From: Zingiber officinale
Taxonomy: Eukaryota; Streptophyta; Magnoliopsida; Zingiberales; Zingiberaceae
Assembly (NCBI RefSeq): GCF_018446385.1
Contig: NC_055996.1
Coordinates: 49,584,365-49,648,364 of the forward strand
Length of the DNA: 64,000 nucleotides
Reading direction: 5' to 3'
In this document: piece after piece, positions 1 through 64,000 of the stretch
How the letters are laid out: every line of letters starts with the position of its first letter
How positions within the stretch are numbered: position 1 is the stretch's first letter
Position numbers and translations under genes: made by a program
Notes under the pieces: model-generated
Databases searched by the model: none
Seen by the model: only the letters and a program-made list of their open reading frames with translations
What the model was told of the DNA's origin: nothing

Positions 1-1844
1 ATAAGAATCACATTGGTCAAATATCTGCATTTATGTTAAATGTAGTTGTCCATTTAATTTATATTGTAGATAATATGGTGTATGGTGTCACACAGAAGAT
101 CATGTTATCAGTTCCTTATAAATTATAAATAGTAGCTCACAACCAAGATAGATAGGGACAAACCATTGGAACGGTTGTAGTATAATTTGGTATTAGTTTA
201 TCTTGACCATAAAATTACACTAGTACACTATGAGTGTATTGAGCAGGACCATTTGAGGTTGTTCTTTTTATACAGACTGCATAAAAAACACATGACCTCT
301 GTTATTATGGAAGTGTGTGCTCTTAATCCCGATATAATAACAAGCACATATACTTAGTATTTATTTCTTTAATTTATCAATGGGTGAGATTTATTCAGTT
401 GGATCAATAGGACTGATAAGTTGAGAAATAATATTATTTATATGTGTGTTGTTAAATATAGAAGGAAACTGTGTCCAAGTAATCTAGGTTGATGATATCC
501 CTTTGAGGAGCTCATAAGGATTGTCATGTAAACCCTGCAGATGGACCTAGTCCGACATGACAATGAAGTTGAGTGGTACTACTCTTGGAGCTAGATGTTA
601 ATTAAGTGAGTGTCAGTAACTCATTTAATTAATGAGCATTCGATATATTAAACACAGGGAGATTAACACACTCATAATAAGAAAGAGCCCATAATGTCAT
701 ATGAGATTGGTGCGGTAGTTCAATAATAACTCTTTAGTGGTATGAGTTATTATTGATGAACTTGAGTTGGGTGTTCGGGTCGAACACAGGAAGCTCAAGC
801 TTATCGGGAGACCAAAACCAATTCCTCCTTTCGGTCTTTGTTATAGCCTCTATAAAACCTTGTATCCATAAAGTCCACTTCTTACCCTAGTAATGAGCCG
901 GACACATCCTTACTTGGTGCAAGGGGGCCGACCAAGCATTAGCTTAGAGCCCAAGAGGTGGCCCACCAAGCTTAGTGCCCAAGCGAGGGGTCGGCCACAT
1001 AGGATTAAAAGGAGAGATTTTATTAAAATCTTTCCTTTTATAGCTATCCACATGATTTTAAAAGAGAGTTTTAAATTTTAAAATATTTCCTTTTATAGCT
1101 ATCTACAAAGGTTTAAAAGAGATATTTTAATTTTATTAAAATCTTTCATTTTTTGTAGTTATTTATAATGTTTAAAAAGAGAGATTTTAATTTTGACAAA
1201 ACTTTCCTTTTTTGTAACCATTATTTAAAAGAGAAGTTTTAATTTTAATCTTTCCTTTTTTGTAGTCTTCTACATTATTTAAAAGAGAGATTAATTTTAA
1301 AACTTTCCTTTTATAGTCATCACAATAGGAAATTTAAAAAAGAGAGATTTTAATTATTATTAAAATTTCTTTTTTTGCCATGACCAAAGATTATAAAAGA
1401 GAGGTAGAGGGTGCCTTATAAAAAACACACATATCTCTACAATTTTTCCTCTCTTTTCCTTGGTGGTCGGCCTCTCTCCCTTTCCTCTTCCTAAGGCCGG
1501 TGGCACCTTGTTTCTTCTCTCTCTTTCTTCTTTCTAAGGCAGCACCCATCTCTTCTTGGTGGCCGAAACTTGAAAGAAAAGGAGCACTTGGTGACCTATT
1601 GTTTGAGAGGAAGAAGAAGAGAAGAAAGTTTCCTATTTTGGCATTCCTTGGTGGTCAGAATTTCTTGGAGGAGAAGAAGTAGTTTGGGTGGATTCCATCT
1701 TGATAGATCATCGTTCACACGACGTCTAAGAGGAGGAGAGAAATACAACTAAATATCAAGAGGTTTTTATTTACAAAGAAAGGTATAATTAATTCTTAAT
1801 TCCGTAGTGAAACGTATGTTATTTTATTTTAATTCCGTAGTTCA
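1..1844 (+). repeat. Truncated LTR copy (family B), forward orientation
   Basis: This stretch is the inverse of the solo LTR at 12472-23322. For example, the sequence at 1-60 matches the reverse complement of about 23215-23275, and the segment around 1690-1790 matches the reverse complement of about 13000-13090. The window starts roughly 45 bases inside the LTR, and its far end is cut where the PR-10 duplication begins. It contains repeated GGCCGACC-type stretches and AT-rich runs but no credible gene. Short ORFs at 893-1081 and 1500-1752 have no recognisable domain. Confidence 0.75.
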
Positions 1845-3301
1845 AAGGGATAAATATTTTTCAATGTAAAAGATAATGACACGTATGTTATTTTATTTTA
1901 ATTTTCATTGTGAAGGTGTTCATATTACGTTATAGGTGAACTATATATATTGTTTTATAAAACGAAACTACTGATTTGAAAGTTAAACTATTTCTGATAG
2001 TGTCATTATACAAATTTAAACCTCCACATTTTATATAAAAGGGGTTATCGGTACACCCTCAACTAAAATAACAATAAATTCCTTATAAAAATAAATAAAT
2101 TCCAGTCAAATAATCGATTAAAAATAAGTAAATTGACAAACATGACAAAGAATAGAAAGACTGATGACTGCAATAAGCAAAAACCCCTAATTTCTTGTTC
2201 TCGAGGCAGACAAATTAGACTTTCGAGTAGCATCTCAATGGGAATTCCAACCCTAGTAGTTAATTTCCTTTCTTATCGCCATCTAAAAGCTAGGCCATGA
2301 CTTAAGTGAACAAATTTCTTACCATCTCTTTTATCTATCAGAGCTCTAAAAATAGAATCTCTTCGAGTTTAGGGTAAGACATGGAATGTTTACTTCGACG
2401 GATAAGTGATACGAAAATTTATAGTATAGTTAGTGTACGGGAAGAAATATAATAAATAAGGAATAAATTAGTTATTCCAATGAAATAAAAATAATAAAGA
2501 GCCTTAAGTAAAATTCTTAAAGGCTGCAATTAGATTTATTTATTTCTTCCTTCTAAATCATGTGTTGTAATTTGTAGATACCAAAAGATGCCATGTATGT
2601 CATACGATGGCAAATACCATATGACAGTTGCTTGTCTCGAGGGCCAAAAATAAGTTTGTGTTTGTACGATAAAAGATGCTCAGAAAGAATTGATGTCTAA
2701 ATTATGCATGGTATTAATATTCATCAGGCTTAATTTGTATTAAGAAATGTCTAAATTTTAATGTATCAAATTTCTAATGTTCTAAATTTTCATAGAGCTC
2801 TCATGATTTTAAAATCCTCTAAAGCACCCTCGGACTACAGTAGAACGGTAAAGCGCTTTCAAAGTTCTCTAAATATCCATGGATCAATTTCTAAATATCC
2901 ATGGATATATTACAAACTTAATTTTCTCTAGTAGAAAGATAACTTTATAATGTTGGTTGTGGAGCGATTAGTCGTTCATATTTCAGGATTTATTATAATT
3001 ACTGGTAGAAAATTTTAATGAGATTTGATCGGCCACCTCCAATTATATCTTAATTATCAAGAAAAAATAATTAAAAAAAATCTCCTAGGAGCTTCTAATA
3101 TAATTTCCTGTATCACTGGATAATACGTGGCATTAAAGTCTATCTTGAGAAGTTTACAATTTGGACTTTGTTGCACATTGAAAATTCTACCAATTCGTTT
3201 TTTCCTGATCACATTTCTTCATTATTGCGAAATGTTTGTCTTACTCTTTATTAGCTTAATTGGCCCAACACTCGATCTACATATTCTATACTCACAAGAT
3301 C

Positions 3302-3309
3302 TATATAAA
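3302..3309 (+). promoter_or_regulatory. TATA box of PR-10 copy 1
   Basis: TATATAAA lies 70 bases upstream of the predicted ATG. It is followed by an AGAGGGGGTTACTCCCC stretch that is conserved at the second copy. Confidence 0.7.
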
Positions 3310-3378
3310 GAGGGGGTTACTCCCCCTCAGCACATTATCCGTTTCTCTTTCTGCTTCTTAGTATTATTCCCTACCAAA

Positions 3379-4032
3379 ATGGTTGTCGGTTCTTGCATCG
3401 ACGAGATCACCGTCAACGTTTCCAACTGAAGGCTTTGGAAGGGAGCGGTTTGCGATGCACATATTTTGTACCCTAAGATCATGCCTGAATTTTTCGCCAA
3501 GTACGAACGTGTTGGAAAAGGAGTTGGCTCTATTAACATTCTTCACTTTGCTCCAGGTCTACAGCTGTTTTCTTTTACCAAAAAGTAGGCGAATAGCCTA
3601 CCAAAATCACATTAAGTAAAAATTGTTTATATGTAGAAAATCAATTTGTTCCAACTATTTCTGTTATTGATTATACATGCTAAAATATTCTTTTCATTTT
3701 GTGCACAAAAAATTGCAGCTTCCAAAATGCCAATAGGAAGGGTCAACAAGACCAAGGTAGAGATATTCGATGAGGCAACATACTCGACTAAGTATTCGGT
3801 CATCGAAGGAGGCTTTGTCGGTGTGTATTTTAAATCGGTTAGCTATGAGAGCACATTTGAAGCAACGGGCCCCAACACTTGCGTTGCAAAGGTCAAGACC
3901 GTGTATGAAACACTCGAAGATAAGCCTCCTAGTCCTAGCGAAGAAGAGTTAAAAGCCATTAGAGATGGAGCAACCCAAGTGCTAAAGGCCGTCGAAGCAT
4001 ATTTGATTGCCAACCCCGATGTCTATGCATAA
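3379..4032 (+). pseudogene. PR-10 / Bet v 1-like protein, copy 1, premature stop
   Basis: This is a two-exon gene of the Bet v 1/PR-10 family, small cytosolic proteins with a hydrophobic ligand cavity that are usually induced by stress or pathogens. Exon 1 runs 3379-3556, the intron 3557-3718 (GT..AG) and exon 2 3719-4032. The intron splits a GCT codon at residue 60, the position usual for PR-10 genes. The glycine-rich loop is visible as GKGVGSI just before the intron. The C-terminus AYLIANPDVYA is typical of the family's last helix. The full frame would encode 163 residues. However, codon 17 is TGA (3427-3429) where the second copy has TCA, so translation from this ATG would stop after 16 residues. 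Exon 2 remains fully open. It is probably a pseudogene, unless a different start or a sequencing error is involved. Confidence 0.85.
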
Positions 4033-4629
4033 ATCCCTGTGTTTTGCGTCCAACAGTACTTGTTTTCCATCCTCGACTTACATGATTAGTCTATATGTAT
4101 CGTGCATCCAATAGTTGTGTGTCGTTAATAAAGGATGGTTTATATAGAATGCATCAATAAAGGATGATGTTTGTGCACTTGTTCCTATTTAATTTTTCAC
4201 TTATTCTCCAATTCATTTTACAATAATCATAGTGTTTAATTTATTAAACGCCATTATATCTATCTTATTTAGTCCTCACCCTGATCCCCAACTATAATGA
4301 ATTTGTAGAATTTTTTTTTCTAAATGTGACACGTAATTAAAGGATGTTGAGCTTCTTAACCGTCCACTGCAAGTACTTATCGATTTATTATGATGGCCGG
4401 TGAAAAAATTCTATGGGGCCAAATCGATCACTCCATGAGAATAACTAGATTTATAATTTTTTTTATTTAGTTCTCACCCTATAATTATTCACTTATTTCA
4501 AATTACTAGCCACTAGAATTATCATACACTAGAGAAAATAATTATGTAATCTTCTCAATTAAATAATATTGTGCTACAATAATACACAATAATAAAAGAC
4601 CAAAAAATACAAACATATTATATATATAT

Positions 4630-5775
4630 ATATTAATGCTAACACAATTTCTTTTACATGGTTTAGAACCTTTGACGACTCCATTTTAAGGTCCGTGATC
4701 ATTAATCATTTTTGTTAGACAATCCACTAAAAATTCGTCAATTACAAAAACACCGATTATAATAAATGAAATAAAAATAATAAACACTTGTACTGACAAC
4801 TTGCAAAGATGTAGACTTGAGCGTTGTCATCGGCGGATCGTTTCGGTGTTGTGGAAAGCTTTTCGAAACAACAAGCAAACTTGGAAGTAGTAGATAATTA
4901 TGTGTGTAGGGTGCTAGTTGAACTCTCTTTTTATACCCTTGTTCGGGGGCTTGACTAGTCCCTGACGCCCCCATCTGGCTGATGTGGCATCCCCTTAGTA
5001 AAACTCTATCGACAACTTTTATCCTGACGCAGGCACTTGGATCGTTCCCAAGCGCTGGACGCTAACATGTGTCGGTCAATTAGAGTGCGTCAACTCATCT
5101 ACTAAAGTGGCTGAGTTTAGGCCCATCTAAGAGCCTAGATCCACTCAGGGCATCCGGACCTCGAGCTCTTGGATCGTTCTAGGTGCTTGGAAGCACTTTT
5201 TTTTAACCAACTTTCAACTCTCGATTTTTTGCACCACGAGTTAGAGAGACAAGCATAATATAATAATCATAATGATCAGGTCAGTCTCAGGATTATCTGG
5301 TTCTAACTTTCGATTTCGCATGAAACCGTAGATCAAATCGATGCTTACTATTCTCTCAACAGAACATGCGTCATCACCTATTCCTCTTAAGAGAGTTACC
5401 TTTTGTCAAATACCTGTTTGGACTTTTGCTTAGCATCTGATCTTGATCTTCGAGACTTACGCTAGACGTTCGATTCTTGATCCGCCTAGACTTCCACCTA
5501 GTGTACACGACCCCCAGGACTTCTGCTCGATGTTCTCGATCTGTCAAGTCTTCTGCCCAGTCCACCCGACTAGGATTTCATGTCCAATCTCTTGACAAGG
5601 ACTTCAAGCCTAATCCCTTGAATAGGAATTCGTGTCCAATCCTTTGATCATGACTTTGTTGCCTAGCCTCAACTAAATCTTGCATGTACACTTAGATAAG
5701 CTTTTTAGATCACAATACAATTTAACTTTGAACATTTTGCCATTATCAAAACTAGGTTTGATTATATATATATAT
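4630..5775 (-). mobile_element. Relic SIRE-type LTR inside duplication copy 1
   Basis: The segment reads, in reverse, like the LTR of a SIRE/Maximus-type copia element. It carries the ACTTTG..CCATTATCAAAACTAGGTTTG end and the GGTTTAGAACCTTTGACGACTCC stretch shared with 51480-52610 and, more distantly, with the LTR at 10926-12256. It is present in both duplication copies, so it was there before the duplication. No internal region or partner LTR is next to it. Confidence 0.6.
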
Positions 5776-6109
5776 ATATATAAACCCCAATTTTTTTAAA
5801 AAAATAATATTTCTTCGTATATAAACGCCAAATATATTACTATACCCCATAAACGCCTAAAACTTTTTTATTTTTTATTTTTCTTTTAGGTTGAATACTA
5901 TAACCCAATTGGAAAGTTTGAACCTAGAAGTAAAATCTTGAAATATTTTAACTTAAATATTATATAACTCAATTGGGAAGTCTGAATCCTAAGGATAAAA
6001 AATTAAAAAAAAAACCTATGTCAACCCAAGGGCCCCTAGCACGCACAGTCATGCACCAAATAACTGTGTAGGATATCATCGCGAGCACACACAGTCGCAC
6101 ACCAAATAG

Positions 6110-7526
6110 GCCTGTAGGATATCAGAATTTAAATTATTTATGAAAAAAACATTATGACACTTGAGCAATGAGCAAGTAATCGTAGTTTTGAGAATCAAGG
6201 ATGGGTTAACTCCCTGCTCGATCACTTCTAGTTGACTTTTTGCTACTGGATCTTCATCTTTAATCAAGTTAGTTGTCAATGAGTTGGTCTTCAACAGATT
6301 CTGTCTTTCTTGGGTCGATGTCGGGAAGATCAGATCTTGAGGAGTGGGTTTCCTTCTTCTTAGCTAAAAAAGATCAACAAAGGTTAGAAGGGGGGCTAAG
6401 GCATATTTTGGCTCGGCCCATTGAACACTCAATTCAAAATGAGAATAAAGTGGAGGATAAGACAGGAAATAGTAAAAGTAAAATAGTTGTTGAGCCAAGT
6501 TGTGCATACCTTCTTACCTTGTATAGAAAAGAAGAAGAAAAGGTGCTTCTTCGGTAGGCAATGATGTCCCTTCTTCACTTGGCGTATTCATTCCAAGTGA
6601 CTATAGAAGTAAAATAGTTTTTGACCCAAGTTGTGCAAACCTTCTTACCTTGTATATAAAAGAAGACGAAAAGGTGCTTCTTCGGTAGGCGATGACGTCC
6701 CTTCTTCAGTCGGCGTCTTCATTCCAAGTGACGGTAGAATTCCAAGAGGTTGTGCCATGGTTTTCCTTTATTTGAAACCGATATATGTTTTCCTGAGTTT
6801 ATAACTTACACTCATTACTGCCAACAAGATTTCCATTGGAAATTCTTGACTTGACTCCCTTCCATAACTGAAGCGCCTCTTCCTTTAACCCATTCAATTC
6901 AAGCTCATTAGTTTACTGAATAAACATTATATGGACTCGGCCCCAACTTTTCTAGATTATATGGCTAAACATTATATGGACTCGGCCCCAACTTTTCTAG
7001 ATTATATGGACTCGGCCCCAACTTTTCTAGATTATTCAGGCTCATTAGTTTACTGAATAAACATTATATGGCTACAACAAAACTATGGCGAGACCCAATT
7101 TTTTATATTATTTAATTTTATTTTTGAGGACAGGAAAAATATTGACTCAATAAATGCATTTGATCATGGATGAGGTACCAGACACACGCTTCCCAATTGC
7201 TAGGCCGACTTGCTAAAGTATCATGTTCAATCATGAGATCGACTTGTGGAAGACCTCATGACCACCGCATAACCCACCAAATGTCTCCAAAATTTGGAAA
7301 CCTCAAAGTTCTATATAGCTGCTTCGTCTATTGCCGATGAACATAAATCCCCAAAATACCTCGATCCCACCAAGCAATATCCAAAAGCAACAATAAGATC
7401 TTGTGGTGTTAACCTAAATCGAACGACCCACAACACTGAAGGTGAATTTATCAATTGCCCAATCAATTCCAATACCTTCTATGTTTCCGCAACAAATCTC
7501 CCAATTAACTACCTTAATTGATTGGT
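6110..7526. other. Intergenic stretch with two local tandem duplications
   Basis: No recognisable gene. A roughly 125-bp unit occurs twice in tandem (about 6477-6602 and 6603-6733; shared GGTGCTTCTTCGGTAGGC). A second cluster at 6905-7075 repeats ACTCGGCCCCAACTTTTC three times with CATTATATGG linkers. An open frame at 6273-6557 encodes 94 residues without any domain I recognise and overlaps the first repeat, so I do not call it a gene. Confidence 0.6.
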
Positions 7527-8759
7527 ACTACAAAATTTCCTAGTTTACCGACGGTAAATTCTATCAAAAATCCATTGGTATATTTGATTATCGATGGAAT
7601 TCCGATAGAAAAACGTTTGTTGGAATATTATTCATCGAAACGGGGTTTACCGATGGAAATCAAAATTCCATCGGTATTTTTTACTTAATAAATATTTCAT
7701 TGATAAATACCACTGAGAATACTATTTACCGCAACCACATTTATCGATGAAAATACAATTTCCGTCGGTAACCAAAAGCTCGATTTACCGACGAAAATAC
7801 TATTTTCGTTGGTAATTACTAATAGAAACATTGTTTTCATCTGTAATTAAAATCATATTTATTGATAGAAATACTCTTTCTGTCGATGATTACTGATGGA
7901 AACACTATCTCCATCGGTAATCATCGACGGAAAGAGTATTTTCTTCGGTGATTATCAAAACTAAATATCAACAGAAACTTTGCTTACGTCGATGTGCTGT
8001 CAGTAAAAAAAAATTAGAATGAGTCCATTTACATTTGGGATCTATTTATAATTTACATATCTATATAAAACTATCACAGGCGATGACATTTCATATATAT
8101 AAATCTCACATTTTATAATTTATACATACAATCACATTTTACACATCCTAATAATTCATATACGCAATCACATTTTACACATCATAGCAATCCATACCTA
8201 CAATCACATTTTACACATCCTAACAATCCATACATACAAACAAACTAACACAATTATAACAATTCATATATCACAAACAAATAAATAATATTGTGGATAG
8301 AAAAATAGATAGAGACAAACACAATCTAAACAAAACATAATCTAAACAAAATATTAAAATAATAATAGAAACAAATATCCATATATAAATCTAAATATAC
8401 ATAATCAAATATTTAAGTTCATACCATGATAACAAATACTACAAAGAAAACTAGTCATATAAAATCTTGCATAAAGTCAAATACGATAGATTATGATCAG
8501 ATTATTGTATAAGTTAAAACATTTCATATATTTATAATAAATTTTACATGTAATAAAAAAGATACTAGGATAAAAAGAAGATGATGATGATGATGATGAT
8601 GATCGTGATGAATATATAAATCATGATGCCTGAAATATCTAGTAATATAATATTTAGAAATGAGCATATTAGAATATCAAAATCAAATATATTTTTCATG
8701 GTTTATGTATGCTAAATAAAAAATAAAGTTGTAATTGAACAAACCTCAAAAAAAAGCTA

Positions 8760-10090
8760 CTCGCCACGGTTTGATGGGTCTTGAGTCTCCTATGACTCAA
8801 AACCATGTGGTGTCTGTGTGTCGGCAAAATTAGCCACGATCACTTGCATACGGGAAAAGAGAGCTTCATTATCTGCATCAAGTGCGGCTCTAATCCTATC
8901 CTACTTGGCTCTCCTCTATTGCTCAGGAGCCCTCCACTGGTCCATAAAAGTCATCCTCTTATCCATTGACTTCAGTTGAGTGTGTAATTCTTCATTTTCA
9001 CACCTTAAACACTATATCTCAATAGAAGAAGATGAACTAGCATGACCCCTAGGAGTTCTCAAACGATCAAATGCCACTTTGGCCTGGGAAGCCAAGGTCA
9101 TAGAGGGTGATGTTTTTTATCCTTCCACTGACAATATCATAATATATCTCATTTAGCGCGTCGGTGGATAGAGACTGTGACCCCCCTCTCTCTGATGGTG
9201 ACTGAGATGCTTGAGCCACTTTTTATGTCATTTGCTCATGTGTGGAAAAATATATTATTGATTAATATCTAATTTGATTATAATTACTAAAGTTAATTAA
9301 AATAGAAATGAACGCATGTAATAATATTAATAATCTTATGTGTAGGGCTCGGGATCGAGAATCAACAAATGACCCATCTTTCATCTTGTGGGTCTTCAGA
9401 AAAACCTCCATACATGTGGGATGTTGAGCAAGATCATGCTCCTGCATACAAAAATAATTTGAGACATAATTATACAAATTTAGTAATAAATATAAAATTT
9501 ATTCTAGTTGGCCATCTTTCTGTAGCTCAAGTGGTCGTCCATACACTCCATGTGACCTCGGAAACATACGGTGACCTAGCGCCCTTTTTTCTTATATAGT
9601 ATATAAAGTTTGGCACAGTGACTATTCCATGTAGCTTTAAATTGTTCTTCTTGTCCTTCTTCACATATATATCTTTTCTATAATTATAAGTTCAGAATTT
9701 AGTATATGAAAGGATAAATATATTATGGAATACCAAATATATTAAATTTACTTACTACAAATTTATTATAATAAAATATTTTCATCTCTTGGTCTACATG
9801 TCTCCATGTAGTACTAGAAGTACACACTCATTCTTTAAACGTTTTAGTAATATAAGAGGCAACTCGATGGTCATTAGGAACAAATCTGTAAGAAAAATAT
9901 TAAGGTATGAAAATTATTGAAAAATATATGAACTTGAATTACTAATAACAAAAAATACTTGCGAATCTCCAACAACTCTAAGAACCTTGTAGCCATGGGG
10001 TGCGATAATAATATCTGCAAAATAACATTATAACACAATATACAAAAGTTTACAAACATGCATGACATCAATATAAAATAATATGGAATT
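8760..10090 (-). pseudogene. Transposase_24 (Ptta/En/Spm) relic
   Basis: On the minus strand, about 9430-9330 encodes HPTCMEVFLKTHKMKDGSFV followed by DSRSR. This matches the conserved core of plant Ptta/En/Spm transposases (an RPT..E.F..TH..KDG.WVD.RS-type pattern). Downstream, 9110-8770 encodes a charged, probably coiled-coil tail broken by several in-frame stops that look like CAG/CAA to TAG/TAA changes. Exon borders are unclear. In autonomous CACTA elements this product accompanies TNP2 and is thought to bind the subterminal repeats. This copy cannot be functional. Confidence 0.6.
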
Positions 10091-10269
10091 TAACAGTTTC
10101 AACATCACATTAACATCTGTCTAATCAACATTAACAAATTCAAAGTCTTCATCGCTAGACTTTGTTAGTACAAATTTATAATTATTGTTGGGCATCTTTC
10201 TATCATCTATCCTCGTAATGACATTAACATCTACAAGTAATTGAGATATGGATTGGAGTTATGAATCAA

Positions 10270-10640
10270 TTGAATGTCTCTCCACTTCGTCATTCTAAAA
10301 CACATCATGATTTTAAGCAGTGATGGTGTTCGACATTTCTATAATCGAGCGAGGTTTCATTCTACTAATAGACAATCATTCACTACATCTTTTCTTTGTA
10401 AGATATTTAAGATAGAAAACTTGTCCTGCTTGTACCTTGAAAATAAAAGACTCAAACTTGTTGAACCTTTTGTTTGCATTAACCTCAACTAAATTATAGT
10501 TTGGATATGATCTGGTACTTATTCTTGAAGTAGGATCATACTATGAATATTTGAATAGCATGCACCCCTTTTATTTGTAATGCAAGATATTCAACCTCTA
10601 CGATTTCCTCAAATCTATCATAGTAATCAAACTAAGTGTT
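10270..10640 (-). pseudogene. TNP2 C-terminal (DUF4216-like) relic
   Basis: A minus-strand reading contains FIFKVQAGQVFYLKYL, which lines up with FILASQAKQVFYSKD in the better preserved DUF4216 region of the large CACTA element at 42066-42641. Stops and frameshifts interrupt it. Its order relative to the Transposase_24 relic supports one decayed CACTA element. The stretch 10640-10910 has only short frames and no recognisable product. Confidence 0.45.
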
Positions 10641-10925
10641 ATTATTGTTTATAAATCCTATTTTTCCAATAGCTGATGTTTTCCCCTTTGAACAGCGGGG
10701 TGTGAATCGTGCTGTAACCTTCTTGATAGGAGTTGACATTCTTGCACTCACAAAATTAACAAAAGGAATTTCTAAGACTCTCGTCTTGGGATTAGCAGTA
10801 AAGGATAAAAAGAAAATAAGTGTATAGAAAAAATAAAAATCTTTTTAAAGAATGAAATTTTTTTTATATTAAAAATGCTTGAAAAACTATTAAGTAAATT
10901 CAGAGCGACCTACTCTGATACCAAT

Positions 10926-12256
10926 TGATGGATTGAGTAGAGGTGATAGAGGGGGAGGGGTGAATATAGCTCGTTTAAAACTTTTTATTTTATCGCAACA
11001 AATAGATCAGAGTAAAGCAACAAAAAAAGAAAGAGTAATAAAGATTACTCAGGTGGTTACTTGGTTTGGAGCCTATGTTGACTCCTACTCCAAGATCCGC
11101 TATCCTTGATTGCACAATTGGGTAATCCACTATGATTATTCTTTCCAAAATTTTTTGAAAGAAGCAATGCATACAAATGCAAGTAGAAGATAGTAACAAA
11201 CTATTATCTTCTTTGAAATTAAATACAATGCAAGCTTGAATAAAATATACCAACAAGAATAGTGATAAAGATCATCGACACTTCATTGAAGCAGTAGCTT
11301 GCTTGAAGATGAGTAGCAGAGTAGCAAGAATGATAGCTTTGTCACAGAGTGATTAGAATTAGATTACACTACCTTGGACCTTGAGCTCCCCTTTTATAAG
11401 CCTTGTTCGGTTGACCGAAAAGTCATTCGATCGACTGATCCTTTTGGTAGACCGATCTCCCTATCGGTCGACTAAACACCTGTATTTATTTCTTCACTAA
11501 AATCTGATCTTCACTGCATTAAGTGCATTAATTGATCACCTTGTTTGTTCTATCGAACAGTATAGTTTCCTTGTTTGCTGAGATTTTCCATTCATTTGCC
11601 ATTAATGCTTTGACTGTTCGGTTGATAGATACCTTGGTTCGATCGACTGATCAGTCTGGCTTCCAATTTTTCTTTGGCATTATCTAATCTCTATTCTGTA
11701 TCAACTTGGTTTGGTCAACCAATCTATGGGTTTAGTTGACCGATCAAACTGGTTCTTGCAAAAAAGAGTTAAACATATATTTCTTGCAAAACAAATGTTA
11801 GGATAGTATATATGATGCATGAGTAGTAATTGATAGTAAGACTATCTTGATCTAAACTTAGAAACCTTCCCGGTTTCTTTAGTCGGATTAGCGACCTAAG
11901 GTTGTTCTTTTCTGGAGCATGATCTCACCATCGCTCCTCTCTAGTTGTTTACCTCAACCTACCTGCCAAACACTGATCTTCCAGACTTGTTTGGACTTTG
12001 CTGCTTAGCATTGGATTGCCTCACTAGGGCTTCCTCTCGATACCATGTCCTCCAGACCTATCAAGCTTCCCTGCCAAATGTCAGGTCCTCTCGACCTACT
12101 TGGACTACCTGCCTGACTTCCACGATCTACTAAGACTTTCCTGGTTGTGTAAATATTCTGTACACTTAGTTAATTTTATAGATCACAACTGGACTTAACT
12201 TGAATCTTTGATAACATCAAAACTCATGTTTGATTATGGTGCACCCTGCACCAACA
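10926..12256 (-). mobile_element. SIRE-type copia LTR with PBS
   Basis: In reverse orientation the LTR starts TGTTGGTGCAGGGTGCACC (at 12256) and ends CAATCCATCA (at 10926). It is followed on the minus strand by a primer-binding site, TGGTATCAGAGT, at 10912-10923, complementary to the initiator-tRNA 3' end. At 1331 bp this is a 5' LTR of a minus-strand element whose body is missing beyond about 10640. It contains the GGTTGACCGA-type repeats near 11400-11760 and no gene. Confidence 0.8.
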
Positions 12257-12257
12257 G

Positions 12258-12471
12258 TAAAGAGTTAAGCTAGAGCCTAGCTCTAAGAGCCATCAAGAAG
12301 TACAAACTCGACTCAGACTCAGATATTGACGCAAAGCAAGAAGCTTATATGGAAAGGAAGTTTAAAAAGTTTTTTAAATCTAACAAGTTTAATGAAATGC
12401 AGACCATAAAAATCCTAGAAATAAAAGAAAGGTTTGATGCTACCATTGCCAAAAAGAATGACACATAAAGG
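12258..12471 (+). pseudogene. SIRE-type gag fragment, N-terminal half of zinc knuckle
   Basis: One frame reads ALRAIKKYKLDSDSDIDAKQ and continues into a lysine-rich stretch. In a shifted frame at about 12438-12468 it reads CYHCQKE, a stop, then HIK. This is the start of a CCHC zinc knuckle of a copia Gag nucleocapsid domain, which binds element RNA. A frameshift and the TGA within the knuckle show decay. The knuckle is completed (ending DCP) after the 10.85-kb insertion, at about 23328, which confirms the insertion point. Confidence 0.7.
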
Positions 12472-14855
12472 TGTTGGTTGCTACTCGGAATACCGTCCTA
12501 GTTCCCCTGTACAAAATTTGTATAAGCATAGAACTATCCTAGCTACCCATGTGTTCTACTAAAGTTAAATTTGGATTGCAAACTATGCTTAACATTATTA
12601 ATCCAAATTTCCCTTTAGAAGTTAAACTTGAATTGGGAACAAAACTTAACATTCTTACTTCAAGTTTAACCGATGTGATCTTCCTAAGTTAAACCATATT
12701 ACAGAAGTTGATCAAATATCTATTTCAAGGATTGACTTCCAGGTCAAACGTGGTGAGACACTAGGCCTTCTTGGGTATGGGATAATCCACCACTGCCTAG
12801 ACAAAACCTTTCAAAGAAATCAGAAATTTAAACTTCTCACAGTAAACTAGGTTTAACTATAGAGACCTCAACAGAAACACAATATCAAAATATGAAATCG
12901 AAAACATAAAATCGATAGAAAAAATGATAATTAAAAACTCGATAACCTCTTGTGTTTGGTTTTACAAGATCTATGCAAAAGGATGCACTAGTTATGATAC
13001 GGAAACTAATAACTAGTTATACCTTTCATAGCTTATAGACCTCTTGATCTTCTATTGTATTCCTCTTCTTATCTCGGATGTCGTGTGGGCGACGATCTAC
13101 CAAGATGAGAATCGAACCAAGCCTTCTTCTTCCTTCCAAGTTTCGGCCACCAACTTTCTCCAAGAGATGATGAAGATCGGCCACCAACCAAGCTCCAAGG
13201 GATGCTAGGAAACAATGTCTCCTATCTCTTCTTCTTCTCCAAAGCAAAATCTGGCCACCAAGATCTCTCCAAGAAGGTGATGCCGCTGGCCACTTAAGAA
13301 GAAGAATAGGGGAAGAGGAAGAGCCGGCCACCACCAAGGAAGAGAGGAGAGGAATAATAGATGTCTTGTTATGTGAGGCACCCTCTCCTCCTCTTTTATA
13401 TTCCTTGGTCTTGGCGAATAAGGAAAGTTTTAAACATAATTAAAACTTCCTTATATTCCTTGCCAATAACTAAAAAGGAAAGTTTTAAAACAAAAAATTA
13501 AAACTTCCTTTTCTTCTTGTCATGGCCGGCCACCCCTTTAATTCCAAACAAGGAAAGTTTTAAACATGAAATTAAAACTTTCTTATTTGTTTCCGGTAAG
13601 AAATTTTAATTAAAAATTTCTTTCTTTAAATCCCTTGTTGGTTGTAAAAGGAATATTATATAAATTAAAATATCTTTTTTAAAACATGTGGATGGTTACA
13701 AGAAAGGAAAGTTTTATCAAAAATTAAAATCTTTCTTTTAACTACAAATAATGAAAGATATCAAACCTTTCTCTTAATCCTTTGTAGAAAGCTATAAAAG
13801 GAAAGATTTAAAATTTTAAAACTCTATTTTAAAACCATGGCTTCCACATAAGGAAAGATTTAACAATTTATAATCTCCTTTTAATGTATATGTGGCCGGC
13901 CACACTTGCTTGGGCTCCAAGCTAGGGTCGGCCACAACTTGACTCACAACTTGGTTTGGTTTGGCCGACCCTAGCTTGGGCTCCAAGCTAGGCTTGGCCG
14001 ACCACCAAGAAGTGGATAAGAAGTTGGATTTTTGGTGGATATAAGACTTTATAAATAAGAGGCTACAATAGGGACCGAGAGGAGGAATTGGTTTTAATCT
14101 CCCAATGAGCTTGAGCTTCCCGTGTTCACTCCAAATACCCAACTCAAGTTCATCAATAATATCTCATTCCACTAAAGAGTTATTATTGCACTACCGCACC
14201 AATCCCATATTACTATATGGGCTCCTTCTTACCATGAGTTTGTTAGTCTCCCTGTGTTTAAGATATTGAATGTCCAATAATTAAATGAGTTATTGACAGC
14301 TCACTTAATTAATATCTAGCTCCAAGAGTAGTACCACTCAACCTTATCGTCATGTCGGACTAAGTCCACCTGCAGGGCTTACATGACAATCCTTATGAGC
14401 TCCTCAATGGGGCATCATCAACCTAAATTACTAGGATACAGTTTCATTCTATAATCAATAACACACCATATAAATAATATCATTTCCCAACTTATCGGGC
14501 CTATTGATTTAACGAGCTAAATCGCACCCTTTGATAAATTAAAGAAATAAATATTAAGTATATGTGCTTATTATTATATCACGATTAAGGGTACACATTT
14601 TCATAATAACAGAGGTATTGTTCTTTTATATAGTCAGTATAAAAAGATACTACCTCAAATGGTCCTGCTCAATACACTCATAGTGTACTAGTGTAATGTA
14701 ACGACCCAATTTTCCTTAATTCGAGTTCCAAATGTCCATAAAAATATTTGGAAATACTTTTAAAATATTCTAGAGATTTTTAGGAATTTTTAGAGTATTT
14801 TTATGTAATTTTTGGAGGTCGTTTAATAGGGTTACAAAAAGAAAGAAGTTTTGAT

Positions 14856-14944
14856 AAAAAAAAGTTGAAGGTGAGATTCGAACCCACGACCTCGGGTCGG
14901 ACTGACCCAAGCAAAACCGGCCCAACCAGCTGAGCTACGCTCGT
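14856..14944 (-). tRNA. tRNA-like unit in 5' LTR (pseudo-tRNA)
   Basis: The minus strand has an A box TAGCTCAGCTGG (14926-14937), a B box GGTTCGAATCT (14874-14884) inside a pairable GTGGG/CTCAC arm, and a run of eight T (complement of 14856-14863) about 10 bases past the B-box arm. The D arm GCTC/GGGC can pair. The A-to-B spacing is about 9 bases longer than in a standard tRNA, and a GGGTC/GACCC hairpin fills the extra space. No proper acceptor or anticodon stem forms, so it is a tRNA-derived RNA polymerase III-type unit rather than a decoding tRNA. Confidence 0.6.
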
Positions 14945-15288
14945 TTTGTTAATTATATATGGAGCGATATATATTTAAGTAATAGTTGGAACTGAAATAA
15001 CCTAGGTTATTAAAGGGAATTATTTTCCTTTCCCGAAACCTAATTCCTTTCTCACCTCTTCTCCTCACGCGGCGTCGCGACTTCTGCTCGGGCGAAGGAG
15101 GCGGCGGAGCTAGGTTAGGGCTTCTCTTCCGACGGCTGGTCAAGGTTCTCCGAGGGGTCTTCTCCACCTCCTTGAGATCCTCTCGTTGAGGAGAGTCCGT
15201 GAGCACAAGAAGAGACCGAGATCGCAAGCTTCTCCAAACCCGAGAAACTCATCTTCTCCGGTTGTAAGTCAAAGTATTCCAAGAAAAG

Positions 15289-17291
15289 GTGAGTTGCTTC
15301 TCACCTGCAGTAGGAGTTGTTCCGAACTTCGATTTATCTTCACGGTTTTCGGATTTTAGGTTGTGGAGATTTTTGGATTTCGTTCCTTCTTGATTCGGTT
15401 CTGTTCCTTTCCGTTAGTGCTATGCAAGTGAATGAACTTTGATCCTTCTTCTTGATCCGAATCCTAGCATCAGTTGGCAAATTGTTCCTTTTAAATTTTC
15501 AGTTGTGCTTAGGTTTACTTCCATCCGAACCCTAACTTTTAGTTGGAGATTAGTTTTTTTAGCTTCAGTTTTGATGTATATACATATATATGCACATTGA
15601 GTATTATGAGCTAGTTTAATTTGTTGGTTCCTTTAGTTTTCTGCCGTGAGTCTTGAAGGAAGAATATGCATGATTAAGTTTAGTTTTTGGTTGCCCTAAC
15701 TAATGTTTCGAGCATGAACAGTTTTAAGCTTAAGGTTGAGTTTTAGTTCCTTCCTTTGTATTCGGATTTTTCCTATGGCTTCCAGATCATGCTTTATAGA
15801 ATAGGGTAGCTAGGGACCTATTTGCTTGATGCTTATGTTCTGTTATAGCATGCTTAAAGGTATTTATTTGCTTGATGCTTATGTTCTGTTATAGCATGCT
15901 AAAAGGTATTTATTTGCTTGATGCTTGTGTTCTGTTATAGCATGCATGTCCTGAATTTAGTCTTGTACATGTGCAGATTGATATTTCATTTATATCATTG
16001 AAACAAGCATTATAAAGGTCTTAATTCCAGCATGTGTTAGTTTTGTTTTGTGCTATTTGCTGGATATGAATAAGCATGATTTTATTAGCAAATGTAGAAC
16101 TTAGTTGAGTTCCTTTCATTGCTGTTTAGTATTTCCTGATGAAGCATGATATACTGTTAATTCCATGTAGCAATGATTCCTTTATTTTCTAGATTCTATT
16201 GCATGCCTAGTAGTTGAATTTGTTTTTCTTTCACAGCATGCTTAAGTTGTTCTAGTTTCCTAATTGCTATTGGAATAACATGAGCAGTTCTATTTTAAGC
16301 ATGCAGATTTAGTTTTCAGCCTTTAGTTATTTACAGTCTTACATTTAGTTTAAACTTGTATACAGATTTTCAGTACGTAGGGTGTGTTCTAGTGCACACC
16401 AAGTGCTAGATAGAAAGCTTAGCTCAATTTAATGCTACAGTAGGCATTTTAATAGCTCAGTAAATGCAGTAGAAGCATTTAAAATAACTTATTTAGTCTT
16501 GCTTCAGCTTATATGGGACTACGGTCCAATGGGTGGGCTCCCACAGTCGCCTCTAGGTTCAGATAACCTAGTTCTAGGTTCAGATAACCTAGTTAAAGCA
16601 AGATAAGAAAATTCAGCTATGAAATAGTATTTTATTTTTAGCAGTGGCACTGTACTGGATTAGATATCCATTGGGTTGGGCTCCCATAGTCGTCCCTAGG
16701 TTTAGATAACCTAGTAAACCCTACTAGACTCGGAACTTGCAATCCGGGTTTAGTTAGGGATGCGCGTACAGTTGCCGGGCCCATCAGCAGCATGATTATT
16801 ATTTTAATCTATTATGTAAATAGTTTTCAAAACTTCACAAATTAGTTATGTGAATACAAGTTAGACTCAGTTTAGCATTAATTAGTTTAGCTTAGGTATC
16901 AATTCAGTTTCTTATTGATACACATGATAGTTCTATGATTAGCTTTACATGTTAGCTTTTCAGTTAGTTTCTTCGCTGTTTATGAGCATGATTAGTTGTA
17001 CATGTTTAGTATTTCAGTTAGTATGTTTCCTCTGCTATTTATGAGCATGATTAACTATACATGTTTAGTATTTCAGTTAGCATGATTCCTTCGCTATTTA
17101 TGAGCATGATTAGCTATACATGTTAGCTTTTCAGTTAGTTGTTTTCTTTGCTATTTATGAGCATGAGTAGCTTTACATGTTAGTACTCAGTTTTAGCATG
17201 TTTTCATTTATATACATGCATATCGAGTTTTTGTGAGTAGATAGCGCTCACTAAGCTTTATGCTTATAGACTGCATTTCCTCCTACTGCAG
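15289..17291 (+). other. Predicted leader intron inside 5' LTR of element C
   Basis: AAAAG|GTGAGT at 15288/15289 is a near-consensus donor, and CTACTGCAG|ATAAATG at 17291 is a good acceptor after a pyrimidine-rich stretch. The same pair is present in the 3' LTR (20573 and 22582). A homologous pair exists in the diverged Tekay-type LTR G. Both tandem-repeat blocks of the LTR fall inside the interval. A spliced leader is inferred; no transcript evidence is available here. Confidence 0.5.
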
Positions 17292-17780
17292 ATAAATGAA
17301 AAGCTAAAGTATAAGGAAGAAGGCGACAAGGAGATGCTGTGACGGTGTGTGATGTGTGGACTATGGAGATCCTTGAGACTTAGCTAAAGAACTCACTTAG
17401 TTTAAGATTTGTTATGTTTCCTTTTCTTTTCTCCTTAATGCTATGATGAAGTTGAGATTGTAATTGAGTTTATTTCCGCATCTGTAGTTTGATACCTCCT
17501 ATTGTTGGAGTGATATGGTTGTTTGCCATTGCTAGAGTAGTTTCATATTTTTATTGTGCTATTATACTGCGTGGTTGTGAAATTATATGTTCCAGCCGCC
17601 TGTGGCTGAGTATACATGTTATGTATCCCAGTTTGGGGTCACCGGTACAGGGGAGACTCTGCCGAAATTTTTCGGTAGAGTTTCTATGTGATTTTTAATC
17701 ATACCGGTTAAGTAGAGTTAGTAGTCAAGTAGCGGTCATCCTTAGAGTGTAGTAGTAGTAAGAAGGGTGGTCGTTACAGT

Positions 17781-17792
17781 TGGTATCAGAGC
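17781..17792 (+). other. Primer-binding site of element C
   Basis: TGGTATCAGAGC begins two bases after the 5' LTR. It is complementary to the 3' end of the initiator methionine tRNA, the usual primer for plant LTR retrotransposons. Confidence 0.9.
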
Positions 17793-17992
17793 AGTTCCCA
17801 TTCTCCAGCATCACACACATCAGCATCAGCCTTGCCGTCTTCCAAGTAAGAATACTTCTATTCTATTTATGTTTCTTGCTTTCATGTTTAGGAATAATTA
17901 TAGCATGCATATGGGTGATAGCCTCTAACATGTTTATAGTAGCTAGTTAAACGTGATTAGATTAGTTATGTGCATCCTCTATGTCTTTAGAA

Positions 17993-19601
17993 ATGGCACG
18001 AGGACGCCCAGCTAAGCAGGCACCAGCTACTGAGCCCCAGCAAGAGGCAGGCAGTTCAGTGCCCCTCCCAGACCTTACAGCATTAGTGGCTCAGTTACAG
18101 CAGCAGCTAGCTGAACAGCAACAGGAGATAGCCACCTTAAAGGCTAATCAGCAGAATACTCCCACAGTCACCCCAGAACCTAACCTAGCGACCCCAGCAT
18201 TTATAGAGGTTCCACCAGTCCAGCCCACAGCACCAGTAGCTCCAGCAGCGGAAGCAAAGAGAGAGGCTTACCTGATCCAGTGGCAGCGAATCAAGCCCGA
18301 GAACTTCTCAGGCACCAGCGAACCATGGGATGCACAAGCCTGGTTCAAAACACTGGAGAGCACGGTGGAGAAGGTGAAGTGTGCCTCCTTCCGCTTAGAG
18401 GAGACGCATGCATGTGGTGGGAGAGAGTCGGCGGCGCCCAGTGAACCAGATGACATGGGCTGACTTCGAGAAAGAATTCTTCGAGGAGTTCTTTCACATG
18501 CGGGTCACAAACCGCCACTACGACGAGTTCACGGAGTTTCGTCAGGGCAACCTATCAGTTGAGGAAGCCGTGAAGAAATTCAACAGACTGGCTCGTCTAT
18601 GTCCCGAATTAGTCAGCACAGAAAAGGAACGAGTTCGGCTGATGCTCAAAATGTTGAGGCCGGAAATAGCGATGAACGTGGCTGGTGGCATACATAGGCC
18701 ACAAACCACAGAAGAACTAGTGAGTAGTGCTCTGATCACCGAGCACTACCAGAACAGCATCAAGCAGCAGAAGCAAGTCTCCTCAGATTCCAAAGGCCAA
18801 GGAAGTTCAGATACTCAGAAATCTCAAGGCCACAGCTCTAACTGGAAAGAGAACTCCAACAGCAAGCGCAAATCAGGGAGTGATCCAAAAGGAGGACCAT
18901 CTAGCAAGCGACCCAGTTATCCAAAGTGTGCTACTTGTGGGAAATTCCACCCAGGGGTCTGTCGCAAGGGCACACGAGGATGCTTTGAATGTGGACAAGA
19001 AGGGCACATGGCCAAGCAGTGCCCGAACAAGACCGGTCTCCCTCAGCCACAGCAGATTCAGTATGCAGGCCAGCCAGCTCAGTTATATCAGATGCAGGCC
19101 GCCCTAGAAGGTCCACCTATCAGCCAGGGCAGATTAGAAGCCCCTCCAGCGATGGCGAATGCAAGGATGTACTCACTCACCAGAGAGGACGTAGCCAATG
19201 CCTCGACAGTTGTCACAGGTCAGATTAGTATTTTTCAGTATAGTGCTACTGTTCTATTTGATACTGGGGCAACCCATTCTTATATAGCCAGGGCATTCGC
19301 CGAAAAGTTAGCAATACCCCCAGAGGTACTCAGTAGTCAGTTTCTAACAACATTACCTTCGGGAGAAGTTATGACATCCACGCACTGGCTCAGAACAGTG
19401 CCCGTCATGATAGCAGACAGAGAACTCTTTTGTGATCTGATAGTGCTAGACATGACTGACTACGATGTCATATTTGGAATGAATTTCCTGATCAGATACG
19501 GTGCCTCCATAGAGTGCCGTAAACAGAAAGTCATATTCCAACCTGAAGCAGAAGCACAGTTCGAGTACATTGGGGAACCCAAGAGAAAAAGGGCAAGTTA
19601 A
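17993..19601 (+). pseudogene. Gag-protease of Tekay-type gypsy element C, frameshifted
   Basis: From ATG 17993 (MARGRPAKQ) the frame gives a Gln-rich N-terminus, then the retrotransposon-gag domain. The frame is broken between about 18405 and 18445, after FRLEET; the continuation from 18408 reads VNQMTWADFEKEFFEEFF and runs to 19601. That part holds the CCHC zinc knuckle CFECGQEGHMAKQC (about 18979-19022), preceded by a CATCGKFHPGVC pair. Further on is an aspartic protease with the active-site motif FDTGATHSYIA (about 19258-19290). Gag packages element RNA and the protease processes the polyprotein. The two small shifts at 18405-18445 make the copy defective, although the protease frame is intact. 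The frame ends where pol has been deleted. Confidence 0.85.
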
Positions 19602-19980
19602 GTCCTCGATACGTAGGACCCTACCCCGATCATAGAGAGAATTGGGAAGGTAGCTTACAAGCTAGACTTACCTCAAGATATGTCAGCAATACACAATGCA
19701 TTTCATGTCTCCATGCTAAAGAAGTGTATTCACGACCTTAGCCAAGTGATTCAGCCTCAGACAGTGTAGATCCAAGAGGATCTTAGCTATGAGAGCAGAC
19801 ACAGATAGTGGACAGAGCAGACAAGATACTAGGAAACAGAGAAGTGTCATTAGAAAAAGTCATCTGGTAGAACCAGAAGCACGAGAAAGTTACTAGGGGA
19901 GCGTGGAGACAGCATGAGACAGAAATATATCCAGAATTATTCTAAGTTCGAGGACGAACTTTTTATAAGGGAGGGAGAAT
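19602..19980 (+). pseudogene. Integrase C-terminal remnant and polypurine tract of element C
   Basis: Just after the gag-protease stop the sequence encodes RYVGPYP and, one frame over, IIERIGKVAYKLDLPQ then HNAFHVSMLKK. This is the conserved C-terminal region of chromovirus integrases. Everything from reverse transcriptase to the integrase core is missing, so the deletion joint lies at about 19595-19615. The polypurine tract AAGGGAGGGAGAAT (19967-19980) abuts the 3' LTR, as needed for plus-strand priming. Confidence 0.8.
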
Positions 19981-22900
19981 TGTAACGACCCAATTTTCCT
20001 TAATTCGAGTTCCAAATGTCCATAAAAATATTTGGAAATACTTTTAAAATATTCTAGAGATTTTTAGGAATTTTTAGAGTATTTTTATGTAATTTTTGGA
20101 GGTCGTTTAATAGGGTTACAAAAAGAAAGAAGTTTTGATAAAAAAACGTTGAAGGTGAGATTCGAACCCACGACCTCGGGTCGGACTGACCCAAGCAAAA
20201 CCGGCCCAACCAGCTGAGCTACGCTCGTTTTGTTAATTATATATGGAGCGATATATATTTAAGTAATAGTTGGAACTGAAATAACCTAGGTTATTAAAGG
20301 GAATTATTTTCCTTTCCCGAAACCTAATTCCTTTCTCACCTCTTCTCCTCACGCGGCGTCGCGACTTCTGCTCGGGCGAAGGAGGCGGCGGAGCTAGGTT
20401 AGGGCTTCTCTTCCGACGGCTGGTCAAGGTTCTCCGAGGGGTCTTCTCCACCTCCTTGAGATCCTCTCGTTGAGGAGAGTCCGTGAGCACAAGAAGAGAC
20501 CGAGATCGCAAGCTTCTCCAAACCCGAGAAACTCATCTTCTCCGGTTGTAAGTCAAAGTATTCCAAGAAAAGGTGAGTTGCTTCTCACCTGCAGTAGGAG
20601 TTGTTCCGAACTTCGATTTATCTTCACGGTTTTCGGATTTTAGGTTGTGGAGATTTTTGGATTTCGTTCCTTCTTGATTCGGTTCTGTTCCTTTCCGTTA
20701 GTGCTATGCAAGTGAATGAACTTTGATCCTTCTTCTTGATCCGAATCCTAGCATCAGTTGGCAAATTGTTCCTTTTAAATTTTCAGTTGTGCTTAGGTTT
20801 ACTTCCATCCGAACCCTAACTTTTAGTTGGAGATTAGTTTTTTTAGCTTCAGTTTTGATGTATATACATATATATGCACATTGAGTATTATGAGCTAGTT
20901 TAATTTGTTGGTTCCTTTAGTTTTCTGCCGTGAGTCTTGAAGGAAGAATATGCATGATTAAGTTTAGTTTTTGGTTGCCCTAACTAATGTTTCGAGCATG
21001 AACAGTTTTAAGCTTAAGGTTGAGTTTTAGTTCCTTCCTTTGTATTCGGATTTTTCTATGGCTTGGATCATGCTTTATAGAATAGGGTAGCTAGGGACCT
21101 ATTTGCTTGATGCTTATGTTCTGTTATAGCATGCTTAAAGGTATTTATTTGCTTGATGCTTATGTTCTGTTATAGCATGCTAAAAGGTATTTATTTGCTT
21201 GATGCTTGTGTTCTGTTATAGCATGCATGTCCTGAATTTAGTCTTGTACATGTGCAGATTGATATTTCATTTATATCATTGAAACAAGCATTATAAAGGT
21301 CTTAATTCCAGCATGTGTTAGTTTTGTTTTGTGCTATTTGCTGGATATGAATAAGCATGATTTTATTAGCAAATGTAGAACTTAGTTGAGTTCCTTTCAT
21401 TGCTGTTTAGTATTTCCTGATGAAGCATGATATACTGTTAATTCCATGTAGCAATGATTCCTTTATTTTCTAGATTCTATTGCATGCCTAGTAGTTGAAT
21501 TTGTTTTTCTTTCACAGCATGCTTAAGTTGTTCTAGTTTCCTAATTGCTATTGGAATAACATGAGCAGTTCTATTTTAAGCATGCAGATTTAGTTTTCAG
21601 CCTTTAGTTATTTACAGTCTTACATTTAGTTTAAACTTGTATACAGATTTTCAGTACGTAGGGTGTGTTCTAGTGCACACCAAGTGCTAGATAGAATGCT
21701 TAGCTCAATTTAATGCTACAGTAGGCATTTTAATAGCTCAGTAAATGCAGTAGAAGCATTTAAAATAACTTATTTAGTCTTGCTTCAGCTTATATGGGAC
21801 TACGGTCCAATGGGTGGGCTCCCACAGTCGCCTCTAGGTTCAGATAACCTAGTTCTAGGTTCAGATAACCTAGTTAAAGCAAGATAAGAAAATTAGCTAT
21901 GAAATTAGTATTTTATTTTCAGCAGTGGCACTGTACTGGATTAGATATCCATTGGGTTGGGCTCCCACAGTCGTCCCTAGGTTTAGATAACCTAGTAAAC
22001 CCTACTAGACTCGGAACTTGCAATCCCGGGTTTAGTTAGGGATGCGCGCACAGCAAGTACAGTTGCCGGGCCCATCAGCAGCATGATTATTATTTTAATC
22101 TATTATGTAAATAGTTTTCAAAACTTCACAAATTAGTTATGTGAATACAAGTTAGACTCAGTTTAGCATTAATTAGTTCAGCTAATGTATCAGTTCAGTT
22201 TCTTATTGATACACATGATAGTTCTATGATTAGCTTTACATGTTAGCTTTTCAGTTAGTTTCTTCGCTGTTTATGAGCATGATTAGTTGTACATGTTTAG
22301 TATTTCAGTTAGTATGTTTCCTCTGCTATTTATGAGCATGATTAGCTATACATGTTTAGTATTTCAGTTAGCATGATTCCTTCGCTATTTATGAGCATGA
22401 TTAGCTATACATGTTAGCTTTTCAGTTAGTTGTTTTCTTTGCTATTTATGAGCATGAGTAGCTTTACATGTTAGTACTCAGTTTTAGCATGTTTTCATTT
22501 ATATACATGCATATCGAGTTTTTGTGAGTAGATAGCGCTCACTAAGCTTTATGCTTATAGACTGCATTTCCTCCTACTGCAGATAAATGAAAAGCTAAAG
22601 TATAAGGAAGAAGGCGACAAGGAGATGCTGTGACGGTGTGTGATGTGTGGACTATGGAGATCCTTGAGACTTAGCTAAAGAACTCACTTAGTTTAAGATT
22701 TGTTATGTTTCCTTTTCTTTTCTCCTTAATGCTATGATGAAGTTGAGATTGTAATTGAGTTTATTTCCGCATCTGTAGTTTGATACCTCCTATTGTTGGA
22801 GTGATATGGTTGTTTGCCATTGCTAGAGTAGTTTCATATTTTTATTGTGCTATTATACTGCGTGGTTGTGAAATTATATGTTCCAGCCGCCTGTGGCTGA

Positions 22901-23069
22901 GTATACATGTTATGTATCCCAGTTTGGGGTCACCGGTACAGGGGAGACTCTGCCGAAATTTTTCGGTAGAGTTTCTATGTGATTTTTAATCATACCGGTT
23001 AAGTAGAGTTAGTAGTCAAGTAGCGGTCATCCTTAGAGTGTAGTAGTAGTAAGAAGGGTGGTCGTTACA
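19981..23069 (+). repeat. 3' LTR of Tekay-type element C
   Basis: The 3089-bp LTR is nearly identical to the 5' LTR and carries the same tRNA-like unit, predicted intron and tandem repeats. It ends GTCGTTACA and is followed by the TSD TGTAA at 23070-23074. Confidence 0.9.
20140..20228 (-). tRNA. tRNA-like unit in 3' LTR (pseudo-tRNA)
   Basis: This is the same unit as at 14856-14944. A box 20210-20221 and B box 20158-20168 are both identical to the first copy. The terminator-like T-run has seven residues (complement of 20140-20146) because of one A-to-C change. Confidence 0.6.
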
Positions 23070-23327
23070 TGTAATTTATTAGTCAAGATAAACTAATACC
23101 TAATTACACTACAACCACTCCAATGGTTTGTCTCATTCTATCTTGGTTGTGAGCAACTATTTATAATTTATAAGGAACTGATAACATGAACTTCTGTGTG
23201 TCTCTACAATATAAATTAATGGACAACTACACTTAGCATAAATGTAGACATTTGACCAATGTGATTCTTATTTTAAAAATAAATATTTACAAAAAGCTAG
23301 ACTTTTAGTATACATTCTAACAAAAGG

Positions 23328-23813
23328 AGGACTGTCCAAAGCTCAAAAAGGAGAAAGACAAAGGACCAAGTTAATTCAAGCAAAAAATCTCAAGGCCACT
23401 TGGGATGATAGTTCATCATCCAAGTTTGAAATAGAAGCCTATGCTGGACTAGCACTAGTGGCTATTCACAAAGAACCAAGCAACTCAGAAGCCAGCATTG
23501 ATGAAGGGGGAGCCACATTAGAAGAATACAGTGATGTAAGGGGAGAATCTAGTTTCAAGTCAAAAATGGTAAGTGAGATATGACTCTTACCTTCTGATCA
23601 ATTATGCTTTCAAATAAAATCCATGTCTAAGTTTATATGTAAATTGAAAACAAAAAATGAAAAATTAAAAAATAAAAATCAAGAAATAAAAATAATCTTA
23701 GAAAAATCATATTTATTAGAGGATTTCGATAAATTAAAAATTAAAAATTGAAAATACTATGTTGAAAGAACAAATAGAAAATTTAAAAAATTTTGTATGT
23801 TCACACTACAACA
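23328..23813 (+). pseudogene. SIRE-type gag fragment, continuation of relic A
   Basis: The first codons read DCPKLKKEKDKGPS, completing the zinc knuckle begun at 12438. In the next frame comes KNLKATWDDSSSS and an acidic stretch typical of the region after the knuckle in SIRE-type Gag; compare KALKATWDESSSEES in element J near 58290. A lysine-rich, probably coiled-coil part follows until the CACTA element begins at 23814. Stops at about 23580 and 23750 and at least one frameshift show it is dead. Confidence 0.7.
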
Positions 23814-23824
23814 AAAACATTAAA

Positions 23825-24240
23825 AGACAACGGTTAAAAACCGTTGTCATAGGCCCTTTAAACCCGTTGTAACTGACACTGTTGTTAAATGTGCGGTAAA
23901 AGACAACGGTTTAAAACCGTTGTCTTTGACCACATTAGACAACAGTCATGCAACGGATTTAAAGTGTTGTCTTTTAATACCAAAGACAACAGTTCTGCAA
24001 CAGTATAAAACTATTGTAATTGCCAGTTTTGCAAAAATTTGACCGCAGATATACTTTTAACAACATATACACTGTTGTCTTTCTTCAAAATTTAGTTTAA
24101 AACCATTGTCTTAGAATACTTTTCACAACGGTTAAAAATCGTTGTCTTTGGACATTCAGTTGCATGTCTATATATGTACTTTTCACAACGGTTAAAACCA
24201 TGGCCATTGCACACAAACTGGTACAACGTAACATTTATAC
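23825..24240. repeat. Left subterminal repeats of CACTA element D
   Basis: Repeated direct and inverted copies of ACAACGGTT..AACCGTTGT occur (for example 23840-23860, 23903-23925, 24125-24145, 24184-24200). Subterminal arrays of this kind are the binding sites of the TNPA-type protein in characterised CACTA elements. Confidence 0.8.
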
Positions 24241-25799
24241 ATTCACAAAAATAGTTTTCAACATATATACATTCGATTAGTTGTCTTTAATTTATATATA
24301 CATCTTGTCTCAACCAAAAACCGGTACATGTGTACATTCACTTAAGTTTATAAACAATTCTATACAATTACTACAAGCTATCCAAACATGACCACAAGTA
24401 GTATCCAATCATGACAACCACAAAAGATGAAACCACAAAATTAAGTTTATAAGACCACAACCATGCAAATTAATCTGTCCTTTTTCTGAATAAATCAAGT
24501 CAGGATCGGATATGAAACAATCTTCACGTACTGGTTCTTTTTCTGCATACCCAGCAATTTCTCCCTAGTATGAAAATAAAATATAGTTAAAGCCATAGAA
24601 AAAAAGAATGGCCAAATAAGCACGAAAAACGTTGCCGCTTCACAATTTCATGAGTAGTCAAGCAAGTGAGCATGAAAAAAGTTTATGAAACTGGTTCATA
24701 TGGCTGTTCCAACCCTTCAAATTCATTTCTTTTGTTAGTTCAAGGCTAATTGTACAAAGTTTGACAAATAGTACAACAGATAAGTTAAAGAAATAAGGTA
24801 ATTGAATTAAATCGTCCTGTGCATGAAATAGAGCAAAAGTGTGCAGTGGACAAGGACTGAAACCAGGATTGGCAAAAACGTTTTAGCAAGCAGATGAAGT
24901 TGAATCCAACACATACCAAGTACGCATGAGCTATACATAATCTAATATGATAACACCACCCTGCTTAAGTCAAGGTGAAGCCTTACACGGAATAAACCAA
25001 CAATCCCTGTAGCTAGTAACAGCAAATAAAGGAGGGCAGAATACATTGGGAAGCAAAAAGCAGTCAGATCCGAGCAACTCTAGGTAAGTCTAGATAGTTG
25101 ATGTATCTTGCATATAGTGATTGCTAAATTGGTTTGGTTTGGTTTGCCATAAGTAAGTCCAAACAACTATGTGAATGAACTTGGTCATTGTGATTCTCAA
25201 CAAAGTGTAAGTTATTTCCATCCAACTTTAACTCATTCCGACCATTCATCATGTCCAACAAATTGCAAATTTCAAATATTTTCAATTATTGTTTGATTGA
25301 GAAACCATTTTCATTCCCAAAGAAAATAAGAATCTCAATACTATTAATTAAATTGGTCTTGCTCCTGCATTTCCCCCATGTATTATCATGTTCATAAATC
25401 AGGTAAATGCTCAAAATATTTATCTAGCTCACCTCCTTTACGTGTAAATCCTAGTCTGCAGAAAACTGTCCATTAAGAAAGGAAACAATTCATGATGCTC
25501 AAAGTTAATCAGTTCATCATAATCTGACAAGTGTGTTAGTCCTACAGAAATGTGTTTACCAGCAAATGATATATATGTTTGAACATCTCAAAATCTTAAG
25601 ATGTTGAAAAACATTTCATGCATTCCAGTATAAGAATAATAATAAAATAGAGATGTTCTACCTGGATGTCCTACACACTAAAGTTTTAATAATCATGATG
25701 TTTCCAGGGGCATATCTGTTAGGATCAGATTATGTAATTTGCATTATATGCAAATACTTTCCGAATAGATCAAGTCATTGTATGATTTTAAATACCTAG

Positions 25800-26215
25800 T
25801 CATAAATATAGTCTTGTATGCATTCTGTCCACTCGGAACGCACTTCATCAATTTCTTCTCTAGAGTACTGGGGTTTGATGAACTGTGAACAAAGACATAG
25901 ATTAGATTAGTAAAAAACAATCAAAAGATGATAAGTGCAAAATGATAAACACACAAATATTTGAGAAGATTGAGAATTGAATGTCAAATATTACTATTGA
26001 TCGAATTGAATCTCTCTCGATAGTTTTCAATTCTTCAATAATATCTCTCATATATCTCATCACATAAAAATCACACTGTTTCGCATCTGGTTGGCGAGGA
26101 CCCTATGTTAAAAACAAATTGTAAATGTCTAATATACATGTTTAATTGTTTATAATTTAATCATAAGTAGACATGCATACCTTTACTACTTCCCATGTAA
26201 CATGTTTTTTCCCTT
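25800..26215 (-). pseudogene. Ulp1-like (C48) protease C-terminal exons
   Basis: Three minus-strand exons with good splice sites can be read: about 26215-26181 (HVTWEVVK), 26102 to about 25995 (starting GPRQPDAKQCDFYVMRYM, then RDIIEELK), and about 25878-25800 (starting FIKPQYSREEIDEVRSEW). This is the C-terminal part of the Ulp1/SENP cysteine protease fold: the Gln before the PDAK stretch and the Cys in QCDFYV correspond to the oxyanion Gln and catalytic Cys of the family. The His and Asp of the triad would lie upstream and are missing, where the Argonaute exons now sit. Several plant CACTA and MULE elements encode such proteases, so this is probably a remnant of the parent transposon. Not functional alone. 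Confidence 0.75.
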
Positions 26216-26360
26216 TTTTTGGAACTTGAAACTTTATTATTCTCAACCCAATTACATTTAAACATTGGAACTTGAAACTTTTGATAATGGAATATAGCCT
26301 AGATAAATTGATAGTTTCCTCAAAACAGATAAACCAAAGAACACTTCCAGCAAGACTTAC

Positions 26361-27482
26361 CTATGTTCAAAGACAAGCCCATTTGTGTTGGTCGAAGGCT
26401 TTGATAGTAGCCCCTCCAGCATTCTAAGCCTTCTCCAATGGGTGCCCAATGCCCAAAGCTCGGGGAAAAGAAGGACCGTGCTACCGAAGTATACCTGAAG
26501 CAGAACAAGTTGCAATGAAAATAATATTAACAATAATATAGTACTTGAGAAAATTGTACAGAAAGAAAAGGAAACAGAAGTACTTGGTAGATGGAGACTC
26601 CCTAAGAACAATATCAAGGGCTTGAATGACTTCTTGAGGTGCCTCAATCTGTCAACCAACTAAAAACCTCCTTCAGGTTGTGTATGCTTGTGTTTCCAGC
26701 AAGCTTAATAATCACTCTAAAATCCTTGACCTTCCTGAAGAAGAGGAAAACCACACAATTTTAACAGATACGGTCAACATAAAGCTTCAGTTGAGAAATA
26801 GTACCTTCCATCATTTTCAGGCAGTGAAACCGTGAACTCCTTTGACTTAAAAGGAAAAGTACCAGCTGTATACAGGTTCTTCCTTCCATCATAAGCTGGC
26901 ATTCTCCTTCCCAAGGCTTTATCCTTATGCGCCTTGACAAGCTCAGAGATGATTTTTCTATTGGTAGCTCTGGACACTGATTCAGGCACTATACTCACCT
27001 ACAAATTCAGAACAAGGTATTCTCCATCAAATGGGAAGAACGATGCATAACGAAAGAGAAACATAGAAACTTACATCATAGTGGAAAAGAGTATTGTCGG
27101 CAATCTCGACAAGGAAATGGTTAGCCCTAACTAAGCACGACCTTCCAACGGTGCCGAAATCCGACCGAGCCGGATGCCTCAAACCCTTGCTAGAAGCCGG
27201 AGGCGCCGCCGGCTGAGGAGTCTGCTCCTTCGTGGGCTCGGCGATCGTGGGATGCCGGAGTTCTTCGCCGATAGAAGAGGACGAAGGCGAATCTGCTGCT
27301 GTGGCCAGCGGCGAAGGACAGTACGATGCGGACGGAGTCGTCGACGATTCCTGAGAGCGAGGAGCCGGAGCATATCCGCCCCTTCCTCCGCCGCCACGCG
27401 ATCTGCCGCCGTCAACAGGACCCCGACCGCCCCGTCCACCGCCACGGCGACCACCTCCATATGCTCCTCATTTGCCGGACAT
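26361..27482 (-). pseudogene. Captured Argonaute gene fragment (5' exons)
   Basis: Four minus-strand exons encode the N-terminal part of a plant Argonaute, the small-RNA-guided slicer. Exon A, 27482-27075: MSGK, a TGA (27468-27470), then a Gly/Arg-rich stretch and RANHFLVEIADNTLFHYD. Exon B, 26998-26805: starts VSIVPESVS and contains MPAYDGRKNLYTAG. Exon C, 26734-26584: APQEVIQALDIVLRE, with one frameshift before it. Exon D, 26494-26361: RSFFSPSF through [19 protein letters not shown]. These are the ArgoN domain and linker 1; PAZ, MID and PIWI are absent. Introns have GT..AG borders. The motifs fit the AGO1/5/10 clade; the exact paralogue is uncertain. The CT-rich 27490-27830 upstream resembles an Argonaute 5' UTR, so promoter or leader DNA may have been captured too. 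The stop at codon 5 (possibly CGA to TGA) and the shift in exon C make it a pseudogene. Confidence 0.88.
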
Positions 27483-27824
27483 TGCGAGAGACAGGGCTCA
27501 TATGGGAGAAGGAGTAGCAACAAACCAAAAGATGTTGGTGAGAGTCTGCGAGAGAGGTTTAGCCAGAGAGGAGTTTTGAGGAGAGGGGTTCGTGCAAAGG
27601 GGTGGAAGGCAAAAACGTGTGAGGAGTGGAGAAGATTGTGTGAGGAGATCGGGAAGAGGAGATTGTGTGAGGAGAGGGAACATGAAGAGATCGCGGGATG
27701 AGGAGAGGAGAAAGACACAGTTGCCTAGGGTTCCCGAAGACTAAGGGGAGGGAAAACACGCGCCAAAATATATTTCGGAGAGGGGAAGACATTAAACCAG
27801 GGCAATGGAACAAAAGAATTAGGT

Positions 27825-28080
27825 TTACAACGGTTTACAAAACTGTAGTCGTATCCTCTAAAAAATGCGCTTAAAAACAACGGTTTTAGAAAACCGTTGT
27901 AAAATGTGTTGTTGATTAGAAAACAATTCGCTCAACGACAACGGTTTTTACAAAAACCGTTGTCTTTTGTTTTTCTTTAGAGCTAAAAGACAACGGTTTT
28001 GTCAAAAACCGTTGTCTTTTGTCAAATTAACAACAGTTCCCTCAAAAACCGTTGTCTTTATAGTGTTGTCTTTTAACAAA
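27825..28080. repeat. Right subterminal repeats of CACTA element D
   Basis: At least six direct and inverted copies of AACGGTTTT..AAAACCGTTGT are packed into 27825-28080, for example at 27878-27900, 27935-27962 and 27980-28018. They mirror the left array. Confidence 0.85.
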
Positions 28081-28092
28081 TTTGTTGTAGTG

Positions 28093-29069
28093 TCAAATTT
28101 TGCTACTTTAAATTTAAAAAATTATCAAGGGTAAAATTAGATTACAGATTCCATAAGGGGCAAATCAGAAAAGTAATAAAAAAAGTACATTTCAATTTTT
28201 TTTTTTTTGATTAATCCAATAGGTAGAAATTTATATTTGATTTCAAAATCATGTTAAAATTAAATCTTTATACATGTTTTAATTTTAATTTACTTTAATA
28301 TTTTTTTTCTTAAAATTATCTAACTTTTCATATAACTTTTTTGTATCATTTCTTTTCAAAATTAATTAGATCTTGATTTTTTTTGAGAAAAAAGATTTTA
28401 TTACTTATCTTTAGAATTTTTTTTGAAATTGTACTACTTTTAATTAATTTTCTATAAATATTTTTACCAAACTATTAATTTTTTATATTAAAAATTCTCC
28501 AAAAGTCAATCTTCAAAAAATTATTTTTTTAAAGATATAATTTCTGTTTTACATAATAAGAACAAGTTGCAAAAATTTTCGAGCTTAAAATCTATTTATT
28601 AAGAATTCTTTTTAAAAATACATCTCTTTATAAATAATAATTTATTACTGCTTATATTAATTTTATTAATTTGTGAAAATTCTATTACTATTTTAAATAA
28701 GTATGTTTAATAGCTACAAAAATTTTCAAAATTTTTCAATGATTCAAAATAATTTTAAAATTATTTTTTTTAAAATTGACTTTTAAATCACAAAAAAAAA
28801 CAATTTTTTGAAGAATAATTCCCAGAATTTTTTTAAGTGTTAGTCATTATTTCTTTAACCCTTAAAATTTTTACTTCTATTTTTAATATGATCAAAGGGA
28901 AAGAATTATAGATTAAATCTAGGAGAGTTACATTTTACTTTGAGTATTAAATATTTTAATTTTGCATAATTATTAATTGCATAGCATGATTATTAATTAC
29001 AATTATTTTACTATTTTTTTGTTTGTTTTACCCTAACTTAACTTGAATTGCTCACATCAAAAAAAGAAG
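28093..29069 (+). other. AT-rich internal tail of SIRE relic A
   Basis: About 1 kb of A/T-rich sequence with homopolymer runs and no coding potential. It resembles the AT-rich stretch before the 3' LTR of element J (62460-62780). The first 100 bases may continue the gag coiled-coil part. Confidence 0.5.
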
Positions 29070-29975
29070 GGTTATAAGTACCCGTGGTAGTTTTGATATA
29101 CTTAACAAAATTAAGTTAGGTCCTGTTGTGTTTGATGCATTGTGTCTAAGTGTGCAAGAACTTAGGAGTACAAGAAGTTGAGCGAAAGACGCAGTGAACG
29201 AGAAAGATGGTACGGGAAAGGAGCCGATGGACTCGGTACATCCAAGGGATGAGGAGCTATGGAAGAGTACACCGGTGGATGAGAAGTGCGTGCACGATGT
29301 TCGAGGGATGAGAAGCTAGGAAGGAAGCTTGCTCGAGGAGAAGGTCGTAGATGTGTTCAAGTGAGCTCAACTCCGGTTAACCGGAGCATCACCTACGTGA
29401 AGAAGATCAACTAAGGAGCTGATCTGTCTCAGTGAAGGAAGCTTCAATGGTATGGAAGGCGCCTTCGATGAATAGTATCGAAGGCGCCTTCTAGCCTGTT
29501 AGAGGCGCCTTCAATAGTCGTTCATCGAAGATAAACTTTTATCTTCGGCAGATAAAACTTATCATGTTGGAGGCACCTTGGACCTACTTGACGGTACCTT
29601 CAAGCAATATATAGGATTTTCCAGGGGGTATAAAAAGTCCCCAGAATCTAGGGATTAAACAACAACTTGAGTATTCAATTCCTAGTTTATTTATGAGCTG
29701 TCAAAGAGTGTAAGAAGCTTATCCGTCTTCAACTAAGAAGATTTTTATTGAGCTTTCAATCGTCTTGAATTAACAACCACCTAGATTCTAACTATGTAAC
29801 TATTGTGCCTCTTTTCTTTTAATTTGATTTCATTTCCTTAATGTTAATTATCTATTGCTACTTAATCTAATTGTGCATCCTTGCTAAGTTTGAAAAGCAA
29901 GAGATTGTTTTTATTCTAAATTTGATCATAGGCTATTCATCCCCCCTCTAGCCGGTCGCACTGGGGCAAGCAATA
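29070..29975 (+). repeat. 3' LTR of SIRE relic A
   Basis: The segment shares TTAAGTTAGGTCCTG and TGTCTAAGTGTGCA with the (reverse) LTRs of element H. It ends in the CCCCCCTCTAGCC stretch typical of SIRE/Maximus LTR ends. It has its own GC palindrome family (AAGGCGCCTT at about 29457, 29483 and 29503) upstream of a TATAAAAAG box (about 29629-29637). Both ends are approximate. Confidence 0.65.
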
Positions 29976-30293
29976 GATGGAACATGAAAGATATTACCCA
30001 TATGAAAAGTGTGATTGAATAAATGAATGTATGTGTTTCCAAGATTAACAATTTGCAAACCAAAATCATTGCCTACTTGAACTATATCTGAGTTATTATA
30101 TGACCTTACATCTATAAGGATATTATAATCTAATATGACATGATGAGTTATTCCAGTATCAATATATCTTTCAGTAAATAAAAACTCTAGTGGTTTACCA
30201 CAAGAATTAAACAGAAAGACTTAACAGATTTTGTCAACTAATTGTGGATCTCAAAGTTGAAATCACCTTGATCAGATTGTCTACACTACAACA
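29976..30293 (-). pseudogene. Copia relic E: protease / pre-integrase fragment
   Basis: Read on the minus strand the segment encodes YIDTGITHHVILD, the aspartic-protease-like start of copia pol, followed by VQVGNDFGLQIVNLGN and a HVPS ending. This is the classic gag-pre-integrase order of Ty1/copia elements. It is cut at 30293 by the large CACTA element. Its Gag zinc-knuckle half lies at 46201-46345 on the other side, which fits one minus-strand copia element split by the insertion. Confidence 0.7.
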
Positions 30294-30309
30294 AAAATCA
30301 CTTTTCGCA

Positions 30310-30560
30310 ATGCGCTATTAACAGCGTACATTAAAAACATGCCGTTAATAGTATTATTAACGGTGTGCATGTTGATGTGCGCTGTTAATAGTATGAATTT
30401 TGAAATAAAAAAAGGTATTAATAACGCGCATTAAAAGCACGCCGTTAATAATATATTATTAACAGCATGCATTTTAATGTATGCTGCGAATAGTTAATAA
30501 TAATAACAACGTGCAAAAGTAGCATGCTGTTAATATGATAAGTTATTATTAACAGCGTAA
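30310..30560. repeat. Left subterminal repeats of CACTA element F
   Basis: Alternating direct and inverted copies of TATTAACGGCGTGCA-like units occur (for example 30326-30350, 30357-30372, 30438-30452, 30467-30490 and 30520-30560), likely binding sites for the element's own protein. Confidence 0.75.
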
Positions 30561-33095
30561 GAAACAGTAATATAATCAAATTTATATTTTTTTACCTTGC
30601 GTAATATTAATTCCACTTTCTCATAATTATTTTTTTCCTTTTATTCTTTAATTTCCGATTCCCAAACTCTTCCCAAACTCTTCGCACATCCCGTGCCGCA
30701 CGCCCGTCAAACTTCCTCCCGAAAGAGGTTTCTCCCGCCGTCCCTCCTCATCGAGACCTTCTCTCCCACACCATCGAAGCCTTCTCTCCCACACTATCGA
30801 GACCTCGCCGCCTCCTCATCTCGGTAGCCAGCGATTCTGCCGCTTCCTCATCTCTGCAGCGCCTCCTCATCTTCGCATCCACTCCCTCAAGAAATCTTCG
30901 CCGTCTCAAGATCGCCGTCTCTCATCATCTCTGCAAAGACTCCAAATCTCTCCCTGCCGCATCATCGATAAATCGTCGCTGCCTCCCCACCTCCATAGGC
31001 CATGCCCTTTGTCGCCTCCTCATCTCCACAGCTGCCCCTAGACCTATTCCTTGCCTCAAGATATATTGTGGTAACTTATATTCTTGTAAATGTTTTGTGT
31101 TTAAATTTTCTCTAAATTTATGGGCACAATTATGTGTTTGGTTTTGCTTTTCCTTTTGGATGCCTGGAATTTTTTTTTCTGTTTGGTTCTACTTTTCCAT
31201 TGTTTTCGTTCTTAGTAAGTTCTTCCTCGGACATTAGTATTTACTTACGGATGCAAGAAGTGCTCAAAGAGATAGCCTCTTCAAAAAGCAAACTTTATAA
31301 TTGTTCAAGAGAGAACAAGATATCTTTCAATTAGCAATGGTCCAAATCTCCCTTTATTTAATCATATTAATAAATATGATATTCATTACTTAATCATAAT
31401 ATATTATGTGCTAAAACCTAATTTTAATAAAAAAAATTTTCTTCTCATTTATTTAGAAGCATCATGTGTAACTTCATGTGCAATAATTTTCCTATGTTTC
31501 TGATTTATTTTTATTTTGCTTCATGAGATGCTATAGATGATACCACTTATGTCACTTAATTTGTTTTCAGTATTTTATATTTTAATCAAATTCAAAAAAT
31601 TCTTAATTACATTGTATTTTCATGCATTAATCTTAGCAAAAAATATTTGTCAATTTGTATATATGCTTGCGTAGTTGTAACTGCATTATTTATCAATTGT
31701 GTCAATATTACTTTAACATGACAGTAAATACAATATTGAAATTTAATGTTTTCTTAGTTTAAAAAATAATGATGTAGGAATCAGTTTTTATATTTAAGTT
31801 TTTGTATTGATTAAGTAATGTTTTGTTTATAAAAATGTTAGGAATATTTTGGGAAAGAAAATTATGGATAAGGAATGGATGCATCTCCCTTCAAGGCTTG
31901 TACCAGAGTATGAAGAAGGGGTAAAAAAAATTATTGCACAAGCTAGGGACTATGCAAAAACACGTGAAGTAATCTTATGTCCTTGAAAGCGTTGTAAAAA
32001 TAAGAAGTATATGAAATTTGACCAAGTGTACGACCACTTAATTATTAAGGGGTTCGATCCTACTTACACTACTTGGGTCTTCCATGGTGAAACTAATAAC
32101 TCACAATCTCAAGGTGAAGATAGTCCAAGAGGAGTTCAGAAAGAGGATGAAAGTAGAGAGACATATAACTTATATAAGGATATTTTTGTGTCGGAAGAAA
32201 TGGTTGGACACACTATATCTGAGGCAAAAGCTTATGAGTTTGTTGATTTATTAGAAGATGCAGAAACTCCTCTTTTTCCTGGTTGTACAACTTACACTAA
32301 ATTATCGGCAGTTGTCACACTATATAATTACAAGTCTACTAATGGTCACACAGACACTAGTTTCAATGAGCTCCTTACGATCTTAGTTGACATGCTTCTA
32401 GAAAATAACACACTTCAAGAAACTGTTTACGCGATGAGAAAGTTATTGAAACCATTTGATTTAGGATATGAGAAGATTCATGCTTGCCCAAATGATTGCT
32501 GTTTATTTAGAAAGGAGCTTAAAGATCTGGACTCGTGTCCAAAATGTGGTTCCTCAAGATGGAAGATAGACAAAGTCACCACCAAAGTTTGTAAAGGAGT
32601 TCCTGAAAAGGTCCTACGATATTTTCCAGTGATACCAAGATTGAAAATGAAGTTTAAATCAAAAGAAAAGGCTGAAGAGTTGATTTGGCACTCGAACCAC
32701 AAAAGTCAAGAGCATATGATGCGTCATCCAGTCGATTCAGTAGCTTGGGATACAATAGAGCATAAGTGGCTAGATTTTGCATTTGATCCTAGAAATCTCC
32801 ACCTTGGTCTTGCAACCGATGGATTCAACCCTTTTGGCAACCTTAGTTCTAAATATAGTTGTTGGCCCATTATTTTGGTCAATTATAACCTTCCTCCATT
32901 GATGTGCATGGTAAAGGAAAATCTTATGCTAACTGTAATGCCCGCCCTCCCCTCCTGCTAAGTGGAGGCGGGGTTACCTTCTATTATACATAACGTACGT
33001 ACAAAATAGTTTTTATGATTTTTCTTTTTAAAACAGCGGAAGTAATTGTTCATTTAAATCACAACTAATCATACCAATATGCCCAGCATAGTTAT

Positions 33096-34134
33096 TGTAG
33101 GACCGTTGGGCCGGCTAGGAGGGGGTTGTTGGATATCCTACTAACACAAAAAGGAAAACAAACCCTCCTCGAACTCTTTAGGCTAACACTTGCATAATTA
33201 AGTTAAGCAGATAAATTAAAAGCATAAAGAAAAGCGAGGCACAAAAGATTTACTTGGTTACAACCGATGTGGTTGTTAATCCAAGGAAGATTAAGCTCAA
33301 TAAAACTCCTTCAGGCGGAGAAGCCTCGTACAGCGTTGAAGTGCAGAAAATAGAAGCTTAGACTAAAAGAGAGTGTGCAAGCACTGGATTTACAATCAGT
33401 GAGTTCTATTTAAGCTTCTGGACCAAGGCTATATTTATAGTCTTGGTCCGGGCGCCTGGAAGGGTTCCGGGCGCCCTGGGGGGATAAATTTTATCCCCCA
33501 ACGGTCGGATCGAGTCAAAACTCGATCCTGTTGAAAAGTCGATTCCAGGCTCCCGGAAGGGTTCCGGGCGCCCCGGTCGGTTCCGGGCGCCCGGAGCCCT
33601 AATGTCAACATAAGTTGACTTTTCGACTCCGGTTCAACTCGTCTCAGTTCGGCTCGTCTTGGTCCGGGTCTGTTCGCTCCGGCTCCGCTAGCTTGGGTGA
33701 TCTCTGCCATCCGGAATAGGGCTCACCCGAACTCATCTTCCGGTCATCTCGAGCGTGCTTCCTTCCGGCTTCTCGTCCCTCGGAATTGCCGTGTGTTCCT
33801 TCTCGTCCACCAGGGTATTCATCCGCAGACTTCGTCCCTCGGTCGCACCCCGTGCCGACCTTCGCGCTAGCTGCGTCTCTTGCTCCCCGAGCAATCTTCC
33901 GCTCTGGCTTTCGTACCTCGGAACCACGGCGCGCACTTCCTTCTCGTCCGCCGGTGTACTCTTCCGCAGCACCTCGTCCCTCGGACGCACAGCGTGCCGT
34001 CCTTCTCGCTAGCTGCGTCTTCCGCTCGAGTACCTGTGCTCCTAAGCTCCTGCACACTTAGACACAAGGTTAGAAACAACGCAGGACCTAACTTAACTTG
34101 TTGATTACACTAAAAAAACCTTGGGGTTCCAACA
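33096..34134 (-). repeat. 3' LTR of SIRE element H
   Basis: The 1039-bp LTR starts (minus) TGTTGGAACCCCAAGG and ends ..GGTCCTACA. It contains GGGCGCCCGG-type palindromes at about 33447-33600. ORFs in both strands of the GC-rich part (33435-34104) are by-products of composition and are repeated in the other LTR. Confidence 0.9.
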
Positions 34135-34599
34135 ATCTCCCCCTTTTTGGTGTGATCAACCCAAGTTAAGCTAGGGTCAAAAATAGATATGAAATTAAAC
34201 AGTTTATTGCAATAACATGCAACATGATAGATAAAATTAAATTTTAACAGAATTAAATTTCAATTTTCTCTACCTCCCCCTAGACTTATACTTTCTCTTC
34301 TCCCCCTTTGATCACAATAAAAATGGGGAACAACTAAAATCTAAGGGTTGACATTAAAAAAATTTGAAAATATATTTCAATAATTTTCAGGGAAATATTT
34401 CTAAGTCAAGACAAATTTCTAAGTCAAGAAAAAAAATTTCAAGTATTCGTCATCAATAATTAAACACTTTCTAAGCCGAAAAATTTATGCAAGAAAATTT
34501 TAAAAAAATTGATAGCATGAAAAAAAAATTTTCTATGCATTTATTTATTTTATACTGATACTTATATCAACAAGTTTTAAATTTCCATTTCAATTTTTC

Positions 34600-35412
34600 T
34601 TAACTTCTCAAATTACACTTTTTCAAAATTAAAGCCACAGATATTAAACATGCAATAATTTGTATCATGTTAATTTCTATTAATTTTTGAATTGCAACTT
34701 CACAAAAATATTCAAATAGCATAGATTCTAACTTGATAAAATTTTTTGATAATATAAAAAATTCTTTCGGCAATGTGTTTGAATGAATATTTTGTAATTT
34801 GTCAGAATTTTTTAACAATAAGAATTTGTAGGAATCTATTAATAATATGTTTCTTAATCCGAAAATATTTTTCGATGAATCAATTTCTAATTCATAAAAC
34901 TTTTTCAATAAAGTAATTTGTAATTCCAAATTTTTAGGACCAAAAAAAGTTTTCGATAATATTTCTAAGTTGCATAATTCTTTCGAAAAACTTCTTTGTG
35001 ATTCACAAAAGTTTTTTAGCAAGGTTTCCAACTTGCAAAATTCTTCTGTTAAGATATTTTGAAATTCGAAGAACTCTTTCGATAATATTTCAAATTTGCA
35101 AGATAAGTTTGACAATTGATTTTCTAATATAAAAAACTCTTTCGATGATTCGCAAAAATTTTCAGGCAATTCTTCGATTGAATCATTCAATTGATCAGAG
35201 GTTCGAGTCCATACCTGACTTACCTTGTCAGTAATTGATTCTCCCCCTATCGAGTTGCTTTCTTCCGAAGATTCTCCCCCTTCATCGATCTCGAGATGTA
35301 CTTCGGTTGTTGTAGTACTTACCTCGATTTCAGACTCTTCTGTCGGTGGCTCGGTGTCTATTGAGGTGTCAGCTTCTAAAGTTCTTCGTAGAGCTGCAAG
35401 AACTTTTCCCAA
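34600..35412 (-). CDS. Repeat-rich coiled-coil frame in element H (gag-derived?)
   Basis: This 270-residue minus-strand frame overlaps the end of the gag start in another frame, so it is probably the shifted continuation of Gag after a deletion. The first 80 residues are Glu/Ser/Thr-rich. Residues about 85-215 are degenerate tandem units of roughly 20 residues with the pattern (K/E)EFxxLExLSKxFF, for example FFILENQLSN, KFEILSKEFFEFQ and EEFCKLETLLKNF. The last 30 residues are hydrophobic (IIACLISVALIL) and could form a membrane helix. I do not recognise the family. It could instead be decayed AT-rich DNA that stays open by chance, but 270 codons without a stop argues against that. Confidence 0.45.
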   Translation of the reverse strand: MGKVLAALRRTLEADTSIDTEPPTEESEIEVSTTTTEVHLEIDEGGESSEESNSIGGESITDKVSQVWTRTSDQLNDSIEELPENFCESSKEFFILENQLSNLSCKFEILSKEFFEFQNILTEEFCKLETLLKNFCESQRSFSKELCNLEILSKTFFGPKNLELQITLLKKFYELEIDSSKNIFGLRNILLIDSYKFLLLKNSDKLQNIHSNTLPKEFFILSKNFIKLESMLFEYFCEVAIQKLIEINMIQIIACLISVALILKKCNLRS

Positions 35413-35696
35413 AGTTCTTTTGCGCTTTCATAATCTGCGACCTTTTTGAAATCTTCCTTTGGTATTACATTCAGAAGATAATATTTTGCTCGCCCATTTG
35501 CCATAGACTCCTCACGTTGCTTTTCGTTCCAGAGGCGTAGATCGAGTCCTTCTCCGTTCGTGTTCTTTGGTTCTTCATAACCAAATTTCATTATTAAAGA
35601 AATATCAGAATCTGAGTTAAGGTATACCTCCATGTTTTGTTTCCAGATGGAAAACTCCCCCTCGAATGCAGGTGGGTAGTCGCTAGCTCCGGCCAT
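35376..35696 (-). pseudogene. Gag N-terminus of SIRE element H, truncated
   Basis: MAGASDYPPAFEGEFSIWKQ begins the N-terminal domain of copia Gag (DUF4219/UBN2 type; compare TTRPPLFTGDDFGY in element J). It runs through AKELWEKFLQLYEEL and stops after 106 residues. The start lies 47 bases after the primer-binding site on the minus strand. The rest of the UBN2 domain and the zinc knuckle are absent. Confidence 0.75.
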
Positions 35697-35756
35697 CGTT
35701 TTGTTGCTTCAGACGGCGGTTAGTCCTTCTGAGGCGTACTCGGCTCTGATACCACT

Positions 35757-36793
35757 TGTAGGACCGTTGGGCCGGCTAGGAGGGGGTTGTTGGATATCCT
35801 GCTAACACAAAAGGAAAACAAACCCTCCTCGAACTCTTTAGGCTAACACTTGCATAATTAAGTTAAGCAGATAAATTAAAAGCATAAAGAAAAGCGAGGC
35901 ACAAAAGATTTACTTGGTTACAACCGATGTGGTTGTTAATCCAAGGAAGATTAAGCTCAATAAAACTCCTTCTGGCGGAGAAGCCTCGTACAGCGTTGAA
36001 GTGCAGAAAATAGAAGCTTAGACTAAAAGAGAGTGTGCAAGCACTGGATTTACAATCAGTGAGTTCTATTTAAGCTTCTGGACCAAGGCTATATTTATAG
36101 TCTTGGTCCGGGCGCCTGGAAGGGTTCCGGGCGCCCTGGGGCGGATAAATTTTATCCCCCAACGGTCGGATCGAGTCAAAACTCGATCCTGTTGAAAAGT
36201 CGATTCTGGGCGCCCGGAAGGGTTCTGGGTGCCCCGGTCGGTTCCGGGCGCCCGGAATGGTTCCGGGCGCCCGGAGCCCTAAGGTCAACATAAGTTGACT
36301 TTTTGACTCCGGTTCAACTCGTCTCAGTTCGGCTCGTCTTGGTCCGGGTCTGTTCGCTCTGGCTCCGCTAGCTTGGATGATCTCTGCCATCCGGAATAGG
36401 GCTCACCCGAACCCATCTTCCAGTCTTCTCAAGCGTGCTTCCCTCCGGCTTCTCGTCCCTCGGAATTGCCGCGTGTTCCTTCTCGTCCACCAGGGTACTC
36501 ATCCGCAGACTTCGTCCCTCGGTCGCACCCCGTGCCGACCTTCGCGCTAGCTGCGTCTCTTGCTCCCCGAGCTCCCTCGGAACCACCGCGCGCACTTCCT
36601 TCTCATCCGCCGGTGTACTCTTCCGCAGCACCTCGTCCCTCGGACGCACAGCGTGCCGTCCTTCTCGCTAGCTGCATCTTCCGCTCGAGTACCTGTGCTC
36701 CTAAGCTCCTGCACACTTAGACACAAGGTTAGAAACAACGCAGGACCTAACTTAACTTGTTGATTACACTAAAACAACCTTGGGGTTCCAATA
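35757..36793 (-). repeat. 5' LTR of SIRE element H
   Basis: The 1037-bp LTR is almost identical to 33096-34134, with a few indels (for example, one GGGCGCCCGG unit more near 36240). Its outer terminus has changed from ..AACA to ..AATA. The primer-binding site is at 35743-35754. Confidence 0.9.
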
Positions 36794-37001
36794 GTTATAA
36801 GCTTAAAGAAACATAATTATCCATTCCTAACATAAGCGTAAGTAAAAGTGATCATGCAAGTCATCAACATAAAATAAACATATTTCATATCATTCCTAAG
36901 TTCACATAAGCAGGTCATTTATTTTCTTTAGCCAAGCCACCACCACACACATCTCTTGCCCCTCCTGCTGCTCCTTTAGTTTATCCATCGTTTACCTTTA
37001 T

Positions 37002-39446
37002 CTGTGGTACAAGGAAAGTAAGCTATGAGCACACAAGGCTCAGTAAGATCCTTTCCTACTCATAAAAAACCGTACATATCATATAAGAGTAATCATATCA
37101 CATATCATAGCGTAAATGAAACTCATATCATATCATAAATGAAAATCATATCATGGTATAAAATAACAATCATATCATAGCATAAAGTGAGCATTATATC
37201 GTGACATAAACTTATCATATCATAGCATAAAGTAAGCATCATATCATGGCATAGACTTATCATGGCATAAATGACAATCATATCATAACGTAAAGTAAGC
37301 ATCATAACATATCATGTCATATCATAAAAATAAGCATCATGACATATCATATCATAGCATAAAGAACATCCTATCATAGCATGTGAGTAAGAGTCATATC
37401 ATATCATTCCATATTATAAACATATATGCAAGATGTCCTTTAAATCATGGGTGATGTCATGTGTAAGATGCTTTTCAAAACATGCTTCATGTCATGTGCA
37501 AAATGTCTTAAAACAATATCATATAGTACTTAAAAATAATCTCAACATGAGGGGGCCCGGTTTAGTACCACATACATACATAAATGCGCGCATCCTAAGT
37601 AGACTCAAGGTAGCTAGTCTTGAACCTACTAGGAAATTAGGCCCGTAGCTCGACCTAGGGGCACGTAAGGAGCCCACCCTTTACTAGGCCCGCCCGTTTC
37701 TTAGTCCATCGACCTAGGGGCGCATAAGGAGCCCACCCTTTTGGTACAAGCCATACAAATTAAAATATTATGTCATATACATATCATAGCATATCATGTT
37801 CATGTCATTCATAACATATCATATACATGTCATTCATAGCATATCATATACATGTCATTCATAGCACATCATGTACATGTCATTCATAGCATATCATATT
37901 CATGTCATTCATAGCATATCATGTATATGTCATCCATAGCATATCATATTCATGTCATTCATAGCATATCATGTACATGTCATTCATAACTTTTCATAAC
38001 ATAGAGAGTGCTCTTAGTCCCACTTGATAGGGAAGCAACTCTTAGGCCTTTCACTTAGCTTGTCATAAAGAGTGCTCTTAGTCCCAACAATAGGGAAGCA
38101 TCTCTTAGGCCTTTTCTTTTCATTTCATAAAGCATACATATTTGAGCATTTAGCACATCATAGAAGACATTTTCATGCATAATTCATAAGCATACATAAA
38201 ATGAGCATTTAACATATCATGGAAAACATAAGAATGCATGGAACATAAGTTAGCATCTCCTAATTCATATCATGGCAAAGTGAAGCACATAAAGAGTCAT
38301 AATTGGGTCTCAAACATCAACCTACTAAGGGTGGCCGAAACATGCAAGGGTTCTTCTAGATTGCAAGAAATCATAAAAGCATATGAACCTTAAATCAATT
38401 CATAACATTTATCATAAGGAACATCATAAGCATATTAAATTTAGGTTCTAAGCTTCCTAGGTCTAAATTTCACAATGTGGCCGAAACATGCAAGGCCTAG
38501 ATCTAGGTTACAATTAGCATATCAACATGTGAACCCTAAACAATTTTAATAACATTTATTATAAGCAACAATATGAGCATATTGAGTTTAGGTTTCAAGC
38601 TTCCTAGGTCTACAAACTATAAGTGGCCGAATGTCATAAGGTGTGGAGCTAGGTTCTCAACCAAATACAAGCATGAAAATATCATGTTAATTTCATATTA
38701 TATCATAGGGAAAAACATGAGCATGTTAGAGTTGAGTTTAAGCTTGCCTAAGCCTTAAATTCTATCTTGGCCGAAAGTTTTCAATGTGGAAACCTAGTTC
38801 TAAACAACATGAAATCTTAAGTACATCAAGTTATCTTCATATCATATCATGAGGGAGATCATAAGCAAGTTAGATTTGAGTTTGAGCCTCACTAGAGTTT
38901 TTAATCCTTTCATGGCCGAAACCCTAAGGTAAGGTTTACCTAGTTCCAAACCACATACAAGCATGAAACATCAAGGAAACATTCATAACATATCATGAGA
39001 ATGATCATAAGCATGTTAGTTTGAGTTTTAAGCTTCTCTAGGGTTTTTATTCCTTTCATGGCCGAAACTCTAAGGTAAGGTTCACCTAGTTCCAAACCAC
39101 ATACAAGCATGAAACATCAAGGAAACATTCATAACATATCATGAGAAAGATCATAAGCATGTTAGTTTGAGTTTTAAGCTTCTCTAGGGTTTTTATTCCT
39201 TTCATGGCCGAAACTCTAAGGTAAGATTCACCTAGTTCCAAACCACACACAAGCATGAAACATCAAGGAAACATTCATAACATATCATGAGAAAGATCAT
39301 AAGCATGTTAGTTTGAGTTTTAAGCTTCTCTAGGTCTTACAACTCATCATGGCCGAAAGTTTCAAGGGAAACCCTAGGTTTTTAAGCCATCTAAACTTGA
39401 AGAAAAACCCCATAACTACTTGTACCACAGGTGAGGGGATGCTTAC
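37002..39446 (-). other. Predicted leader intron inside LTR G
   Basis: On the minus strand GGAG|GTAAGC (at 39447/39446) and TTGTACCACAG|ATAAAGG (at 37002/37001) form a donor-acceptor pair. They are homologous in position and local sequence to those of element C's LTRs (GTGAGTTGCTTCTCACCTGCAG against GTAAGCATCCCCTCACCTGTGG). Tandem repeats fill the interval, as they do in element C. Confidence 0.45.
37075..38000. repeat. CATATCATAGCATAA / CATGTCATTCATAGC minisatellites in LTR G
   Basis: Two blocks of short degenerate tandem repeats occur: 37075-37440 around ATCATATCATAGCATAAA, and 37790-37990 with a roughly 26-bp unit containing CATGTCATTCATAGCATATC, about eight copies. No coding role is likely. 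Confidence 0.85.
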
Positions 39447-39490
39447 CTCCTCTTGCTTGGTCTTTTTCTTAAGAAATATACCCTTGTGAA
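38332..39490. repeat. 145-146 bp tandem repeat array in LTR G
   Basis: The motif TGGCCGAA recurs at 38332, 38478, 38624, 38768, 38913, 39059, 39205 and 39350, giving periods of 144-146 bp. The three units at 38911-39347 are nearly identical; older units to the left are diverged. The array lies inside the predicted leader intron. Confidence 0.9.
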
Positions 39491-39995
39491 GAAGAAGAAG
39501 AGAGCTCCTCCTTCTAGTATTTCCTTCGCTTCTCTTGCTTGTAAGAAGTAGGTCTTGAGGCTTTCTTCTTGAGGTTTAGTTTTTCTTAGGGAGAAAACAT
39601 AGTTGAATCTCAAAAACTTGGGAGAGGGATGGCTCAAGGTCTCGGCAATGGTGAGGAAAGGGAAGAGGAAAATGAAACTCTTTTTTTTCTATTTTCCTTC
39701 TTATGCCAAGTGGGAGGAAGAAGCAAAGATGAATTTTTGCCTTCCCTTTCTCATTAACTCCTTCCTAATTATCCTTAATGAGGTAAAGTGTCCCCATTCA
39801 TCCCCTTAATTCCTCTCATCTCATTCCCTCATGCATCTCCACGAAAATGGAAGAGAAGGAAGAAGGAAAAGACAACTTGTCTTTTGCTAGCTTTCTTTTA
39901 AATCATGAGAATGAGGAAGAAGACTACTTGAGATTTTCTTACTTCCTTACTCTTACTTTTTATCTAAAATTTTCATTCTCTATTCAACAATAATT

Positions 39996-40075
39996 TATGA
40001 TGGTCTAGTGGTAAATCCATAATCCCTAAAGATGAAAAAGGTTCAAGGTTCAATCCTTAACCAATTCCTTTTTTT
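39996..40075 (+). tRNA. tRNA-like unit in LTR G (pseudo-tRNA)
   Basis: On the plus strand, antisense to the LTR, there is an A-box-like TGGTCTAGTGGT (40001-40012), typical of Gln/Glu tRNA D arms, and a B-box-like GGTTCAATCC (40047-40056) in a pairable AAGG/CCTT arm. A run of seven T lies at 40069-40075. The A-to-B spacing of 46 is close to that of real tRNAs. The anticodon and acceptor stems are not convincing. It sits about 95-160 bases from the LTR 5' end, close to the place of the unit in element C's LTRs (about 160-250). Confidence 0.5.
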
Positions 40076-42815
40076 ATATATTTTTGGTTCTATCTTATCT
40101 TTTTATTCTAAAAGAGAATCTTCACATACTTAGCTTAAGAAATTCGTGGGTGTTACACTAACATTACTGATTCCAGGTCTGAAACAACCTGGAAATGATA
40201 TAGATGTATACTTGCAACCTCTTGTGGAGGATTTGAAGGAGTTATGGGATAGAGGTGTGGAGGCATATGATGTATTTAGTAAATCAATGTTCAATCTGAA
40301 GGTTATTTTGATGTGGATGATCAATGATTTTCCAGCTTATGGAAACTTAGCTGGATGCGCCACAAAAGGGAAACTCGCTTGCCCAATATGTGGTGAAGAC
40401 ATATGTTCTATGTGGCTCAAATTTAGTAGAAAGTTTGCATACTTAGGCCATAGGAGATTTCTTGCTCCTAATCATCCATTTCGTCAGAAAAAGAAGTGGT
40501 TTAATGGGAAAAAAGAGAGTAAAGGGAAACCTAGACCTTTGAATGGGTTAGAAATTTTCAATGCATTGAAAGATATTGAAAATGATTGGGGTAAAAAGAA
40601 AAAGGGTGTGACTATCAACACTTTGAGGAAAAAGAGAAAAAAGCATGATAGTTCAAAGGAAGAACAAAAACTAGTTCAACAGTGGAAGAAAAAGTCAATT
40701 TTTTTCGATTTACCATATTGGAGTGTAAGTTAATTTGAACTCTGTTCATTAGTTTTTACAAATTTGTTATTTTTTGTTCCTAAATTTTTAGAAATTTTGT
40801 GAACTAACACTATGAAATATATTGATGTTTACCTTTAGGGCCTCTTGCTACGTCATAGCTTAGATGTGATGCATGTTGAAAAAAATGTCTGCGAGAATAT
40901 CATAGGCACATTGTTAAATTTGAAAAACAAATCCAAAGATGGTGTGAATGTTCGCAAAGATTTAGTACACTTAAAAATCAGAGAAGAATTACATCCCCAA
41001 GAAAAAGGAGAAAATAAATATCATTTGCCTGCTGCGCCGTACACATTGTTTAAAAAAGAAATGAATGTGTTTTGCTCTAGGTTGAAAAAAATAAAGTTAC
41101 CTGATGGATATAGCTCAAATATTGGTAATTGTGTTTCTATAGAAGAGTGTAAGCTTATTGGGTTGAAATCTCATGATTGTCATGTTCTAATGCAACAATT
41201 GCTATCAGTGGCTTTGAGAAATCTTCTACCGAAAGGTCCACGTAATGCTATCTTTCTGTTGGGTGCATTTTACAATGAATTGTGTCATAGAGTATTAGAC
41301 AGGAACCATTTAGAACAATTGGAGGAGAATATTGTGGAAATTCTATGCATGTTGGAAAGGTATTTTCCACCTGCTTTTTTTACTATCTCAGTTCACTTAA
41401 CAAGAGAGACTCGCTTGTGTGGACCAGTCCAATTCCGTTGGATGTATCCATTTGAAAGGTAATAAATAATAATAATCTTTTTGCAAATTTTATATTATGA
41501 AATGATTTAGATTTTTCCATCAGCCCTTCTTTCTTGTGAAATTTTACTTTGTGTTTTAGATTTATGAAAACATTAAAAGGGTATGTGAAGAACCGGGCAA
41601 GACCAGAAGGATGTATAGCTGAGTGTTACCTCGCAAAAGAATGAATGATATTCTGTAGTTCTTATATAAAAAAGGCTTCTAGTATTGGTGTTCGTTCTAG
41701 AAGGAACGATGATTTGGATGATGGATTATTAGAAGGTCACCCAATTTCTAAAGGGAAAGAAAAGATTTTAGAGGACCACGTGTTGTAAGCTGCACATCGA
41801 TATGTATTGTTCAATACTGCAAAAGTTGAACCTTAATTACTTACAGTGAGTGTAGTTAATTTCATGCTGCATTTCTTGATCTATTACATATCTTATGTAT
41901 GCTAACATTTCCCTTCAATGATTTTAAATAGGATGCATATGACGAGCTTAAACAAACAAATTGTCATTTCTCAAGTAACGAAACGTTGTTACAAAAGCAA
42001 CATATGTAAACATTTGCCGAATGGTTATCAAAACATGTTCTTGTTAATTCTTCAGGCAGAATTGAATGGCTAGCACATGGTCCATGAAATCACGTTACAT
42101 CTTTACGGGATATATTATCAATGGTCATCGATTCCACACAATTGATGTTGAAAGGTCGACACAAGATAATGGTGTTTCAATTGAAGCCGATACAATTTGT
42201 CAATCTAATGCTAATGACAATTCACATACAGTCCGGAGATTATCATACTATGGGGTTATACGGGATATTATTTTGCTAGATTACTATTCTTTCAAAGTGC
42301 CTATTTTTAGGTGTGATTGGGTCAATCTTAGAACTGGTATCAAAATTGAAGATGATTTTACATTGCTCAACTTACACCAAGACCTAAAAACCTTCGAAAA
42401 TGATCCTTTCATTTTAGCATCACAAGCAAAACAAGTATTCTATTCCAAGGATAATGATGAATCAAATTGGTATGTATCGCTAAAAGCACCGCCTCGAGGT
42501 CTTCATAACATGAATGTGCTTGAAGAAGATGTGTATACGTCATCAAGACCTCTTGATGTGTCCCTAATTGAGATCAACATTACTGAGAAAGAACCGTACT
42601 CAAGGAATGACTGTGAGGGAATTGATGTGATTGAAACATGATCGGTAGATGTTCTTTATAGTTATTTATTTTGATTGGTACATGTTATTATCTAGTGATG
42701 CCTACCTTTTATTTAGTGTTTCAATATATTTTCATCTTCTTATCTGGTTATTTATTTTCACCAATTAATCATGCTATATTACATGTTTGGTCAGGTGATT
42801 ACATAGCATTGAAAG

Positions 42816-43831
42816 ATGAGCAAAATGGTTAAAAAACTTAGCAAAGGAGCTGTAGATGAAATTCAGGTGATATTGTATTCTATTTTAAAACTTGGTTTAT
42901 TTTACTAAAGGTATTTCAATATATCTTTTTGTTATTTTACAGGAAAATATAACTAATAGGTTATCGAGAGTGGACTCTAACAATTCAGCCAATTTATCAC
43001 AAGATTTACATGGTAAGGAACCAATTGATGATGAGAAAAAAGATAATAAGAAAGGACGGGGTGCGTCAAAGTTGAAAATGGTTAGTGGCCAAGACAAGTG
43101 CAAAGAGCTAGAGCGCAATGAGTTTGGACAGTCGATTGGAGATAATTCAGTTAAGTACGCTTCGTTCCTAGGTTGCATGATAAAAGAATTTGTGCCATAT
43201 ACATTAGATGGATGAAATGATATAGATGAAGAGGTGAAAGATAGGATGTGGAGTTGTCTTCAAGTAATATATTTAATTACTCAATTTTTCATTTCCATTT
43301 TTAATACAAAATATAGACATATTTTCATGATATTTAATATATATACAGCTGACTTATAAAGTTGAGGATTGAGAAAAGAAATCAATTTTTCAAAAGTTAG
43401 CTAAATTGTGGCGCGATAGAAAATCCAAATTGCAAATACTTGTGCGCGAAGCTAATAAAAGTCGAGTGGCTTCACGAGATCTCAATATTTTGAAGCCTGA
43501 ATTTATGGATCAAAATCAGTGGGACTTGTTTGTAAAGAGGACTTTATCATCTACTTTTCAAGTAAGTATTTATTCACTCAGACCATGATTGGTATGTGAA
43601 TGCATTACATTTATTATAGTTACAACGGTTGGGCAAGAAACTACTAAGTTTTAATATATTAGACAGTTTGATTATGTGATTTTAACTAATCTTAGGAAAA
43701 GAGTGCAAGATTTAGAGCAATGAGGGAAAAACAAGATCATATTCACACAATGAGTCGGAGAGGTTATGCTCGTTGGACTAACATTATGGTAAATATGTTT
43801 AAATTTTATAATTTAAGAAATGGGTAATGAG

Positions 43832-43875
<44 letters not shown>

Positions 43876-45609
43876 TTTGGAGTATGTTCTAACGATTTTG
43901 TATATATTTCTATATTTCAGGAAAAAAATCGAGATACAAAAATTACTAGATCGCAAGTTTGGATTGAGGGTCATAAGAAAAAAATGGGGAGCCTAGTAGT
44001 CAAACTGTTGGAGAGAAAATGGTAAGCATATCCACTAAACTATTACTTGCTCCAAAACTGCATAGATATAAACTATTATTTGCTCCAAAACTATTATTTT
44101 TCTAATACTTATGCATGATATGATGCATCCTTATTTTTGCACTTCATACTATTCTAATAGCCTTTCGATTGAAATTAGTTTTACTATTATATGGCCTGAA
44201 AAAAAAAACAAATTTTCTTATTCCTAATTATAGATTATTTTTCCCACACCTTTTTTGATTCAACTCATTTGCAGGTACTGAAATTCCAGTGTCCCATGTC
44301 ATGGAACAAGGTATAAAACACTCCAAAGGCATCATAACATACTAGAGAAGTAGGGTTATATGTGCCACCATTGATCAATGATTTTTCATCAAGAAAGAAG
44401 GGTTAAAATATGACTTCTTTCTTCTCATAAAATGATTTCAGATTGTTTTTTTTTCTGCACTTTCCTGGAAGCATATTTACTGCACTTTCTGAAGTTGATC
44501 AGCTTTTTTTTTACTGCACTTACTTGGAAGTTTTGTTCCCTTAAGTTTGAGAAATGAATAATTATATTACACTTTGGTCCTTACTATGTATTTGAGTATT
44601 ACATTGAACTTACTTGGAGCTTTTTTAATTTATTGCACTTACTTGTATTTACTTGGAGTTTTTTTTTACTGGACTTACTTATTGCACTTACTCGGTTCAC
44701 TTATAAATTATCATTTTCTTTTTGCAGAAAGAAATAATGGAATGTCCTCCTGAATCTCAAAACACAACTAATATTGCTAATGATGCAATTAGCATTGTAT
44801 TTGACAAAGAAGCTCGGGGTAGAGTGCGCGACGTGGCCTTTGGAGTTACACCATCGAAAGTTGGAGCTTCTGTGTAAACACGTGGAACTGTTCAACAACT
44901 TCAAACTATAGTACAGAACGTTCAACAACAAATGGAAGATATGAGACAACAAAATCAACTAGAAATGCAAGAAATGAGGAACGTGTTTTTTACAAAGTAT
45001 GAGCAACAAAATCATCAAGAACAGGTTAGTAAGTAAACAGTATATATACAATAAGTTTGGTATATAAACTTAATTGTTTTCGAATTATCATGATGATATT
45101 ACTTAACACAATTGTGTTGTTAAATTAGATTGCAAGTTATGGCATTTGAAGTGGTGTTGGGAACGAATTTGGGAGCAACAGTGATATCAATATTGGTGCC
45201 AACAAAAGTGGTGATTTTGGTCATATTTCTTAGGTAATTAAAATTATGTATTTTTTTAACCATAAATTTGTTATAATTGCTAGACATGATTGAATTAATA
45301 ACCTTGTATTGTTTATTTATAGTCAAATTTGAAGAATGTGAGTCATGGAGATATCCCTATTAATGCTAATGTAAGCTGTTTCATTGATGTGTTGATGAAT
45401 TAATTGTTGTTGAAGGTCGAATTGCATCCACAGATCCAAATACAAAAGTGCATCACGTCATTCTTGGTGGATCATGTTGGAAAGTTTGGGTTGACAAGGT
45501 TTTGGTAGAAAAAGTGGACCTAATTCGACCAAATGATGAAATGTAGTTTCTGGATGATGCAATAGGAAGTACGGTCGCATGGTTATCTAAATTTATAGTA
45601 CTTGTTTGA
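42816..45609 (+). pseudogene. Transposase_24-like (TNPA-type) gene of CACTA element F
   Basis: Start MSKMVKKLSKGAVDEIQ at 42816, donor after it. Exons follow at 42943 to about 43263, about 43350-43560, about 43697-43790, 43921 to about 44020, 44728 to about 45024, and later short ones. The core reads LWRDRKSKLQILVREANKS, then QNQWDLFVKRTLSSTFQ and AMREKQDHIHTMSRRGYARW. This is the Ptta/En/Spm transposase family (Transposase_24). A Gln/Met-rich coiled coil follows (QQLQTIVQNVQQQMEDMRQQ). The end at 45411-45609 (GRIASTDPNTKVHHVILGG) resembles the C-terminal domain seen in many plant CACTA proteins. Stops at 43213-43215, 44874-44876 and 45544-45546 interrupt it. The protein is expected to bind the subterminal repeats next to the two ends of its element. 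A TA microsatellite (43833-43873) lies in one intron. Confidence 0.75.
43833..43873. repeat. TA microsatellite
   Basis: About 20 TA units in an intron of the TNPA-type gene of element F. Confidence 0.95.
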
Positions 45610-45807
45610 TTGATACATATTCTACTTGTTTGTGATGATTGGATTTTAATCGAAGTTTGTAATAGCTACTCTTGGATCTTAAAACTGTTTTTGGTATAAT
45701 GAAATGACTTTTATTAATTGTGTGTGGATTGGATTTGTATTTAATTTATTGTGAAATGTTTATTGATTGTTTTAGCATAATGAAATTATTTTGTTTTATA
45801 TTCATTA

Positions 45808-46160
45808 GACTATCCGCGGCGCGCATTGCATGCTGCAGAAAATAGTATCCGAAAGCACAATGCACGCTGCGGAAATTACTATCCGCGGCATGCATTGCGT
45901 GCTGCGGATATTATTTTCCGTAGCGTGCATTGCATGCCGCGGATACTATTATTCGCGGCGTGCATTGCACGCTGCGGATATTATTTTTAATTTCACGAAA
46001 AATACAATCCACAGTGCACAATGCATGCTGCGGATAGTCTTTTCTGCGGCGCGCAATGCGCGCCGCGGATAGTATTTTCTGCAGCGCGCAATGCACGCCG
46101 CGAATAATATAGGACTTTCAACAGCTTTCAACTGCGTAACATGCAATGTGCGCCGCGGAA
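45808..46160. repeat. Right subterminal repeats of CACTA element F
   Basis: About ten direct and inverted copies of ATCCGCGGCGTGCATTGC / GCATGCTGCGGAT-like units occur, many of them perfect or near-perfect palindromes about 30 bp long (for example 45951-45983). They are much more GC-rich than the left array but share its GCGTGCA core. Confidence 0.85.
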
Positions 46161-46200
46161 AGTGAATTTGCGCGCTTCAAAAATGATTTTTGTTGTAGTG

Positions 46201-46600
46201 CTAGAATATTAAATACTAATATGTCTAACTCTGAGGTAATTTGACATCTCTGAGAATATGACGAATCAAAATCTTCTAGAGCATTGCAAGTATAACCAAC
46301 AATGCGACAGATTTGACATTGTTTTGAACTTTACTTTTGACCATGATGTTGTTAATTATTTGACATTGTAAATAAAAGCAAAAAAGGAACAAAGGCGTGG
46401 GAAGAGGATAGATAAAATAAAATTAAAAAATAATGAAAAAATTAAAAAATAACAACATGAAATACAATGATGTATTCTACAAAGGTGAGGAAGGGAGCTA
46501 TAATTGCTGAGCAGCAAATTAGAGAAAAAAATACGTCTTCTCAGAAGCAAAGTATGAAATAGAGAAGCAAATGAGAGAGAAGGAAACAAAAGTTGATGGC
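46201..46600 (-). pseudogene. Copia relic E: Gag zinc-knuckle fragment
   Basis: The minus strand from about 46320 reads CQICRIVGYTCNALEDFD followed by SSYSQ. This matches the knuckle region of Tork/RE1-like copia Gag (a CQIC.K.GH.A..C...FD..YQ-type pattern) with substitutions in the knuckle. It joins the protease fragment at 30293 once element F is removed. A primer site variant (TGATATCAGAGCC) lies on the minus strand at 46598-46610, and the presumed LTR starts at 46611 and extends to about 46850. Confidence 0.6.
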
Positions 46601-46849
46601 TCTGATATCATGTGAGATTTGATAATAGAACAATAAAATTGATTATCTTTGTTTGCCCATAAATATATAATTTATAGATACATTATAAAACTCCATCAAT
46701 TGAGTAATAAAAGGAAAAAGTATTATAAAAATTAATGTGTCCTAATGCTGAGTTGATTTGGCGTAATCATCTTGAATGATTCTCTTTTAGGATTGATTTG
46801 GTAATAATTCTTTTGTTACTAGGTTAGCATTTAATTTGATTTTAAGAGT

Positions 46850-47876
46850 AATAAAAGAGATGTTAAGAAGATAATAATATCAAGGATTTATCTAAGTCTT
46901 GGTGAGCAACAAAAGTGAGGTTCGGTAAGGCTTTTGGGGAATTCATATAGTATCATGGTTCAAAACCCAGCTAGGGCAAAGGTGGGCTTGATAGTACTGG
47001 ATTTTCGACGATTGAGGTTAGATGTTGGGTGAATTATCATGAATACTTTCAGATTTATTTAGTGGATGAATCAAAAGAAGGTCGCTCACTCAAAGATTAG
47101 TCCGGTTTGTAAGGATCTGGATATCAGGATTTTATATATATATAAGGAATAGTTAGGTGGACGAAAGTTCAAATCCATTAAAGCTAGAAGTTGACTTTTG
47201 AATGCACATAAATTGCACTTTAAATTTATTGAGTAGACAAATCAAAAGAAAAGTTGTCTATCTATTATCAAATATTATCATATTTCATACTCTCCTCGTA
47301 GTATAATAGTAAAATATTCAGAGAAATAATTAAGAGGATGAGAATTTGAATTCTACTAAGGCTGAATATTCTTAGTATGCATAAATTGTTCGAATTTATC
47401 TGGTAGAAAAACTAAATATTCTTAGTATGCATAAATTGTTCGAATTTATCTGGTAGAAAAACTAAATATTCTTAGTATGCATAAATTGTTCGAATTTATC
47501 CGGTAGAAAAACTAAAGGGAAAGACTCTCTAACTAATATATAAAAAAGAAGTCTCTTAACATACTTTTTATAAAAAAAAAAAAAAACATAGGAGGAAAAG
47601 ACATCATGACTATATTTTTAATATATCTTATTTCACTGTATATCATTCGTAGTCATTGGTAATACTTAGTCAGACGTGTTTTCAATATTGAAGAATAGTA
47701 TTTGAAAATATTAAGAGTGACATGGACATTTTCACTGTCAAATAACAATAAAATTGCTGTGATAGTGATTTAATCTATTTGCTCATAGTTTAAGTGTTCA
47801 AACCTTGGAGAAGACATTATTTGGAGCTTATTTGTACATTTTATTTTCCTAAATTCTAATATATATTTTTATTTTT
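46850..47876. other. Intergenic stretch with related short modules and 50-bp tandem repeats
   Basis: No gene seen. Three diverged modules (about 46920-47090, 47150-47255 and 47290-47420) share a GTTCAAATCC-like box followed by GAATGCACATAAATTG and a TTTATC..GTAGA(C/A)AAA ending, as in decayed SINEs. The last module continues as three exact-looking 50-bp tandem copies at 47365-47514 (unit starting AATATTCTTAGTATGC). Confidence 0.5.
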
Positions 47877-49187
47877 TTCAAAGGGATAAATATTTTCCAA
47901 TGTAAAAGATAATGGCACGTATTTTATTTTATTTTATTTTAATTTTCACTGTGAAGGTGGTCATATTACGTTAGAGGTGAACTATATATATTTTTTTTAT
48001 AAAACGAATTAAACTATTGACTTGAAAGTTAAATTATTTCTGATAGTGTCATTATACAAATTTAAACCTCGACATTTTATATAAAAGGGGTTATCGGTAT
48101 CCCCTCAGCTAAAATAACAATAAATTCCTTATAAAAATAAATAAATTCCAGTCAAATAATTGATTAAAAATAAGTAAATTAACAAACGTGACAAAGAGTA
48201 GAAAGACTGATGACTGCAATAATCAAAAACCCCTAATTTCTTGTTCTCGAGGCAGACAAATTAGACTTTTGAGTTGCATCTCAATGGGAATTCCAACCCT
48301 AGTTTTTAATTTCCTTTCTTATCGCCATCTAAAAGCTAGGATATGACTTGTCAAGATAAGTGAACAAATTTCTTACCATCTCTTTTATCTATCAGACCTC
48401 TAAAAAAATAATGTCTTCGAGTTTAGGGTAAGACATGGAATGTTTACTTCGACGAATAAGTGATACGAAAATTTATAGTATAGTTAGCGTACGAGAAGAA
48501 ATATAATAAATAAGGAATAAATTAGTTATTCCAATGAAATAAAAATAATAAAGAGCCTTAAGTAAAATTCTTAAAGGCTGCAATTAGATTTATTTATTTC
48601 TTCCTTCTAAATCATGTGTTGTAGTTTGTAGATACCAAAAAGATGCCATGTATGTCATACGATGGCAAATACCATATAACAGTTGCTTGTCTCGATGGCC
48701 ATAAATACACAAAGAGCTCCTCTCATGATACTAAAATCCTCTAGAAGTGTTACTTAGAACAGTAAAAGTGTTACTGATCAATTTCTAATTATGACATATT
48801 GCAGAATTAATTTCTTTAAGTGGAAAGACAATCTTAGAACATTAGCTATGGAGCAACGAATTATTCATATTTCAGGATTTATTCTAGTGAACGATGGAAA
48901 ATTTAGATGGGGCATTATAGATCATCTCTAATGATACTTTAATTATTAGAAAAAAAATAATTAAAAAAAACCCCTAGAAGCTTCTAATATAATTTCTTTT
49001 ATCACTCGATAATATGTGGCACTATAGTCGTCTTGAGAAGTTTTCAACTTGACTTTGTTGCACTTTGAAAATTCTACCAATTCGTTTCTTTCCTGATCAC
49101 AGTTCCACATTATTTCCAAATATTTGTCTTACTCTTTATTAGCTTAATTGCCCCAACACTCGATCTAGATCCTATACTCACAAGATC

Positions 49188-49195
49188 TATATAAA
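49188..49195 (+). promoter_or_regulatory. TATA box of PR-10 copy 2
   Basis: TATATAAA lies 93 bases upstream of the ATG, in the same AGATC..AGAGGGGGTTACTCCCC context as at copy 1. Confidence 0.75.
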
Positions 49196-49280
49196 GAGGG
49201 GGTTACTCCCCCTCAACACGTCATCCCTTTCCCTTTCTACCTCTTAGTATCCAACTTTAGTTTCTTAATTCCCTACCAAA

Positions 49281-49938
49281 ATGGTTGTCGGTTCTTGCAT
49301 CGATGAAATTACCGTCAACGTTTCCAAATCAAGGCTTTGGAAGGGAGCGATCTGTGATGCACATATTTTGTACCCTAAGCTCTTGCCTGAAATTTTCGCC
49401 AAGTACGAACGTGTTGGAAAAGGAGTTGGCTCTATTAACATTCTTCACTTTGCTCCAGGTCTATAGCTGTTTTCTTTTACCAAATATATAGAAGGCGAAT
49501 AGCCTACTAAAATCGCATTAAGTAAAAAATATTTTTATATAGAATATCGATTTGTTCCAACTATTTTTTGTTATTGATTATAAATGCTAAAATATTCTTT
49601 AATTTTCGTTTTGTGCACAAACAATTGCAGCTTCCAAAATGCCAATAGGAAGTGTCAGCAAGATGAAGGTAGAGATATTCGATGAGGCAACATACTCGAC
49701 TAAGTATTCGGTAATCGAAGGAGGCTTTGTCGGCGTGTATTTTAAATCGGTTAGTTATGAGAGCACATTTGAAGCAACGGGCCCCAACACTTGCGTTGCA
49801 AAGATCAAGATCGTGTATGAAACACTTGAAGATAAGCCTCTTAGCGAAGAAGAGTTAAACGCCGTTAGAGGTGGATCAACCCAGGGGCTAAAGGCCATCG
49901 AAGCATATTTGATTGCCAACCCCGATGTCTATGCATAA
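49281..49938 (+). CDS. PR-10 / Bet v 1-like protein, intact copy
   Basis: Exon 1 is 49281-49458, the intron 49459-49630 (GT..AG) and exon 2 49631-49938, giving 161 residues, the usual PR-10 length. The N-terminus MVVGSCIDEITVNVSKSRLW matches the first beta strand and helix. GKGVGSI is the glycine-rich loop. KYSVIEGGF lies in the central strands and LKAIEAYLIANPDVYA forms the long C-terminal helix. PR-10/Bet v 1 proteins bind hydrophobic ligands such as cytokinins, flavonoids or brassinosteroids and are commonly induced in defence; the ligand here is unknown. Compared with copy 1 it lacks three residues in the P-S-P stretch before the last helix and has no premature stop. It has a TATA box and a polyadenylation-like AATAAAGG downstream (about 50061). 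It is the only clearly functional-looking host gene in the window. Confidence 0.92.
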
Positions 49939-51334
49939 ATCCCTATGTTTTGCATCCAAAAGTACTTGTTTTCCATCCTCGACTTTTATGACAAGTCTAT
50001 ATCTATCGTGCATCCGATAGTCGTGTGTCATTAATGAATGATGGTTTATATAGAATGCATCAATAAAGGATGATGTTTGTGCACTTGTTCGTGTAGGGAA
50101 ATGGTACACAATTTTCCATCTTTTGTCTCGTTGTATTAATCGTTATAAAAAAAATGATGGGACATTTTCATTATAAATGGAACCTATATTACATATACAT
50201 TTGGTGAGTTGAAATGGTTTTGACAAAGAAAATATGTGTATTTAATCATTTCATAGTTGAGATTTCTTTTCCAAGTATGAGGCTATTAGGTCAAGCTAAC
50301 TACATAAAATGATAAAACTAATTAACATATTTAGATATTTTAGTGTAAGTATTTTTTTTTTTCAAAAATTACATTGTAATTTTTACACAATTATTAAAAG
50401 TGATCCAGTATCCTTCATGTCTCATCCTGAATCTCATATTTATATTCCACATAAACTCTTCGAACATGTATCCTTATCTATACATATTGTGAATAAATTC
50501 ATCTAGATATTCTCCTAAAAGTCTTTGTGATTTAGTCAAAAACTGATAACATTTAATATATATTTTTTATCTTAAAGTCAATTTATTAAAATAAATCTAT
50601 CTTTAAGTCTCTCAATGTTAACAACCTAATATCATTTTAGAACTTTCTAGTGCATCACAATTTTAAATATCCTATTTAATTTTTGACTTTTTCTCCAATT
50701 CAATTTATAATAATCATAGTGTTTTTTTTGGGTCCCTGTGCTACATTATGACATCCAGATTATTACTTAACGATTCATGATTTGATCCCCAGCTATAATT
50801 TATTTATAAAAAATTTTCCTCCAAATAAATAGTGCAACCAAATAATGTAGGGCTTCTGAGCTAGTCACCGCGTGTATTTCTTGATTTACCTTGATGGCCG
50901 GTGGAAAACTTCCGTGGAGCCAGACCTGTCACCTCAGAGATAGCCAATGAGGCTAACTAAGTTTATCATTTTTTTTAGTCCTTACCCTGATCGCCAACTA
51001 TGATAAATTTATAGGATTTTTTCCTCTAAATGGGACACGCAACCAAAGAATGTTGGGCTTCTTGGCCACCCACCGCAAGTACTTCCTGATTCACCCTGAT
51101 GACTAGCGGAAAAATTCTGTATGACCAAGTCAAACACCCTAAGACTAATCAATAAAACTAACTAAACTTATCCATTTTTTTTATTGAGTCCTCACCCTAT
51201 AATTATTCACATATTTCAAATTGATAGCAACTAGAATTATCATACACTAGAGAAAATAATTATGTAATCTTCACAATTAAATAATTTTGTGCTACAATAT
51301 AATAATACACAATAAAAGACCAAAAAATACAACC

Positions 51335-51338
<4 letters not shown>

Positions 51339-51416
<78 letters not shown>
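51339..51416. repeat. Long TA microsatellite
   Basis: About 39 uninterrupted TA units. The matching place in duplication copy 1 (about 4617-4632) has only about 8, so it expanded after the duplication. Confidence 0.95.
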
Positions 51417-51421
<5 letters not shown>

Positions 51422-51479
51422 AAGACATTGTAGTAAATGGGATTTTATATTTTAATAAAATAGTCGACAGTATGTAGCT

Positions 51480-52612
51480 GAAATAAGAAAGACAAAATCA
51501 ATGCTAATACAATTTCTTTTACTTGGTTCGGAGCTTTTGACACCTCCTACTCCAAGGCCCGCAATCATTGATCATTTTCGTTGGACAATCCACTAAAGAT
51601 TCGTCAATTACAAATACAACAATTATAATAAATGAAATAAAAAATAATAAATACTTATCTCGATAACTTGCAAGGATGTAAACTTGAGCGTTGTCTTCGA
51701 CAAATAATTTCGACGTCGTAGAAATCTTTTCAGAACATCACGCAAGCACGGAAGTCGTAGATAATGATGTGTGTAAGGTGATGGTCGAACTCTCTTTTTA
51801 TAGCCTTGTCCGGGCACTTAGATCGGTCCCGGCCACCCCCATCAGGCTGATATGGGAACCCCTTAGCGAAACTCTATCCGACAACTGTTAACCTAACCCA
51901 AGCGCCTGGACGCTAACATGTGTTGGCCAATTAAAGGGTGCCAATTCATCTACTGGAGTGGCTAAGTTTGGGCCCATCCAAGCTCCTAGACCCACTTCGG
52001 GTGCTCGAACCTCCAAGTGCTTGGACTATTCCGAGCGTCTGGAAACACTTTTTTCAGTCAACTTCCAACTCACATAGTTAGACAGACAATCATAATATAA
52101 TAATCAGGACAGTCTTAGGATTGTTTAATTCTGATTTTGGATTTTGTGTGAACTCTTAGGTCAAACTGACACTTACTATTCTCTGAACAGAGAACACATC
52201 CTCACCTACTTTTCTCGGGAGAGTTAACTTTTTCCAAACACCTATTTGGACTTTTGCTCAGCATCTAATCTTAACCTTCGGGACTTCCTCTAGACATCCA
52301 ATCCTTGATCGACCTACACTTACGCCTGATGTAAGTGACCCCCAAGACTTCTACTTGATGTCCTCAATCTACCAAGTCTTTAGCCCGGTTCATCCAATTA
52401 GGACTTCGTGTCTAATCCCTTAACTAGGACTTCACGCCTAATTTCTTGACTATGAATTTTTGCCCAATCCATTGACCAAGATTTCATTACCCTGCCTCAA
52501 CTAGGTCTTACCTATACACTCTGGTAAGCTTGTTAGATGACAACACAGCTTAACTTTGAACTCTTTGCCATTATCAAAACTAGGTTAGATTAGCTGTTAC
52601 TTCCAGCACCAA
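51480..52612 (-). mobile_element. Relic SIRE-type LTR inside duplication copy 2
   Basis: Counterpart of 4630-5775. On the minus strand it starts TGGTGCTGGAAGTAACAG and continues with CTAGTTTTGATAATGGCAAAG, the typical opening of a SIRE/Maximus LTR. The GGTTCGGAGC..CTCCTACTCCAAGG stretch is shared with the LTR at 10926-12256. No other part of the element remains. Confidence 0.7.
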
Positions 52613-53034
52613 TATATATATATATATAGGGTTTTGATACCTTGCTTGATAATCTCATGTGCGACTATTTGCGATGCCACTCAGGACGCCTGGATTCAAT
52701 CTAGGTGTTGCGACGCCAGTCAGGCTACATGGATTGAGTCTAAGCACCCCAATTATTTTTTTATTAATTTTTTAAAAATCAATATTTTCTCATATATATA
52801 CCCCAAATACATTACTATGCCCCATAAACACCTAAAACTTTTTCATTTTTAATTTTTCTTTTAACTTGAATACTATAACCCAATTGGGAAACTTGAACTC
52901 TAGATATAAAATCTTAAAATTTTCTAGTTACTATAACCCAATTGGGAAGTTTGAAAAGAATTTTTCTTTTAAAAAAAAATATGCTAACCCAGGTGCCCCG
53001 AGTGTGCATAATCGCACACCAAACAAGGGTAGAA

Positions 53035-53408
53035 AATATATATATATATATATTATATACCAATATTTACCTTTGATATATAATCAAAGTCAAGAATTAA
53101 AAGATAGCAAAGAGACTTTCTTAACAATTCAAGATCATATAAGGCAACAAGAGTTACACCTAGAAACAATAACCGAAATATTAAAACAACAAAATAAACA
53201 GATTAAAACTATCAGACAAAATTTAGATTTTCTAAAAGAATCTCAAGATAACTTATTTAAAAGACAATTAAGGAATAAGGAAGTAAGTAGCTTTGACTCA
53301 CTAGACACACTAATACAACTTAAGGAGATACTAATAACCTACACCGACTTAGTCACAAACAAATTAGATAACTTACAACAAACCCTTGAGGAAGTTAAAT
53401 ATAAATGA
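53035..53408 (+). pseudogene. Pararetroviral ORF1-like, 5'-truncated
   Basis: The open frame upstream of 53035 belongs to flanking plant sequence, and no convincing start codon exists for the viral part. About 115 residues remain, Gln/Lys/Leu-rich with heptad spacing consistent with a coiled coil. In badnaviruses ORF1 is a small protein of poorly known function associated with virions. The stop overlaps the next start as ATGA at 53405-53408, as is usual in that genus. Confidence 0.55.
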
Positions 53409-53773
53409 GCAAACTGCACTTTGAAAATAATTACTACGAAGAGGCTTTAGAATTCTCCAAACAATTTGCTAAGACATCAGAAATAGGATATTGTAAACTT
53501 GAAGTAGTAGGAACAGGAGACCAAGTTCTTATTCAACAAAATAACACAATATTAGCCTTACTCACATCCTTACATCACAGACTCACAATAATAGATAACA
53601 AGCTACTACAATTAGAAGCTCAAATTAAAAATACACCTAAGACCACAGATTTATATGAAAGTATCAATACTATAACAAAAGATTTAAGTAAGCTCTCTAC
53701 TGGAGCCATAATCTCTCGAAAGAAACCAGAAAAATATAAATTTTTAACCTACAATGAGTCAAATACAATCTAG
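53405..53773 (+). CDS. Pararetroviral ORF2-like protein (122 residues)
   Basis: A complete short frame, of a length typical for badnavirus ORF2, whose product is a nucleic-acid-binding, virion-associated protein with a coiled coil. The middle (residues about 45-100) has leucine/isoleucine heptads and the C-terminus is lysine-rich, in keeping with this. It overlaps ORF1 by 4 bases and ORF3 by 20 bases. No stop inside, but with no complete genome next to it, expression is doubtful. Confidence 0.6.
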   Translation: MSKLHFENNYYEEALEFSKQFAKTSEIGYCKLEVVGTGDQVLIQQNNTILALLTSLHHRLTIIDNKLLQLEAQIKNTPKTTDLYESINTITKDLSKLSTGAIISRKKPEKYKFLTYNESNTI

Positions 53774-55935
53774 AACAGAGCCGTTTTTCGGTTTCTCACA
53801 AACAATAAGAGGACAAATGGAAGCAAATACTAATTCCTGGTTAGATAATAGCATAACGCAAGGGAGAAATAGTACCTCAACAAGTACATATCAATTAGAA
53901 GACTTAATAGATGTTGAAAGTAATATGGTTACTTTCTCAGATAGACAATTAACAATTTTAAATCCAAGACGATTATATAACCAAGGATTACTAAATTTCT
54001 CAACAGCACTTTACAGACATCATAGGACACAACCACTACATTTACCAGATGGAAGAGAAGAACACCTGACTCTCATGACTATAGAATCAGCAAGGGCACT
54101 ATCACAAAGAAGGCATAAATATATACATCTAGGACTATTGGTAATAGGACTTAGAGGACTTACAAGAAAAAGGATAGGGGCTAAATTATTTTTAGTCCTC
54201 TATGATTCTCGTTTTTCAGAAACAGAACAGGCAATTATTGGCCTTATAGAAGTAGATATGAATAACAACCTTGGAATAACATATTTCTGTCCAAATTTTA
54301 ATATGACTATAGAAGATTTTATTAAACATATCAAAATAAACATTCAGGCAAAAGGATATGGAAACTTTCTAAGAAATAACATACAAATTGACATAATCTT
54401 CTTGGGAAAAACAATGACACAAATTAATAATAGTTACAAAGTCCAAATAAATTCTATTATAAAGGCCTTAACATCAAAAGGGATATCCTTTTTGGAACCA
54501 AAAGATTTCTCTTCTGAAAACCTAGCAGGATTAGATTGGAATCTAAACTTAGACCTCCATACACAACAAAGAACATTAAGACCGAAAGAATCTATTATGT
54601 ACAAAAATAGGCATGGAAGAACAATAGTCAAGTTTAATGACTATCAACTCTCTACTTCTCAAGATGAAAAAGAAGAAGAAGAAGGAGAAAACTTTAATTT
54701 AATGAATATTGAAAGTATACTTGAAGAAACCAATAGTCAAGAGTTTCAAGGTTTTTATGATGACCTAGACGAATACATGTATACTCCTACTGGATTAACA
54801 TCCCATAAAAACGTAGAAGAATTGTTAGAATTTGAACACAATGAAAAAAAAATACATAGATTAGAATGGGATTGGGAGCTATATTTTGATGATGATCAGA
54901 ATATAATTGCTAGAAAACTCCCACAAATAAATCTTATGAATCCCCCTGAGTCATCAGGGACATCTCGACCATCTGGGCCAATGCCCTTAAATATACCTCC
55001 ATTAGCCACACAGTATCCTGAAAGTTCCATGGGGACAAGGGATTATGGCCAAGGGCATCCACCTAGAACTAGGATTGCTCCATACACCAATAATAATCCA
55101 TTACTTAAAACAATAGGAAAAAGACGACCACCATAAATTACTTATTTTGGAAAAAACTCTGTACTATTAAATATAGCAGAATGTGATGATCCCCAAATGT
55201 ATGACACATATCTAGAACAATGGATTGTTTCAGTCCAAAGGGACTATCAAGAAAAACATGAAATTGATATTGAATCAGGTGAAGCTATGATGCGAATAGG
55301 TGAAAATTACTTAGGAGATGTAGCAAGAGCTGCATGGGAAGCATATAAACAAAAATTTCCAGAAGACATTGCTAGAATAGCAGCCCAAGGAAATAATATT
55401 CTAAATTTTTGTTATACTATACATTGCCTGTTAACAGCTAAAGAATGCTAATACAGGCTTAGACCTAAGACAAAGAGAAGCAATGAGAGACTTAGAGCAA
55501 TTGCAACTTCTAAGTTGGAACTGGATCAAACCATTTTGTAATGATTTTTTGGCCCTAACAGCAATCTCAGGAAATTATTGTAATCCTGAATTAGGAGAAA
55601 GGCTGTTTAGTAAACTACCAGGAGATTTAGGAAAAGAAATCCATAAAGCATGGGCAGATATGAAAGTACCTCCACAATACGATAACATAGGAATAAGAAT
55701 ACAACACATTAAAGTAATACTGAAAGAAAAATGTACCTACATACAAATACAAAAACAACTTAAAAACCAACATTACGGTTTTTGTAGTCAAATTTATACT
55801 CCACAACAATACGGAGCTAATCCACATAAACAAAATAAAAGAAAAGGAAAACAACCTCATAAACCTAATATACAAACACGACATAAGGGAAAACCAAAGA
55901 AAACATATTTTGACCGAAAAAGTAATCAATGAAAA
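53754..55935 (+). pseudogene. Pararetroviral ORF3 polyprotein, 5' part, broken
   Basis: The first 460 codons (53754-55136) hold a movement-protein-like region (residues about 60-300) followed by an acidic, Pro-rich linker. After a TAA at 55134-55136 the same frame continues to 55451. A frameshift near 55440-55480 then leads to the frame 55483-55935, which has the Trp/Leu-rich core and basic Lys/Gln-rich tail of a caulimovirid coat protein. The zinc-finger motif expected after the basic tail is not seen. Polymerase domains are absent. The element J insertion at 55971 ends it. Two breaks plus truncation make it a relic. Confidence 0.7.
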
Positions 55936-55970
55936 CCCTACCTAAATAAAGATAAACATGTAAGAAAATA

Positions 55971-57066
55971 TGTTGGTGCAGGAAGCATCCGACGATCGAA
56001 CCTTAGTTTTGATAATGGCAAAGGATTCAAAGTTAAGTTAGTGTGTGATCTAACATGTTTGAATAAGTGTTTCAGGAAAGTCCTAGCTGCGGTTAGGCAG
56101 GTGAAAAACCCTAAGGGGTGGTAACCTTAGGTCCTAGGGGGCGGTAACCCTAGGTGGAGGAAAACCCTAAGGGGCGGTAACCTTAGGTCCTAGGGGGCGG
56201 TAACCCTAAGTGGAGAAAATCCCTAGGGGGCGGTAACCCTAGGTCCTAGGGGGTGGTAACCCTAGGCGAAAAGTCCAGTCGATCTGGAGGACCGGACTGG
56301 TATCAGGTAATCTCTCCTGAGGGGAGTAGGTGAGGACACGTTCCCCGTAGAGGGAACAGTAGGCGTCGGGTCGACCTAGGGTTTCCGGTTGGAAATCCGA
56401 AGTCAGACTCGGACAGTCCGAAGACTGTCAGTTCTTCTTTATCAGATTCTAATATCGTCTTGCAGGGTATGCAATTGCTCGGACTAACCTTGTTTTGCAG
56501 GAGAAGCGGCTCCTAGAAAAAGGAGGTCCGGGCGCCCGGAGGTCCGGGCGCCCGGAGGTCCGGGCGCCCGGAACAGGTCCAGGCGCCCGGGACCAATTTT
56601 TATCCCCTGCGCGACTTCGCGACGTGGAGCAACCTGGTTGGCTGGCCACGTCACACTCCAGGCGCCCGGAACCTCATATAAAAGGAGGGTTGAGGTGCAG
56701 CTTTAAGAACAACCATCTTCTAAGCATTCTCCGTGCGACAAGCTGCTAACGTCTCGACTCAGAAGTGCTGCAACGACAATTCGGAGCTTCAGCTTTATTC
56801 TTTTTATTGTCGGTATAATATTCTTTTCTGCTTAAATTGGAGTTAGCGTGTAATAGTTTTTACGAATTATAGTTGTTGCCCACCGGAAGCGATCAAGGAT
56901 CGCGGGCCTTCGAGTAGGAGTCGTCACAGGCTCCGAACGAAGTAAATCCTTCGTGTCCACTTTATTTACTTTTCCGCTGCGTTATTTCTGAACTAGCTTT
57001 TACGATTTCGAAAAACAAAATAGCCACGAGCGCTATTCACCCCCCTCTAGCGCTTTCGATCCATCA
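55971..57066 (+). repeat. 5' LTR of element J
   Basis: Starts TGTTGGTGCAGGAAGC and ends CGATCCATCA (1096 bp). It holds a tandem array of CCTAGGGGGCGGTAACCCTAGG-like units (56090-56275), GGGCGCCCGG palindromes (56526-56590 and 56660), and a TATA box (CATATAAAAGG at about 56676). Confidence 0.9.
56090..56275. repeat. CCTAGGGGGCGGTAACC tandem array in element J LTR
   Basis: Seven alternating units of (T/C)CCTAGGGGGCGGTAACCCTAGG type, in about 25-bp steps; each unit is close to an inverted repeat (CCTAGG..CCTAGG). The array is repeated in the 3' LTR at about 63300-63460. Confidence 0.85.
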
Positions 57067-57068
57067 AT

Positions 57069-57080
57069 TGGTATCAGAGC
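57069..57080 (+). other. Primer-binding site of element J
   Basis: TGGTATCAGAGC begins two bases after the LTR; complementary to the initiator methionine tRNA 3' end. Confidence 0.9.
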
Positions 57081-57329
57081 GGGGTCATTTTGAATCGGTG
57101 CAACCACCATTCAAAATATTTTTTCGTGGTATTTTTTAGATTTTCGGAGTCGATTAGAATTTAGCCTCATAGCTATATTCTAATTCTTTTTCCCTCGAAT
57201 CAGTTTTTCTCGGAATTGGTGCAACACCACCCGAGTTCGTGATCCATTTTTTTTTCCTTCCGCACTACTAAGCCAGGACCAAGTCCTAGGACATTTTGTT
57301 GGTTATTTTTCGTTTTAGGTTAATCTGAA

Positions 57330-58987
57330 ATGGCCCTTCAAGAAGGCTACAGTACAACCCGCCCTCCGCTATTCACCGGAGACGACTTCGGGTACTAGAA
57401 GGGTCGGATGGAGGCATATCTCCAGACTCACTTTGAAGTCTGGATGATTGTCAAAACCGGATTCCAACTACCATCTGATAGCGCCGGCAAACCACTACCG
57501 TACGAGGACTGGGATGCATCTTTTATCAAGAAGGTGGAAGCAAATGTCAAGGCAACCTGCACCCTCCAGTGTGGCCTATCAAAAGAAGAACTCAACCGCG
57601 TCGGCCCCTTCAACAGTGCCAAAGAGTTGTAGGAGAAGCTAATTGAACTTCACGAAGGGACATCCGACACCAAAGTAAGTAAAAGAGACCTAATTTTTAA
57701 TAAATTATTTAACATCAAATTGCAGGAAGGTGAAACAGCTGCCCAACTCCATGCCCGGATTCAAGATCTGCTCAATGGTCTTCATGCAATTGGACAGAAG
57801 GTAGACAACCAGGACATCATAAGGTATTCTCTAAACGCCTTTCCAAGGAACACCTTGTGGGCATCCATGGTAGATGCCTACAAGGTCTCCAAGGACCTAT
57901 CTACCATTAAACTAGATGAACTTTTTACAGAACTCGAACTTCACGAACAGACTAATGCACGCCCGACCGAGAAAGGGTTGGCTTTGGTTGCAGGAATAGG
58001 GAGATCGCATGAGTCAAAAATCAAGCAGAGAACCGAACCTGAGTCAGAAGAAGAACCAGATTCAGAAGACGACGATGAACTTACAACCGAGATAGTCAAC
58101 TTAGTAAAGAAGCTCTGCAAAAAGAAGGGTTCAACAAAAAGGATCTCAGAAAGGTCATTCAGTCTAAAGAAGCCCAACCAAGCTCGAAGGTTAAATTCAA
58201 AGTGACCTGCTACAGATGCAATCAGAAGGGTCACATCAAGGCAAATTGCCCGAACCAGAAGGATCCAAAGAAACCCAAAAGAAAGAAAGCATTGAAGGCA
58301 ACATGGGACGAGTCCTCTTCCGAGGAATCCGACGACGAAGAACTAGAACAGACGAACTTTCTCGCCTTGACAGCCCGGGACTACACCAACGGATCCGGAA
58401 GTGAGGTCGAATCGGAAACCGAGTCCGAGAGAAGCCACGGATCCACATCCGTTTCCGAAAGACCGAACCCCTCTGTAAGTAAAAATCGTTTATATAGCTT
58501 AATTAATTATTTAATGCATAAAGTAGCTAAGTCCAAGATTCGAATCAAAACACTTCTAAAGGAGGTAACACTCCTTAAAGAAACGCCAAACAACGAATCC
58601 TTAACTGATCAAGTTCAGACTAGAACCTCAACTCAAGTTCAAAAACTTGAGGAAGATAATTCCAATATGAAAAGTCAGGTAAAGGATTTGAAAACTACCC
58701 TAGAACAATTTTCCTTGGGATCCAAGAATCTTGATTTGATTCTTGGAACACAAAGGGCAATCTACAATCGAACTGGACTAGGATATAAAAAGAAAAATAA
58801 ATCTTACCTATCCTTAATAAACAAACCAAATAGAAAAATGGTCCAAGCATGGGTTGCCAAGTCCAACCTGATCAATCAAGTTGGACTTGGGCATTATTGG
58901 GTTCCTAAGGATCAAATACATTACCTCAATAAACCTTATCGAGGCTATGATCCAGGGGGAGCTAAAACAATAAAAATTCGAAATTAA
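57330..58987 (+). pseudogene. SIRE-type Gag of element J, two stops and a frameshift
   Basis: ATG 57330 starts MALQEGYSTTRPPLFTGDDF, the N-terminal DUF4219/UBN2 domain of copia Gag. TAG at 57399-57401 and TAG at 57630-57632 replace the Trp expected in GYWKGRM and KELWEKL. The UBN2 part continues to about 58110 (ELFTELELHEQ). A frameshift in the A/G run near 58116-58127 moves the frame. The zinc knuckle CYRCNQKGHIKANC lies at 58208-58249 in the new frame, followed by an acidic stretch and a coiled coil. The C-terminus near 58900 (GLGHYWVPKDQIHYLN) is typical of this lineage. Gag would form the particle and bind RNA. Both stops fit G-to-A changes of TGG. Confidence 0.82.
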
Positions 58988-59370
58988 TCTAAAACTCAAG
59001 ATTAAAAATTCGAAATTAATCTAAAACTCAAAATTCAAAATTCAAAATTAATCTAAAACTCAAAATTCAAAATTAATCTAAAACTCAAAATTCAAAATTC
59101 GGAATTAAAATTTAAAATTCAAACTCAAAATTCGTAATTAAAATTCAAACTCAAAATTCGTAATTAAAATTTAAAATTCAAACTCAAAATTCGTAATTAA
59201 AATTTAAACTTCAAACTCAAAATTCGTAATTAAAATTCAAACTCAAAATTCGTAATTAAAATTTAAAATTTAAAATTCAAACTCAAAATTCATAATTAAA
59301 ATTTAAACTTTAAACTCAAAATTTGTAATTAAAATTTAAATTCAAACTCAAAATTATTAATAAAATTTAA
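58985..59370. repeat. AAACTCAAAATTCGTAATTA minisatellite in element J
   Basis: Irregular tandem repeats of AATTAAAATTCAAACTCAAAATTC-type units lie just after the gag stop. The region 59370-60150, which should hold pol, has no domain and short frames only. It contains a cluster of repeated TACCCG(G/A)..GGGTAA units at 59435-59500 and AT-rich ACTTAAACATTTT repeats at 59940-60090. Confidence 0.8.
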
Positions 59371-60239
59371 AACTCAAAAATCAAATAGAAGGAGGGTCCA
59401 GAATAGCTGGCAACTCCGAAATCTATTTACCCGACAGGGTAACCGAACTTAATCTACCCGAAATGGGTAAACAAGAGTAGATTACCCGGATGGGTAAATA
59501 AGGATAGATTAAAAAGGGTTAAATTTTAACTTGAAACACAGTACTGGTGAAGTTTTTGGATGATAGTACATTGGGAAAACTTGGGCATCGCATGTCTAGG
59601 AAGATATGGCTTCGACCTGGTGCATTTGGCCAAGTGGAACTAACCGAAGATACCCTTAAATGGATCCTAACTAGTTAGACCAAGGTTTAGTATTAAGCTC
59701 AATGGGTAAGACTATTTGGGAAACCTCGAAGGCATGGTTACTTTAATGAGCTCCTTGTGACTCACCATAGCCCAGAAGTTTATCCAAAGAATGCTTATTT
59801 GTTTAACCCAAAGCTAAACCCGAATCTAACATAAAGTTAAACTAAGCCCTAAAAATTGAACTAATTCATCTCACAGAATAATAGGATCCCTTGATTGAAA
59901 ACGTAGATCGGGTGAGATGACTAAGCAAACTAAATTTTAAATGTTACTTAAGTTAAGTTAAACATTTTTCATTAACTTAAACATTTTTTAAAATGTTACT
60001 TAAATTAACTTAAACATTTTCAATTTCAAATTAACTTAAACATTTTTAACATCAAATTAACTTAAACATTTTTAAGTTAATAAATTAACTTAAAACATTA
60101 AAAAAAATGAACAAACAGGGGTCAAAAACCAAGGGCGAGCGCCCCTGGTATTCCGACCCAGGGCGTCCGCAGAGAACCCGGGCGCCCCGCCTCACACGAC
60201 CCCGGGTGCCCGGAACAGGTCCGGGCGCCCGGACTCCCT

Positions 60240-60247
60240 TATAAATA
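60240..60247 (+). promoter_or_regulatory. Internal TATA box upstream of the envelope-like ORF
   Basis: TATAAATA follows a GGTCCGGGCGCCCGGACTCCC stretch (60219-60238) and precedes GGGGGC and a 5'-leader-like CT-rich tract. This is the same arrangement as the LTR promoter of the element (GGGCGCCCGG, then CATATAAAAGG). It lies 147 bases upstream of the predicted ATG. Confidence 0.55.
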
Positions 60248-60393
60248 GGGGGCAGGGGCGCCCCCTACCCTTGCACCTCCAAGTTTTCCTTAAGCTTTTC
60301 AGCTTCACTGCGAAAACTTTCAAAATTAAAATTTTTAGCGGTTGATACGGAGTCGCGACTCAACCGAGGTCGTCAGTTCTAAAATTTCTTACG

Positions 60394-61723
60394 ATGGCTC
60401 CTCGGTAAACTTTCTATCCCTTCTTAAATTTTATTCCAAAACTTATAATGCTTGTTTATTTCTTAGTATAATATTAGTTTGAAATTTAGGAAGCGTTCTA
60501 AATCTGGTGCTGGGCCCTCTACACCTAGCATTGACCCTAGGTTTCCCACCGACGAACTTAGGCTTAAGTTTGAGTCAACGATTTACATGGCCATTAAAAC
60601 CAAATGTATAGATAGAGCGTTCTTTCTATGCTCTTGTGTCCCAGCCGTCGAGGCTATAAACCACTATAGGTTGCGGAACCTTGTTGAGTGTACCAGCTCG
60701 GTAAACATAAGTTTGTGTGTCAAATTTTACAACAACCTAGTAAAAATAGACGACTTTACCTATACCACTAGGGCAGCTGGGACGGATATCCCACTATCCC
60801 CCACTACCATTCGTGAGTTTCTAGGTTTACGAGAGTCACCCTGCACCTTTTTGTGCTATCCTCCCAGGGAGCTACCTTTTGGAGATCCCTACTCACATAT
60901 TACCCTTGATACAATCTATTCGTATTTTTTTGAGGACCAGCGTGATCCCACTGTGACCCAGTTTAGGTCAGTTACCCTTAGAGTTCAGGACTACGCCCTT
61001 TATAGGGTCCTAGTGTGTTGCATTCTACCGCTAACCACCCGCGACGTTGCGGTGATGCGTCCATTCCACTCCTTTCTTCTTTATGCCCTGTGTCATAGGC
61101 TAGACATAGACATCAACCTACACATCTTTTCCACTATTATCTACGCAGCTGGATACGTGATCAACGGACGGACACATATTCCCTACTGTCACATTCTGAT
61201 AGCTTACATGTCCTCCATGCACATTGATGTCACCAGAGGTGACACCCGCTACATGACCGAGTTTGACATTATAGGAGCCAGGAACTTCTCCCTAGCTAGT
61301 ATCCATATAGATGATGAGGGTACCATGTCCTGGCAGAGGGGGGCACAGCACCAGCAGGAGGAGGAGGCAGAGCAGGATGAGTTCATGTTGGCACTATTTC
61401 CTGAGGACGCCGCTCCTGTCCCACCACCAGCTTGAGCACCACGCCCAGCTCCCCGCACTCTAGCCGAGCGAGTATCTGGACTAGAGAGAGCTATGTCGAG
61501 CCTCCAGCACGAGAGCTCCGAGTTTCATCGAGACATACGATGAGAGGTCTCTGATCTACGACGAGAGGTCCGACAGGAGGTCTCCGACTTACGACGAGAC
61601 GTACGGCAGGAGATCTCCGACCTGCGCCGAGATCTACGAGAGGATGATCGGGCTCGTCACACTGAGCTCCTGACACTACTCCGGTCGCTGGGTTCCGGAC
61701 CACCTCCCTCATCATCTCAGTAG
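60394..61723 (+). pseudogene. Envelope-like ORF of SIRE element J, two late stops
   Basis: ATG 60394 (MAPR) runs into a donor at 60405 (CTCG|GTAAAC) and an acceptor at 60489 (TTTAG|G), which restores the frame as MAPRKRSKSGAGPS. The downstream frame is open from the acceptor to 61435. It encodes a region matching the plant envelope-like/putative transposon protein family found 3' of pol in SIRE-type elements (DFTYTTRAAGTDIPLSPTTI and EFLGLRESPCTFLCYPPREL are the best preserved stretches), then an acidic tail. After TGA 61433-61435 the same frame continues with a second TGA at 61541-61543 to a stop at 61721-61723. That tail has repeated (E/D)VRQE(V/I)SDLRR units, a strong coiled coil. Both stops could be CGA to TGA changes. 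No signal peptide is seen; a clear transmembrane helix is also not obvious. Function is unknown. Confidence 0.72.
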
Positions 61724-63163
61724 CTCGACTGTAGCTCCATTATGACAGCATGTAGCGACACCTTTTATCTATGTTGACTATTACTTCAGACTTGGTTGAT
61801 TCTGCCTTAATTTAATAGATCAGGGTAGAATAGGTATCTTCAAATTAGTCCGCTTAGTGCTTTTTGGTTTAAAATTACATTTTTAAAATTCTAGGCAAAA
61901 TTTTGATTTTTCAAAATCCCTACTTTACTAGACTTTCAAAAGTTGGACTTAGCCTAGGATTTCCCCTAGAAATCATGTTCCCCCAGGACTCAGCCAGAGC
62001 ATCTCACAAGCACCTAGGTTTACCTTGATTGTGTTTGTAAAACATAGAACGGTGTGAGATGCATAGGGTACAGCCTGGACTCAAGAATGCTTATTTCTGT
62101 GCATCAATATGAGTCTGGGCGTTATATACATAATTAACAGTAATCAAATCAAGTCTTCCAGCCTTAGTCAAATCTAACTGGATCAATTAACTTGACTTGA
62201 CTAACCAAGTGAACACTGTTTCCCTCTAGGCAATCAGCAAGTAGCTAAACGGTTAGACAGTTGGTGACGGAAATAATAAGTTTAAGCATGTCTGTACTTA
62301 AGGGATCTGATACCTGATCAAAACAAATCTTAGCTCATGCTTGGACCTTAGGGCTCTGATACCTTACTAAAACAAAATTTGTAAACTATTAAACACTAAG
62401 GTTAACGCTTCTCCTTTGCCTTAAGTATTCTTGAAATTCATTTCAAAAATATACCTTAAACAACTTTTCAAAAACTTCTCAAAATTTAAAACTCTCAAGT
62501 GTCCTCTATTTTGAAAATTCTTTTTTGGAATTTTGTTAGAAAATTATTTAAGCTGAAACTTTTTCGAAAATTTGTTAAGTTAAATTTTTTTTTTTAAGTT
62601 AGAAAAGTCTTTAAAGTTTGAAAAATTTTGTTAAGCTGCAATTAACATCTTTAAGTTGAAAATTTTCCTTGGAAATTTTCTTTAAAAACCTGAATATTTT
62701 TCCGGAAAATTTCTGAAGTTGAAAATTATGTTTTGAAAATTTTTCTGTGAAAATTTTTGGAAACTACTCAAAATACACTAAGTTAAAAAGAGCTCCTTTT
62801 TGCTATATCTCTTTAAGCAACATCAATTCTAAGGTATTGCCTTTCACTTGCTCCTTGCCTAAGTTAAAATGTTTTCTGCTAAATTCTGTCTTGAAAAGTT
62901 AAGTTTTTCAAAACTAGCTCATTTTTGATATATGGCAAAGGGGGAGAGTAGAGAAATTCAAAGAAAATATTTTAAAGGGAGCTTGTATTAAGGGGGAGCT
63001 ATGGCTATTAGTAAAAAGTTCAAAGAGAATAACTTATATTAAGGGGGAGCTATGTTTATGCTTATCTTGCTATCACGTTTATCGTGTTTCTTGTGCTTAT
63101 ACATAACTGCATATTTTTTACTTAATATTGAATTTCGGTTGCCATTATCAAAAAGGGAGAGAT
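61724..63163 (+). other. 3' non-coding part of element J with polypurine tracts
   Basis: No gene. The AT-rich stretch 62460-62780 repeats TTTGAAAATTTT-like words. Several AAGGGGGAG(CT) tracts (62940, 62990 and 63043) and a final AAAAAGGGAGAGAT (63150-63163) abut the 3' LTR; the last is the likely plus-strand primer. Confidence 0.7.
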
Positions 63164-64000
63164 TGTTGGTGCGGGAAGCATCCGATGATCGAACCTTAGT
63201 TTTGATAATGACAAAGGATTCAAAGTTAAGTTAGTGTGTGATCTAACATGTTTGAATAAGTGTTTCAGGAAAGTCCTAGCTGCGGTTAGGCAGGTGAAAA
63301 ACCCTAAGGGGTGGTAACCTTAGGTCCTAGGGGGCGGTAACCCTAGGTGGAGGAAAACCCTAAGGGGCGGTAACCTTAGGTCCTAGAGGGCGGTAACCCT
63401 AGGTGGAGAAAAACCCTAGGGGGCGGTAACCCTAGGTCCTAGAGGGTGGTAACCCTAGGCGAAAAGTCCAGTCGGTCTGGAGGACCGGACTGGCATCAGG
63501 TAATCTCTCCTGAGGAGAGTAGGTGAGGACGCGTTCCCCGTAGAGGGAACAGTAGGCGTCGGGTCGACCTAGGGTTTCCGGTTGGAAATTCGAAGTCAGA
63601 CTCGGACAGTCTGAAGACTGTCAGTTCTTCTTTATCAGATTCTAACATCGTCTTGCAGGGTATGCATTTGCTCCGACTAACCTTGTTTTGCAGGAGAAGC
63701 GGCTCCTGGAAAAAGGAGGTCCGGGCGCCCAGGATGGATCCGGACGCCCGGAGGTCCGGGCGCCCGGAACAGGTCCAGGGGCCCGGGACCAATTTTTATC
63801 CCCTGCGCGACTTTGTGACGTGGAGCAACCTGGTTGGCTGGTCACGTCACACTCCAGGCGCCCGAAAAGGTCCCAGGCGCCCGGAACCTCATATAAAAGG
63901 AGGGTTGAGGTGCAGCTTTAAGAACAACCATCTTCTAAGCATTCTCCGTGCGACAAGCTGCTAACGTCTCGACTCAGAAGTGCTGCAACGACAATTCAGA
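63164..64000 (+). repeat. 3' LTR of element J (partial, cut by window end)
   Basis: Starts TGTTGGTGCGGGAAGC and matches 55971-56805 with few differences, including the CCTAGG array, the GC palindromes (one extra unit at about 63855) and the TATA box. Confidence 0.92.

Follow-up and report, generated by a model that had tools for sequence, protein, structure and literature searches.

Pack-CACTA and Pack-TIR elements combine CACTA ends with a host gene fragment inside and occur in several copies, and a review of them (PMC13317346) describes hybrids that formed between neighbouring elements whose terminal deletions complement each other. In soybean, Tgm-Express1 is a CACTA element with five unrelated host fragments, inserted in a gene, whose exons and introns are usable and give rise to chimeric transcripts, with RT-PCR evidence (PMC1947982). 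In rice, CACTA elements bearing miR820 carry sequence resembling a host silencing gene, OsDRM2, and miR820, which comes from a fold-back region, represses OsDRM2 (PMC3459959). The ginger (Zingiber officinale) element analysed here is likewise a CACTA element that carries host-like sequence, in this case from an Argonaute (AGO) gene, and it shares its several copies with the Pack-CACTA and Pack-TIR elements. It lies in a window of 64,000 nucleotides, to which all coordinates refer.

An Argonaute segment in place of the transposase front

The element is a complete, non-autonomous CACTA element at 23804..28092, with CACTACAACAAA starting at 23804 on the plus strand and, inverted, ending at 28092 on the minus strand. 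The original prediction had placed it at 23814..28092; its completeness and right end stood, and its start was moved ten bases outward. When one mismatch was allowed, CACTACAACAAA matched the window 4 times against 0.43 expected, a number reached in 0/100 shuffles, and the matches were both ends of this element and both ends of a second CACTA element. The predicted target-site duplication, TCA, flanks the element at 23801..23803 and 28093..28095, and a single-TCA empty site without AGO is present on the homologous chromosome, C12. Terminal inverted repeats (TIRs) with subterminal repeats of the GACAACGG type occupy 23804..24200 on the left and 27825..28092 on the right, the inner limits being approximate. 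At up to two mismatches, AGACAACGGTTTT occurred 14 times in the window (2.26 expected), in all 14 cases near the ends of the AGO-carrying element. Such subterminal arrays are those of CACTA (En/Spm) elements, as is the tnp2-type transposase encoded by a relative with the same ends, L038, the only transposase-encoding sibling that was read (Pfam Transposase_21, E=2.4e-87; DUF4218, E=7.6e-43; DUF4216, E=1.4e-22).

Comparison with L038 showed what the captured segment replaced. The window element was 96.6% identical to L038 over 23804-26070, 100% over 26234-26288 and 97.7% over 27540-28092 (element positions 3737-4289), and the stretch that in L038 encodes tnp2, DUF4218, DUF4216 and a transposase-associated domain is taken in the window element by AGO sequence, which stands in sense orientation for some 4.2 kb of tnp2. 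The front of tnp2 is thus absent relative to L038 and no complete transposase gene is left, as in Pack-CACTA elements. On the minus strand, a transposon-derived leader, presumed from the L038 match to be the 5' region of the tnp2 gene (27550..27824), is followed by the captured MEL1/AGO5-like segment of 1,266 bp (27549-26284), which is 96% identical to the donor alleles described below and has sharp junctions. Beyond it lie, on the same strand, a remnant of the transposase gene, the DUF4216 exon (26234..26288; 55/55 bases identical to L038 2870-2924), and a 3' part of the transposon gene placed by tblastn (25799..26234). The latter gave no match in a Pfam search; it has a Ulp1-protease-like look. 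Base-level alignment gave overlaps of 2 nt (GC) and 5 nt (ATTAT) at the capture junctions; an overlap of about 10 nt at the 5' junction, read from local alignment ends, was reduced to the 2 nt by this alignment. The triplets flanking L038 itself are unequal (GTC/AGT).

The segment comprises a 67 bp leader, AGO exons 1 to 4 and the start of intron 4. The four predicted exons, all on the minus strand, agreed in position, with GT donors and AG acceptors present: exon 1 at 27075..27482, with its ATG at 27482 and a TGA at codon 5 (27470-27468); exon 2 at 26805..26998, the donor counterpart of which aligns to residues 137-201 of P0089; exon 3 at 26584..26734, shifted in frame by a one-base insertion near 26667; and exon 4 at 26361..26494, containing the ArgoL1 part. 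The range 26340-27830, proposed earlier for small RNA mapping, includes AGO sequence, but its portion 27550-27830 is transposon leader. Argonaute identity had been set beforehand as a check on the prediction, and it held, with Pfam matches of the window exons to ArgoN (E=1e-31) and ArgoL1 (E=1.9e-15) and with nearest full-length relatives named MEL1, the best being P0089, a ginger MEL1-like protein (92%). Assignment to the MEL1/AGO5 clade follows source names and match rank rather than a tree. In the same Pfam search, PAZ, MID and PIWI domains were not found in exons 1 to 4. The window copy is therefore not a functional Argonaute, having exons 1 to 4 only, the codon-5 stop and the exon 3 frameshift, and as read from its sequence it cannot make an AGO peptide. 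The broken frame had gone unnoticed in the original prediction.

Donor gene and dispersed copies

Searches for the donor gene and for further copies of the element, both proposed with the original prediction, succeeded. The donor was located elsewhere in the genome as two alleles, L020 and L021, at C13:75.27 Mb and C14:62.23 Mb; its frame is open across exons 1 to 4, and its annotated product is a protein of 955 residues. A host gene fragment inside TIRs with a donor identifiable elsewhere is the arrangement of Pack-CACTA and Pack-TIR elements. Near full-length AGO matches numbered 26; two were the donor alleles, so that at least 24 copies carry the AGO piece. Both junction points are common to 24/24 copies, single-base changes being allowed, and because they are shared by all copies we conclude that there was one capture event. 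This conclusion is based on the junctions and not on a tree of the 24 copies and two donor alleles, which was poorly resolved (4/23 inner branches starred). A sequence at C20:22.08 Mb was rejected as another copy, since it had just 58 bp in common with the element in the slice examined.

The copies also bear the marks of transposition. Both ends were located in 19 copies, of which 17 have a perfect 3-bp target-site duplication (exceptions, L026 and L041); in the remaining 5/24, one or both ends were missing from the slice. Copies L025 and L042 have a common flank and duplication, so that at most 23 insertions are represented among the 24, and apart from one duplicated pair the flanks compared differed. 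A second empty site, within a repeat next to L028, corresponds to copy L022. Together, the 24 same-junction copies and the empty sites point to an element that is mobile as a unit, as Pack-CACTA and Pack-TIR elements are. Twelve of the 24 copies carry a second cargo, a piece of RPS7, which was looked for after gene model P0003. GAPDH, suggested as further cargo by gene model P0029 (Gp_dh_C), was rejected, because in L010 its sequence is situated outside the element.

Alternatively, the locus might be a resident Argonaute gene hit by the element, or local duplication without capture might have placed the AGO exons here. No support was found for either, and the AGO sequence lies wholly within the TIRs, its junctions are identical in 24/24 copies with differing flanks, and the donor is on C13/C14 while the empty site on C12 has no AGO. 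We give these possibilities negligible probability; they are refuted by the junctions that all copies have in common, together with the C12 empty site. As originally predicted, a CACTA element captured the 5' exons of an Argonaute gene that resides elsewhere, and it did so from DNA rather than mRNA, since the introns were kept. The four donor and three acceptor dinucleotides were intact in 24/24 copies (168/168), which by estimate is no strong deviation at such divergence.

Decay of the captured reading frame

The AGO frame was open in 6/24 copies, five of which retain the original ATG, and broken in 18/24. The codon-5 stop was common to 4/24 copies, and two frame-shifting indels were common to all 7 RPS7 copies examined; therefore, broken lineages went on transposing. 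Private changes across the 24 copies (N 106, S 31; neutral expectation, 93.7 and 38.1) look neutral, with no purifying selection seen. Among the private changes, C>T and G>A fell on 41/124 CG, 30/116 CHG and 37/372 CHH columns (CHG versus CHH, P=4e-5), an enrichment consistent with methylated DNA. Private stop changes numbered 2 against 5.7 expected in the 24 copies (Poisson, about 0.08) and 3 against 5.6 in a 19-copy set, and donor-to-copy pN/pS was 0.31-0.89, below 1.

The AGO-carrying elements yield Argonaute-fragment gene models in the ginger annotation (P0001, P0002, P0003 and P0029). P0001, P0002 and P0029, which sit on the contigs of three copies examined (the contig of P0003 was unmatched), fuse AGO exons to a transposon-derived terminal exon; their peptide tails map by tblastn to 24495..24564 on the minus strand, behind the acceptor ACTAG/GGAG. 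Given these models, transcripts may be made from the copies. The open copies could accordingly encode a truncated AGO, with N and L1 domains and a 27-residue transposon tail, that is functional or interferes with AGO; the original prediction had included a competing truncated product. Six open frames and the deficit of private stops speak for such a product, as does the peptide GRNCWVCKLGMQKKNQYVKIVAYPILT, the tail of P0001, which results when the exon 4 frame is continued into the L013 transposon exon. For the private changes of the six open copies themselves (N 52, S 12), N/S was 1.76-fold the neutral expectation (P=0.20), giving no hint of constraint, and the fragment is without PAZ, MID or PIWI domains. 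Moreover, the window copy cannot encode such a protein, L015, the copy on the contig of P0001, has its first methionine replaced by isoleucine, and a search of the slices of two open copies, L018 and L019, did not find the acceptor. With a stop at codon 5 in the window, most copies broken and private changes free of purifying selection, the predicted product is not supported, and we regard a truncated AGO as highly unlikely.

We favor, at a probability of about 0.85, the reading that the 5' end of a MEL1-like Argonaute gene was transduplicated a single time by a CACTA element, which spread in trans to at least 24 loci, with the AGO piece as a neutrally decaying passenger. The captured sequence took the place of the first part of the transposase gene that the element had carried, probably through microhomology-guided repair of a break within the element. 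The resulting non-autonomous element, with its ends and leader retained, would then have been mobilised in trans, presumably by the transposase of relatives such as L038, reaching at least 24 loci, with one lineage that carries the RPS7 fragment in addition. After its spread, the AGO piece would have been methylated, as the mutation pattern suggests, and it is decaying neutrally, probably bringing no benefit. Counted against a passenger were the 6/24 open frames, the stop deficit, pN/pS below 1, the gene models, the intact splice dinucleotides and the unequal L038 triplets.

The parent gene and comparison with known systems

MEL1/AGO5 is the germline-type Argonaute of rice. The amplified copies could give rise to 21-24-nt siRNAs that match the MEL1-like donor, reduce its expression or bring methylation to its 5' end, and weaken host silencing. 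Sequence identity would allow this: 628/1246 21-mers of the window copy have an exact counterpart in a donor allele, and of the 1244 donor 21-mers (L021), 835 recur unchanged in one or more of 19 copies compared. The CG/CHG decay pattern of the copies agrees with methylation, OsDRM2 in rice is repressed by miR820, which is carried by CACTA elements and resembles part of that gene (PMC3459959), and captured sequences are described for maize as siRNA reservoirs able to silence donor genes (PMC13317346). The donor itself argues against it. It is open in exons 1 to 4 and annotated as the 955-residue protein, and between its two alleles CG changes were fewer in the captured part than elsewhere in the gene (4/142 versus 28/161, P=2e-5), with no CHG excess (1/124 versus 10/232, P=0.11), a weak comparison because it depends strongly on the CpG-rich exon 1. 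In a scan of 82 folds of 200 nt across the window copy on both strands, strong local folds occurred at 23804, the left element end (z -9.4 and -9.1), and the AGO part had no hairpin beyond chance (best z -1.7). With no Rfam match in 23000-29000, a miR820-like precursor in the window copy was rejected. We consider such trans-silencing unlikely. A homology-based counter-silencing feedback, in which siRNAs directed against some 24 MEL1/AGO5-like copies spill onto the parent, as with miR820 and DRM2 but without a miRNA, would be similarly unlikely. With this low probability, the captured piece may have a role in shutting down its parent gene.

Alongside our preferred reading of a passenger, the locus offers an unusually well-resolved capture, with the donor, a sibling of pre-capture structure (L038), junctions, an empty site and two dozen descendants in one genome. 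Because it carries part of the silencing machinery, it is a natural test of whether transposon-directed siRNAs harm a parent gene; if they spilled over, host silencing of the transposon would lower an Argonaute.

Among the literature matches listed, with most subscription journals outside coverage, no paper on a CACTA element carrying an Argonaute fragment was found. Relative to the elements in the Pack-CACTA/Pack-TIR review (PMC13317346), the ginger cargo differs in being an Argonaute fragment that stands where the element's transposase gene used to begin. Whereas Tgm-Express1 has five fragments, the ginger element has one or two in about 24 copies, and its transcripts are known solely as gene models. 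The miR820-bearing elements of rice have a fold-back region (PMC3459959), whereas the ginger AGO piece has no stem-loop beyond chance. With these differences, the ginger element belongs to a known kind, Pack-CACTA.

Structure of the element and origin of its cargo

The ginger genome is haplotype-resolved, with 11 chromosome pairs and 3.1 Gb, according to its description (PMC8342452); the assembly holding the window, which occupies C11:49584365-49648364, amounts to 3.09 Gb and agrees with this. The CACTA element of the original prediction was real: motif matching on both strands placed CACTACAACAAA at 23804 and its inverted copy ending at 28092, with a TCA target-site duplication (TSD) and GACAACGG-type subterminal repeats near the left and right ends; the start had been set 10 bases away from the true one at 23804. 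Strong local folds occur in these subterminal repeats (z -9.4). By the membership tests made, this is a Pack-CACTA element.

Translation of the four minus-strand exons attributed to an Argonaute (AGO) gene gave ArgoN (E=1e-31) and ArgoL1 (E=1.9e-15), and the solved structure closest by sequence to the fragment was argonaute 10 (7sva, E=2.6e-54). In a protein comparison in which 7976 candidates were scored, the top full-length match among the best 120 of 1373 matches was the ginger MEL1-like Argonaute P0089 (92% over 97% of the fragment), and the second in the same set was the Curcuma longa MEL1-like protein P0090 (76%).

A genome search with the AGO stretch, in which 40 of 54 first-look candidates were scored, so that its counts are lower bounds, returned at least 43 matches, at least 26 of them near full length at 96 to 100%. 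Two of these 26, L020 on C14 and L021 on C13, had no CACTA ends within the slice, and in both of them tblastn pieces, some low-scoring and running through introns, spanned P0089 residues 1 to 955. On these grounds the two loci were identified, by sequence comparison, as the donor alleles. The P0089 record is consistent with placement on C13, and the stop check of the donor reading frame covered exons 1 to 4. Similarity between donor and element ends abruptly at window 27549 and 26284, so the captured length is 1,266 bp; with the donor gene elsewhere, the claim of capture was upheld. In L038, a transposase-encoding sibling with closely similar ends, about 4.2 kb occupies the position of the AGO piece and holds tnp2 (Transposase_21, E=2.4e-87) and DUF4218, along with a transposase-associated domain and a portion of a DUF4216 exon. 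This indicated that the AGO fragment was exchanged, in sense orientation, for the front portion of the transposase gene, between the gene's leader and its DUF4216 exon. Donor and transposon overlap at the junctions by 2 nt (GC) and 5 nt (ATTAT), and the capture probably occurred via microhomology-guided repair of a break inside the element.

Copies, insertion sites and neighboring elements

All 24 non-donor near full-length matches were examined (the window, 18 loci and 5 further loci), giving at least 24 AGO-carrying copies, window included. The two junction points were identical in all 24 when single-base changes were allowed, so the capture happened once. Both termini were located in 19 copies, 17 of them with a perfect 3-bp TSD, which was absent from L026 and L041; in L015, L016, L018, L019 and L028, one or both ends were beyond the slice or lost. 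L025 and L042 have flank and TSD in common and are probably one insertion that was duplicated, so there are at most 23 independent insertions.

Joined into one query, the sequences on either side of the window insertion gave a single alignment to C12:51982051-51982844 (96%, 800 of 800 query bases), and the C12 slice holds one TCA at this empty site, together indicating that the homologous chromosome is without the element. C12 is the putative homologue of C11, given the flank match and other pairs observed (donor on C13/C14). A second empty site, for L022, lies within a repeat beside L028.

An RPS7 fragment adjoins the AGO piece in 12 of the 24 copies (L022 to L028 and L039 to L043) and was found in none of the 11 other fetched copies and none of the window loci. 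The RPS7-bearing copies form one supported group (100/100), and the AGO part of some differs by just 0.2%, suggesting a recent burst.

The scaffold and right end of the element occur more often in the genome than the captured fragment, with 423 and 1978 first-look candidates, respectively, of which 40 were scored in each case. On C3, C5, C7, C14 and C18, scaffold and right-end matches lie about 7 to 25 kb apart (for example, C7:150953544-150964180) with no listed AGO matches between; these pairs are likely siblings with different content.

Another CACTA element, roughly 15.9 kb long (window 30284-46200), has the same 12-bp ends, the TSD CTA, and separate pieces matching tnp2, DUF4218 and DUF4216; GACAACGG-type subterminal repeats were not found in it, and its internal repeat pairs suggest nested insertions. 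Direct repeats of about 3.1 kb, 99.2% identical (14697-17778 and 19981-23069), flank an open reading frame with Ty3-type gag and protease domains and probably represent a young LTR element. An open reading frame at 53748-55136, which weakly matches a viral movement protein (PF01107, E=2e-5) and lies beside long diverged direct repeats (1841-5986 and 47877-52955), is perhaps an endogenous pararetrovirus-like remnant.

Coding fate of the captured fragment

A TGA at codon 5 and a single inserted base in exon 3 close the AGO frame of the window copy almost immediately. The frame is broken in 18 of the 24 copies and open in 6 (L013, L014, L015, L017, L018 and L019), with isoleucine replacing the first methionine in L015. 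Because the codon-5 stop is common to four copies (the window, L009, L010 and L012) and two indels are common to the seven RPS7 copies analyzed, lineages with a broken frame must have kept transposing.

Three predicted ginger gene models on contigs with AGO copies, P0001 (ZIOFF_060132; C16, copy L015), P0002 (ZIOFF_043412; C11, the window) and P0029 (ZIOFF_075244; C121, copy L010), have a C-terminal peptide that maps to a transposon exon (window 24564-24495 or its counterparts). The match between P0002 and the window is 99%, with M as the first residue of the model where the window has L; P0002 is probably the predicted model of this locus itself. Near 590 in L010, some 3 kb beyond the end of the AGO element, lies a GAPDH-like fragment that P0029 joins to the element, a probable annotation artefact.

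Changes private to single copies were preferred over pN/pS because the latter mixes the donor's constrained changes and old shared changes. There were 106 nonsynonymous private changes where the observed mutation spectrum predicts 93.7, and 31 synonymous ones where it predicts 38.1 (ratio, 1.39; p about 0.3). Restricting the count to the six copies with an open frame gave 52 and 12 (ratio, 1.76; p=0.20), and a 19-copy set gave ratios of 0.99 unweighted and 1.14 weighted. Two observations lean against a neutral reading: private stops were below expectation (2 versus 5.7, Poisson about 0.08 by our own arithmetic; 3 versus 5.6 on 19 copies), and donor-to-copy pN/pS was 0.31 to 0.89 in 19 copies. 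Among the private changes, C>T and G>A transitions were more frequent in CG (41/124 columns) and CHG (30/116) contexts than in CHH (37/372; CHG versus CHH, p=4e-5), the expected trace of putative long-term CG and CHG methylation. The AGO piece is most likely a methylated, decaying passenger.

Possible effects on the donor and likeness to known systems

Half of the window 21-mers (628/1246) have an exact counterpart in a donor allele, and 835 of the donor's 1244 21-mers recur in one or more of 19 copies, so that siRNAs, if produced, would be able to reach the donor. Such siRNAs may act on the parent gene, but a comparison of the two donor alleles speaks against it: they diverge less over the captured segment (20/1261) than over the downstream part (101/3852), and CG changes are rarer there (4/142 versus 28/161 outside, p=2e-5), with no excess at CHG (1/124 versus 10/232, p=0.11). 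The test is weak, since exon 1 is rich in CpG and could lack methylation for unrelated reasons. The AGO part of the window copy had no fold beyond chance (best z, -1.7), and Rfam returned nothing at gathering scores.

Separately, L029 (C15:45678400-45680100) is a long Argonaute-derived inverted repeat (arms 427-649 and 828-1046, 85% complementary), with main pieces 75 to 77% identical to the MEL1-like donor; as folded RNA it reaches -286.6 kcal/mol (z -29, 20 shuffles), and a pair of matches at C16:38692378-38693224 mirrors it. A hairpin formed by this repeat could give rise to siRNAs that target an AGO gene.

The capture is real and cleanly resolved, and its cargo is striking. Among known systems, the miR820 elements (PMC3459959), which are defined by a stem-loop, come nearest in that their cargo also derives from a silencing gene; no miR820-type stem-loop was found in the captured part of the window copy. 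For exon joining, the nearest known system is Tgm-Express1 (PMC1947982).
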